Positions 1 to 64,000 of a stretch of DNA of 64,000 nt are shown here, one piece after another. The translations under genes were made by a program, and so were the position numbers. The DNA comes from Calonectria ilicicola (Eukaryota; Ascomycota; Sordariomycetes; Hypocreales; Nectriaceae): the NCBI GenBank assembly GCA_020809705.1, contig CP085832.1:3720001-3784000 (forward strand), in the 5' to 3' direction. Position 1 is the stretch's first letter. Each line of letters opens with the position of its first letter. The notes below the pieces were generated by a model. That model was not told the DNA's origin, did no database searches, and saw only the letters and a list, made by a program, of their open reading frames with translations.

Positions 1-3000
1 AGTGAGCTACGACTCCAGTGACACGAGCTAATACGTGTATCACAAGTGGTGCATTTCACGGTAACCAGCAGCCTTGCCCTTGAAATGACAGGACAGCAAG
101 TGGACAGCATCGGCTGCGGCAAGTTGCCAGGATCAGAAAAAAATTTCCGTCCTGGGGTCGGCGACGGGAGCATCCCGCCCTGGACGGACCTTTTTCTTGC
201 CCCAACGTTTCTCTGGGGACGGCATGAGTCGAAGGGTAAAAGCGGTTTGCACTGGATGGAGCCACTCTGCCGATTTGCTTCCTGCCATTGTGGACTTGGA
301 GAAGGGAGTCTCGGCCGATACGAGAATTTCGTGGAGCTGGTGGATGCGGGATTGGTTGCACCCCGTCAAGATCAAATGGGGCGGGACGGTAGTCGATTGA
401 AACGTTGCAGCCTGGAGGGAGTGGTCTCCCGGGAGCCAGCGGCTTGTTTTCCGGCGCCTACTGGACTCTTGGGCTTGAGACACACCTTAACGAGGTGGTT
501 GTGATGCCAAAGGCCAGATCGGGGGAGACAACAACTCTTGGAGATTCCCCAGACGAAAACGAGGAAACGTGGGCTGAGGGCCCCCGCATAACCTGTTTAC
601 ATGCCGTTTACTAGACCCCACCGCCCGCTGCAGGAGATGTGCCGGCTTCCAATCACTGAGTGGAGGTGACGTGAGGGCGGCTGCAGAAGGGAACCTTTTA
701 GTCCTGCCAAGAGACGGCATTGCGCGCTCAGGCTTTCTAGCGAACAAAACGTTCTGCAAGCCGCCTCTACAGGAAGTGTAATGAGGAGACACCATCTGAG
801 GTGTCAAGCGGCGGTTACAAGTGGCGATTGACTTGCATGTCCCCACAGCGACCGTTGCGCTCTTGGTGGGCTGCCCGGGGTCGAGGGCCTGTTGGTATCC
901 GCGGTGGCTGTTTAGCGAGTTCTTTGGAACAAGGGGAACTGTTTAGTGAAGAAAGCTGTCGGGCTGTTTGTTTTTTTTCCTTTGCGAGGCTGGAATAATC
1001 GAGCATAGCGTATTTCGAGTGATTCGTTTGTTCTCACCAAGTCGCTAGTTATGCTATTATTACCTCCCCGGGATCAACCATTTTTTTTTCACCGTGTCCA
1101 ACCGCAAAAGACATTCTCCGTCCGGCCCTTCTTCTGCATGTGTTCCGGCGTGATCTGGTACACGGAAAACCGAGTCCCAGACGTTTGAAGCTGAAGGCGG
1201 ATGTCAACCCTGCTACCCTTGTCGGCAAGATGGACCTGGACGGTAACATTAGCTTCACTGTACCTGTGCAACATCCAGATGGAGATGGCTTTTGATGGCT
1301 CAGGTAGTGGTGTCAATCGATCTGGGGTTTCTTGTACGTCCCTGGGGTCGAGCCAAGGTCCATCCAAGACCGAAAGGCTCGCCGCACGTAAGCAAACATG
1401 TGAGTTCTTTAGACGCAGGTTTATGCCGATGCACGTTGATCCTTGTTGTCGATTGAGTTTGCCGGCAGCTGTTTGGGCCTCCGGCGAATTAAACTCATCC
1501 GCCGATATTGTTTATTTACCTCTAAATTTGGATAATATCAATTTTCGCCCAATTCGCTCAGGCACAGGTATCATCCGCGCTTAGAAGTTACTCATTCCTT
1601 CGGATAACTACTGCGCTTTTCTTCTTTTGCAAAAAGAAATGGTCAAAGCTGAAACAGGTAACTTTGGGCAAACGGCATGGGCCGAAGCCCTTGCAGGTTG
1701 ATGACGACTTGTACTGTCAGAGTCGCAGCCGAGCAACTTTGATGTTTCTTGCTCGTTACTGCAGTACAGGAATATCGCCGTAGGCCGGGGGGAATCTACA
1801 TTGGAGAACCTCTTGGATAGTAAAATTGGACAAGGCGCGTTACCCAAGGGAGACTATTCCCACACACACCCCGGTACCTCTGAGGGGGGTCCGTATCATT
1901 GTCTCACTGCGTATCTCGTTTGCCTCCAGGCAGGAGACTTGCGCATACATCCGATGTTTGTTTTTTCCTCTCCTGCGAGGAACCTTTTAGACTTTTCAAA
2001 ATCCTGCCTTCTGATACGCCTCTCTTGAGGTGGATGTGTGGGCTGGCGACGGGGATGGCGACATGGGCCTGGTCCGGATAGGAGAGGGTAGCAGTAGAGG
2101 GTATGGGTAGTGTCGATTACCGGAGCCTTTCTGTTTTGGTAACGATCTGAGCTGTCAACTGAGCCGATCGAACATGCTGTGCATGGTTGGGAGATGGCCT
2201 ATGCTCATGTGGCAGCAGAGGTGGCCGAGTCACTCTGGGGGCGCCCTCCTTGATGGGTGGAGGTTACAGATGCGGCTGATTGTTTCTGAGACGAGTAATA
2301 TTTCGTACCGTTGGACCGGTATATTCGTCCCAAACCTCCTCAGCCGCAGTGAAGTCTAATTTTACGACTGGATTGAATTCAACGTCTACATTTGTTTGGG
2401 TTTGCCTTCACCAAGAAACCCAACTAGATGACAGAGGTGTGGTCCTCCGTGAGGATAGAGACAAAATGTTCTTGCCTCAATGGATATGCAGGTGACCGGG
2501 CAAAGAGTTACACAAGGGCCCGCAAATGGAGAAGCCGTCTCCTTCTTGAGCGTTGGAGTTACCTTCACAAGTGACATGTCTGTGGCACGAGCAAGCTGCT
2601 CAAAGACGCAAGACTAGTCCCGGTCCTTGTAACGTGGACTGCGTCAACATCGCCGTACTGAGTACACCCCGTTGAATGGAGGGGGGTAAGGGACGAGGGT
2701 CCCGCTGGGGAAGGGCAAACATTGTCCAAAAGCAGACGAGACGGGGCTTCAGGCCAGGCCACGAGAAGTATAAGACGAGTCGTACATCGCGCCTCTGTCT
2801 CTGGATCTTTCCTTCTCAACTCAGCTCACTTGGACATGGACTCCTAGACAACAACTGAGCACCCGATCACTTCACTCTTGCACCTTCACCCTTCTCTCTT
2901 CTTCATTCTCCTCTACTCCCATCTTCCTGTCTCTGCACTCTTGCCTCACAAGACCCTTTGACATCTCCCGTCTTGACCTCTCGACACGGCAACTCTTCCG

Positions 3001-3306
3001 CTTTGACAGCTCTTCCCACCTCCGAACCGCCCGCGCTTGAGTTTCTTCAAACACAAGCGGCTATCCATCGAGTCTTCGGTGGGTACTCCCCCCCGCCTCC
3101 GTCCCTTGGCCTGATTGACCTTGATGCTAACCCGTGCACAAACAGACGTCTGTCTCACGACAACCTTGTCCGACTCACTCCTCCGTGCTCAGCAAGACCT
3201 TTTACTTGCTCTCAGCTTTCAGTCTACACTCTTATTCACCCTCTTCTTCTCATCCCTCTCCTCCCCTTCTTCTTTCCTTACAACCTTAACCCTCTCTACC
3301 TTCACA
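1..3306. other. long non-coding 5' region of the Zn2Cys6 gene
   Basis: No convincing gene is visible on either strand: open frames are short, overlap on both strands and lack recognisable domains. The last 450 bases (about 2860-3306) are strongly pyrimidine-rich (runs of CTTCTC, TCACTC), as in the leaders of filamentous-fungal genes, so much of this is probably promoter and 5' UTR of the regulator starting at 3307. Intergenic regions of several kb are common upstream of fungal developmental regulators; that link is inference. Confidence 0.5.
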
Positions 3307-4976
3307 ATGGTTACTCACTCTTACTCTCCTTATGAAGGCCACCGCCCTGTCCGGGCTGGCTCTTACCCGCCTGCTGATCGTCGTCAAACTGGCTACCCGA
3401 TTTATCCAGATCCGCGTGGATATCCCTACTTCACTGCGGAGGACGATGCTCCTACCCAGCGCAAGAGGATTGCGGTCGCTGTGAGTTTACCTCTCTCCCA
3501 CCCCCTCCCATGTAATTGACCTGGGCTGACAAAACCAGTGTGGCCGCTGCCGAAAGCGCAAGATCCGCTGCAGCGGCGACAACAGTGCTGGTCTTCCGTG
3601 TACCAACTGTAGAAATGCCGGGTACGAACCGTGCTTGTTTCTTCGAGTAAGTTGTATTCATCACTTCATTACTACGCTTGACTGACGACTGGAACCAGGT
3701 TGCCTCTCAGGAAGCCCAGATGAAACAGGAGTCCTTCAACTACAACATGGAGGCTTCTAGGCAGTATCACTCCCGAGGATCGACCTCTTCGGCGCCTGCC
3801 CAGGGAAGCTTCAACGAAGAGGTTCAAGAGGCCATGTCGTACCGTTCTGGACAACCCCCATTCTCTTTCGACGGACGGGTCTTTGAACCTGTTCCCAGCT
3901 GGCCTACCTCCCTCACAATCGATCAGTACCCTGGCTATGCTGGAGCATACCCCATCGAGCAGGACCTCGCAATGGCCTACCGGGGCAACAACACTGCTGT
4001 GGCATCTTCCTCTCGAGAAGGCGGCGGACAATCCGACCACTCATCATACCTCTACGGAAACGCCCATGCTACTACGTCCTTGGTGCATCGACCGGCCCCT
4101 CTCCACCCTACTACCCCCGCCGCTGCTCCTACCATCACCTCCGAGCCAACGGACGATTCCTACCAGACCCAGCAGACTGTGGCCACTCCTATTGCAGCTC
4201 CTTCTATTGCAGCTACTCCTATTGCAGCTCCTTCTATTGCGGCTCCTTCTATTGCAACCCCTTCTATTGCAACCCCTTCTATTGCGGCTCTTACGGAAGT
4301 AACCACGGATACGGTCGCTACTCCGGTTGTTCCTACTATCACCAGCATTGAGCGGACTATACCGACTCTTGCTGAACGTCACCTTTCTGTCAACACCTCT
4401 GTATCCAACTACCGACCCGAAGCTCATTCGCCCACCTACACTCGATCTACTGGCGCACAGTCCCCGGAATCTTCTACTTCTTCCAGTGGTGGCCCGCTCA
4501 CCCCAGCCTCCGACACAAGCTCTCCGTGCTACGCCAGCTATGAACCCCCGGTCCTCCCCTCTAGTGCTCTTCCCTATCCTGCCATGACGCTTCCATCCCA
4601 GGTGACAAGGTCCCACGATATCTTTGCTCCCTCTACTGGCTCGGAATCCTCCCTGTACTCGCCTTCTACTTCCACCGCAAGCTCCCTCCGCGCGCAACAT
4701 GTTACCGATATGACTTATCGGTATACGGACACAACGGTCAGCGATACAGGTGAGCCTACAGTCGGTATGATTCCAACCTTGATGGAGCGACGATCCCCTC
4801 CAACCACGGATGCCTCTCTTGTTCTCACCCACCACCATCAGCACCACGGCAATGCTTCTGTTGGGCGAAGCCGCCAGCATCACTACACCCCATATGCTGT
4901 TAATGATGGCGGGGTTGCGCTGGCCGAGCCTGGGCCCACTGACGAGGATCGCAAGCCTGGGGTAGTGCGTCCGTGA
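3307..4976 (+). CDS. Zn2Cys6 binuclear-cluster transcription factor
   Basis: Three exons are supported: 3307-3480, 3539-3646 and 3699-4976, with introns of 58 and 52 nt (GTGAGT and GTAAGT donors, CAG acceptors), giving 519 residues. Exon 2 encodes the DNA-binding domain: Cys59, 62, 69, 79, 82 and 90 in a C-x2-C-x6-C-x9-C-x2-C-x7-C array with the basic stretch RKRKIR, typical of fungal GAL4-type nuclear regulators. The rest is Ser/Thr/Pro-rich and lacks an obvious fungal_trans middle homology domain. Residues about 258-291 are a tandem PSIAA/PSIAT repeat. The start at 3307 has a good context (CACAATGG); in-frame ATGs at 3115 and 3124 would add a low-complexity extension read from the pyrimidine-rich leader, so I reject them. 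Class is sure; target genes are unknown. Confidence 0.88.
4185..4290 (+). repeat. 15-bp coding tandem repeat
   Basis: About seven units of a 15-bp sequence of the type CCTTCTATTGCAGCT lie inside exon 3 of the Zn2Cys6 gene. Each encodes a [P]-[S/I/T]-I-A-[A/T] pentapeptide. The unit is a multiple of three, so copy-number change would keep the frame. Units differ mainly at GCA/GCG and GCT/ACC positions. Confidence 0.85.
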
Positions 4977-7127
4977 GCGAGGCCGAGGATGGAGTTGTCG
5001 ATAGGTTCTCCTTGATTAGGATTTCCTGTTGACGCTGGATGAGGTGGGGGGCCTTCAAGTCGTGCACCCGGATGGGGACATGGAAGCTCGGAATGCGTTG
5101 TTCCTCTTCTCGAACACGAAGAGAATGACTCGCCATGCCTGTTTCTCGGGACTCGCTAGACTGATGGTGTTGGAGGGTTGAGAGGGGTATGCATGGGGTG
5201 TGGTTGAGCAGGAAGCGTTGTGGTGTGTCACGGCAGGACCCGGTGAGATGCCGACTTGACTTGACATGGTGGATGGAAACACGATGAGAGGTCTTGTCGA
5301 GGGGCATTGGAGATGCCGTGTTTTCCTTTGGTTTTGTTTTCTGTGGCCTTTTGTCGTCTTGCCAGTTGGCATGATGTGTTGGCATTTGTTCTTGTTGGGT
5401 TGGGTTTGGATTACACGAGTTCAACTGGCTTTCTTGGGCCCTGGATATGGTTGAGGTGACAAGTGGGTTTGGCAGTCTTCTCGAGCTGTACAAATGGTTG
5501 TTGCTGACTGTAAGGGAACAAGGTAGTTGACGGAGAGAAAGAAGTGGGATTCTTGTGTGGGCATTGCATCTACATGTTTTGGGTTGTGCATTTTTGGGGA
5601 AGCAAGGAAACGGTGGCGAAAATGGTTGAAAAAAAGTGTGCAAGTTTTTGTATTGATCTTCTAGACTGGTTTGTTTGGCTTACAGGTTGGGCGAAAAGTC
5701 TTAATAGATATTGCTTCTTCTCTTTCATGGCAATAATGGCTGCAATTGCTTGCTTATATTGCTTGGTGAAGTTGGGTAAGGAGTGAGAAAAAAAGTGGTG
5801 GTGCTGATTGATATGATATGATATGATATGATATGAGTTGATAGTGAGTTTTCATGGCGGCTGCAACACGGGCTTGAGTTGTCGAGTCACAAGAGTACAA
5901 AGATCGAGTCCAGGCCGCGAGACGGACGGCGGCAGTAGCAAAAGACGTGTGGGTTACAAAAGGGAGCCACAACATGCGGGAGGATGAGGAGCCGGTGGTG
6001 TCTGTGGCGGGAGTTGTAGGGAACGACGCGCCAACGCGGTGCGAGTGTAATAAGGGCGGAATTAGCATTAGAATGGGAATGGGAATGGGAACGGAGGTGG
6101 AAAGGGAAACGAACACGGGCTAGGTTTGAAGGGAGACAGACGTGCGTAGTGTAGTCAGTGATGGAGTGAGGATGGGATGAGGATCAGTGAGAGCCCCTGA
6201 AACATGAGAGCATGGGGGAGTGAGGCGAGCTGAAATGGCGTGTGATTTTCTGTTTTACTTTTTTCTTTTTTTTGCAATGGTTTACATGGTCACGAGGTAG
6301 TTGAATTACCTGTATCATCGTATACAGAGAAACACTTGCGTAAATGTAAGCTTTTAGCAGCTTGGCAATAACATCATCCATCTTTTTTTACTTCTTCTCC
6401 TTTTATTGAAGTGAAAACGGGAAACCAAATTTCCACACAGCAGTCACATGGTTCGTCCCAATGACACCTCAGCATTTGCACACGGCGGTCTAGTGGCGAC
6501 CCCACAGCGGGGTACAGCGGGGCTCCCGGCGATGGAACCGTCCGCGGACTTGCCCTGCTGCAACGCCTGTGGCCCAGTGGGTGGCCCAGTGGCCTATGAC
6601 CTTTTGCGCGCTGGGCAGCCACCGAACCCGCCGCCCCCCGTAGAAGCTGCTGAAGAAATAAAAAAAAAAGGGCCACGCACCTCGGCGGCCACATGCAACG
6701 GGGGCTTTGACAGGCGTCGGCTCCAGCGGGATCCATCTGCGGCGGGGAGGGACGCGCCTCGGGTGTGCCCTATATCTCCAGCATTGGTGGGATTAATTTG
6801 CAGGGGGGGAGGGGAGGGAAGCATTTTACCAGTTGGGCTTCCTATTGGATCCCTACCGTTGACTGCTGCACGTTTGATCTGCTTTGCCCGGGCCTCGTGG
6901 CAGCCCGACTACTAAATACAGGCCATGTAAGTCCACTTACAGGCGCCTGCTGCTCGCTACTGCAGTTCCTCCTGGTAGCAGCTCATAAACCTCGAGCTTT
7001 CCCCCTCCGCATCCGCCTCGGCCTCCACCCTCCAAGCAAAGCTGCTGCCGTCATCGACACTCCCTCGTGCAACGCCAGCCTCTTTTTTCTCTCCCTCCCT
7101 GCAACCAATTCTTTGTTTGTTTCCGTT

Positions 7128-7160
<33 letters not shown>

Positions 7161-7414
7161 CGCCAGCGCGCATCCGTCCTTTTTTTTTTTGCTGCTTCTT
7201 CTCTGCCATTTATAGACAAGAGCCACATATACCCTTTCCGCTCGCAGCTGCATCTGCATCTGCATCTGTATCGCCTAGGCCTAGTTATAAGCTGCCCGCG
7301 CCTAGCTAGCTATATAGCTATATCTCTCCCACCACCACCACCTCCAACACCACCCGTCGCATCCCCTCCCTCTGCGTCGCAAACCCTCTCTTCGACAACC
7401 CCCCAAAGCGCATC
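4977..7414. other. non-coding interval with simple repeats
   Basis: This holds the 3' UTR of the regulator and the promoter of the mannose-6-phosphate isomerase. A (TGATA) pentanucleotide run lies at 5809-5836 and a (CT) run at 7127-7154 in the pyrimidine-rich leader. Long open frames here (for example minus strand 4900-5643) are compositionally biased and show no domain; I see no gene. Confidence 0.6.
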
Positions 7415-8858
7415 ATGCAGGTCCCTCTACTACGACTCCAGTGCGGCGTCAACTCGTACGCATGGGGCAAGCAGGGCCTCGACTCGGCCGCCGCCCGCTT
7501 CGCCGCTGCTACCCCCTCCGCCGACCTGACCATTGAGTCTGACAAGCCCTACGCCGAGGTGAGCATTTTATGACGACGCCATGAACCATAAAACACCATA
7601 TCATATAGCCAACGAATGAATGCATGAGCGCTAACCAACCAACCCAAACCAGCTCTGGATGGGCACCCACCCCTCAAACCCCTCCCGCGACGTCACGACT
7701 GGCCGCTCCCTCCAAGACCTCTTCTCCGACAACCAGGCCCTCCTCTCCGCCTCCATCTCCTCGCGCTACGGCGCCAAGCTGCCCTTCCTCTTCAAGGTGC
7801 TCTCCATCAACAAGGCCCTCTCCATCCAGGCGCACCCCAACAAGTCGCTCGCCGCCCAGCTGCACGCGCGCGACCCCAAAAACTACCCCGATGACAACCA
7901 CAAGCCCGAGATGGCCATTGCCATCACCCCCTTCCAGGGCCTGTGCGGCTTCCGACCCCTCGCAGAGATTGCCCACTTCCTCAAGACGGTGCCGCCCCTG
8001 CGCAGCTTGGTGGGCGACGACGCTGCCGACGAGCTGGCCCAGGCCGCAGAGAGGGACGATGGCGTCACTGATGCCAGCAAGGCCACCCTGAAGAAGACGT
8101 TTGGCGCCCTCATGTCCTCGTCCCCCGACGCCATTGCCCAGGAAATCCCCAAACTGGTCGAGCTGGCCACTTCTGCACCTTCAGACTTTGCCGCTGGCGG
8201 CGTTGCCTCGACACCTGGCGAGTCGCTGGCCAAGCTCGTCGCCCAGCTGCACGGCGAGTATGGAAACGACATTGGCCTGTTCGTGCTCTTCTTCCTCAAC
8301 CTGGTTTCTCTCGAGCCTGGCGAGGCCATGTTCCTCGTCGCCGACGACATCCACGCCTACATCTCTGGCGACATTATGGAGTGCATGGCTTCCTCTGACA
8401 ACGTTGTGCGCGCCGGCCTGACGCCCAAGTTCAAAGATGTGCCCACCCTTGTCGACATGCTCACTTACAATTTTGCGCCCATTGATGAGCAAAAGATGCA
8501 CCCCACCGAATACCCCTACGCCACCCTCAACCGCAAGGCCTACAGCTCTGGTTCCGCAGTCATCCTTTACGACCCTCCCATCGAGGAGTTTAGCGTTGTC
8601 CGCACCGTGCTCCGTGGCGACGCCGCCAAGGCCACATTCGAGTCTCTTGACGGACCTAGCATCATCATCTGTACCTCTGGAAAGGGTCGCATCGCAGTTG
8701 GCCCCACCAGCTATGAGATGAAGGAGGGCTATGTCTTCTTTGTTGGTGCCACAGCCGACTGCGTTCTCGAGTCTGATACGAACAACGAGGAGGACGAATT
8801 CATTACTTTCAAGGCATTTTGCGAGATTGACGATACCATTGACAAGGAGAAGCTATGA
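7415..8858 (+). CDS. manA: mannose-6-phosphate isomerase, type I
   Basis: Exons 7415-7558 and 7653-8858 (94-nt intron, GTGAGC...CAG) give 449 residues, the usual length of fungal PMI. The enzyme interconverts fructose-6-phosphate and mannose-6-phosphate in the cytosol and so feeds GDP-mannose for cell wall and glycosylation. Seen directly: the N-terminal '[12 protein letters not shown]' motif, the QAHPNKSLA segment, the zinc-site region around [13 protein letters not shown], and the class signature near [17 protein letters not shown]. The intron falls just before LWMGTHPS, a common position. The start is the first ATG of the frame, after a pyrimidine-rich leader. Nothing is missing; it is expected to be functional and single copy. 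No regulatory site is evident. Confidence 0.96.
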
Positions 8859-9320
8859 AAGCTCGGCACATGCTGTTAGAGTAAAAAGCATGTGAGAGGA
8901 AGGGAAGAAGCGGGTACAAAAAATAAAAATTGGCGCGGATGAGAAACCATGCGTTGTGATGAATTATGGAACTAGCTAGATGCTTGGGATGCATACTAGG
9001 AAAACGCAATTATATATTTTAATCACGATAATTTCGTTTCTCCGATTCCCGACTCTTGTGGATGCGAATCTGTCAGTTTGTTAACAAATAACATCAACAA
9101 GGGATGCGGCACAGAGTTTGTAAAAGCAATGTACAATTTAGATGTGAATGCTATAATGTTATAGACAGTATAAGCAGCATCATAGGCCCAAAAGTTGGAT
9201 ATCGGTGGCGGCCAAGTGTTCTCACACGATATCATGTCTATGCCAAAAACGCCAACCAGAATGCACCCCCCCAGTTCTCAATCCACCACGAATGAGTTGC
9301 CAGCTAAACCTGAGCTGTGG
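8859..9320. other. 3' intergenic interval
   Basis: Convergent 3' ends of the isomerase (plus) and the FAD monooxygenase (minus). AT-rich, no open frame worth calling. Confidence 0.6.
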
Positions 9321-10769
9321 CTAGCTGTCCGGACTTGGAACCTCGAGGCGCTCGTTGAACGGCCATGGGTCCGTCTTCTTCTTCTTCTTTGGCTTTCTGA
9401 GACAAATCATCAGCACCGCTCATGCTAAACTGAGACAAGAATGGTCTTACCTTGTTTCCAAACGGTCCGGTTGCAGCTTTGCGCCATAGTACCGGAGCCC
9501 TCGCCAAAGCAAGCCGTCCGAGGTGCTATAGGAGGCCGCAATCTTAGCCATCTTGGCCATCTTCCTGGAACGGGGCTCGCGGACTCTGGCATACGCTTCC
9601 AGAGCCTCCCGCATTGGGTAAGTTTCGGGAGAGGTGGCATGCTTGAGGAGTTCCTGTGCCAGCACCGTGGCGTCCTCAATGGCAAACCCAGTGCCCTGCC
9701 CGCTGGTGGGCAGCATGAGCCGGGCGGCGTCGCCGATCAGGACCGTGTTGCCCCATTGGATCTCGTCCTGTCTCCAAACCCGCTGCCGCAAGGGCGTGCG
9801 GATGATGCGATCTGCCGAGCTGAAAAGCGCACCCAGGGTGCCTGTGTATGGGTGAAAGACATTGTGGTGCTTGCGAAGCACGCCGACGGTCGAGTAGAAC
9901 GGATACTGGCTGGGGATGATGGACGACTGCCAGCGCTCGGCGCCGGTGGGGGACTCTGGGATAGATTCCACCTCCGAGGTCGAGGACGGGGGCTTCCTCT
10001 CGGGGAGGACGAGGTCCCAGCGTATCTTGCCGTCCGGGCACGGCCCAGAGGCGAGGTAGCCCTTTGGCAGCCAAATGCAGTGCGAGTCCCCAAACTCTGC
10101 AGTCGCCTCCTTGGCCTTTGCGGCGGCGGAGACGGCGTAGAAGCCGGTCAGGCCCATAAAATCCGGGAGCCACCTCTCGGCTGCGGTGGCGCCGTCCCGG
10201 CGATCCAAGATGAACCTGCGGACCGAGGAGAAGCCGCCATCGGCGCCGACCAAGACGTCGGCGTACACTTCGGAGCCGTCAGCAAAGTTGATGCGAGTCT
10301 GGCCGTTGGTTAGGGCGTCGAAGCCTATTGTCGTCTTGGCCCAGTCGACTTGGCCGCCGAGAGCTACGACCTTTTCAACAAGGAGAGACTGTAGCGCTCG
10401 TCGCTCAAAGTACATGACGCCTGTCTCCATGTCGTTGCTCCACATGGCATTGCCCTGCGAGTTGAGCCGCTCGCTGGCGCCGGCGTAGTCGCAGTTCCAC
10501 GTCGTCAGGCTGCCGCACTCGTAGCCGCGCTCGCGCAGCACCTGCTCGAGGCCCAGGCGGCGCAGCGGGTAGAGGCCGTTGGCGAACATGCCCACCGAGG
10601 CGCCCGCGCGGTGCCGCTCGTTGTGGCCCTCGAGGCTGGGCGCGGCGGCCTGGTCAAACAGGACGGGGCGGAAGGCTGACCTGAGGACTGGGTTGGAGAG
10701 GATCTGGAGGGCGAGTGTTGGGCCGGCGATGGCGGAGCCTATGATGGCTATGGTTTTGGGAGGCGACAT
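9321..10769 (-). CDS. FAD-dependent monooxygenase (PHBH fold)
   Basis: Exon 1 is 10769-9451 and exon 2 is 9396-9321, joined across a 54-nt intron (GTAAGA...CTCAG with GCTGATGA as branch point), giving 464 residues. If the intron were ignored a stop follows immediately at its donor; splicing instead adds a 25-residue tail with five consecutive lysines. Seen: an N-terminal dinucleotide-binding motif GSAIAG, the mid-protein DG motif in VLVGADGGFSSVRR, and the second FAD motif GDAARLMLPTSGQGTGFAIEDA-type (about residue 350). These place it in the UbiH/salicylate-hydroxylase-like flavoprotein hydroxylases, which use NAD(P)H and O2 to hydroxylate aromatic or polyketide substrates. The substrate cannot be told. 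Neighbours are housekeeping genes, not a metabolite cluster. Confidence 0.86.
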
Positions 10770-11845
10770 GATGGCAGTCCGCTCTCACTTGCTCACTCAC
10801 TCACTCACTCACTCACTTGAGCCGGCCTCCCTCCCCCGGTTGAGACCGGAGGTCAATCAATTCGTTATTCAGCGCTCAGCGCAAGACTTGCTTGTTGTAA
10901 ACAATGACTCCGTCAGTGTATGCAACTGAAAACACCTCGTCGAGGACATGTCATGACCCGCATATATGGCAGGCGAGTGAGTGCAAGAGGGTTGGTTGGT
11001 TGGAGTAGTAGGCCGGCCTGTGCCTGTGTCATCAGACCATGTCATTGGGGGGGTGGTTGGCGCGGGGCTGAGGAAACAGAAACCGCGAGTTGAGTTGATA
11101 TAGGCATCATATAATCTGCATTAGTTCCCTCATGCGTTGTATTACAAGGCACATATATAACCAATTTGTTCAATCTTCAATGTACAACACCACTATTCTT
11201 TGGGGACCTCTTTTTTAAACGTCCCCAGCTTCAGCCATTTGACGTCCTGTCTCAGAGCGATCATCCTCCATCATACAGTGCTAATGGCAACCGCGGGCTC
11301 AATTCGCACATGTCATGGTGGGGGCACCCGTCTCCAAAGACTCCAACAGAGGTGGTTTCCCAATTGGGAAATACCCACTTTGCTCACCGCCTGATTCTGC
11401 CACCAGCCGTCCGCCCACTCAGCCCGCCATCGCAAATCGCCGCCCTCAACGCCTCGCCTTCTCAAGGTTGCCTTGTCATGTCATGATACCCATCACAACA
11501 CTATTAACCGTGCGCATAAAACCACCCGTATCCCCGTTGCTGGCCCTCCCGTAATCCACCTCTTTCATTCCTCCTTTCCCCCCTATACTCCATCCGTCAA
11601 CTGCGGCCCCGCACCTTCTCCGCCCAGCCTTCTTCCCCACGCCACGCCGTCTGCCATTCGGGCTCGGCTCCTTTGCCTTCCGCCACAAAGGTTCGTTAGT
11701 TCGTTGATTCCGTCCGTTTTTCGTTCTCACGTGCAATGCGCCCATTGGTTTCTTTCTTCTTGTTGGCTGGCCTATGTTTCCTCCTTGGATTGATTCTTAT
11801 TTGCGAATTTGTGTTTAGGCGGGTGGTATCGGGGCGGGAGACGGA
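10770..11845. other. divergent promoter region (FAD monooxygenase / SGF29)
   Basis: Shared upstream region of a minus-strand and a plus-strand gene. It contains a (CACT) tetranucleotide run at about 10786-10817 and a pyrimidine-rich stretch from 11400 onward. No gene seen. A possible leader intron ends near the TTTAG at 11814-11818, but this is not proven. Confidence 0.55.
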
Positions 11846-13180
11846 ATGGCTAACGGGAAGAAGCCCTCGCGGGACGAACTCAAGAACCTCCAGGAGGACC
11901 TTGGGCCCTACTATCAGCAGCCCTTGCTCCCACGACGACGCGATCCTCCGTCGAGAGAGTCCAGCATCCAAGAGATACGACGCCAGCAGTCCAACACACC
12001 AGAACCAAAACGCCAGAAGCGCGGAGACACCTCGAGCAGAGATTCCACGCCCAACCAGCAGCACAGCCGTCAACGATCCAAAGGCGGCGTCCCCAAGGCA
12101 CAAACGATAGCCTCGGACATCTCGACACCAAAAAGGTCACCACGAAGCGAACCCTTACAGTACCACACACCGAAGCAAGACACACCAACGCGCGAAATGT
12201 CACAACGAAACAGAAGCGGGCGAGGTTCCAACCGTAACAATGGAAACTCGCACGGCGAGGAAGTGCAGATTTGGGAGCTCTGCAAGAGCCAGGTCACAGA
12301 CATTGTCGCCGGCATCAATGCGGAAAACGATAGCCTCACAGAGCTTGTCAGCATGGACAAGCAGGTCGGGGGTATGGATCTTGACAGTATCCCCGGCAAT
12401 TCTCTACAGCAGATGGAGCAGCTTTGCCGTACGGGGGTTAAGCACTCCGAAGCAAACATGGCCGCGCTCAAGGCCCTCTCTGACCAGTTAAAAGTTTTGC
12501 GCGCAGTCGTCGTCGCCAAGGAGCAGACAGAGGCCCAAGCGGCAGGACCCGGCAAGAGGCAAGCTAGAGACAATGCGGCCGCGGCCTCGTCGCTCTACGA
12601 TTTTGACGGGGCTGGCGACTCGCCGGTACCGAGCCCAATTGGGGGATCGTCCCGAAAATACGGCGACAGGTCCAGCAACCGTGACAGCATGCCCCCCAAG
12701 GCCGACAGCGTCGAGCCTCAAGGGTCAACGGCAAGCGGAGGCGGGTCCGCAAACGCCAACAACAAGTCCAAGGTTGTCTTTTCCAAAGGCGACGCGGTTG
12801 CCTTCAAACCGCGGGCCGTCAACGGGGAGCAGACCTCGGACTGGATACTAGGCGAAGTGGCACAGGTGCTAGGCGAGGGTAAGAGCCGACGGTATAAGGT
12901 GCTAGACATTGAGCCGGACGACCAGAGCAAGCAAAAGGAGTACCGATCGAGCGCCAGCAGCATGATCCCCATCACGCCCGAGAGCCTAGCCAGCACCCTG
13001 AAAGATTGGGAATCTGGCAAGGTTGTTTTGGCGCTGTATCCTAACACAACGACATTTTACAAGGCCGAAGTGCACAGCATGGGCGAAAGCAACAAGGTCA
13101 ACCTCAAGTTTGAGGGAGAAAATGACTCAACAACGCTCCAGCAGGTGGAGCGAAGATTTGTTATCGAGTATCGGGCCTGA
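11846..13180 (+). CDS. sgf29: SAGA complex subunit SGF29
   Basis: A single 444-residue frame. The N-terminal third is a charged, low-complexity region rich in Arg, Gln and Ser (about residues 1-135); a helical region follows. The C-terminal 150 residues match the SGF29 tandem-Tudor domain: GDAVAFKPR, then SDWILGEVAQVLGEG, RYKVLDIEPD and SMIPI, and a second Tudor unit with KVVLALYPNTTTFYKAEV. In yeast and animals this domain binds H3K4me2/3 and recruits the SAGA histone acetyltransferase to promoters; the protein is nuclear. The start is the first ATG after the pyrimidine-rich leader. A longer disordered N-terminus than the yeast protein is usual in filamentous fungi. Confidence 0.93.
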   Translation: MANGKKPSRDELKNLQEDLGPYYQQPLLPRRRDPPSRESSIQEIRRQQSNTPEPKRQKRGDTSSRDSTPNQQHSRQRSKGGVPKAQTIASDISTPKRSPRSEPLQYHTPKQDTPTREMSQRNRSGRGSNRNNGNSHGEEVQIWELCKSQVTDIVAGINAENDSLTELVSMDKQVGGMDLDSIPGNSLQQMEQLCRTGVKHSEANMAALKALSDQLKVLRAVVVAKEQTEAQAAGPGKRQARDNAAAASSLYDFDGAGDSPVPSPIGGSSRKYGDRSSNRDSMPPKADSVEPQGSTASGGGSANANNKSKVVFSKGDAVAFKPRAVNGEQTSDWILGEVAQVLGEGKSRRYKVLDIEPDDQSKQKEYRSSASSMIPITPESLASTLKDWESGKVVLALYPNTTTFYKAEVHSMGESNKVNLKFEGENDSTTLQQVERRFVIEYRA

Positions 13181-16118
<2,938 letters not shown>

Positions 16119-17229
16119 GAGGCCTCTCCTTGGCCCCACCGAATCCCCTCGACAATTGATCACGCGACGACACACTTCCTCCCAGGTACATGGCGAGGTT
16201 TCTTCAAAACTTTCCCGACTTGACCTGGACATTCTCCGACTCTAACTCTTTCACCTATTTGCTCCCGACGCCTTAAACACCCGCCGTCCGCTCGAATGCC
16301 AGTCCACGTGCGCCGATTCAACCAAGGCGCAAGCTTATACAACTGGCTGATACTATACATACCATGACATGGAGGGCAGGGGACAAGACGGTGCAGGACT
16401 CCCACGTCCCCTGCTTAGTTGACTCTTATACGCGCCTCCCCTCTCCTCCATGGAAAGAGTTTTTTAATGTTTCTTTTCGTTATTCAAACATGCCACTTCC
16501 TACGCCGTAATCCGCCCCGTCTTTTTTCCCGCTGATGCTGCTTCTACCGCTGTCGCTGCCATTGAATTTGTTGAAATACCCTGTTTTATGTTTTGCTGGT
16601 TGAAGTCGAGCGGTGCAGATATACGAGGGGCGTTGCCTAGGCCAGAAAGGAGCGTGAAAAAAAAAGGGATAAAAGAGGAAGAGGGAGAGGCGCATAGGCA
16701 GATGAGCAGGCAGACAGCACACGTGGAGGCATGCAATATGGTTTTCCCTCCCCCCTTTGGTCTCGCGTCGTTACTTAGTCTTGTCTTAATGAATATGCCT
16801 CCATCTTTGTTTCTTATGAGCATAAACATATACAATCGTCTAGAAGGGGGTTCTATCTAGAGTCTGAGAATTAATACATATTCAATGGGAGCAAGTCAAC
16901 TGGTTAGTTTTCGAGTGGAAACGGCACATCATGGAGTGAGATTTCTTTTCGTCTGGGCGTAAGTGAGCGAGTGAGTGTCAAGTCTGAGGCGGAATTGGCA
17001 CTGGATGGAAATAAATAAAAGAAGAAAAAAAAAGCAGGGTAGCGTATATTTGTTCGTCTTTAGCGTTTAGAGTTTGTACTTTGATCTATACTTTTTTCCC
17101 TTCCAAGATGCTTGGATTCTACTAACTTTTGCCTCCTCATCCCTGACCTTGTCATCCTTGCCTTGCCCATGATATGGTTTCAAGTTGGGCCAACTTTGAA
17201 GTGCGGGATGCTTGGCATGTCACGTCCTA
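16119..17229. other. 3' region of the ARF6-type gene and non-coding DNA
   Basis: No supported gene. The sequence becomes AT-rich to the right and leads into the inverted-repeat element at 17230. Confidence 0.6.
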
Positions 17230-17431
17230 CAATACAACCCTTGAAAGATTGTCACCTCTCTACTTTTTCCTATTATTATTTTTTTGCTTAATAAGGAAAA
17301 AAGATATAAATAAAAATAAAAATAAATAAATTAGATACATAATTTTATTTTATTTTATTTATTATTAGTTAAGTTCTGTGATGCCTCATTGGAAAATGTC
17401 ACTGAGGCACAATCTTCCAGGGGTTGTATTG
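17230..17431. mobile_element. MITE-like inverted-repeat element with TA duplication
   Basis: A 202-bp stretch begins CAATACAACCC and ends GGGTTGTATTG, its exact reverse complement. The terminal inverted repeats continue with imperfect matches (TTGAAAGATTGT against the complement of ACAATCTTCCAG), about 25-30 bp per arm. A TA dinucleotide flanks each end (17228-17229 and 17432-17433), the target duplication of Tc1/mariner-type elements. The interior is AT-rich (AAATA/TTTTA runs that can fold back) and has no open frame, so it would be non-autonomous. It sits between the ARF6-type gene and the Cys-rich gene array. No second copy was noticed in the window. Confidence 0.68.
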
Positions 17432-17840
17432 TAGTTAGATATTTTGCCGTGTTAGTGGCCGGGGTTCTTGTAAGGGTCTGTTCCGTTTAAATTGATTAGC
17501 AATTGCAGATATGTAGCTGAAGAAGGTTTGGATTCTTTTTTCTGGGTCGTTTTGAAGTTGGTGAGTGTTTCAGTGCAAGCTGCTATTTTGATTGATGTAG
17601 ATAGACTCTGAGCAAGTCAAGCCACAACGAGCCAAAAGTCAGCCACCATGGCAATCATCAGTATTTATGGGAGACCATTTGGCCGAATGTTGCCGTTTAA
17701 TTCATTTTATGAGTTCTGTATTAATTGGGTACACCTAGGGGAAGAAGGCCTGCTTCGTCGAGCAGTATCCACCTCGCCACTCGCCCAGTGTGTCCATGGC
17801 TTGGCACTCTTGGCAATGATTTGTCGTCTTATGTTCTTGA

Positions 17841-18038
17841 TTACGGCTTTCTTGATTTCCTCCCGGTGCAGTAACCACATCGATGCCTGGGGAGCCAGTC
17901 CGTGAGCGTCTTCGGGGTCTTGCGTTTACAGGGTAACCCAGCCTGGCAAGCCTCGAAACACCATTTGACACTTTCTTCGCTTGTAAGGAACCACTGGCAA
18001 TGCTCGCAGAAGATGTTCGTGGTATATCTCCAGCACAT
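17841..18038 (-). CDS. small Cys-patterned protein, array member 1
   Basis: A 65-residue intronless protein. Cysteines at 2, 11, 14, 27, 37, 54 and 57 match the spacing of the array exactly; an extra Cys lies at 31. It keeps the local features C-x2-A-or-similar after Cys27 (CFEAC) and CGYC at the end. The tail after the last pair is short and basic (TGRKSRKP), unlike the acidic tails of several sisters. There is no signal peptide or membrane segment. A TATA-like box (AAATATATAT, 18171-18180) lies about 135 bp upstream on the minus strand. Function is unknown; the two C-x2-C knuckles suggest metal binding. Confidence 0.72.
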   Translation of the reverse strand: MCWRYTTNIFCEHCQWFLTSEESVKWCFEACQAGLPCKRKTPKTLTDWLPRHRCGYCTGRKSRKP

Positions 18039-18286
18039 TGTTGTAAAGCTGTGAATTTGTTGTGCTGGAAGAAAAGAAAGTTGTTGTGATTGGACTGTTT
18101 AGAAGTCGATGGGTTCTGGTTCAGGTCTGCGTTGCAATTAGGAAAATTAAACAAGTGGGAGTATATGGGAATATATATTTAGGTGAACTATGAAGATTTG
18201 ATTCTAAGAATAGTGGTGTAGAATAAGGGGAAAATGATGGATGATTCAGAGCAGGAAAACGGGATGGACGGTTCACAGAATATGAC

Positions 18287-18502
18287 TTACTTGTCAGGCT
18301 CGGCATCTCGAATGGCCTGACGCTTCCTTTCACATGCCGGACATTCTTCATTCTTGATTTCATCCTCCAGCCTCTCAAATTTGAGAACGACACACATCTT
18401 CTTGTTTGCGATTGCTGGAGGACACCAGTTAGGGCGCTGTTGCTTGAAGAGATATGTATCGCAGGCCTCGCAGTGGAACTTGAGTTGGAAGACGGTGCAC
18501 AT
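18287..18502 (-). CDS. small Cys-patterned protein, array member 2
   Basis: 71 residues, cysteines at 2, 11, 14, 27, 37, 54 and 57, the canonical spacing with no extra Cys. The C-terminal 14 residues after CPAC are charged (ERKRQAIRDAEPDK). A TATA box (TATAAAAT on the minus strand, 18671-18678) is about 170 bp upstream. The stop codon overlaps a perfect GTAAGT donor; a 164-nt intron to a CAG at 18127 would replace the stop and add a PEPEPIDF tail. That acceptor lies in the promoter of member 1, so I keep the unspliced form. No known domain; function unknown. Confidence 0.75.
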   Translation of the reverse strand: MCTVFQLKFHCEACDTYLFKQQRPNWCPPAIANKKMCVVLKFERLEDEIKNEECPACERKRQAIRDAEPDK

Positions 18503-18747
18503 TGTATTATTATTCCCCCCCCCCCTCTTGATATTTAGTTAGATCTGATATGACTTAAAACTTCTTCTTTTGATCGGTGGAAGGTTGTAAAATCGGATTG
18601 GAGTACGATGCAAGTTTGATGGAGGAATTGTTTGCGGGGATGTGAGATGGCTGGGGGAGCACAAAATGGTATTTTATACGGGAGACAACAATTCTATTCA
18701 CTACATCGACTCTGAATTACCCTATTATCATGAAAGCCTTTAATCAG

Positions 18748-18981
18748 CTACATGGTAGGATTGTATGGTGGCGGCGCCTCACCCCAGCCATTCTGCTCCT
18801 CCTCTCCTTCTGTGCAGTTACATTCGGAGGCATCAACATGCTCTATCCTCGTCTCTGACTGGATGCGTTCGCAAGCTGTACGGTAATACAACACCTGGAA
18901 ACAAACTTCGCGGTGGGTATCTGACACGAAAACCATGCGGCAGATCTGGCAGTTGAACGATCTGATGACTTGAATGCACAT
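18748..18981 (-). CDS. small Cys-patterned protein, array member 3, with PPxY tail
   Basis: 77 residues. Cysteines at 2, 11, 14, 27, 37 and 54 are canonical, but the last pair is C-x-C (54, 56) instead of C-x2-C. The 20-residue tail is acidic and ends in APPPYNPTM, which contains a PPxY motif; in fungi such motifs bind the WW domains of Rsp5-type ubiquitin ligases and their adaptors (known biology; its use here is inference). A TATA box (ATATAAAG on the minus strand, 19063-19070) is only about 82 bp upstream. No signal peptide. The gene lies about 245 bp from member 2 in the same orientation. Confidence 0.75.
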   Translation of the reverse strand: MCIQVIRSFNCQICRMVFVSDTHREVCFQVLYYRTACERIQSETRIEHVDASECNCTEGEEEQNGWGEAPPPYNPTM

Positions 18982-19346
18982 TTTTGCTATCGTTGGTGAT
19001 TGTAGTTGTTTGTTTATTTGTTTGTTGCTGTTTGGTATACAGAGGAGCCGGAATTTGAGGTGCTTTATATGGAGTACATATACTGTTTTCGAAATGAGAA
19101 TAAATCATCAGTGGGGGGCGGCCTGCAGACACATGTTCACCGCCCCAGTGTTTGTTCATTGACTTGTTCGTCAATCATCCAGACATTTTTATTGACTGCC
19201 CATGAGAACAATACCATTAAATCCACCCATTAAGAAAAAGAGTGAACCGGTTGATTACAAAGCGCTCCAACTCATTCACTCATTGCTCATTCATTTCGTC
19301 GTATACAATTTCCCTACTTTCTTTCACGATAAGCGTTGAATGGCCC

Positions 19347-19544
19347 CTAGATACCCAACCAAGCCCCATCGCAGCAGACGTGACAGGCATCACTCCCCAC
19401 CAGGCTAGATCTGATGACAAACTTCATCTTGTCGCAGTTTTTGCTGACTTTCTTTGCCGCCGTGCACTGTTCGACGAATTTGCCGAAGCCAGCCAGGGCG
19501 CCGCAGGCGTCGCACCGCAAACGCACCTTCACGTGAGTGCACAT
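19347..19544 (-). CDS. small Cys-patterned protein, array member 4
   Basis: 65 residues from the Met-Cys start at 19544; an upstream in-frame ATG at 19736 would add a low-complexity N-terminus not shared by the sisters, so I reject it. Cysteines at 2, 11, 14, 27, 37, 54, 57 plus an extra at 58 (CHVCC). It has CTAAKK after Cys27, the C-x2-A feature. A strong TATA box (TTTTATAAAAA, 19744-19754) is about 200 bp upstream, the longest distance in the array. Positively charged middle (KKVSKN). Function unknown. Confidence 0.74.
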   Translation of the reverse strand: MCTHVKVRLRCDACGALAGFGKFVEQCTAAKKVSKNCDKMKFVIRSSLVGSDACHVCCDGAWLGI

Positions 19545-19947
19545 GCCCTGCTTGCTTTGTTTTTCCTTGTGTATTTTTGTTCTGAAAAACAGAAAACAAA
19601 AGGCGGGAAATAGAACCTGAAAAAAAAATAAAAATAAAAATTGCTGGGATAGAATAAACACGACACGATATACACATGCCGCTAGGGGCGGGGGGATGTT
19701 GGATGTGGCATTATGGAGGACTTTCCATGAACCCAAGGCTTAGTTTTATAAAAAGCAGACAGTAGGGGTGATAATTAATCACGGAGAGGCATTGCCGATG
19801 GCGCACACGAATGTAAACAAGTGTTGGTTGTGAGTTGGAGTAGGTTTATGTATTACAGCTACCACAAATGTTCTTCAACGGCAAGTAACTCTCTCCTCCC
19901 GTAACAACTGCGAGAAACCAAGAAAGAAAAGGGAATATGGCTTTAGT

Positions 19948-20139
19948 TCAGGAAGAGTCGGAGCATGCAGCGCATTCAGAAGCATTGCATTCTTCATTCC
20001 TTGTGACGAGATAGAGGCGCTCGCAATTGTTCCCCGTGCCTAAGCGGATGGCTGTGGTGCAAAGCTCTTCGAATCTGACATGGCCCAGAGTCCGTTTGCA
20101 CTGCTTGCAGATATATCTTAACTTGACGTCATAGCACAT
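19948..20139 (-). CDS. small Cys-patterned protein, array member 5
   Basis: 63 residues, the shortest member, with almost no tail after CAAC. Cysteines at 2, 11, 14, 27, 39, 51, 56 and 59: the Cys27-Cys39 gap is 11 instead of 9 residues, and Cys51 is extra. The 16-residue gap before the last pair is kept. CTTA after Cys27 keeps the C-x2-A feature, and the SEC before the last pair is shared with members 3 and 9. A clear TATATATAG box (20267-20275 region) is about 130 bp upstream. Confidence 0.74.
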   Translation of the reverse strand: MCYDVKLRYICKQCKRTLGHVRFEELCTTAIRLGTGNNCERLYLVTRNEECNASECAACSDSS

Positions 20140-21276
20140 TTTGATATGAGAGTGACTGGTGTTTTTCGGAGAATCGGCAGGAAATTCGCTAGAGAAGGGA
20201 AAGGAGGTGTTGTGGAATTGATTTTGTGTGTGTTTGGCTGTCTGACCTCAATGGCTGGGGATGGGCATATATATAGACCTTACTATTTTAGTCACCATCT
20301 GGAAACAGACTAGATACTCCAGGGCTCATTTTCATATCGAAATTTTCCTTTGAACTTGCATTTTTCGTTTTGAGACCATTCATCATAGAATCGACATGGA
20401 CTGGCTGCTGCTCCCTCCCAAATCCCCAGATCGAAGCAGTTTACCCAATCGATCAACATGTCAAAATACTTTGAAAGACTCAAAATACCGGCTTTGGATC
20501 ACTGCTTTTGCGTCACTCAACCCCCCACATTTCTTTACCACTCAGGTTTGCTGGGTCTTCCCCGTCCTTGGCCTCGTGCGCTCACGACAGCTGCTGGTGC
20601 GCAGGATACCTTCCTATTTCAGGCAGGTAAATAATAAACAATATCCCTATTTGGAGTTTCACGAGTCCCCGAGCTTCGTGAGATGGCGCACTGCTCAGAG
20701 TGGACAGTGATGAGGAAGGGGGGAAGCACCGCACTGCAAGTTTTGCGGGTCAGGCGTACTTTGTGTTTTGGTGACCATCTTTTTTGGGTGGCGCACAGAA
20801 AGATAGAGAGGAAAATTAATTTCGCAGGTAATTGGTTTTTGGGAAATCAGGGATTTGGTGCTGGAATGGGTTCTTCTGGGGCACTCTAGGGTTAACTGAA
20901 GCTAGAGCTGGAACGCCACCAAGTATAGGCAGATGAACCAACTTGGAGAACGATTATGATGAATAACCAATGAAATCCGTACTAAATATTGCGTCACAAT
21001 GCGGAGAATGTTTACACAAAGTCACGCCAAAGCAATCACCTGTGCACTGAATTTGTGCGCGGTGTGTCCGATCGCCAGCGACTGTCGGCTAGACATGTCC
21101 TAGATTCGGGCTCCGGCAGAATACCTGGTGCTGTGACTTGGTTCTTCAGCATGTGAAGACTCCGAGTTGGACAGCATTCAAACAGAGTGAACACGATAAG
21201 CAGCTAGATGTTGGGCTTCGATATCATTATCCATTGAAGCATGCTATTGACGAAAGACTGGATCTATTTACACCCA
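20140..21276. other. gap inside the Cys-rich array
   Basis: 1.1 kb between members 5 and 6. I found no further Met-Cys frame with the array's spacing, and no other gene; a decayed member could be missed by eye. Confidence 0.45.
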
Positions 21277-21480
21277 TCACCCACTCTTATAATAAAGAAG
21301 CTCTTTGCACCACATACATCCCTCCGGGCTCACGTAAGTTTTTATGTGTTTGTCTTCCAATATTAAGCACCAGAGTCCATCTTGCTCTGCTGCATGGCAC
21401 ATGGAGGAATAGGGCTCGGTCTCCTCCACTTTGAAGTGACACAGAAGGCAATGAGAGGATTCGCGAACTTGTTCGCACAT
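21277..21480 (-). CDS. small Cys-patterned protein, array member 6
   Basis: 67 residues, cysteines at 2, 11, 14, 28, 38, 55 and 58. The gap between the first C-x2-C and the next Cys is 13 instead of 12; all later spacings are canonical. CHAA after Cys28 keeps C-x2-A. The middle carries several acidic residues (KVEETE). The TATA candidate (TATAAG on the minus strand, 21632-21637) is weaker than in other members, about 150 bp upstream. No known domain, no signal peptide. Confidence 0.72.
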   Translation of the reverse strand: MCEQVRESSHCLLCHFKVEETEPYSSMCHAAEQDGLWCLILEDKHIKTYVSPEGCMWCKELLYYKSG

Positions 21481-21692
21481 CTTGATGACGGAATATTGTT
21501 AGTGGCTTAGATGGTGTAAATAAAACGCTCCGAGATGTCGGTTATAGAAGTCTGAGGTCAACAAAGTAATAGTTTATGGGCGTTCTCAACTAAAAATGGA
21601 AGACCGGGAGGGGAAACCTGAGGCACAAGGTCTTATAGTTGAGAAGACTACCTGATTCACAATGGATTCAATGTCAATTCATCAATAATTTA

Positions 21693-21908
21693 CTATCTTC
21701 TCTCTTCCTCGCTAATATATGTTTCCTCGCTCTCCCGGCACTCATCACAGTTCTCCCAACCCGTCTCTTCATGATCAACCAACAGGTCGTAATCCCAGCA
21801 GACAATATTGTTTCTATCAGCGTCCGGGCACACATAAAAATCGTACCGTTCGCAGACAAGATTGCCACACTCCTCGCAGGTGATTTTTCTCTCGACCATC
21901 TCACACAT
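21693..21908 (-). CDS. small Cys-patterned protein, array member 7
   Basis: 71 residues with cysteines at 2, 11, 14, 19 (extra), 27, 37, 54 and 57. The protein is strongly acidic, including a tail of mostly Glu (RESEETYISEEERR), the opposite of member 1. It lies 213 bp from member 6. A TATAAATAG box on the minus strand (22063-22071) is about 155 bp upstream. An alternative overlapping frame on the same strand starts at 21982 but lacks the Cys pattern. Function unknown. Confidence 0.74.
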   Translation of the reverse strand: MCEMVERKITCEECGNLVCERYDFYVCPDADRNNIVCWDYDLLVDHEETGWENCDECRESEETYISEEERR

Positions 21909-22169
21909 TTCTTCGTTCTTAGCAAAAATAAGAGTTTTGTTTGCTGTAGATGGACCAGTTTATTGTAGTGGTTTAATCGCAAGTTTAAAACTCGTCATGT
22001 TTTTGTTGGCCAGATTTCGGGAGCTGGGAGAGTCGAGCAGCAAACACGCCTAGGTCTTGGAACTATTTATATCGCTTGCGAATCATTCACAGACCGTGGT
22101 TTAGCATTAGAAAAAAAGGGCTTTGCCCAAATCACATCGTATTCATATTAAGCTGGGGTGATTCCCATT

Positions 22170-22376
22170 CTACCTTGCATAAGCTTTATCAATGTCCTGT
22201 TCAATGCAGCACCAGCACTCCTCCTTCTCCTTGAATACAGTATTGTGATCCTCATTTTTGATCTCGCACTCCTTATCATACCGAAAAGCAGTTTCACACT
22301 TATTGATGTGCGCTTCAATGTCGAGAAGAGTGTAGCATCCGATGCAGACGGTAAATTTCAAGAATTCTGTGCACAT
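22170..22376 (-). CDS. small Cys-patterned protein, array member 8
   Basis: 68 residues, cysteines at 2, 11, 14, 27, 37, 54, 57 plus 56 (CWCC). CETA after Cys27 keeps C-x2-A. The Cys37-Cys54 segment is acidic and lysine-rich (NEDHNTVFKEKEE). The promoter is the best defined of the array: on the minus strand TATAAAG (22521-22527) about 145 bp upstream, a CCAATC box just beyond (22533-22538) and a second TATATATAG (22547-22556). Function unknown. Confidence 0.75.
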   Translation of the reverse strand: MCTEFLKFTVCIGCYTLLDIEAHINKCETAFRYDKECEIKNEDHNTVFKEKEECWCCIEQDIDKAYAR

Positions 22377-24024
22377 GGTCTTTGGCTTTTTGTATAGTAG
22401 ATGGCGCGAATGGTAGAACTTTTTTTTTTCAAGGTAATTGGTGGTTTTTTTTATTAATTAGGTGTGGGAGGCTTTTTTGGGCAAAAATGCCGTACTCCAA
22501 AACCATGCAGCGGATGGGTGCTTTATAGCTTCGATTGGCTGATTAACTATATATAGGTTGCACTCACTGTCTCAGTCATGGATCGCACTGCATGCTGTTA
22601 TTCTTCTCATATTCGCTATTTATCCAGCACAGGCCCTATAATGGCCTCTGTCAATTGGGTTTGTATGACAGTCGTGGAGCATGAGTCCACAGGGTTCCCG
22701 AGTCAAGCTGCATGTTGAAACGACTCTATGTCATGTTTGACCTTGATAAAGGCTCCACATGATCAACAATGCACAAATGTCTTGATGTGTGTGCAGCATT
22801 CGAATAGAGTAGATTTGACGGAGATCTCTGATAGACGCGCTTTTTAGTAGTTATTCTTTACTGGCTTGCGATGGTGTTTGCATTGCACACAGGCCATTCA
22901 AGGCAATTGCTGTCAACGCCAAAATAGCCAGAACCAGGCTCATCAAGCCCTTTCATTTTTACTGCCCTGATATGAGATCTGATATTCTGATAGCATACTG
23001 AATTTCTAATTTGTTACTTTATAATTTAATTCCTAACCTCCAATCCCGAGCATTGTAGGTAAGAAAGGGAACCGCTTGTAAAACTAGCCATTGGTAGACT
23101 TGGACCTGGCATAGAAATAGATAAAGATCACAAGATCGATAATCGCATTGAGCAGAGACCAGCGCACTGATGGATGATAATTTGGCCACAACGGACGAAC
23201 TGGGTGGCTAGAAATGCTCATTTTAATACATAATCGCAATTTAGTCTGGACCCTGGCATAAGCTTTGAGCCAAGTTCGTGCGGGCCGAAACATGATCACT
23301 CGGCATTTGCTGAGCACCGGGTTATCTCCATCATCCGCATTTAGAGCCTGTGTTGTCTGAGCGTTTCGACCAAGTGGTGGTATGGCTGCACCACAGCTAG
23401 CTATCGCAGCTTCACGGTGCATTGGGTTCTCTACGTGGCTAGTCACTCCAAAGCATGCAAACCACTTGCTATTAAAACAAAGCTTAGATAAAGATGAAGA
23501 TTGAATAGGTGATCCGTATCGATGTATCGCGGGACATGCTGGACAGAGCAGAATTGCCGTACTCCACTTTTGAGCCGCCGCACGCACACGATCAATTTAC
23601 CATCCAGTGTTTCATTAGGGAAATTGTCTGCTATATAGCGCTGTTCAAGGCCCGTGTCGCATACAAGTTGCCAATTTCATTGGCAGTTGCGAGGGCGTTT
23701 CTCATGCACCCTTAGCGCGAAGTAGGAGATGTTTCTCCGGCATCCTATCAATTACACAGGGAATTGCCTGAAATGGTATCACGCCCAGACACTCCGGACT
23801 GCCAAAAAGGGCATTTTTAGTTACTCATCCCGAATCTAATTATAATTTTGGTTTATTCTACTGCTGGTAAGAAAATGGCTTGCATTAGACAGCATTAGCT
23901 GGTAGGCCGAGCGTTGTCAATATCACCACTTGGACCGATCGCTGGCAAGAATCGTTTGGCACTCAAACTTCGGCGTTGCCTTTTCATTATTCATGGTATT
24001 TAATCTTTAATCCTCTAAAGCTCG
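22377..24024. other. second gap inside the Cys-rich array
   Basis: 1.65 kb between members 8 and 9, AT-rich. The only long frame (minus, 23084-23587, 167 codons) shows no domain or array pattern and is probably chance. No other gene seen. Confidence 0.45.
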
Positions 24025-24258
24025 TCATGAAGTTGCACACCTGTCGTGAACTCCGTCCGTCCCATTTTCTTTCTGCAAGCCTGGCCCGCAATTGGGACAC
24101 TCGCTCGGATCCAGGTTTTCTTTGCCCTTGATTTGTCTAAACGTACTGCAGGGGGAACCCCTAGCTTTCGCAGCTCTACAAGTAATATCTCTAGTGCGCT
24201 GCTTCGAGATGCAGCCGCAGTTAGTGCATGTAGGTTTGGCGTGCTCTATGGCGCACAT
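24025..24258 (-). CDS. small Cys-patterned protein, array member 9
   Basis: 77 residues from the Met-Cys start at 24258; an in-frame ATG 10 codons upstream (24288) is rejected because all sisters start Met-Cys. Cysteines at 2, 11, 14, 16 (extra), 27, 37, 54, 57 and 74 (extra). CRAA after Cys27 keeps C-x2-A. The protein is basic in its first half and has a longer Gly/Asp tail. A TTTATAAA box (24393-24400) is about 135 bp upstream. It is separated from member 8 by the largest gap, so it may be the oldest or an outlying copy (inference). Confidence 0.72.
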   Translation of the reverse strand: MCAIEHAKPTCTNCGCISKQRTRDITCRAAKARGSPCSTFRQIKGKENLDPSECPNCGPGLQKENGTDGVHDRCATS

Positions 24259-24981
24259 TTTCGAGGGCCGGCAGGTATCTGCAAACAACTGATGTGATGT
24301 AGGTGATGCGAAGTGCTTCCTTGTACTAATGCGACAAGTTGTCGAGATTTCTTGAAATGTTGGAGCATGTGCCAGCAGGGCCTGACCAGCAGTTTATAAA
24401 CCCATGATCTTCAACCCTTAGTCACGTCCAGCGCGTGTGAAGAGGACATTTACAAAATTGTTTTGGACATGCTCACGGCTTTTTTTTGCACCATCACCGA
24501 AAAATCCGGATTGACGAGTTCTTTGCTAAACGTCTACGGGGATAAATGTCGTTGAACAACCGAAAGGATCTCAAAGAAAAGGCCACCGTTCAGCGGGCCA
24601 ACTGAAACAATGCACATTTTACCAGTGATATTTCTCTTTGTCTTTGTAAACCAAGGCCATTAATAATAGCCAAAATCCATTAATCGGCCAGTGATTGTGT
24701 TCTGTGCGCCGGTTTTCGCCAACATCTATTCTAATACATATATAAAATCCCGGCCCATGTCACTGTTAATGCATCCATCATACAACTTTCCTCCCCTCAC
24801 GTATACATTGGGTATCCATACAACTTGTGATAATGCCACCGGTGAAACCATGACATCCTGTCCGTAACGCCGTGAAATGCACCTCCCCAACCTGTCCGTG
24901 TTTCCTCATGACCCAGCGTGACCGATCCGTAATATCCATCAATCAAAACCCAAATCGCACCTCTTCCAACCTGTTTGTCCA
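24259..24981. other. end of the Cys-rich island and 3' region of SSN3
   Basis: Promoter of array member 9 and the 3' flank of the kinase gene. One more Met-Cys frame (minus strand, near 24612) is 27 codons long and lacks the later cysteines, so it is not a member. Confidence 0.5.
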
Positions 24982-26316
24982 TTATTCCTTGATTCGCTTA
25001 GCCGGTCGGATCAGCGAATCATCTGGCAGCCCGCTTCGCTTCGTTCCTGGCAAGCTGCTCGTGCGAATATCATTGTCATCCTGGCTCACACGACGGTGTG
25101 GATACTCGTTTTTGCATCCTTCGAAACAATTGGTGCTAACACGGTCGCCGGTGCTGAAAAATGGTGACTGCAACGCCTGGGCAGCCGTCAGTCGCTTGGA
25201 CGGGTCGTACTCCAACAGTCCGGCGAGGAGCTTGTATCCTTCCGTGCCCAGGGACTGGAGAGGTCCATTGCCATTGGGTCCTCCTCCATGGGAAATGGTG
25301 GTATAGTACCATTTTTCAAGGTTAGAACTGGTTGGTGGATGCTGGGCACGGCCGCCCACATAATGACCGTGGTGATGGCCGTGATGGTGGTGGTGCGAGG
25401 CCATTGAGCTAGCGAGGGTATTGAGTTGGTTGTATTCGGGCATGGTGGGAAGTAATGGCCAGCGCTCCTTGGTGGGTAGACCCATGATTTCAACAATTTT
25501 TTGCATCTGGTTGCGTTGAAACGGCACCGTCTTCTTGCTATCCATTTTAGCCTCTTCACCTTTGAAGATGGGTCGCAAGGACAACAATTCTGCAAAGATG
25601 CAACCGATGGCCCACATGTCGATGGCTGGTGTGTAATGGAAGGATCCAAGAATCAGCTCGGGTGCACGATACCAAATAGTCACGACCACCTTATCGCCGC
25701 TGAAAAGGGAGTGCAGGGGTTTGTCGAATCGTCGGGCAAGACCAAGATCACCAATCTTAACCTCGCCAGCTGAGGTAACCATGATGTTGGCGGGTTTCAA
25801 GTCTCGGTGGAGGACCCAGTTGGTGTGGAGATACTGGCAGCCATTCAGAAGCTGGAACATGATACTCTTGACCGTGGCTGGCGGAATGGGGTGCCGAGGT
25901 TGCTGAGTATGGTGGTGAATAATCTGAAGTAAATCGTGCTCGGCAAACTCGAACACCATGTAGATGGCTTTATCCTCGAGCATGATTTCGCAGAGTCGAA
26001 TCACATTTCCGTGGCTGAGTTCGCTGCAGAGGCTCATCTCGCGAATGGCACTCTGGGAGATACCCGTGTAGCTGACCTGTTCACCTTCCTTGTCGGGCTT
26101 GAACTTTTTAATGGCAAATTCACCGACGGGCTTGCCATTGCGGCCAACTGCCTTGTAGACACGGCCATAGGTACCAGAGCTAATGAAACCAACGATGCGG
26201 TAGCGGTCGGTGATGCGAACCTTTGGTTGATAGCCAGGGTGGCGGTCATGATCTAGAGTTCGTTGTTGGTAAGCGTGAGCTGGGAAAGCAACTCCATGAC
26301 GAGGGCGGAGAGGCAT
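24982..26316 (-). CDS. ssn3: Mediator kinase SSN3 / CDK8
   Basis: A single 444-residue exon. Seen: Gly-rich loop SSGTYGRVYKA (about 47-56), VAIKK-type Lys70, the C-helix SQSAIRE (88-93), catalytic HRDLKPANIM (170-179), DLGLAR (190-195), the T-loop VTIWYRAPE and the C-terminal fungal SSN3 block TKRSGLPDDSL-type followed by PAKR. This is the cyclin-C-dependent kinase of the Mediator CDK8 module, nuclear, which phosphorylates the RNA polymerase II tail and transcription factors. Residues 308-318 form a His-rich insert (SHHHHHGHHHGH) in a loop that is variable between fungi. The start is the first ATG of the frame; a long GC-rich leader precedes it. The gene is complete. Confidence 0.95.
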   Translation of the reverse strand: MPLRPRHGVAFPAHAYQQRTLDHDRHPGYQPKVRITDRYRIVGFISSGTYGRVYKAVGRNGKPVGEFAIKKFKPDKEGEQVSYTGISQSAIREMSLCSELSHGNVIRLCEIMLEDKAIYMVFEFAEHDLLQIIHHHTQQPRHPIPPATVKSIMFQLLNGCQYLHTNWVLHRDLKPANIMVTSAGEVKIGDLGLARRFDKPLHSLFSGDKVVVTIWYRAPELILGSFHYTPAIDMWAIGCIFAELLSLRPIFKGEEAKMDSKKTVPFQRNQMQKIVEIMGLPTKERWPLLPTMPEYNQLNTLASSMASHHHHHGHHHGHYVGGRAQHPPTSSNLEKWYYTTISHGGGPNGNGPLQSLGTEGYKLLAGLLEYDPSKRLTAAQALQSPFFSTGDRVSTNCFEGCKNEYPHRRVSQDDNDIRTSSLPGTKRSGLPDDSLIRPAKRIKE

Positions 26317-28904
26317 GACCGAGAGGGTGGTCTGTTGGCTGGATGGCTATCTCTTGTTTGTTCTCTCTGTCTGCCCTCTACCAGTTACAAACTTTGCTTC
26401 ACGAGCCACTCGGCATGAGAACGTGGTATATGAGAGTGAGCAGGGTGAAAAGATGATGAGGCCAGGTTGAGCCGCGACGGGAGAAGACTGGGTCAAAGCA
26501 ACACGAGACAAAGAAACGGAGCAGAAAAAGAAAGGACAGGTGAGGCTTTTGATGACAGTGATGATGACGATGACGATGAGGACAGCCAACTCAGTGGGCA
26601 AGAAAAACCGACCGGAGATCGAGTCAGGTAAGATCTGGAACTCTCGGAGGAGAGAGGGAAAACATCCGACCACGCCACACTAGAGAGGGTTGACACCTCA
26701 GGTCGAAAAAGCACTGCCAGGGCAAAAAAAAGCCTGGGCCAGCACCAGATGGAGCAATCCGGGCCAGCAAAGCAAATGCAGAGCAGCCAAAGAGCAGCAA
26801 AGGGTGAGACAGGCCGCGGAAAGCAAGCCGAGCAGCCAGACAGCGTCGGTAACTGGTTGCAACTGTTGCTGTTGCAGTGGCAGAAGCAACAATGCAGCAG
26901 TGACCGGCGCAGTGTGGTGCAGTGTGGTGCAGTGCAGCGCGCAGACCAGCCAGAAGCATGCAACAAGGGGAAGAGAGTAGGGGGCAAGCTGGGTCAAGGG
27001 AGGCCTGAGCTTTGGGGGACCCTTGGGGTAAAAAGAAATAAGGAAATCAAAGGCGGGTTAAGCCAACAGGGGCTGCACCGGTAGCTACCCGCGTACCAGC
27101 CGGATCTCGATGCCCGAACTGCAGGAGAGATTCAACCGTTGGAGGGTGTGATTTGATAGGATTGACGCGCACGGAAAGGGAAAAGTCGTCAAAACGACAA
27201 CCGACATTCACTGAAGAGAAGGAGAAAAACAGGACCCATACGTACCATCAAAGGCGCTGCGCTTCAACGACGACGGTCCCCTGGCGCCTCCACCTCCGCC
27301 GCCGCCGCCGCCGCTTCTTACTGATCCAGGCGCTGATGTCCCCGAGGCCGAGGGCGGATTTGTCAAGCTCATAACTAATGAGGGGCGTCCTAAATATTGT
27401 CCGAGTGGTGGTTGATCCCTTCCCCCCCGCGGCACCTGCTGATGGGTGGACAGTGGGCACTGGTGAGTGGATGGGATGCGATTGGGGGTGGGAGATTGGA
27501 GAGGGAGGCGATCAAATGGCTGCTCGGTGGATAAAATCAATCGCCTGTTTCTCAGTTTCCCCCGCACGCGCCAATGCAAGGACAACACCAAACTCTGGCT
27601 GGCGCTGCAGGCCACCGTACCACACCTAATCAACCCCCAGTGACGACCTAGCCGCTGTCACTGCTGTCGTAGGTAGAGTTCCCGGATGGGGGCGTTGGCC
27701 CGTCGAGCCGAGCGGCGAGCCAGTTGTGACGGTCCTGGTTGAGCTCTGGTGAACCGCCTTTGGCTATCTGGAACAGAGTAACGTTCTGCGTCAGCACAAG
27801 ACTCATATACGGGACTATCGCTTGTGAGTTCTACCTCAGCTAAAGGCGTCGTCGCAATGCAATGTATGAATGCAATGAGCCGCTGAAAGGGTATCGCAAT
27901 CGCAAATCCCCAATGTCGCCTGCCGGGTTTGCGCTGCCAGTGCCAGTGCCAGTAGCCCAGGCCCGATCCGCCGCCGTGGAACCCACTCTAGTTAGTCCTG
28001 GGACCGTTTTCGCCCCCTTTCGCGCAGAGTGAACCGAATATGACGGCGCGCGCCGTGGCGGCAGTTGGCGAGACAAGACGGGAAGGTCAACAAGGGAAGG
28101 TTGAGCGAGGCGAGGCGAACGCCGCTTCTGAGGAGCAGAGGTGCGGAGACGTGTGAGCCGGAGAATGCGGAGAGAAAGTTAGCCGCCGCTAATATGTTAT
28201 GTGTTGCGCGTGCGCGCAGGCGATAGATGAGGATGGCGAATGATGCGATGTCCCAATTGGCGCTCCGTTATCTCGTGAGATGCTGCGCTATGGCAAATGC
28301 CGATTCGAGCCGTACCAGGTATTCTAGAGAGCTTGCGCCGATGGGAATTGTCTTTGCTAGAGACACGGCGCAGCCTCACGAGAGTTGGTTGATGTTTTGG
28401 TGAAATTCCGTTCTCGTCACAAGGGTTACAACAGTCCAATCCGTCTCTGCCGCTGTTCCTGCCTTACAGTCTGCTGCACAAGGCGTCCGCTGCCTGAACC
28501 TGCCGCAGCAGCTGCACCCAGACATGATCCAGGGAGTGTGATGACTAAGCCGAGATACTTTGGGAGTACAGTCTGTACGCAGACACAACAAGTCCAAACA
28601 AGTCGCATTGGAGACTTCTGAGACAACTAGCAAAAATGTCTCGAATAAATTAAGTGAATGAAAAAATCCTCCCCCCGTAAAGCGGCCGGTTCGTTCAACC
28701 CAGCAGCTATGTCGCTGCCAAATTGGTGTCGTAAATCAGGGTCTCAGTCGAGCCCACAAGTGACCAGAGTGACATCACCGCCTTTCTGCTAGCAGCCCCC
28801 CAATTATCATGAATGTCTTTTCGTGTTGTTTGGCTACTTGTTCTTGACTTCAAATCACAATTCCCCCTCCCGTCTCGTTCAAAGCTGCTTTTTACGCCCA
28901 TCGT
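26317..28904. other. upstream region of SSN3
   Basis: 2.6 kb between the start of SSN3 and the stop of ARP2, both minus strand. It contains a CCG trinucleotide run (27296-27313) that, on the minus strand, encodes polyglycine in an open frame (27208-27633). That frame has no recognised domain. It could be a leader upstream frame or an alternative 5' exon of SSN3, or chance. 26800-26950 is rich in CAG/CAGCA. No supported gene. Confidence 0.5.
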
Positions 28905-30263
28905 CTATCGAGGTCCCAGCTTCTCCAGCACACGTGCACCCTGCTCCTCCCACTCGGCCTTGGTCACCCACATGCTCTCCTTGTCCGCCATGATGTTGGC
29001 CAACACTGCTCCACCCAGGAAGACCATGTGTCGTCGTCTGGGAGGATCTTCTATCCGCACCTTGAACTTGCCCAGTCGCTCGGGGTCGCCCTGGAGCGCT
29101 CGTGTGAGCCACAGCTGCTTCAGCTCCTTCTCCAGTCGCGAGGGCAGACCGGGGTACATGCTGCTACCACCAGAGAGCACAATTGCCTTGAACAGCGAAG
29201 CACGAATATCCACATCGGCAGACTGAATCGTGTTGAAAAGGAACTCTCCCAGGCCGGGCGACTCGCTGTCCACCAGGTGGGGCTGGAACAGGCATTCGGG
29301 CGCCTCGAATCGCTCACTGCCAACTCGAACAACACGACCATCTGGCAGGGTGTAGTTTTCGACCAGCACTGTAGTATCCTCGCTCAGGCGCTTGTCCAGC
29401 TCCAGGTCGTATGAAACGTAGCAGAGCTTCTCCTTGATCTGGCGGACAGTCTCGAAATCGGCGGTTCGGTTGAGGGCGTAGCCGCGGCGGAGAAGGAGCT
29501 TAATCAAGTTGCGGGTGACATCACGACCGGCAACATCTAATCGCTTTGTAAGGTGGTTGAGAACCACGGATTCGTAAACGGGGACAATGTGTGTGACACC
29601 ATCACCAGAGTCGACGACGACACCAGAGCTCAGACCTGCGCGCATTCCCAATGTTAGCCTACGTCATTCCGCCTCTCCTGGGATACGGATCCCGTGAAGC
29701 TTGAATCCAGGATAAAGCTTCAACCAAGCTTCCAGTAAACTCACCCTGTGCGTAAAGAGCCAGTACAGCTTGAATTGCAACATAGACACCGCCAAACTCG
29801 TATCGGTCAAACATGACCTCGCACATCTTCTCTCGGTTCCTGAGCGGATTCATCGGAGGCTCGGTCAGGAGAATCTTGCGGCCGGAAGGGTTGACCTTGA
29901 GCTTCTCGAAAAAGGTGTAGTCCCAGAGGTGCTCCATGTCGTCCCACTTCTTCACGATTCCGTTCTCCATGGGGTAGCTAATCTGCAGCATGGTGCGAGC
30001 AGCAGCGGCCTCGTCACCGCACATGATGTCCTTGATGACGATGTCGCTGTCCGTCTGCTCCTCGGATCGCAGAATGGGTCGGCCGACAATGGACGGGAAC
30101 TGGTGCTCGGGGAAGTTCTGCGCGGCATATCCGACCTTGAGGAAACCGGTACCGCCGTCGAGGACTAGGTAGCAGCATAATGGTCAGCTTCAGGGGCTGA
30201 CGGTTGGGCTACGGAGCGCCGGGGAAAGCTATGAAGCTTACCAATGGGGGGAGGGTTGGCCAT
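28905..30263 (-). CDS. arp2: actin-related protein 2 (Arp2/3 complex)
   Basis: Exons 30263-30242, 30164-29745 and 29635-28905 (introns 77 and 109 nt) give 390 residues, the normal Arp2 length. The first exon encodes only seven codons (MANPPPI) plus one base, a common arrangement in fungal actins and Arps. Seen: the phosphate-1 loop [12 protein letters not shown], the Arp2-type FPSIVGRP segment, the second phosphate loop [13 protein letters not shown], and the adenosine motif [19 protein letters not shown]. The complex nucleates branched actin at endocytic patches. The last residues ([14 protein letters not shown]) agree with the family end. It is followed on the same strand by SSN3, 2.6 kb downstream. 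Confidence 0.96.
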
Positions 30264-30653
30264 GGTTGCGGCGGGTCGAGGCACTGGCCCGTAAGTGTGT
30301 GCTTGAGGTGAGGTGGAGGGAAACGGCGGAGCGTTGCTGTAGTCGAGGAGCTCGGGAGGTTGAGGTGTTCGTCAGTGGTGGGGTTGGCGTTGGCGTGGCC
30401 GGCCGTCACCGTGGCCGTCGTCAGAGGTGGCTGAGGCGGGCGGATCACGTGGCGCCCCGCGATGGCCTCTTCAAGCGCCGTCACTCAATCGGCAGGGCGT
30501 CGTTGAACCCCGCTTAGGTTTTGTCTCAGGGAAAAAGACATTTAACTCGATATTGAACAGATTTTTTTATTCCTCTTCTTTTTTTTTCATAGAATCTGTT
30601 CTATTTCTTTCCTTTCTTACTTACTTTTAATCTCTCCAAACAGCTCCATCATC
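30264..30653. promoter_or_regulatory. divergent promoter between ARP2 and the racemase-like gene
   Basis: 390 bp separate two divergent starts. The left half is GC-rich; the right half (30540-30650) is T-rich with pyrimidine tracts leading into the plus-strand ATG. No specific site is recognised. Confidence 0.5.
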
Positions 30654-31478
30654 ATGACTGAATTATCCCAGCATCCTCTCCGCATCCTTGTTTTAAATCC
30701 CAACTCCTCCTCTGCCATGACCAGTGGCATGGAGGCTGCCATCAAAAAATTGCCCATCTCAGATGTATGGTTCTAGTCCAGACCATTTTTTCCATTTTAG
30801 GCTGACGAGATCAAGACGATCAAGTTTGACGCCTACACTGCCCCTGCGAGCTCCCCCGCAAGCATCAACGACCAACAGGACATTGACGACAGCACCAAAG
30901 CCGTTCTCGGAGATGCAGCTCTAATTAAGGACCTAGAGTCTAACAAGTACACTGCCGTGCTCGTAGCTTGCTTCAGCGTCCACTCGCTTGTCGCTGAGCT
31001 TGGCAAGTATAAGCACCTTGCTGTTACGGGCATTTTTGAAGCCAGCATCCTTACAACCCTATCACTCAACCCAGCTCCGCTCAATAATGAAAAATGGGGA
31101 ATTGTTACAACAGGAAAGTTTTGGGAGGAACATCTAGGTAACGGGGTAAAGCACTTCCTTGGACAAAACAGCGACCAGGCCAATGGCAAGTTCGCTGGTG
31201 TCTTTTCCACTGGCCTGACCGCAGGCGACTTTCACACGGTCCCCCCAGAGGAGGTCAGAGTCAAACTAGTGCATGCAACAACACAGCTCCTAGAGTCAGG
31301 GAATGTGTCAGCTGTGGTCATGGGCTGTGGAGGTATGGCAGGCTTGGAAGAGGTTATTCGCTCTACGGCTATCGAAGTGTATGGGAAAGCTGGTGAACAG
31401 GTCTACATTATTGACGGGGTCAAAGCAGGCATTTTTGTACTAGAGCAAGCCACTCGTAGTCAGCAGGCATTTCGATAA
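30654..31478 (+). CDS. Asp/Glu/hydantoin racemase-family protein
   Basis: Exons 30654-30764 and 30801-31478 give 262 residues. The intron is only 36 nt (GTATGG...TTTTAG), but without it the frame stops at TAG four codons on, and the joined product aligns with the family's N-terminus (RILVLNPNSS, MT-x-GM). Seen: the first catalytic Cys in the VLVACFSVHSL segment and the second in VVMGCGGMAGLE, as expected for Asp/Glu racemase-fold enzymes, and the K/N-rich WGIVTTG strand. Fungal members resemble yeast Dcg1, tied to allantoin and nitrogen catabolism by co-regulation; the exact substrate is unknown. The 3' end faces that of the MFS gene, 67 bp away. Confidence 0.87.
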
Positions 31479-31545
31479 TGCAATCAAGGAATACAATTCA
31501 AAAGTTACCCTATCAACGCCTTCGCCTGCTTATGATCCGTTTCTA

Positions 31546-33151
31546 TCAATCTACTCTACGGGTCCTGCCCCAAACCTCGTCCGCATCTCGCTTTCCCTTA
31601 GTCTCTGGCACGTTTGCGGACACGAAAATGGCAGCACCAACCGCCAGACCGGCAAAGATAAAATATACCCACCCGTGGCCTCCAAGAAGATTGTTGAGCG
31701 CCTTATTAATGATGGGGAAGAACTGGGCAACCAAGAAAGTTGCCAAATAATTTGCACCAAGACACCAACTTTGAGTGGCACCAACCGCCTCTTGACCAAC
31801 TAGCTCAGAGGCCATGATAAAAGGAACAGGCCCAAGACCGACGGCGAAAAATCCCACAAAGACGAGAACTGCCAAGGCGGAAAGGATCTTCCAACCAAAC
31901 ACGATCGAGAGAGCCAGAACCAGCGCACTGGTTCCCTGGCCAATAATTGACATGAGCAGACATGTCTTGCGACCCAAGCGATCTGGCAAAGGCGAACAGG
32001 CAATGGTCGTGAAGAGGTTGACAATCGAAATCATGGGTGTGAGCAAGGCTGATGAAATGGGAAGAAGGTCGGCAAGCAAAGATACAGAGTACATGATGAT
32101 CGAGTTGACACCACACAACTGCTGCGAAAACATGATTCCAACAACAGCAATGATGGCTGGTCGTGTACGGGGATCCCTCACCACTTCAATAAATCCCATG
32201 TGGTTATTGTTCTTGGGAGCAGATGCCAGATCAGGTTGATCCCCGACAGGGTCAGATTGAAGAAGGGCTTCCTCTTCGGAACCTTCTTGTTCATCCGAAT
32301 TCCAGCCATCAGTCTCCTCGTTGATGTCACGTCCACTGCCTCTGATTCTCTGAAGGGTACGCTTTGCTGCAGAAACATCGCCATGAGCAGCCAACCATGA
32401 GGGGCTTTCTGGGACCAAAAAGAGACCAAGAAGTTGGGCAGTTGCAAGGAAAGCGCCAATACCAAGGATCCATCGCCAAGCGCTACCATAACTCAGGAAA
32501 TATCCAAGGATCTGGACTCCCAGGATACCAAAGTTGATGGAGATTTGAGTCATGGCACCGAACAAACCTCGAGCATTGGGAGGTGCGATCTCGCTGATAT
32601 ATAGAGGAACGACAACAGTGGAAGCACCTGCTCCCATACCAGACAAGAGACGGCCCAGGGCAAGGACAGGAACACGCCCGGCCATGGTCTCAACGGCAGA
32701 TCCGATTAGGAAGAAGATCGCGGTGGCACGCATCGCCAGCAATCGGCCACGAACAGACGATAGAGGTCCGGCACCCAGCGCACCTATCAAGCCTCCGATC
32801 GTGAAGGTCGAGGAGACGGTTGCGAAAGCCGCCTCGCTCATGGGGATACATTCGGGCAGGTAGCTCGAGCCGTGGTCGCTCGGGTTGGCGGACGTGACAT
32901 GTTCTCGGATGCGGAGGAGTGAGGAGATTGATTTCTTGTTGCAAGTTATGACATCTTGGGGGGCGTTGAGCTCCGACTATGTGAAGGTCAGCAGTCTGTA
33001 TCGCTGGTCGCTGAAACGAGACCGGAGAGGGGGGAAGGGAGCGCACCAGATGGTAGCCAAACTGCAGGGATCCGAGCGTCGATATGGCGATCAGAAGGAT
33101 CAGGTAGGTGCTGACCTCGCTCAAGTACTGCCTGATGCCTTCTCCCGCCAT
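31546..33151 (-). CDS. MFS sugar-porter family transporter
   Basis: Exons 33151-33047 and 32976-31546 (70-nt intron, GTGCGC...ATAG) give 511 residues. The frame is strongly hydrophobic with about twelve membrane segments. Sugar-porter signatures seen: GRLLSGMGAGASTVVVPLYI with SEIAPPNARG, VPESPSWLAAHG after segment 6, DRLGRKTCLL between segments 8 and 9, and PETKGK after segment 12. A hydrophilic, acidic loop (SDEQEGSEEE region) lies in the middle. It resembles the fungal vacuolar/plasma-membrane hexose-type proteins related to yeast YBR241C; the substrate is not shown by sequence. The intron lies inside the first membrane segment, after FGYHL, a position often seen in this family. Confidence 0.88.
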
Positions 33152-33738
33152 CGTGTCGATGCTGGGATCGATGCTGGGAGTGATGCAGTCGTGTGGATGG
33201 TGGATGGATGGGCGATCAATCCAGTCTTGAAGCCGGAGCTTGGAGAAACCGGGGGTGGGTCCACGTGCCGTGTGGCTGCAGTAGGAAGGCGCACCCCTGC
33301 ATCATTCATTCCTAAGTTCCGTCACCGTCGCTTTCGTCACATGTAGCGAGCTAGCCTACCCTGCACCTCTGGTTTGCTGGTGACGCCGCACCCAGCAAGG
33401 AATTGGACCATGCAAGGTAGATGCACGATGGAACTTGAACATTGACACACCATTATGGTAAGCAATGCGTAAAATAAACATGTAATTTTTTTTTGTAAAC
33501 CAATGGCTAGGTAACAGCATTATAATAGGTTGCTTACAACGGCAAGTCCCGTGCATTTCGTTCGTTTTATCCTCGTCCTGCCTCTGGATAAACTAGCAAG
33601 CGAGCGACCTGCTTTGCGGATGTGCCACTCAGCGTACCACCTTTTTTACCGGACATGCATATTGTAGAGATCGAATGTAGATCCTGTAGATCTTGTGTGA
33701 TTTCCTGGGACCGATCGATGTGACTTGCCTTGTTTGGT
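33152..33738. other. intergenic interval
   Basis: Promoter of the MFS gene and 3' flank of the GST gene. No gene seen. Confidence 0.6.
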
Positions 33739-34440
33739 CTACTGAACCTGTGCCGACAAGTCCTCTAAGATCCTGCGGCCTCCTTGCACACACTCTTCCT
33801 CGTGAGTGGGCTCTCGGGCTGTCTCTCTGATTCCGGCTTGAACCCATTCCTGCACAGCTGGAAATTCAAATAGCCTGTCCACGTACTCCTGGGCGACCCC
33901 CTCAGGATGAATTCCATACGTCTTGCACCGGGACGCAACAGGCGCGTACATGGCATCCACAATGGTAAACTCGCTTCCCGCCAACCATGGCCCCCCAAAC
34001 TTTTCTAGCCCCTCCCGGAACAGCTCATTGAAGCGGCTGATGTCCCGCTGGAGCTCACCGCTGAGTTCGCCTAGCTCGATTCGCAGGCCGACATTCATGC
34101 CACACTCGTTCCGGATGGCTGAGAACCCAGAGTGCATCTCGGCGGCGGCGGATCGAGCAAATGCTCTAGCGCGGGCGTCGGCAGGCCATGCTTTGGGGTG
34201 CTTTTCAGCAATGTACTCGCAAATGGCCAGGGAGTCCCAGACGACGATTGATGTGTCACCGTCGTGTAGACAGGGGACCTTGCCGCTGGGGGAAAATTCT
34301 TGAAAGCTTGGCTGGCGAATGCCGGGCTGGAATATCTGTAGCTTTTCGTCAAATGGGACGTTGAGGACTTTCAAGAGGACCCATGGTCGCATGGACCACG
34401 AGGAATAACGTTTATTGCCAATATAGAGAGAATAAACCAT
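33739..34440 (-). CDS. glutathione S-transferase-like protein
   Basis: A single 233-residue frame. The N-terminal 80 residues fit a thioredoxin-fold GST domain: LYIGNKRYSSWSMRPW, where a Ser of the SSWS segment is the probable catalytic residue, then PSGKVPCLHDG (cis-Pro) and the SLAICEYIAEKHP substrate-binding helix. A helical C-terminal domain follows (GPWLAGSEFTIVDAMYAPV, the usual N-capping motif). This is the bacterial-like GST group with the YSSWS motif, close to the zeta/omega-like cytosolic enzymes. Such proteins conjugate or isomerise small electrophiles with glutathione; the substrate here is unknown. The start follows the family's MxxLYIGNK pattern. Confidence 0.88.
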   Translation of the reverse strand: MVYSLYIGNKRYSSWSMRPWVLLKVLNVPFDEKLQIFQPGIRQPSFQEFSPSGKVPCLHDGDTSIVVWDSLAICEYIAEKHPKAWPADARARAFARSAAAEMHSGFSAIRNECGMNVGLRIELGELSGELQRDISRFNELFREGLEKFGGPWLAGSEFTIVDAMYAPVASRCKTYGIHPEGVAQEYVDRLFEFPAVQEWVQAGIRETAREPTHEEECVQGGRRILEDLSAQVQ

Positions 34441-35374
34441 GGTGTAAATTGAAAATCGAATGATATTTGTAGTTGTTGTTTATCACAGACTCAGCTAACT
34501 TGCCTGACTCAATTTATCGGGTTGGTGTAGCCCCGCTGTCGCGCCCTAACCTTGACATGTCGATACATACACTCGATTGGCGCGCGCAAGGCTTTTGGTT
34601 ATTCTATCTGATGTACTGTATTGAGTTGCCATCAATTTCATTTCCTCAGTAGCTTATTCTCCAATTCACACATGGAGCTATCCAAGTCCTGACCTGATCT
34701 GCGGGTCGACTTGCAGCCATTAGCCAAAGTCAAAGCATGCGAATATATCACGCGAACGGGCTTATACGAACCATTGCATCCCTTGAATCACACAACGTTC
34801 TTCAACCATACCGTCATGCCATGCCCACGCCTGCTGATTTCGGGACAGGAACCCCCGATACCACGCTATCTAAACCCTGTTGCTGTCCCTATTTCGTTTC
34901 CCCCTCACTGTCCTCACATGGCGCCCCGCACACAGCAGGCCTCGGTCGATAATAGCCTCATCCAGAACCCCTGCTCGCACTCTCCCGGCGCTCATGCCGG
35001 ACCCAGGTGATGGTCGCGATTGACAGGTCTGGCGCTGTGACCACCGCTTGAACTCCAACTTGGCGCTCACCTTGGACCGGGGCCGATTGGTGCGCCTGCA
35101 CCTGGGCATTTTGCGCGCCAATCACGCGGCCCAGATCCCCGGGTTCCCCAGAGTGACGGGCACCGCAGTTGAGTTTCTCCGCGCGCTGGGGTTTGGGGGT
35201 GGAACTGGTTTGATTCCGCGATGGAGGCATGCTACGAGAAGCGGAGTTGAGAGAGTTGGGGGGGAAAGGCTGGGCTGACGAGCCATTGTGTATAAATGGA
35301 TGGGTATGTCGGCTTGTGCAAAGCTCTAGAACCACAGCTCAAGGTGTCGTCTGCAAATTGCTCGGTCCTTCACC
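34441..35374. other. upstream region of the GH93-like gene
   Basis: Divergent promoter region between the GST (minus) and GH93-like (plus) genes, 930 bp. The open frames on the minus strand here are GC-biased and domain-free. A TATA-like GTGTATAAATGG lies at 35287-35298, about 80 bp before the GH93-like start. Confidence 0.55.
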
Positions 35375-36539
35375 ATGCGCTTCATCACCAGCCTGCTATC
35401 ATTGGCGGTGCCCATTGTGGCATCCCGAACCTTTAGCAATCTAAGCATCTTTGACCCTCCAGAGAATTACACCGACCCTCAGGTCTTGTATGCTCGACCT
35501 CTGGAGCTCTTTGATGGCACCCTCCTAGCCACCTGGGAAAACTACTCCCCTGAGCCACCACTGGTGTGGTTCCCCATTGTCAAGAGTACCGATGGTGGAA
35601 AGCACTGGAAGGAGATTTCCAAGGTGACAGACCAGGTCAACAACTGGGGTATGCGATACCAACCCGCCTTGTATCAACTTCCCCAGAGGTTCGGCAAGTA
35701 CCCGCGGGGTACTATCCTCTGCGCCGGAAACAGCATTCCTACAAATCTGAGCGACACCCGTATCGATGTCTATGCTAGTCTCGACAAGGGTTACACGTGG
35801 GAGTTCGTCAGCCACGTTGCTGCCGGTGGCGAGGCTCTCCCAAACCCTGGTCTCACACCTGTGTGGGAGCCTTTCCTTATGTAAGTTGCTTGGCTCTTGG
35901 CACGATCTCCGGCTAATGAAACATAGGACGTACAAGAATGAGCTTGTGCTCTACTACTCTGATCAGCGAGAAAACGCCACCTACTCCCAAAAGCTGGTCC
36001 ACCAGACCACCAAGGATCTCAAGACGTGGTCCGACGTTGTGGATGATGTCACGTACGGTGCTGACTACTATGACCGCCCCGGCATGCCCACCGTTGCTGA
36101 GCTCCCCAACGGCGAGTACATTTACGTTTACGAGTACGGCGGTGAGGATTCCAGGCCCGACTACTGGTTCCCAGTCTACTACCGAATTTCCAAGGACCCG
36201 CTCAAGTTCCTCGAGGCTGAGCATCACCGCCTTGACCCCATCAACGCCACAACGCCCTATGGCTCTCCCTACGTTGTTTGGAGCAAGTACGGTGGCAAGA
36301 ACGGAACCATCATTGTCAGCGGTAGCAGCAACTCGGAGATTTACACGAACCAGAAGCTCGGCCACCCGGCTTACTGGCAGAAGTGGAGCACTCCCCAGCC
36401 CAACGCTTACACTCGAGCTCTGCTGGTGTTCAAGGAGGACCCCGATCTGTTGATGATTATGGGCGGTGGTTATCTTCCCCCAGGAAAGACCAACGAGATC
36501 AGCCTGAGCGTCGTTCGTCTCTCTGAGATTATGAAATGA
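35375..36539 (+). CDS. secreted GH93-like glycoside hydrolase (exo-arabinanase-like)
   Basis: Exons 35375-35880 and 35927-36539 (46-nt intron) give 372 residues. A signal peptide is evident (MRFITSLLSLAVPIVASR), so the protein is secreted. The fold appears to be a six-bladed propeller with BNR/Asp-box-like repeats (STDGGKHWKE; SLDKGYTWEF). Known relatives with this length and start are fungal GH93 exo-alpha-1,5-L-arabinanases, which release arabinobiose from arabinan; I assign the family by overall pattern (YARPLELFDGTLLATWENYS, WGMRYQPALY). Several NxT/S sequons are present. A TATA box lies about 80 bp upstream. A sialidase-type relative is the alternative. Confidence 0.78.
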
Positions 36540-37470
36540 TAATGAGTTACATGTTTAGAGACGGGGTTTTTGGCCGGAAGGATTCTTGTACATATTTTTT
36601 CAAGTAGCGAATAAAGAAAAGAGATGATTATGACCTACACCGGCGTTCCTTGACTCACACTTGTAGTCATTGTCTAGTTGCACTTTTAACTAATTTCAAG
36701 TTTAATCAAGGATTAACTCGGGGTGGAAGGGGTTCGTTGCCAACACTCCACTTTTTCGCCTCATGTGATATGCAAGGCCGCAGCTGCGGACATACACCGC
36801 TCCGGAGCCGCGCCGCAAACGCCGACTGCTGAGATGCCGCATGCCGCATTCCGCTGAACCGCAGTTCATCGTAGGTCGACAATTGAAGGTTGAGGGATGG
36901 GAATTGAGTTGTAGTTAGTTTGCGGATTTTCTTGAGGTGGGCAATCCGGGGTATTGCGGGTTTGTGCCTTGTTTTTGTTCCTTGGCAGGCTGTTGGCATA
37001 AAAGTGCCATTAACTATGGAGTTGGATCCCGCAACTCTCCACATATTTATTAATTTACGACGGCGGAACCCACTATTTTAGCCATGATGTGGTTCTTACA
37101 TTGCAGCAATTGACAAATCATCACTTGATATCGAGCAATTACTTGTTAGTCAGCGGCCGAGTCGCGCAATCTGACGAACCCCGTCTCGCGTCACAACGTT
37201 CAACACCACTCTATTATCTCAACGTCTTGACCATGATTCGGCGAGGGTCCGATGCCGGATAGATCCTTTCAACAAGAGATTATCCCCGGGACCCGCCCGG
37301 AGGGTGGGACCCGCGATAATGACTCGGTTGGGCTTTCCAAAGGGCGCGGCACAGAACCGCTCATCCACAATTACTACATTTAACATAGCGCAGCACCCCT
37401 TGTCAGGCTGTTATTTTTTTCCCCCGGGCTCAACGATGAGAAAAAGCAAAATCGAGGTTACGACTAGCAA
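36540..37470. other. intergenic interval
   Basis: 930 bp between two plus-strand genes, AT-rich near 37050-37150, no gene seen. Confidence 0.6.
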
Positions 37471-38890
37471 ATGGCATTGGTGAAAATGCAGAAAAGTGAC
37501 GTTGAGCTTGGCCGGGCTTCGGCTCTGAGTTTGAATAAGGAAGTCATTGGCACTGAGACGACGCCAAGAGACGAAGACACAGACTCAACAATCGTTCCCG
37601 ACGATGGAAATGTGTCAGACCAGAACAACACACCGTCGTTGGAGCCGCCAGATGGAGGCACGCAGGCATGGCTGCAAGTTCTCGCAGGCCACCTCGTTGT
37701 TTTCAGTTCATGGGGCTACACAATTAGTTTCGGCATCTTTCAGCCCTACTACGAATCAGATATGAACCTCCCGCCGTCAACCGTTTCATGGGTGGGCAGT
37801 GTACAAATCTGTCTCATCTTTCTTGTAGGGACGTTTTCTGGGCGGGCATTTGACGCTGGGTACTTGCGAGCGGCCTTGGTCGTGGGCTTCCTTATGCAGC
37901 TCATCGGTATCTTTATGACGAGCGTTGCGAAAGAGTATTGGCATCTACTGCTGGCACAAGGAGTTTGTCAGGGAATTGGAAGCGGACTTTCGTTTGCGCC
38001 AACGGTTGCCAACATCTCAACCTACTTTTCGAAAAAGAGATCTGTTGCCATTTCCTCGGTGGCATGTGGTGGCTCAACGGGAGGAATGGTGTTTCCGTTG
38101 ATTGCCCAGCAGCTTTTGCCCAAAATCGGGTTCCGCTGGACGGTCCGGGTTATGGGATTGGTGGTCTTGGTCGCCTTTGTTATCATCGTTGCTCTCGCGA
38201 GGACGAGGCTGCCTCCGCGCAAGTCGGGGCCTCTGGTTGAGTTTGCGGCGTTTAAGGAGACGACGTATCTTCTCTTTGCCATTAGCATGTTTTTTACGCT
38301 TTGGGCGACTTATTACGCCTACTACTATGTGAGTTCTTAACAAAAATGTCTGGTGGCACCGGAAAAGTTCTAATGCAATGTTTAATTAGGCAAGAAGATA
38401 TGCGCTCGATGCTCTGGACGCATCGTCCTCATCTTCATTTATCATTCTTCTTGTGATCAATGCTGTGGGAATTCCTGGCCGATTGGTGCCAGCCTACCTC
38501 TCGGATCGCTATTTTGGCCCCATCAACGTTTTTATACCCACGATCTTGGCAGCAGCGCTGTGCACCTTTCTCTGGTCGAAGGTCGAGAGTCTCACTGGGG
38601 ACTTTATTTGGGTTGTCGTTTTTGGGTACTTTGGGGCGGGCATCCAGGGCATGTTTCCCTCGACAACTGCGAGCTTGACCAGCGATCTGAGCAAGAATGG
38701 AACTCGAATCGGAATGATTTTTACAATTATTAGTATTGCAGCCTTGACTGGGCCGCCATTGGCTGGTAAGCTGATCCAGGTGATGGATGGAAGCTATTTG
38801 GCGGCCCAGATGTGGGGAGGAGCCTGCCTGCTGCTGGGAGCTGCATTGTTGATTGCAGCGAAAATTCTCAAGGCCCGCGAAAAGGTATAA
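37471..38890 (+). CDS. MFS monocarboxylate-transporter-like protein
   Basis: Exons 37471-38328 and 38390-38890 (61-nt intron) give 452 residues. A 60-residue acidic cytoplasmic N-terminus ends in PPDGGTQAWLQVLAG, the signature before segment 1 of the fungal MCT (riboflavin/monocarboxylate porter-like, Mch) family. About twelve membrane segments follow, with the gatekeeper-like loop YFSKKRSVAISSVACGGSTGG between segments 4 and 5 and GRLVPAYLSDR between 8 and 9. Family members import small carboxylates or related metabolites at the plasma membrane; several have no known substrate. The intron lies in segment 7, after YYAYYY. No cluster partner is next to it. Confidence 0.87.
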
Positions 38891-39310
38891 ATTTGTGGAT
38901 TGACTTAGAGCGAGCCACAGCGATTGGTACACGGACTTAGTATATAGGGAAAGGTATGAGAGCGGCATCTCAGACCACTAAAAGTTGAATTGATGATAGA
39001 GGAACGAGGACATTAGATTTAGAATTAGATTTGGATTTAGATTTAGGAAATTAATGCCTGTCGGATTTAATTAATCTTTAGTTATTTAAAAATGCTATAT
39101 CTGATCAATCAACCCCTTTTGAGATTAATTGTCGAGTGATGGGATCATGCTGTCTGTGGTCCATTTGCGACCAGGCTATTGGCAAGCAGCCCCACCACCC
39201 CAGATTTTAAACGGCGCTGGCATGACGTTGTAAAAATTCCGACTCAGAGCTCATCCCACCTTCAACGCCAGCGTCGAGCCCTCGATTCTTAGATAGCCCG
39301 GCCCGCGACA
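38891..39310. other. intergenic interval
   Basis: 420 bp with a TTAGAT/TTTAGA low-complexity run at 39010-39050. No gene seen. Confidence 0.6.
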
Positions 39311-40658
39311 ATGTCTTCAGCTCCGTGGATATGCAGGAGCTGCGTGAGAGCGCTGGCCCGTTCTCATGTGCGCCAATTCGTCCGCTACGCCTCCAATGGT
39401 GCGTCCCAATCTGTGCTGGAGCTGCTGCGGCATCAAAAAGAGCTGACTGTTTTTGCTAGACGCATCTCTCCTCGCCCCCGCCCTCCTCCAACGAGCTCAG
39501 TCCATGACGTCCGAATTCGACACCCTCCAGACCTCCCTCAACGATTCCTTCGATGCTTCCAAGGCCAAGCGTGTGGGCGAGCTGTCCCGCGTCGCCTCAG
39601 CCCTCAAGGCGTGGGAAACATCGCAGGCCTCAGTCAAAGAGCTCACGGCCATGCTGGATGACCCTGACCAGGACCCCGATCTTGCATCAATTGCTCGCGA
39701 TGAGCTCGAGACAGAAACCGGGAAGCTCGAGTCGTTGGCTCGCAACCTCTCAGCTAGCCTGACCCCGCGCCACCCCTTCGCCGACTTCCCCTGTATGATC
39801 GAGTTCCGCCCCGGGCCTGGCGGTCTTGAGGGCCGCTACTTTACCGACACGCTGTTTAAGATGTACAAGGGCTTGTGCATGCGAAGGGGCTATCGCCACA
39901 CAGTGCTCAAGTACGAATTCGCCGACACAGCGGGCGACAGCTCCTCATCGGCAGGCGAGAACCCACTCCAGGAAGCTGTACTCGAAGTCCAAGACCCGGG
40001 CGCCTACGACATTTTCCGGAGCGAGGCCGGAATGCACCGCGTGCAGCGCATTCCGAGCACGGAGAGCAAGGGCCGCGTGCACACGAGCGCCGTGGCCGTG
40101 TGGGTGCTGCCATCGTTTCCGGACGCGGGCGCCGCTGCCGATGCCGTCGACTTTGATGACCCGGACAGCGACTTCTACGTCAACCCGCAGGAGGTTCGCA
40201 TCGAGACGATGAGAGCGCGTGGTGCTGGAGGCCAGCACGTCAATAAGACCGAATCGGCCATCCGCATGACGCATATCCCCACAGGCACAGTTGTATCAAT
40301 GCAAGACCACCGTTCGCAGCAGCGCAATCGTGAAGATGCTTGGAAGGTGCTGCGTTCTCGCATTGCCGATCAGCGCCGTGAGCAGCGCGAGGCCGAGGCC
40401 GCACAGCTGCGGAATAGCGTGCTGGGCCAGCACCAGATCACGCGAGGAGACAAGATCCGCACTTACAACTACAACCAGGACAGGTGCACTGATCACCGTG
40501 CAGGAATTGACGTGCACAACTTGCCCGGTGTGTTGGAAGGAGGCGAGGTGCTGGATAGAATCATGGACGGAGCTAAGGACTGGCTTGTCAACAAGGATAT
40601 TTCACTATTGATTGCTGGCGAGGAGGCTAAGGAAAAGGCCGAGCAGGGTAAAAAGTGA
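39311..40658 (+). CDS. mrf1: mitochondrial peptide chain release factor 1
   Basis: Exons 39311-39398 and 39460-40658 (61-nt intron with CTGAC branch point) give 428 residues. The N-terminus is basic and Ser/Arg-rich (mitochondrial presequence, about 30 residues). The catalytic GGQ sits at about 286-288 in RGAGGQHVNK; the codon-recognition loop has PST (about 228-230) in RIPSTESKGRVHTSA, the RF1-type P-x-T signature for UAA/UAG. GPGGLEGRYFTD near residue 150 is also typical. The protein ends translation of mitochondrial mRNAs by hydrolysing peptidyl-tRNA. The C-terminus is Lys/Glu-rich. Confidence 0.95.
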
Positions 40659-40969
40659 TCATCTCCACAGGAGATTAGATGGTATTGATGCGAATGTACA
40701 CTATGCTGTAACTATACCTATAGATGTAAAATGTATACAAAACCTCATGGGAATAAGAGGCCAATGATATATATCTCCCAGATGCACCCGATCATGTTGG
40801 TTCCGTATCGTATCCCACATAACATACGCCCGCTATCCAAAACTCCTAGCAATAACCGGCACGGGGATATTTCATGTCTTTCCTAAACCTAAACTCCGAT
40901 GCTGAATGTGTGTGTGGCATGAAACGTTTTTCTAAAATGCAATGCCAATGGGGCGGTGTTTCTGATGTC
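40659..40969. other. convergent 3' region
   Basis: 310 bp between the stops of mrf1 and the minus-strand gene. No gene seen. Confidence 0.6.
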
Positions 40970-42306
40970 TCACATCAAACCGCCGAGGACCACCTTGCCA
41001 ATGCTTGCCACCTCCGTCTTGATATGGCTTCGGCTGTGGTCTTCAAAATCCCTGACCAGACCCTGAACAATGAGCTTCCGCACCCGTGAGTCGGCTTTTC
41101 CGAATAGCTCGGCCACGGGGCCGGAGCACTCGCGGGGGGAAGGGACGAGAGCGAGGAATCGCTGGTAGCAGTCGATCAGCACATCGCACAGGGTCGCAAA
41201 GGTCTCAAAGTAATCTGGGTCGAACGGTAGCGAGGGCGTGAGCAAATAGGTGTACTCCTCGCCGGGGAGCAGATCCGTCTCGGAGGCGGCAAAGTTCATG
41301 ACGGCTGGGGTCGGGGTCCCGGCATTGGGTAAGGGGCTAGCCTCGTCAAACATGGGGTGCATGTCGGCCGCGGAGGTGGAGCGGCGTGACTTTCCGCCTT
41401 GGCGACGAAACATGCTCGGAAGACGAGCGCGGGTTAGCGAGGCGGCCGTGGAGGATTCGCCGTGTAGCTGCTGGAAGGAGTCGAACTCTGACAGGAGCGA
41501 GTTGAGGCTGCGGAGGAACTCGACGGGCGTCGAGGAGTATAGGTCGACAATGGTGGGGAGGGAGAGGCCGAGAAGGAGGTGGTTCGTCGCCTTGCGGCCA
41601 ATCTTTCGAGAGTCAAAGTATGGCATACGGTTCATTTCGGGCTTGTCGAACAGGTACGTGTTGAACCAGTATACTCTTGCTTCGTGTCTATTGAGAAAAG
41701 CGGGTTAGTTTCGTGTGGTTTTTCATTTTTGACTTTTTTGGATGCTTCAGCTGCGCCAAAGCAGGGTTTGGGGGCTGCATACGTCTTGCGCAAATACTCG
41801 AGCGTCGAGATGCGCTTGTGAGCAATGTCGGTGATGTGCTGGTGGGCGATGCCAACCTCGGACTGCTGCCAGATGCTGGACGAGCCTGCGGTGCCAATTG
41901 GACCAACTGGACCTGGAACGGTCGAGTTGGATGCGACATAGGTCGATCCGGTGGCGGTTCTGGTGAGCATGCTGGAGTCGGCGGTGGGCGGAGGAATTAT
42001 AGAAGCTTCGGAATCTCGTCCAATCTCTGATCGCGGTATGACCTTTGCAGCGGCTGCGAGGGCGTAGTCGGGGAGGGCAGGCGGAGCGGTAGCATCGGTG
42101 ACAAAGGCATTGGGGCCGTTGCCAAAGGAGCTGCCACGGCGGCGGGAGCCTGAGAGGGAGGCCTTGCGGGAGAAGGAGGGCTTGCGCTCCTTGGCGAGGG
42201 GATCAACACTGCCGCCGTCGCGGGTGGCGGGCCGGGAGTTGGAGGAGGAGAAGATGGACGTCGAGAACATGGGCGTCGACGAGTTGGGCGTCTTGGGAGG
42301 AGCCAT
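40970..42306 (-). CDS. conserved fungal protein of unknown function
   Basis: Exons 42306-41783 and 41687-40970 (95-nt intron, GTATGC...AATAG) give 413 residues. The first 130 residues are Ser/Pro/Ala-rich and disordered. The rest is helical: an ISTLEYLRKTHEARVYWFNT segment spanning the splice, then LLLGLSLPTIVDLYSSTPVEFLRSLNSLLSEFD, a disordered Ser/Arg stretch, and a helical C-terminus with DYFETFATLCDVLIDCYQRFL. No membrane segment or known motif. I recognise it only as the kind of protein annotated as conserved hypothetical in ascomycetes. An in-frame ATG at 42387 would add 27 Pro/Cys-rich residues; the later start (GGAGCCATG on the minus strand) is preferred. Confidence 0.75.
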
Positions 42307-43549
42307 GGTCCGGGACGACGGCGGCGGTGGTCTGGCCACGCACGCACAGGGCTCAGGGTCGGCGGCAGGAACGGTACGGCACGGCACTGGCAGAGGGATC
42401 TAAAGGAGGACCGAGACCAGGCCAGGCCAGAGCCAGAGCCAGAGCCAGACGGACGGGAGGAGGATGCGGATGCGGCGTAGGCAGGCGTGTGGTGTGGTGT
42501 GCGTGTGTGTGCGGTGCGATTGGGATGTGTGTGGGTTTACGGAGTACGTAGTGTGCCCGCAAGCAGGGGGGGACAGGGTAGCGCAGCGTGGGGTTTGTTT
42601 CTGATTAGCGTCGCAGCCGAGGCGGACTCCTGCTGCTGGGCCAGGCACAGGCGCGGTGATTGCGATGCGAGCGAGGGCGAGTCAGTGGGATTGTTGTTTA
42701 TGCGGTTTTGTTGCTGTTGCTGGGAAGAAAAACCAAAAGGGGACGCTGGCCTAGTTCAAGGTTCGGGGGCGCGGGGATGCCTGGCCAGCGGGCTAAGGCA
42801 CAAGTGTCGCGGGCTAAGGGCCGGCCAAGGTGTTTCGCGGCGCGCCACGATGCTGCAAGCCATTAACACAAATTGCACCTCGTGGCGGGTGGGCGGGGGA
42901 GAAGAGAAGCCGCCCGCCCCCTTGGGTGGCCCTGGGGAGGGGGGGGGCCCTGAACGCAGCACTGGCTGGCTGTCTATGTCTCTGTCTCTGTCTCTGTCTC
43001 TGTCTCTGTCTCTGTCTCTGTCTTTGTCTTTGTCTTTGTCTTTGTCTCACAGTGACGCCGGACGCACGGTGACGACAGCGCCCACGCGCGCGCTAATTTC
43101 CAGAGCCCGGATGCAGGGTTGCAGCTCTATGCCAACAGGGGATGGGCCTGCAGCTGGTGGAGAGCCCTGGAATTGGGAGCGGCCTCACCTCTTGCCCGCC
43201 ACGGCCATTGATGCGGCGAATTGCCCATGCCATGTCCAGACCAGCACCCACACATTGTCACACAGGCAGTGGGGTCGTGGCGACGGACGCTGACTGCCAT
43301 CGGCCTACAGTGCTGTTTGTGTTGTACATCCGCCTGTGCACCAAGACACGCGAGAGCGCAGACCTCACCAACGGACCCGGATGCCCGTGCTTGCTGGATC
43401 CACTTCGGACCGGCTTACGGAGCAAACAACCCCGAAGTCCCCACACGCTTCGGATGTAACATCGTCGGTTCCAACCATCCATTGGGCTGCCGCGATGTGT
43501 TTGCACGGGATTCTGCTTCTCCATTGTCGTCGCTCAAACAGCTTCCGGT
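42307..43549. other. promoter region with CT-hexamer microsatellite
   Basis: The GC-rich upstream region of the conserved hypothetical gene. A hexanucleotide array (TCTCTG, then TCTTTG) spans about 42978-43048. Open frames through it are repeat-driven and not genes. Confidence 0.55.
42978..43048 (+). repeat. TCTCTG/TCTTTG hexamer microsatellite
   Basis: About eleven to twelve contiguous hexamers: the first two thirds are TCTCTG, the last four are TCTTTG, so a point variant has spread within the array. Confidence 0.9.
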
Positions 43550-44020
43550 GTTTGCCCACGGATAGGTGCCTCGCCAGCCGCCGCCGTCGTCATCTCCCGC
43601 TTCTAAATAGAGTCAAGACAATCCACAGTGGAACCCGTTGACAATGTTTGCCCACGGGTAAGGGCTTCGCTAAGCATCACAGCCGTCTTTCATTTCCAAA
43701 TAGAGATATAACAACTCACTGTGAAACCCAGTGCTTGTGTTTGCCCGCGGGTAAATGCCTCGCCAGTCATAGCTGTCAGTCCTAGAGTCTAAATAGGGAA
43801 GAGACAACTCACCTGTGAAACCCGTTGCCCGTGTTTGCCCGCGGGTAAGTGCCTCGCCAGTCATAGCCGTCAGTCCTAGAGTCTAAATAGGGAAGAGACA
43901 ACTCACCTGTGAAACCCATCGCCCGTGTTTGCCTCCGGTAGGCGTCTCGCCAGGTGTCGTAGTCATCTCCCGCTTCTAAACAGGGACGGGACGACTCATC
44001 TGTGAAACCAATCGCCAAGA
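43550..44020. repeat. five-copy minisatellite, unit about 94 bp
   Basis: Five tandem copies start at GTTTGCC/GTTTTGCC at 43550, 43646, 43739, 43833 and 43927 (periods 96, 93, 94, 94). Copies 3 and 4 are nearly identical; 1, 2 and 5 have diverged. Each has a CCCGCGGG-like palindrome near its start, a TAAATAG(GG) segment and an AACTCACCTGTGAAACCC end. On the minus strand the junction reads TTTCACAG then GTGAGT, but the copies are not all multiples of three, so no continuous repeat protein is encoded. Confidence 0.85.
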
Positions 44021-47000
44021 CTAGACATGTGAAGATCAGGCAGAAATCACAGTCATGTCCGAAACTTTGCATCCTCAAGGCTGGTCTCAAATGCCTATAA
44101 AGGAGCCAGAATTCCTCCCTCATCCCTCATCTCTTTTCCTCTCCAGTCAGTGACAACACAGGCAACAGAGCCTACTATATATATACCTACCATGGTATGC
44201 CCCCTCCCCCCGATTAAAATCCTCCAACGATCCCCCAACACACTCACTCGCAGATCCTCGAAAGACTCGACATATGACACATTGAGCAGCCCTCTTGAGC
44301 TGTGAGGTGACTCTCTTCAGAGTTTGGTATGTTTTCTCGGCCTCAACTAAGACACGGTTTGTTATTGATTGCCACTGATGGAGCCACAGGCAACCACCCA
44401 ACCACGAACCTATGGGTTTTCGGATGTCCCATTGCTTTCAATAGTGGCTCTTCATCATTTCCGCCACAGTTTCCGATGTAAGACCTGCCAATACGCCCTG
44501 GACACTCCCCACCGCTCTTTCTCTTCACTCACCAACTTTGATAGGATGAAACTCTGAAATACGGACAGCTTTTAGAGGCATAGAAGTCAATGCAGATGTT
44601 TCCATGAGCTCTTTATTTTTCTAGAACTTGTCTTTGGCCTGAAGAGTTGCTCTGCATATTTCCTCCTAGAGACGGAAGAGTTTGCGTTATTTACACCACT
44701 TGAACAGAACCAGTCGTGTTCCGGAAGAGAGCAAGACTAATACCGAAGCCTATCCCGACGCTTTAAGCCGGTTCGAATTGGTTGGTACTTACCTAGTCAA
44801 CACACTTCTCCACATGTGTTAACAATTTGTAGTATTTGGGGCCTTTTTCGTTGCGAGGTCAGCCAAGGTGTTTTATCAGGCTCTCGATGAGCAACCGGGC
44901 TTACCTTCCGAGGATCGCCTTTTTCCTTTTGCAGTCGTGCAAAGCAGCCAAGTTATTCGTGATGTAACACGACCAGAAGAGTTTCCAGAGCCACCATGGT
45001 ACACTAGAAATCTAGCATTACCTCTCACCCAGAAGATTCGTGGTCTTCAGTCACTCACACATATTCCTAGATGTGCGATTCTTTGCTCAAACGCACTAAA
45101 AGAGGCACTAGAAAAGTACTTCATCGCCACTCACGACCAATATTTCGGCTTGTCTGTAGCTGCAGGAGTTTTATCTCGCCATAATTTCACCAGCTCACAT
45201 GCTAATCACAGAAGCCTAAAGAATGCATGCATCAGCATTGAGGTGAAATGGCACCACTGCCAGGGCACGAGTTTGATCAATCGCCATACCCAGAGCAACC
45301 AGAACTTGTACTGCAACCCTAAGCATCACAACTTGGTGAGTGTGGCCCCTCCATCCGCCTGCTGTCTCTAACTTTCCTTAGCCTAGAAATCATCTTTTTC
45401 GGTTCCTTTGCAAAGCAAGATTCCGATTGAACCCATTGGGCTTACTACAAGAAACTAGGCCCGTTGGTCTAATTGGCAACACGAAAGCTCAAGAAAATTT
45501 ACGATTACTGCGAGACATGTTCGCATGGACGAGTCTAATACCGATTTGAACCTCGATTGTTCCGTCTCGAAGACTTTTCTGGAAAGACAATCTCCGACCC
45601 AAACTGTGCACGTGAACCAACTTCAACACACTTCACGGCAGCGAAGTCAAGACGAGTCAATAATTGTTCGTGGAGTGTGCGATAGCCAAAAAAACGGACT
45701 CTTCCTACCTGAAAACTAGGTCTGAGTTCTGGAGTACGCCAATCAATACTGTTCAAACAGAGTCGACTCCTTTGTTTCTTGGGATTGGAATGTCTTTTAC
45801 AACTTGAGCACAGAGCTCTGCGACACATACTCCTGATTCTTCCGGAGTCTATATACCCCCCGGATTTTCCTTCTTCTGTCTTCTTCAAAGACGAGACATG
45901 ACCTTCTTGCTATTCGGGCTGGGGGAACGAGAGGCATTTAACCAGTAAACCTTTTGAACAAGATACCAGCCCAAGGTTTCACCCTTCGCACTCAGGAAGA
46001 CTGCGCTACTCAGTTGAGACCAAGAGCGAAATCACTTCTTGACCTTTACCATCGAGATTCAACAAGAGAAACACCATGAGTGCCGGCTAAGTTGTCCACA
46101 TTATTTCCAAGCCAAGTTGGAGTCACAGAGAGGCGTGCCAGTCACGCGCATTGAACTTTTGAGGCGGTCGGATAATACTAGTCTTGTTCGAAAAAAATCA
46201 ATGTCGGTCAGCTGGTGGTCTTACTACATGCTCATGCTCACGATATTGATTTATGGGTGAAAAACTAATCTAGTCGAGGCTACAATACTACCGCATGTCA
46301 AGGCGGCGCTGGAGGGATTGACTGGGCCCTTCTGCATTCTCGCCTGTCGCGCATTTCGGTTCCGACTCTGTTGAACGGAAAACCACTAAATCCTTGGCAA
46401 TGCCCTCAACTTGACAAGGCTCCTTGGCATGGCTGGAAGGATGAACTTGCTTTGGATTTCTTTTGGAACCTTTCCTGAAAATATCTTTGTCAGAAATCAT
46501 TTCCGAGTCGGCAAAATTCGACAAGTTATCCAGATGGATTTGGACACCCAAAGACATTCAGCGGTTTGATGGTGTTCGTGCCATTCACCGCGCTACCTCT
46601 ATGTAATGTTACAAGAGTGGCAAAGCTTAGCCCTCAGAGGCTTGCAGGAGCCAGTGTTGCAGTGGATCCTGCCTCCCTAGACATGCGCAGCATACGATTG
46701 TTCTTCCCTTTAGGCATCTAGTAGATGAGATCCTTCAGCCTTATCGAAATGATCTAGGTGGCCTCTCATGGATAAATTAGCCTACTGGGTCTTGAACCCC
46801 GACGATCGCTTATTGCAAGGTTGCATCAAATTAGCCAAGGGCCGATGACGCTGGGTGGTGATCATTGATCGAAGGTGTGCCTCCACAATCGACAATTCAA
46901 CTCGAAGATATCAGATCGAATTCAATCCACGAGAAGATCAATTCGACTCCGAATGCCGGCAAATGGATTTGGCAGAGTGGAACCTCACCCCAGTATTTGG

Positions 47001-48269
47001 GTTCAAGGGACAATTCCCCAACCTCATCTTCAGAGAGTCACTTAATTGGCGGGGAAGTGCTGTACATCAACCTATGGCCTGCCGACCAATTCTTCATCAG
47101 AATTCCCATCCCTCAATTCAGCCAAGTTTTCAAAGAAGTCGACGAGGCTCTATATACCGAACTCGCTACATGGAATGAACCCGCTGCGCTGACTATCGAT
47201 TGAGCATCTCAGAATATTTCATCAGCTACGAAACAGCACCGACACTAAGCGCCCCCGGGAGTTGGAGGATATTGCCCCGAAAGTCGGCATGGCTCTCATA
47301 CCAGAGTTTTCCCGCTACCGTCCCAAGAATGAGAAGACCTAGTTATGGAAACAGACGCATAAAAAAAACTAGCAAAAGAGAGACACCTCAGACGATATAC
47401 AAAGCAATCAATGCGATGCAGAGAGAGCGTACCGACGAAGTCCTGTATGAACAGAGGTCCCAATTTTGGGGATCTCAACTTGGCTGACAATATCAACGAC
47501 TTTCCCATGCTGTCTGTGGAGGAACTTACACTAGCGTTCTACCGCATGGATGAGTACATTTTGGCACTCAGAAATGATTTCTGCTGCTGTAGCCGGTCGG
47601 GTGCTTGGCCCTGGTTGCTTAAATATGCAGCTGATCGTTCACAGGTTGGCATATCTCGCACCGAACCCAACATTTCCACATTTTTCTCGCAAACATCAGA
47701 ACCCATTTTTCTTGTTACCGACCTGTCGCTTCGACAATCGATTTTGCCCCGGCTTAGATATACAATCAACAGGATTTAGGGCCTAGTAGAAGGTCATTGA
47801 TTTGGATACATGTCATTCCCTTTCCTCTCATCTCGGCTTTTTCGCAGGGAATCGAGAGCCACAAAGTCTGTGAGATTGGCAAAAGCCATTCATATCCACA
47901 AAGGAAAACCCGCAAACAGATTGACTTGCTTGGGCTATAACGCAGCAGACTTGGAGTTTGGCTCAGCTAGCCTAAGCAAATAGAGAGAAGATATCTCAGC
48001 CGAGCTAACCGATGAGAGCATGTCACCTGGACTTCATCCATCGCGATGTATGCCGCCTGAAGAAATAGTGGATCTGACATTCTGAAGATAGAAATATCAT
48101 GTAAGGGCGCCAGTAATAATCCTCCTGACATGGAAACAGGACATTGCCTGCTCTGGCCGGGGTTTCACGATGCTAGTCGTTAGAAACTTGGTTCGCTGTC
48201 CATCGACGATCACAACAAATTATTCATTAACCTTAAAACAAACTTTACCAACGAGTAATTTTATCCTGG
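44021..48269. other. gene-poor DNA with decayed coding fragments
   Basis: No intact gene is seen. On the plus strand there are isolated frames of 60-170 codons (44868-45371, 45525-45719, 46865-47203, 47200-47487, 47411-47779) broken by stops and frame shifts; they read like fragments of larger proteins but I cannot assign a family. A TATA-like CCTATAAAGG lies at 44092-44101 just after the minisatellite, followed by an ATG at 44191 that opens a frame of only 37 codons. Confidence 0.45.
46865..47780 (+). pseudogene. probable decayed coding remnant, family unknown
   Basis: Three overlapping plus-strand frames in different phases (46865-47203, 47200-47487, 47411-47779) read as a broken coding sequence about 1 kb upstream of the helicase remnants and in the same direction. 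Phrases such as VDEALYTELATWNEPAALTID look protein-like. It may be an upstream part of the same helicase pseudogene, but I see no helicase motif here. Confidence 0.3.
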
Positions 48270-48950
48270 CAGAATCGAAATTATGCCCAGAATCTTCGAG
48301 ACCTGAACCACTTGGTCAGTCGCGGATGTATTAGTCAAAAACGCCTTTACGAATCGCTGGTGCAGCCTCTATTGCCCGCCGAGGTCCTGGATCACACGAG
48401 ACAAGATTTTAGACAAATAGAACAAGCCCGGCAACAATCTCCAAGTCTTTGTAGGCAATATCAATACGATGTCGACCGGTATTAATCTGCATATGCAATG
48501 CTCCAAGGGTATATTTCTCAATTGGCATCTCAACTGCAAGCTCATGGCCCAAATCATTGGTAGGCTTGTATGCCGCCTTGGTCAGACTGAAAAGGTCTAT
48601 TTCCATCTGCTCAAGGTTAAGAATTCCTATCAAGAACCTTACCTAATCACTGGATGTTAACATTGGCCAACAGGGTACTGAGGGGATTGATATCACCCTT
48701 CAAAAGTCGCAAGGCCAGTGGACGGCATGTGCTGATGAGATGGAGACTATACTCTCCCTATTGGTTGATTCAGCCAAAAGACAAACAAGCAGCTTTTGTG
48801 TACACCATCGACGAGGCGGTCAGTGTTGAGGTAGATGATGCTCTTGTTGATCTTGTCCGGATAACACGAAGTGGGCTCATAAGCGACTCGAAAAGAGATG
48901 CAATTATGGCCACTTGTTATCGCCTAAGCCCTATCCACACTTTCTGATAA
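48270..48950 (+). pseudogene. SF1 helicase remnant, copy 1 (broken)
   Basis: Plus-strand pieces of the C-terminal RecA domain of an SF1 (Upf1/NFX1-like) helicase. 48285-48400 encodes NHLVSRGCI then SQKRLYESL; about 350 bp later 48790-48915 encodes VYTIDEAVSVEVDDALVDLV and RITRSGLISDSKRDAIMAT. The second piece matches helicase motif V (T-x-D-x-x-x-S-x-E-x-D). The two pieces are out of frame and separated, and about 21 bases present in copy 2 are missing after the Arg-Gly. No ATP-binding motif is visible nearby. Confidence 0.62.
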
Positions 48951-49014
48951 GACCAAGTCACCGGGCAGTTGCTGATAGGTCTACCGGTGTGCGTTTGGCA
49001 GTGCCTTTCCATCT

Positions 49015-49345
49015 GGGATTACGCACAGCACCTCCAAGATCAAAATCACCTAGTCAGACGCGGCAGCATCATGATCCTCACTGGCTATGCCAGCCAAAAG
49101 CGTCTCTACGAGTCACTACTATGGGACCTATCTCCCGCTGAGATCCCTGAAGGAACCGTCTGTGTGCGTACCATCGACGACGCGGTCAGCGCTGAGGTAG
49201 ACGTTGCGATCATCGTCTTTGTGTGAACGACAAGAATTGGATTCATGAACGACCCCAAGTGAGGTGCAGTCATGAACATCCGTGCCCGTGCTGTCAATAT
49301 TTACGTTGGCAATGCGGCCACGTTCGAGTCGAAGCCCAAGTCAAC
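49015..49345 (+). pseudogene. SF1 helicase remnant, copy 2 (two in-frame stops)
   Basis: A better preserved paralogue of the preceding remnant: HLVRRGSIMILTGYASQKRL, YESLLWDLSPAEIPEGTV, CVRTIDDAVSAEVDVAI, then IGFMNDPK and IRARAVNIYVGNAATFESK. These follow the order of SF1 helicase motifs IV-VI (motif VI arginines in RARA). It is interrupted by TGA codons at about 49224 and 49259, each where an Arg is expected from the family and from copy 1. Only this C-terminal part remains. Confidence 0.68.
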
Positions 49346-52300
49346 AGCATTTTACCTCCGGATGCTGTCCTCCGTCATGCCTGCTCCATGCCTCTCTCAG
49401 AGTGACTGGACGCTGATGCGGATCTCAGAGCGCCCAAATAACCGAAGCATGTTGTATTGAAATCACACACAGCAGAGGTGCTAGCGATTGAGACTGCAAC
49501 TGCGCCAGCGCCAGCCACCATCTGGTCAAGTGGTCGTGGGTTTGACCATAGAACTCAACCATGATTCTGGAGTCGCTCCGATAGAACTGTCTAGAAGAAA
49601 GACAGATGCGCGGGCATATTGGCGCATGCTTGTCAAACTTGGCCATGAATGGCTGGTCACGATGTGGAACCAGGCAGTAAAAGACTCCCAGCGTACCTCG
49701 CCCCAGTACCCTTCTACTTTGATTAGCTGGGGATACACATTCCTAACCCTAAGATCGGCCTCAAGCGATAAAGGAGCTTGTACTATCCTAATCTTGCCAA
49801 TTCAAGCGGAATTCACTGCTGAATCACTCTACATATATATATCAAAAAGATGCTTTTGCAATCATACGGTCGGGACGATGGGAATAATAGCTCCTCCGAG
49901 CTAATCGAAGGAATCAGCAAGTTAGTTTCTCGGCTTCCAGACTTTACGACTTGAAAGAAAGATCACCAATCTCAATTGGGCCAATCTTACAGAACACACT
50001 ATTTATTTGTCCAATGTGGAATTGGCATTTTCTCACTCCACGCGTACAAACAAGGCCGAATTGGCCGGGTCCTCCGCTTGGCTTTCAATAATTGTGAGCT
50101 ATCAACGCCATTAAGCTAAGAGCCCAATCCAGAAGCCTACAATGGCTTCAAACTAACCCACGGATCCAGCATTCCTGCCTCAACGGCTGCTTGGATAAAT
50201 AGTGGGACATAAATGATGAAGACTATAACGTACCTGAAAACAGTTTTACGAAAGCACCTTGACAACAGAAGTACAACATGCGATCCTGAACTGCACTTTT
50301 TATCAATAGTATCTGAAGAGTAGTGGTGTTTGTGCATCATCTCTGGAGCAGGAAACCAGAGAATCTACCAAGTTTTCTCGGTATTGCTCTTAGTCGATAA
50401 TCGAGTTAGCGATAATCTGGGAAAGTAGCATGACCGGAGGGATCTGTCGATCCGAACACAGTCTACATTTCGGTAAAATATCATAACTCAAACTCATGAC
50501 TAGCTCCTGTACTGTACTGGCGGATCACACAACAAATTTTTCGGCGACCATGCCAGTCCATCATTTTTCGCACCCTCGTTGATCGGGGCTGTGGGTGGGA
50601 GTTCTTCACCCGATAACTTCTCATAACTCAGCTGCTCAGCTCAGCTTCTTGAGACTCAGGAGACAAGCAAAGAATGGACTTTTCTCAAGCGCGAAGAATT
50701 CGAATGGAATCCCACACACGCACTCCGGTCCTTCTTTCCAACATGTCCAGAATCAATACAGCGACAAAGGGCAATGTGAGACATATCGTTGCCCCAATGG
50801 GACTCTTGCCTGTCAATGTAACTGCACCTGCAACATAGAGTCGGACATGGCAACAGCCAGGCACATCCCGCAAAGTCAGTCGACGATTCCAACCAGATGA
50901 TAAAGCTGAATGGACACACCATCTTCTGCAACGCCCACAAAGATCAAAAGAATCACTGGGGACATTTACTCCATTCCTTCAAATGACATCCAATATCTTG
51001 AGTTTCGAATCTTTAACCTTTTTATGACATCCGGACAAATGTTGGAGACCGTGGGATGAAGAAGGGAGGAGAACTTAAAATTGATTGGAACAAGAGCACT
51101 TTTGCCAGCCACTCTGGAACAAATGGATAATAAAGGAAATCACTGGGTCAATAGTCAAGCTAACACGACTACACAAGAAATGGAATTGCTTTTTTCGCGT
51201 CCGCAATAACCTCGGGTTACATGAGCGCTGGGTGGTCACTGATATCCATCCACCCCAACATTGTCACATTTCAGGGTGTGTTCACAAACGGGAATCGGAT
51301 GCCCGATTGCTTGAATCCTGAGAAATACTCCCCTAGTTCAAAAAATGCAGAATACCCAGGATGAAAGGACACGGGATTACCATGGCCTTGGCACCCTTTT
51401 TAGCAAACATCCGAGAACATGATCTCGGCCTGGGCACCATGGCTTCCATGCAGTTGAGAATTTCACTCCAGGACACTATCTGGTACTCGACGAGCTGTAG
51501 ACACAGGAAGCTTGACCGTGCACAGAGGGTTCAATCGGAGCTACGCAATGCTCGCCGTCTCGTGGTGACGATGAATAACCACCCGGATCATACACAATCC
51601 TGTACGTTGAACAGCGTACCTTGATTCGGGTCTCCCTTCAAATAATACTTCGGGATTGGAAATCATACCCAAGATGGTATCCCACCAATAAGGGCCCAGT
51701 GAAGCCCAATCATGCCGACATTTCATCATGGGTGGTTCTGGATGAATTGGTTCCGCCAAAACATTGTTTCTCACCTGTTTAGGCAATTACCCAGTGAAAA
51801 TGAATTGTATTCTCACAGCGAAGAACCCAAAACCATCTTCCTCAAAATCCACGCTTCTATTTCAACTAGATCTCTGGTCTTTCAAGAGGGACCATTCAGC
51901 TGACCCCAAACCTGAGCGAGAAATTTAGCGCACCACAGGAGGTAATCATATTGATCATCTTGAAGGCAGGTATCTCATTTTACCACGTCAAATAAACCGG
52001 GCTGCGCCGAAATATAATTTCGACATTCTATTATTTCTGAGGAAAAAGAAGCACAACGAGATGTGCTGCTCTCTTGAACACAAACCTCATGATTGTCGTC
52101 CCTGGCATTCAATAGAAGGAAGTGGCCAACAAACCCGCAAGTTCACGCCAGTTTCCCCCAAGTCACCATTTTACCTCATCCAAGGCTTGATTCCCGTCGG
52201 AAATCCGGAGCAGCCAGAACTTACCCGTCTCGTTCGTCGAATCTTGGATTCAAGTAGGCCCATTCCACTTTGATGTGCCACACCGGGACTGCTTCTTAAT

Positions 52301-53785
52301 GGTGCCAACTTGAACATTCCTGGTGCTCAATAAATTCCCATTGATACCCATGATCCAAGTATAGGCTATGAAATGGCATTGCGTTCGCTAATGCATTTTG
52401 GTCTTTATAGCAATGCTTTGGAAGGGATTACAGGAGAAAGATGGAGGCAGAACATGCTCAACATAGCATTCTCTCCCAAAAGCAAAAATATGAGTCATTT
52501 TTCGCACTTTAGACTATTCTCTTGACCTTTATCACCATGTCGTCACTTGATACTTTCAGCATGCTGCAGCGTGGCCAAATCAACAAACTGGACGTGGAGC
52601 GCCATGGCATCGCATGGCTTTGCCCCTCCCCATGAGAATAATGCTGCTTGCTTTCAATGAGAATGTGAGAACTGGGGAATTTGAGTCGGTTTAACGAATT
52701 AGCTACTCAACTCTACAGTATCCAGTATTTGATCCTACGAGTACGCTGCACTCGTATTCTCGGATGCTCTAACACAAAATACTTATACAAAATGGACATC
52801 CCGGAGGCACCCGGCAGTATGTGGCAGTTCCGGAAGCCGCAAGAAGACCAATCTGAACATGAGGCCCTATCAATCGCCTGGAAATTCTAGGGGATGACAA
52901 CATATATAAACAGAAAATCCGCCAAGAAACTCACAAGCAACCTCCAATCTCAAGGCAGAGTTCAAGCAGTCTAAACTTGGCCAAAGGGGTCAAAGGGCTC
53001 TTGTTGTGAGGGATCTTACCGATTCACTTAGCAATACCTCGTCTGGCCCCAACTAGAAAGCCACATACATCGCAGAGGCAAGACCGTCAAGAATGAAGAA
53101 GATCGCCTGAAGCTGCGGCCATTATGGCATTAGAGGGATATATATACAAATCGACAATTGACACCCGATACAGCTTTATTTTGAAGAATCCTGCACCCAA
53201 TGCGCTGCGGGCAGGCACGAAATGCCACACCTTAGAGAATGGTGATGGTCTCGTCAATCATCTACAGCAAAACTACGACACCCAGAATACTGGTGACAAG
53301 TGACGAGAAGTTTCAGAATTAACGGATGAAAAGTTCATCTGGTGACGTATAATATAATATTGATGTTGCCTCAGTTGCAATAGCATGGCTTCAACTCTGG
53401 GAAAGAGAAGCCAAAGAACTTGCACGACGGCGAAAATTTATCCTTTGCCTACCCACAGTCCTATTAAACAAATAAACGCTCGACGCAGCCACAGACCTTC
53501 CTACAGTTGGCAACGGTCCTGTCACGGCGTCTAGAAGGGCGAGGGTGAGGAGGAAGGAGAGATCGAAAGCGAACACAGAGCCGAAAGCCGACTGCCAACC
53601 CTCCCCCGCTCGGTTGGAATATTGTCAAAATCACCAACCTATTGATGAGAAATCCGAAACGAATATTATACAGTATAATTATCAGAAGACCCCCAACGCA
53701 ACCAGAACAAACTACGAGACAACGCAGTGCTGCTTGACCCAACGCTGCTGCCACGGATACGGGTAAGATTAGCCTATGGACATGA
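49346..53785. other. gene-poor DNA, decayed
   Basis: Some 4.4 kb with no supported gene. Short plus-strand frames (49488-49904, 50595-50900, 51361-51624) are broken and unassigned. TATATATA runs occur at 49831-49840 and 53140-53150. Confidence 0.45.
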
Positions 53786-54280
53786 GCGAAGACGAAATGT
53801 TCTAATCCGATGCTATGAAATCGAACTAAATCGTCCCTTCCTCGAGAACATGAACTTGAGCGAAGATGAAATGTCCTGATCCGACGCTATGAATTTGGAC
53901 TAAACCGTTTTTTTAAATACATAAACAGCAATCTCAGTGTTTGGGCAGAGAGAGCCCATGGACGTCAGCGAAGACGAAATGTTCTAGTCCGATGCTATGA
54001 ATCTGGACTAGATCATTTCATCTTCGCGAACAAGAAAGAACTTGAGCGAAGATAAGATATTTTGATCTGACACCGTTGATTTCTGCTATGCTATTCTTCA
54101 CAAACAGAAACCACAGTGCCTGGGCAGGATGAGCCTTTGGATGTTAGTGAAGACGAAATGTTCTAATCCGATACGATGAATTTGGACTGGATAGTTTCTT
54201 CTTTGTGAATAGGAACTTAAGCAAGGACGAGATGTTCTGATCCGACGCTATGAATTTGGACTATTTGTTCTTTGTGAACA
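53786..54280. repeat. higher-order minisatellite, unit about 180 bp
   Basis: The phrase GCGAAGACGAAATGTTCTAA, followed by a TCCGATGCTATGAATTTGGA-type segment, recurs at 53786, 53860, 53968, 54046, 54147 and 54221. The spacings alternate 74, 108, 78, 101, 74, so the array is three copies of a roughly 180-bp unit, each of two unequal halves. Second halves begin GAACTTGAGCGAAGA or variants; first halves follow a GCAG-GAGCCCATGGACGT-type spacer. In one plus-strand frame the core reads SEDEMF then stop. Confidence 0.8.
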
Positions 54281-57200
54281 AGAATTCGAGTACCACAATG
54301 GATAATTTGGTACAATCATCAATTTTTGAGGATTAATTTTCGAAACCCAGCCACTCAAATTGCCCCCTGCCGCCAGAATCTTGGTGAATTCGTCTGCTAT
54401 GAACAAGGGTCAACACTCTGGATATGCGCCAAGCTCATTCGGACTTCGACATGGTTAGAGCTATCACCTACACATTCCACCGTGCTGTGGACATTTATGA
54501 TGCAAGATTTTGGGCTTCCATAAGAAATTCCAAGAAATATGGGGGAGATATCCTCTTACGAGACTAAGATTCGTGACTGGGTGCCACACTCGCTCCATTT
54601 CGACCCTCACCAAGCGTGCTAATTGCCTTGGTTTCTATTGGGGCCCTTTTTCGTGCAAATTGTCCACTGTCGGATTTAATTGAAAGTAAAAGCTGAGCGC
54701 AAGCGTAAATAGCGCAGTCGCCAGGGACCGCCTAGTCTCACACCACGCGCCCCGAAATTTGTGGTGGCAAGGCATCGAATTTTATGGACAATCTCGCCAT
54801 CGTCAAGTCTAACCATCCCGCTAAAACAAACCGAAGCCAGAGAAGACTAATTCGAAAAAGACCCATGATCCGGAACCTAATGAAGAAACCCGCAATTCAA
54901 CCAATCTCGAGGAAGCCAGGTTCTCATCAGATGATTCTTTCGTCACATACACTATCAGCGTCACCTGTCCAGCTGAATTACTTAGTGACTTTTTTTTCCC
55001 CAGTTGCCATACAATGCCTGATGATCGCCGGGTTTCACACACTAGATTACCTGCTCGGAAAGTAGAGTCATAAAATACTGCCGGGAGATCTTTCCAAAGA
55101 GAGAGAGATTGATTGGATTGGAGAATAATAGGTGCTACAATAAGTGCGCTAAGAAGCAAATGAGGATATGGTATAAGCAGCGCTGTATCCTGGAGCTTTC
55201 AAATATCCCACAGAGATGTTAAGCTGGCACAGCATGTCAAAGAACAAACCTTACAGGTTTCTCCTAGCAGCTTTTGGAGATGTTAAATTGGCACGAAAGC
55301 CCAGAATGCACATCAAGACTTTATTCGATGTAGCCCCCGAGGAAATATACCGCCCTGAAGAAGAAACGAAAAAAAAAACCATGTTTGCCATATCGCGGCA
55401 GAATGCTTACCCGAAGGAAAAGCGCCCGGGCGGTTGAGAAAGTAAGGCGTCACACTTGAAGCTCGACTTTTTTCATCGCCCTGTTCAGCTGTTTGCAAAA
55501 GTCCAAGCGCAACCGAAGAAACAAATATGGCCTCTGTTATACGCACACAATTCCAAGAAGTTACGCCTCCAGCAGTGTGCCACCTTGGATCTCTTGAATT
55601 TTCCAAAGAACAAAAAAGTTTTAATGCTTTCCTCGACGACAGGATCTAGCACACCGTCTATCATTCAGACCATACGAGGGTTGGCCATACAAATCCCAAC
55701 CGCGCACACCTGAAGGAATTCTGAGAGCCAGCAGGAAAATTCATGGTGTCGAGGATGAAATATACAACATTCAAAATGTTGAAGCTATCCATTTTATGGG
55801 TAGCTATCATTCAAAATGCCGAAGAGTCAACCCGATTTGAAGGTCTAGATGATCATGGCGAGCTAATTCCAGGGCACCTGGCTGTGACTGGAATGAAATT
55901 TCGCGCATAGCCCAAAGTATCACACCCTATCCAAACCTCACTGTGTAGCGCTGTTTAAAAGCCCGGAAACATATTATTCAACACGAGCATGTTGTTCAAA
56001 GAAAATTGCGATCGGCTTAAAGGTGAGTTCTTGTCTTAACTCCATAAACAAGCCTCTCTTTGGGTTGTGTTATTGGTGCAGATTCCGTTAGAACAACGAC
56101 TGATTGATTTAAAATAGATGGTTTACCTGGCTTATTGAGACATTGGAAAATATTTACAGCCTATGTCCTGTGAGCAAAGTCGATGCTGTAATTCGACACC
56201 ACCAGCGACGAACTTCTATTCCTATTCGAGTCCCTGATGTTGATTTGAGTATCTCTCAGAAGCCAACAGATCGAGCAAATTTCTTTTATTTTTGATACAC
56301 GCAGTGCAAATCACTCTTTTTATTTCAACGATTTTATAGGCGGACTGCTAATGCTCTCGGGATGGCTACGCTTGTCGTTGCCCCACGCGAAAGGATTCGA
56401 GTGGCAAAGTCATAATGTGCAGGCAATTAGCCAAAGAGGATCTCAACCGTTCTGTCGTATGATTCTACGGTTTCTGTCGCGCAGAAATCACCGGGACAAT
56501 GAATTGTGGGAAACTGATTGATCTTTGGATTCTGCTGGTGGACTTCGGAGATGTGAAATTCGTCACAAGCAGCAAAACATATACCGATATTTCAGTCGAT
56601 TTACCTCCCGAACCACGAAAAGCATTGACCAGGAACAGGCGCAATGCCGCATGCTGACTTGGATCTCTTGAATCCGGCATAGAGACATCAAACCTGCAAA
56701 TGTGGGTTTCCAGGAAGCGTCTCTTATTCAACAAGCGCAAACGTTTAAGAGAACTGGAATCAACTTAAAGGTGATTTTTCCCCCAGAACCGCTAGTACGG
56801 GTTCTCTTTATATTGATCCCCCTGTTTGGGGTCTCTGTTGTGTACATGAAGCTAAGTTAGTCACAATAGATGGCTGGACGACCTCAAATCTATGGCTGGA
56901 GCTCACCGCACACGTCCACGGCCCGCTCAACAAAGCGTGATATCGATTTCTGCTCGCTGAATTCGGAAACGCCAAATACGGGTTAGGCAGAAAATTACAT
57001 ACAGAGGATCTGGATATCACCTCTGAAGGCTGAAGAAACATCAAAAAAGACCCTCCGATGGATGCTGATTTCGATAACGTATGCATGCCACCATGGAATA
57101 ACGACTTCTCCTTCAGTCACCTATAACATGAATTTGAAGAGCCGAAGTGGCAAGCTGGTCAGATTCTAACCGATTGGCAAAAATGGAAGGGTATGAAGCA

Positions 57201-57494
57201 TCCCACAGAAATTCTTGTCCAATGTGAGTGGGCAGCTGTGATTACCAATAGAGGTATTCTTGCCCGTCCAACAACTTCGAGAGCATTGCCCACATGGCCT
57301 CGTTCACAAACATTGTTGGTAAGTGTTGAACTCATCCATTAATGCATTACTATCTTTCCACACCAACTCCTTGCCACGCACTTCTAAGCATAATCTTATG
57401 CACTTGTGTATGGGATGATTGCTTAGTATCCCCTCGAATATGGACTTATTAAAGAACTGCATACGCCGATTTCCCAACAAGACGTCTTCCCGGG
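54281..57494. other. gene-poor DNA, decayed
   Basis: No intact gene. Plus-strand frames at 54784-55065 (Arg/Lys-rich), 55216-55437 and 55456-55713 are short and unassigned. Confidence 0.45.
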
Positions 57495-57677
57495 ATGAAG
57501 TTCCATTCGAGAGCCTACCAAATACTCGACACGTGCAGGATTCTTTCGATTTACGATGACCCCAATTATCGTGGGCTGTTTAACTGCAGCGGGCCAGGTC
57601 TAGGAAAGACACTGGAGCATTATATGGTCAACTGCGTTATTGCACTAATGCATATAAGCAAGGACTACTATACCTAA
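57495..57677 (+). pseudogene. P-loop ATPase fragment
   Basis: A 60-codon frame containing NYRGLFNCSGPGLGKTLE, a Walker A motif in a context like that of SNF2-type ATPases (GLL-x-x-x-x-GxGKTLE). The ATG start is chance; sequence upstream in other frames looks decayed, and the frame ends at TAA after SKDYYT. No Walker B is found. It could also belong to an AAA or helicase protein. Confidence 0.45.
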
Positions 57678-59155
57678 TACAAGGGAAAACATGTATAACA
57701 TGGGGTGGGCGTCTGCGCGATGGGAAACGCCTTTAGCATACAATGTTTTTGTATACCAGGCAGCCTCACGTCGAGAATCTACTCGGCCGATTTCCAACCT
57801 CCCATGGTCTAGAACGGAACTCTCACTGGCCAGAAGACTTTGAAGTCGCGCAGAGAGAAGTTGATCAAGCAAAAACTATCTTCCTCGCAGCTATACACAT
57901 TCCATTACCTTGATTTACTCCTCGATACTTGCCGCAGTGGTCTGAAGGTAAGAATGCCTAAACCATACCGCCTCCTCCTAGACAAAGAACAACTCGGCCC
58001 CGAGCGCCTTGTTTTCCTGGGCGGTTTCCCAGTTCTTTACAACGACACAATAACCACCATGTTCACCTCGAGGCTTCCTGCGGTCGATGCTAATGTTATC
58101 TTGGTTAACCCTAGTCATCGAACACATCAACCTCGAATCAACGAGAATAAATCCACTCTTTTCGGAACTGATCAAATTCAAACCTTATCGGAGGGTTTCA
58201 ATGCTTTACAAGTTTCAGCTTCAGGGGCAAGCATGAGAAGGAAGGCATTGCAGACTGAAAGAGATAGAGCTAGTGCAACACACACGTTGAATTGTTTCAA
58301 TCTGAGGCGGCGGGCTACAGCGTTATTTAATTGCTTTCTTTGCCTTAGTTTGGACCGTCGACACAAGTCACAATGCACGGTTCGTTCGTTGTTATTTGTT
58401 GATTGTGCTGTGGATGGATGCATGGATAGATAAGATCAAGTTTTGGGTTCTGTTTATGGTTAATAAGGAAATAAATAATATGGGAGTTCTGGGACCTCTT
58501 TTCTTTTATGGGTAGATATTGGCGACAGTACAATTGAATGAGTTTTGGTCTAAATATTTTCTTGGGCTAGCAAGATAAACATGGTGACTTGCATTGGAGG
58601 GTGCGCACGTGTGGCACCTGGCGATAAGTAAAAATGGGGAGAAATATTTCGTCGCATTCACTGTAAAGACCGAGCACCACCACCCATGTTTGGCTTGGCG
58701 TAGTATCTTGCTGACCCCCGCGCCCCCACAATGTGAATCCTTCGCCAGCGATTGAGTCACGGCCGACCATTAATGCAACATGAAAACAGGCTATTTGTGC
58801 TCTGCTTGTTCACGATTTGCGAAACGAGGTACATGGTGCTCCATGCCTTGCCATGTCTTGGTGGAAATGACTATACTCACTAGCCACCCACCCTGCCCAT
58901 CAGCCCAATCAGACAGCCTCGCTTCTGGAACGCAGCGTGCGGCTGGAGTCATTCGCCGTGCACACCGGGATGGCGTTGCCGAGCTGAATCAGGGCCCATC
59001 GGGATGGATCGTGAACTCAATCTCATCAAGCCATCTCCATCATCTACATATATCAATCACATGCCTTGGCATTTCCTCAGGCATTACTTTGACATTTGAA
59101 CCCTCATTTAGTTTGCTCTGTCGCCTTTCCCCGATCAAAAACAACTAGACTAAAC
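57678..59155. other. decayed DNA and promoter of the dienelactone hydrolase
   Basis: 57730-58200 has unassigned plus-strand frames (for example a 197-codon frame at 57840-58433) interrupted relative to each other, probably the end of the decayed region. From 58500 the sequence is promoter and leader of the gene at 59156. Confidence 0.45.
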
Positions 59156-60094
59156 ATGTCTTGCACCGACTGCTTTCAAGGGAGCGTTCACGAGGGCACC
59201 CCTCGCGGAAAAGCCATCAAGCTTCACGGTCTGGACACTTACGTCACCGAGCCTACAGAGGGACGTGAGGCCAAAGGCATACTCGTCATTATCCCGGAGG
59301 CTTTTGGTTGGGAATTTGTCAACACTCGGCTTGTGGCTGATCACTACGCCGACAAAGGAGACTACAAGGTCTACATCCCTGATTTCATGAACGGTGAGGG
59401 AGTCGTGGACAGAGCTTTGGCTTTTCGTGCCTCTAACGCGATTTGTAGGCCATGCTGCTCCCCTTTGGATGCTGACGAGTCTTTTTACCGCCTTGGAAAG
59501 TAGCAACCCGTTCGCCAAAATGTATTTGTCCCTTCAATCAATTGAACGTAGCACGATGCTGACAACATCTCCAGTTGGGGTTTTATCAAGGCCATTGGTG
59601 CCTTCATCCCCTTCATGTTTCACAACGCCATTGGCAAGACGCACCCAGTCGTCATAAAGTTCTTCGAGGCCCTTCGCAAGGAGGAGGGCTCCAAGATGCA
59701 AGTTGGTGCCGTTGGCTTCTGCTGGGGCGGCAAGCATGCCATCCTCCTTGCCCATGGCGCTAAGATTGATGACAAGCCACTGATCGACGCGGCTTTTGCG
59801 GGGCACCCCAGCTTCTTAAAAATCACCGAGGATTTCGATAACATTACGCTCCCCGTCTCCGTTGCGGTCGGCGACAAGGATAACCAAATCAAACCCCAAC
59901 ATATCGAGCCTATTAAGAAAATATTTGAGGGTAAGCCGGAATCAGCCAAGTGCGACCTCCGCGTCTACGAGGGCGCTACTCATGGCTTCTGTGTGCGCGC
60001 CGCTCCTCAGATGAAGGACGTTGCCCAAAAGGCGACCGACGCTGAGGATCAATGCATCGCCTGGTTCAATGAACGATTCAACATTGGCTCATAG
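59156..60094 (+). CDS. dienelactone hydrolase family protein
   Basis: Exons 59156-59393, 59449-59521 and 59575-60094 (introns 55 and 53 nt) give 276 residues. The second exon is only 73 nt; the joins give DFMNGHAAPLWM and NPFAKIWGFIKA. Seen: an alpha/beta-hydrolase core with the nucleophile Cys (about 153) in GFCWGGKH, the acid in VAVGDKDN (about 204-206) and the His (about 240) in GATHGF, the Cys-Asp-His triad of dienelactone hydrolases. The family cleaves lactone or ester rings, as in aromatic degradation; the substrate is not known. It has no signal peptide and so is cytosolic. It is the first intact gene to the right of the decayed region. Confidence 0.92.
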
Positions 60095-60425
60095 TTTAGA
60101 ATGCTTTTTTCCTTTTTTTTTTTTTTTTTTTTTACTTCATTGTATTAGGCACTTGATGGTTTGGTGAGCGATTGCATAGCTGAATTAACAATCGCGTTGA
60201 GTGGCGGGGAGGGGCACAGCGGGAACCCACTGGATAGCCTCTGAACATTTACCAAAAAGTACTATAGTGGCAAGGCGATCCTTGCAAGAAAAATGATTCC
60301 TCGGTTTAAATCCTTGGCGATATCATTTTATATTGCGCACTAGCTATATCTTTGCCAATGTACAATTATATCTTAATAATAATTGTGAGATCAAGACAAA
60401 CGTTTACATATTGTTCAAATTTTAC
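60095..60425. other. convergent 3' region with poly-T tract
   Basis: 330 bp between the dienelactone hydrolase and AAA ATPase stops. A run of about 20 T residues lies at 60113-60133. No gene seen. Confidence 0.6.
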
Positions 60426-62934
60426 TTAATACTCCTGGCATTGCCTCGCGATCATGTCATCTGTCATCCCACCCTTTAGCTCTGTTGCATATGCATCAAA
60501 CTTCTCCATCTCAGACAACACAATATCCAGGTGCTTGTACCCCATGGGCTCATCGTCAAACATAGCCAGTTGCCTTGCTGTTGACATTGCGTTGCGAATC
60601 TCACGCCCGTTTAGCCGTTTCTTCGCGAGGGTGGAGACATTTTGCATGATCTCTCGTACCAGGATACCGCGCGATGTATCTTGCGATTTTGTGAGGTCAT
60701 GAACATGCTCGATGAAATTCCTCCAGATTTGACCTCTATCTGTCTCCGTCAGTGGCGGATAATGAAGCGACAGTTGGATGCGTGATTTAAAGGCCGCATC
60801 AAATGTGCCAACACGATTGCTCGTCAGAATTAAGATCCCGTTGTAATACTCAAGCACGCGCAGGAAGACAGATACGAGGGCGTTTCGTTTGAAGTCTTCG
60901 ACAGAGCGCTGCATAAGGAATACATCGGCCTCATCCAAGAGCACAACACAACCCCATGTCTTTCCCAGCAATAAAACAGTTTCAAGATATCTCTCTACGT
61001 CTTCAGCCTTAATGCCCACATCGCCACATGTCACGCGATAGAGCGGCTTTCGGGCGATTTCTGCCACGCTTTCTGCAGTGAGAGTCTTGCCCGTCCCTGG
61101 ACCACTATGAAGCAAAATAAAGAGGCCGTTGCCCTTTCCACTCATAAGATCAGTGCTCTCTTCTGTGGCAATTTGCGTCGTGACTAGGGCCCGGATCAAC
61201 TTCTTCTTCTTTTCCTCGACCACTAATTTATTGAACGCATTGTCATTCCATTGCACATCAGTCATGAGACTGACATGAAGAGTAATCCATTCCTTTTTAA
61301 GCATGTTGTAGCCAGGGAGAGTGGGCGGGAGGCAGAGAAGGAAATCGTCACTCGGAGGCAGGGAATTTGGCTTCCTTGCCTCTGTCCCAAGGTCATCCTC
61401 ATTAGGAGCCTGCCCTATTCGTGGAGGATGCATTTCCTTGTAAGTATTGTAATCTATCATATACCTAGCTTCTTGCTTAATTTCATAGAGAACGTCAGTA
61501 CCGGACCGGCGTTATCCGTGAATATTTCAGGGACTTACCGGGCTCCCACTATCGAGGGGATTAACATCGTGGTAGCAGATATATTTTGACCATCTGCACT
61601 CCCAGAACATTTCACCTCGTCGTCTTAGAGCTTCTTTTACCTCGGGATTAGCAAAGCGCAAAGGGTAAACATCAAGATTCCGGATATCTAAAATGGTGTC
61701 GCTGTCGGGGTCAGACCCAAATTCCCAATCACCATCAGTCTGTTGGAACAATCCATCATAGCTCCAGAATGTGCCTGAAATCATTAGATCTATGGTAGAG
61801 GTGGACTCATTTCCGCCATATGTTTTTTTATCGGTATCAGGGTCGAGTCTTTTTAACCATGATGTTGCCTTGAACGCTTTGTGGAATCGTGCATCATCCC
61901 CCTCCAATGTGGATAGTTGAATTTCGCCTGGAACCTGATGAAAGTTAGTGCAAGAGTTGCTAGAATAGCGACTTTTAGAGTGTAAGTGTATACAAATAAG
62001 TAATCCAAATATTTGGGCATTATTTTCCCACTTTCAAGTAACTGATCGATGTCACGATAGGTCTGTTCTTGAGTGTCGTTGATGTACTCTTGAAAGCACT
62101 TGACATATTTTAAAGTCTCTGGTTCAAGCTCTTTCATGGCTAAATCGATCTGAACTCTTTGAAAATACCACCAAACATAAGGTGCTCGTAATTCTGAAAA
62201 GGCTCTAAACTTCGGATGCAGGAGAAAATTCTTCTCGGATGTTATGGAAAACAGCTCTTCAAGTGCGACACCAAGACCTTCGTTGACAATGCAGACCGAT
62301 TCGCCCTCTAAAAGAGCACATAAAGCATCTGGATCATCTATGGAGATGGATTGGTCCTTGTTACCGTCGTTTTGTCTATGGCAACACACATAATCCTTAA
62401 AAACAAGGAAATATGTGTCCTTGTTGCGTTCGAGATGCAGTTCTAGGTTATTCACAACTTTACCACATCTCAGATGAATATGGTCATTGGTATTGGCAAC
62501 GGGCCACGGTTCGGTGAGGGACAGTTCCGTCGTAGACTGTTCGTTACACTTGACTCTGTGCATGATCTGGTAGCCTCGGTCTCTTAAATGGTCCATTTTC
62601 GACGTTATTTGAGCTACGGCACCGGCCTTTTCTAGTTTCTCTGAAAGTCTTGGTAAAGAATCCAATATGTCGTTGTCATCCTCTTGGTCATCTAAACCTA
62701 GAGTCTGGCAGAGAACCAGCCGCCAGTCAACCAAGACTGGAGGCTTACGTCGCTGGCTGCTTTTTATTTTCGAAGCTTTTTTGATCAGCTCGCCTACTCG
62801 AATAAATGATCTTTATTCTTACCGCCAAGTTCCGGAGACGTTTCACAATCTACATCCTCTGAAGATATCTCTCTTCGTAACCGTTTCTTAGAACGGAACC
62901 CATGTTCCACTGAGCCATAATGAGGAGGCACCAT
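60426..62934 (-). CDS. AAA+ ATPase with fungal N-terminal domain
   Basis: Exons 62934-62823, 62736-61994, 61934-61539 and 61475-60426 (introns 86, 59 and 63 nt) keep one frame and give 766 residues. Exon 1 starts MVPPHYGS and carries a basic RSKKRLRRE cluster, a possible nuclear signal. The middle (about 190-420) is the N-terminal region common to many fungal AAA proteins (DUF7025-like), with WYF and GTFWSYDGLFQQ-type segments. The AAA domain is C-terminal: Walker A GPGTGKT (about 542-548), Walker B VLLDEAD (about 595-601), sensor 1 ILTSNR (about 633-638) and an FKSRI segment that may supply the Arg finger. Substrate unknown; relatives form large lineage-specific families. All key residues are intact, unlike the neighbouring helicase relics. 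Confidence 0.86.
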
Positions 62935-63667
62935 CGAGTCCAAGTTAATAATGCTAGGGAAAGATAGTTTGATTGCGAAGATGGCTCAATTAATTTGAGT
63001 CAACATAGGCTTCGATATACGGTCTAAATTTTGTGATGTGTACGCCTCGTTCCCTATTCCCCGCACGCTTTATCTGCCGTGATAGTCATTATCGGGTAAA
63101 CTACCAATAGAGTACTTCAACGTCGTAATACACCATGGCTGGCTGACTAAGTTGACACTGCCCCCAATAGCCCCTCTTGTGAGTAAGTGAGAAAGATGAG
63201 TAAAGAAAAGTGTATGATAATAGTCTAAGTAAAGGTGCATTTGTTTTTTTTTTATAAAAAAAAGAGTTCATAAAATCATCTATTGCAGTTTTCGCATTCA
63301 ATTAAATCTAGCCGGAACTTTCACCTCTATTTGGTCTATATACCAAGAATCAACATCAGTTCAAGGTTAAAGGAAGCACATAATCATTCGTAACCAAAAA
63401 ATGCCGTCATATCCTAGATATGAGCAGAGAACCACGATGCGGAAAGTTTTCCTTGTTGCTTATGATGGTTAGACGGTAAGCGTTTCGGGGAAAACGAAAA
63501 ACATCGTAAGAATGGTAGAGGAAACCCGTGTGCAAATATGAGGGCATCAATGGTAATCTAAAGAAAGAAAAACGGGGCCTTAAGACCTTGGGATGTTGAG
63601 GATGTAGGTTAAATGTTCGTTTTATTTGTTGTAGTCAGAGTGGAAATACTCTAGAATATATAAGATA
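62935..63667. other. intergenic interval
   Basis: Promoter of the AAA ATPase gene and 3' flank of the edge gene. AT-rich, no gene seen. Confidence 0.6.
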
Positions 63668-64000
63668 TCAGACACCTGCTAGTTCTTGTATAGAGGGCTT
63701 GTCGTCCACGTAGGAGATACCCGTCAAGTTTTCGACATACTCGAGATCCTCCCGGGACATTTTTGATATGGGGACCCCAATTTTAACGCCGTTCATCTTA
63801 TGAAGATGAATCTTGCCATCCCTGAGGCCAAGGAATTGCGCTTCCACATTAAATGATCGCGATCTATCTGTCCAAGTGCGCACCTTGGCTAAATCCGGTT
63901 CTGGTATTGAGCAGGTCAGCAACCACATCTTGGATGAATGCCAAATCTGGGCCATAGAATGAAAAAAAAACTCACTAGACTTGGGTTTGGCCTGACCACT
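63668..64000 (-). CDS. SHD1-domain protein (Sla1-like), 3' end only
   Basis: The gene runs off the right edge. The last exon is 63900-63668; the exon before it ends at 63976, after a 75-nt intron (GTGAGT...ACCAG with GCTGAC branch point), giving ...GQAKPKS joined to KPDLAKVRTWTDRS. The exon encodes an SLA1 homology domain 1: RTWTDRS-x-SFNVEAQFLGLRDG, KIHLHKMNGVKIGVPISKMS, DLEYVE, then stops 22 residues later at ELAGV. In Sla1 this domain binds NPF-type endocytic sorting signals and lies mid-protein, so this is either a shorter SHD1 protein or a truncated one; the missing part decides. Confidence 0.75.
   Translation of the reverse strand, partial: SGQAKPKSSEFFFHSMAQIWHSSKMWLLTCSIPEPDLAKVRTWTDRSRSFNVEAQFLGLRDGKIHLHKMNGVKIGVPISKMSREDLEYVENLTGISYVDDKPSIQELAGV

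Follow-up and report, generated by a model that had tools for sequence, protein, structure and literature searches.

Within the window, the whole 64,000-nucleotide stretch of Calonectria ilicicola DNA that was analysed, nine uninterrupted open reading frames lie on the minus strand between positions 17841 and 24258, each encoding a protein of 63-77 residues that begins with Met-Cys. All nine match the pattern M-C-x8-C-x2-C-x(12,13)-C-x(9,11)-C-x16-C-x(1,2)-C, which bears out the array of small proteins with strict cysteine spacing that an earlier, sequence-only reading had described. The same holds for its details: every spacing up to Cys37 is identical in seven of the nine members, the 16-residue gap is present in all of them, and within the array only members 3, 5 and 6 deviate. 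Members 1, 2, 4, 7, 8 and 9 carry the conserved cysteines at the canonical positions 2, 11, 14, 27, 37, 54 and 57.

17841..18038, minus strand: member 1, 65 aa, Cys 2, 11, 14, 27, 37, 54 and 57 (additional Cys31)
18287..18502, minus strand: member 2, 71 aa, canonical spacing; predicted structure with mean pLDDT 87.7
18748..18981, minus strand: member 3, 77 aa, C-x1-C as the last pair
19347..19544, minus strand: member 4, 65 aa, canonical spacing (additional Cys58)
19948..20139, minus strand: member 5, 63 aa, Cys4-Cys5 gap x11 (additional Cys51)
21277..21480, minus strand: member 6, 67 aa, Cys3-Cys4 gap x13
21693..21908, minus strand: member 7, 71 aa, canonical spacing (additional Cys19); very acidic, net charge -15
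22170..22376, minus strand: member 8, 68 aa, canonical spacing (additional Cys56)
about 22697-22795, minus strand: probable decayed tenth copy; C-x8-C-x2-C, the signature's first part, still legible; broken up by stop codons and lacking a Met-Cys start in frame
24025..24258, minus strand: member 9, 77 aa, canonical spacing (additional Cys16 and Cys74); predicted structure with mean pLDDT 73.7

Outside the cysteines the mean identity is 10.5%, in agreement with the little identity noted there before; member 4 is nearest to member 5 (32% identity, BLASTP E about 1e-9). The segment at 22697-22795 is the window's top non-member match to the family HMM (11.2 bits; runner-up 6.7), scores 13.2 bits with the 13-member HMM described below and is matched in tblastn by member 4 (E 0.007), member 6 (E 1.3) and member 2 (E 3.7). 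Its score alone is not significant, since signature-less frames outside the window reach 10.9 bits with the family HMM and 11.4 bits with the 13-member HMM; reading three frames at the 11.4-bit match revealed no signature. We consider the segment a probable decayed tenth copy of the array gene. The nearest genes with an assignment encode an SSN3/CDK8-like kinase and an SGF29 Tudor protein; the frames at 13.2-17.8 kb carry none.

Members on other contigs

The array is one locus of a multi-locus gene family of mini-proteins of 63-82 residues. Weak whole-genome matches led to four further intact members on contigs C1, C4 and C5, bringing the intact family to 13. The protein searches, run without member 6 and with member 5 considered at E <= 0.001 only, pointed to eight distinct places outside the array: three intact members, one decayed copy and four places that were discarded (C5:5798930, C11:368374, C4:2719327 and C6:4489754) because they hold no Met-Cys frame with the signature. 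Among the latter, C5:5798930 scores 9.9 bits with the family HMM and is unlisted with the 13-member HMM; it may be a degraded relic of the family.

C4:3328252, intact dispersed member, from the whole-genome protein search
C1:7150564, intact dispersed member, from the whole-genome protein search
C5:1472230, intact dispersed member, from the whole-genome protein search
C1:7151413, intact dispersed member, spotted on reading the C1 locus and not by search
C5:1159261, decayed copy, from the whole-genome protein search

Of the four dispersed intact members, three initially came to light at E values of 0.013 to 3.4, and most array members used as queries retrieved no other array member. Among uninterrupted frames, no further member was found in the 100 kb flanking the window on each side, nor in an extra 13.5 kb beside the C1 and C4 members. 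The earlier, array-only view covered part of the family, whose other members are spread over at least three more contigs. The final long gap spans 15 instead of 16 residues in three of the four dispersed members, so that the 16-residue gap is a property of the array and not of the family. Likewise, the C-x2-A at the fourth cysteine that had been singled out earlier is found in eight of nine array members, whereas none of the four dispersed members has it. A cysteine at residue 2 without any N-terminal extension is common to all 13.

Comparison with known families

No Pfam model reached its cut-off for any of the 13 proteins. In the protein database, the nine-member alignment gave 17 word-sharing candidates (none at E <= 1), the 13-member alignment 46 (none at E <= 10) and the C5 member alone none; because no more than 100 exact words enter such a search and identity within the family is about 10%, they are weak tests here. 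With the C5 member as the only query, 181 pattern stretches in GTDB genomes and 15 in IMG/VR contigs, both collections not fungal, yielded no confirmed match, and the nine-member profile retrieved four PDB rows at E 0.4-1.7, none of them significant. Nothing on point about such a family was found in the open-access PMC literature. The statement that no described family has this signature therefore stands for Pfam and the databases searched, but fungal proteomes lay outside their scope. Hypothetical proteins with a Met-Cys start and a terminal C-x2-C pair exist in Pezizomycotina, and we know of no family name for these anonymous small proteins of filamentous fungi.

Metallothioneins have a very high cysteine content and repeated C-x-C motifs. 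Membership was rejected, the array proteins having 7-9 cysteines in 63-77 residues, 0-2 of them beyond the conserved seven, and a single C-x-C in three of nine members (3, 8 and 9). Structures were compared by re-aligning Foldseek's top 445 and 476 PDB chains. The match to the C-terminal Zn(Cys)4 dimerisation domain of the Fur/PerR/Zur regulators is too weak for a claim of kinship; these regulators are bacterial and have an N-terminal winged-helix DNA-binding half, for which proteins of 63-82 residues consisting of the cysteine domain only have no room. Ribosome chains such as 9t4r_4, 8qcq_6 and 7unr_3 we take to be ribosomal protein bL31, which to our knowledge lacks an insertion bearing C27 and C37. 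Membership in bL31 was likewise dismissed, as no member exceeds the Pfam cut-off and there is no sequence match to bL31.

ZiF effectors are secreted via an N-terminal signal peptide. One of them, AVR-Pii of the rice blast fungus, has 70 residues and binds one zinc through C-x2-C-x12-H-x-C in its C-terminal part, according to PMC9618136, which also mentions AvrP-like zinc effectors with a shared zinc-chelating fold. Both AVR-Pii and the array proteins are tiny fungal proteins, and C-x2-C-x12 coincides with C11-x2-C14-x12-C27 in 12 of 13 members. However, the fourth place is His in AVR-Pii and Cys in the array proteins, no member has a cysteine two residues past this place, and four further cysteines are conserved here. 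The complete C-x2-C-x12-H-x-C motif occurs in none of the 13 members.

Discussion

On balance we favour, as somewhat better than an even bet, that these genes encode mini-proteins that reside inside the cell, are stabilised by zinc and vary at their surfaces, and that they form a family without a name whose copies duplicate and decay. The earlier proposal of a structural scaffold diversified by duplication is supported by the fixed cysteine columns, every one of which mixes TGT and TGC codons (synonymous turnover), by the low identity elsewhere, by the decayed copies and by a common predicted core: AlphaFold gave the same three-stranded beta sheet with a short helix for members 2 and 9, the two proteins modelled, with a C-terminal helix predicted in one of them. 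The zinc binding proposed before is plausible but inferred. One structural zinc could be held as Zn(Cys)4 by the two cysteine pairs, C11-x2-C14 lying in the turn from beta1 to beta2 and C54-x2-C57 following beta3. C2, C27 and C37 would come together at the sheet's other end to make a second site of three cysteines, either binding zinc with another ligand or comprising a disulphide and a free cysteine. As the metal would stand in for a large hydrophobic core, most other residues would be free to change, and each duplicate could therefore display its own surface on a common scaffold. If so, C. ilicicola and perhaps other fungi would carry an unnamed class of hypervariable zinc mini-proteins that escapes sequence searches. 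Such a natural scaffold, held by metal and nearly unconstrained in its surface sequence, would be useful for understanding how binding specificity evolves and what share of 'orphan' fungal genes belongs to families that have diverged.

It is hardly credible that the array consists of open frames that arose by chance or of relics that yield no product. The very low identity among members and the presence of decayed copies would fit this explanation, but the pattern follows 9 of 38 ATGTGY starts on the minus strand of the window and 0 of 31 on the plus strand, and never occurred in 60 simulated 64 kb windows (first-order Markov) or among 200,000 residue-shuffled members. Synonymous turnover at the conserved cysteines, a GC3 of 0.60 compared with 0.43 between genes, a purine at -3 in 13 of 13 starts and the intact members on other contigs also speak against it. 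The mini-proteins most likely act inside the fungal cell because no signal peptide is visible: the absence claimed earlier agrees with the lack of a strongly hydrophobic N-terminus in all 13 members (best 10-residue mean within residues 1-35 of 0.43-1.82, highest in member 8), although this is only a crude hydropathy test. There they might bind varied protein or nucleic-acid partners, specificities being gained and lost through birth and death of copies.

We regard it as unlikely that the family comprises host-acting effectors, zinc-stabilised and hypervariable, that are exported unconventionally. The proteins are small, cysteine-bearing, multigenic and of low identity, and effectors with a zinc fold are known in plant-pathogenic fungi, as PMC9618136 reports for AVR-Pii; however, the crude hydropathy test, the missing AVR-Pii motif and the housekeeping nature of the nearest identified neighbours (the 13.2-17.8 kb frames aside) argue against this. 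A function as zinc-ribbon mini-proteins regulating transcription or RNA on nucleic acid is quite improbable. The layout with two cysteine pairs is zinc-ribbon-like and single members resemble the Pfam models zf-U1, Fin and Spt4, but all these matches are below cut-off, and a net charge ranging from -15 to +7 across members is ill-suited to one shared nucleic-acid surface. We likewise give little credence to redox or metal-buffering proteins with cysteines in disulphides or loose metal storage instead of holding the fold. Their cysteine content would be compatible with such a role, whereas the odd number of conserved cysteines, a spacing fixed almost to the residue, the few extra cysteines in array members and the fairly confidently predicted fold of member 2 are not what it would suggest; metallothioneins, moreover, are far richer in cysteine.

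Within the favoured zinc-stabilised scaffold, a more daring and rather doubtful variant is a two-metal mini-protein in which the cysteine exposed by removal of Met binds the second zinc through both the thiolate and the alpha-amine of that one residue. With seven cysteines and one amine there would be exactly eight ligands for two zincs, which would explain the odd cysteine count, and an N-terminal amine ligand would account for the invariant, unextended Cys2. The open-access PMC literature held nothing usable on N-terminal cysteine as a zinc ligand. Were this variant true, the scaffold would be genetically expandable and its folding would depend on Met removal. The fixed cysteine at residue 2 raises the question of N-terminal cysteine chemistry in fungi.

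A family of seven-cysteine genes

The seven-cysteine genes of this window are a real, well-defined family, and the sequence-only reading was right to single them out:
Window 17841..24258, minus strand: array of nine ORFs (members 1–9), 63–77 aa.

All nine lie on the minus strand and match M-C-x8-C-x2-C-x(12,13)-C-x(9,11)-C-x16-C-x(1,2)-C, and the spacing deviations ascribed to members 3, 5 and 6 proved correct on re-reading. Of the window's ATGTGY starts, 9 of 38 on the minus strand open such a signature, against 0 of 31 on the plus strand; it was absent from sixty simulated 64 kb windows (first-order Markov) and from all of 200,000 residue-shuffled members.

The coding signals are consistent with these ORFs being genes. 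All seven cysteine columns mix TGT with TGC codons without loss of the residue, although three of them have TGT in one member only. GC is 0.498 in the coding parts of the array (GC3 0.599) versus 0.434 between genes. Among the 13 intact members found genome-wide, the start is always the first in-frame ATG past the upstream stop and position -3 is always a purine (A in 11), compared with 38 of 60 other ATGTGY sites in the window (A in 21).

Relatives and decayed copies

The family extends beyond the array. The window corresponds to C8:3720001-3784000 in an assembly of 69.9 Mb and 12 contigs. Searching this genome with single member proteins, and reading some of the weakly hit places, yielded four dispersed intact members and a decayed copy:
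C4:3328252: 79 aa, spacing exactly as in the array; query member 2, E 3.4.
C1:7150564 and C1:7151413: an 82-aa protein (query member 7, E 2.7) and a second member of 74 aa starting about 0.85 kb beyond it.
C5:1472230: 72 aa; query the C4 protein, E 0.013.
C5:1159261-1159431: decayed copy on the same contig, 313 kb from the intact C5 member that served as query.

Such searches are insensitive, members 1, 3 and 8 retrieving only themselves at E <= 10, so that 13 intact members on four contigs are a lower bound. The decayed C5 copy, 87.6% identical in DNA to the intact C5 gene over 234 bp, is by its sequence a recent duplication followed by loss on one contig. It is the one clear decayed copy; the other, a probable tenth copy, would sit between array members near 22.7-22.8 kb, where the opening C-x8-C-x2-C is still readable and stops break the frame. 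With an HMM score of 11.2 bits (13.2 in another scan) this candidate is the top non-member of the window; since signature-less frames outside the window reach 10.9 and 11.4 bits with the family HMM, the call leans on position and spacing besides score.

In leave-one-out HMM searches all 13 members were recovered with E-values from 7e-11 to 0.0098 (database size set to 100,000). An HMM built from the array alone gave the C4 member, the C5 member and one C1 member 29-31 bits and the other C1 member 11 bits; full shuffles reached at best 14.9 bits (n=2000), and shuffles with the cysteines fixed had a median of 14.0 and a best score of 36.9 bits (n=2000). These scores suggest that the cysteines carry much of the recognisable signal, though probably not all of it. 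Identity outside Met1 and the cysteine columns averages 10.5% and is at most 22% (78 pairs). What else is shared is shared weakly: V5 (7/13), a hydrophobic residue at alignment column 18 (12/13), Ala three past Cys4 (8/13, array members only), Gly three ahead of Cys5 (7/13) and Glu preceding Cys6 (7/13).

Comparison with known families

Anonymous small Met-Cys proteins occur in other filamentous fungi; if they belong to the same family, it would be widespread yet unnamed. None of the nine array and four dispersed members passed a Pfam cut-off, and no relatives were found in the sequence collections covered, which were prokaryotic, viral or reached via exact words only. Within the reach of these and of the PDB and literature searches, the family apparently has no name, and the earlier statement that no described family with this signature was known to its author holds to that extent. 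Of the fungal proteins considered, AVR-Pii offers the nearest functional analogy; its zinc motif C-x2-C-x12-H-x-C (PMC9618136) is present in 0/13 members.

Proposed mechanism

The genes form a family under cysteine constraint, with duplication and decay. A structural role of the cysteine scaffold is likely, and zinc binding is probable. We infer that the products would be zinc-stabilised mini-proteins inside the fungal cell, serving as diversified surfaces for binding partners, with two sites: Zn(Cys)4 at C11/C14/C54/C57 and a three-cysteine site at C2/C27/C37. The intracellular location is suggested because a crude test detected no strongly hydrophobic N-terminus in any of the 13 members. If Cys2 were only a structural ligand, its strictly fixed place in the chain would be unusual. 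Met preceding Cys is usually cleaved off, which exposes an N-terminal Cys, and N-terminal amines bind metal in TIMPs and nickel superoxide dismutase. The thiolate and amine of such a residue would complete the three-cysteine site, a ligation that we consider unlikely.

Genomic surroundings

The GC content of the array stretch (0.451) is lower than that of the window (0.505) and of 200 kb of flanking sequence (0.493). Neighbouring features in the window are:
11.8-13.2 kb: SGF29 (Tudor domain), the nearest nameable gene left of the array.
24985-26316, minus strand: SSN3/CDK8-like kinase, right of the array (best PDB match SSN3, E 3e-118).
44000-58000: long stretch of 44-48% GC in which long ORFs are scarce.
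59552-60091: dienelactone-hydrolase-like ORF.
60429-61511, minus strand: AAA ATPase with a fungal AAA_lid_13 domain.

Between SGF29 and the array, two tested frames and another at 14.7 kb had no Pfam match; nor did any of five tested ORFs beginning within 44000-58000. The fungal lid domain of the ATPase and the SSN3-like kinase are among the features that suggest a fungal source. The dienelactone-hydrolase-like ORF lies near the ATPase, and the kinase adjoining the array carries the His-rich stretch HHHHHGHHHGH.
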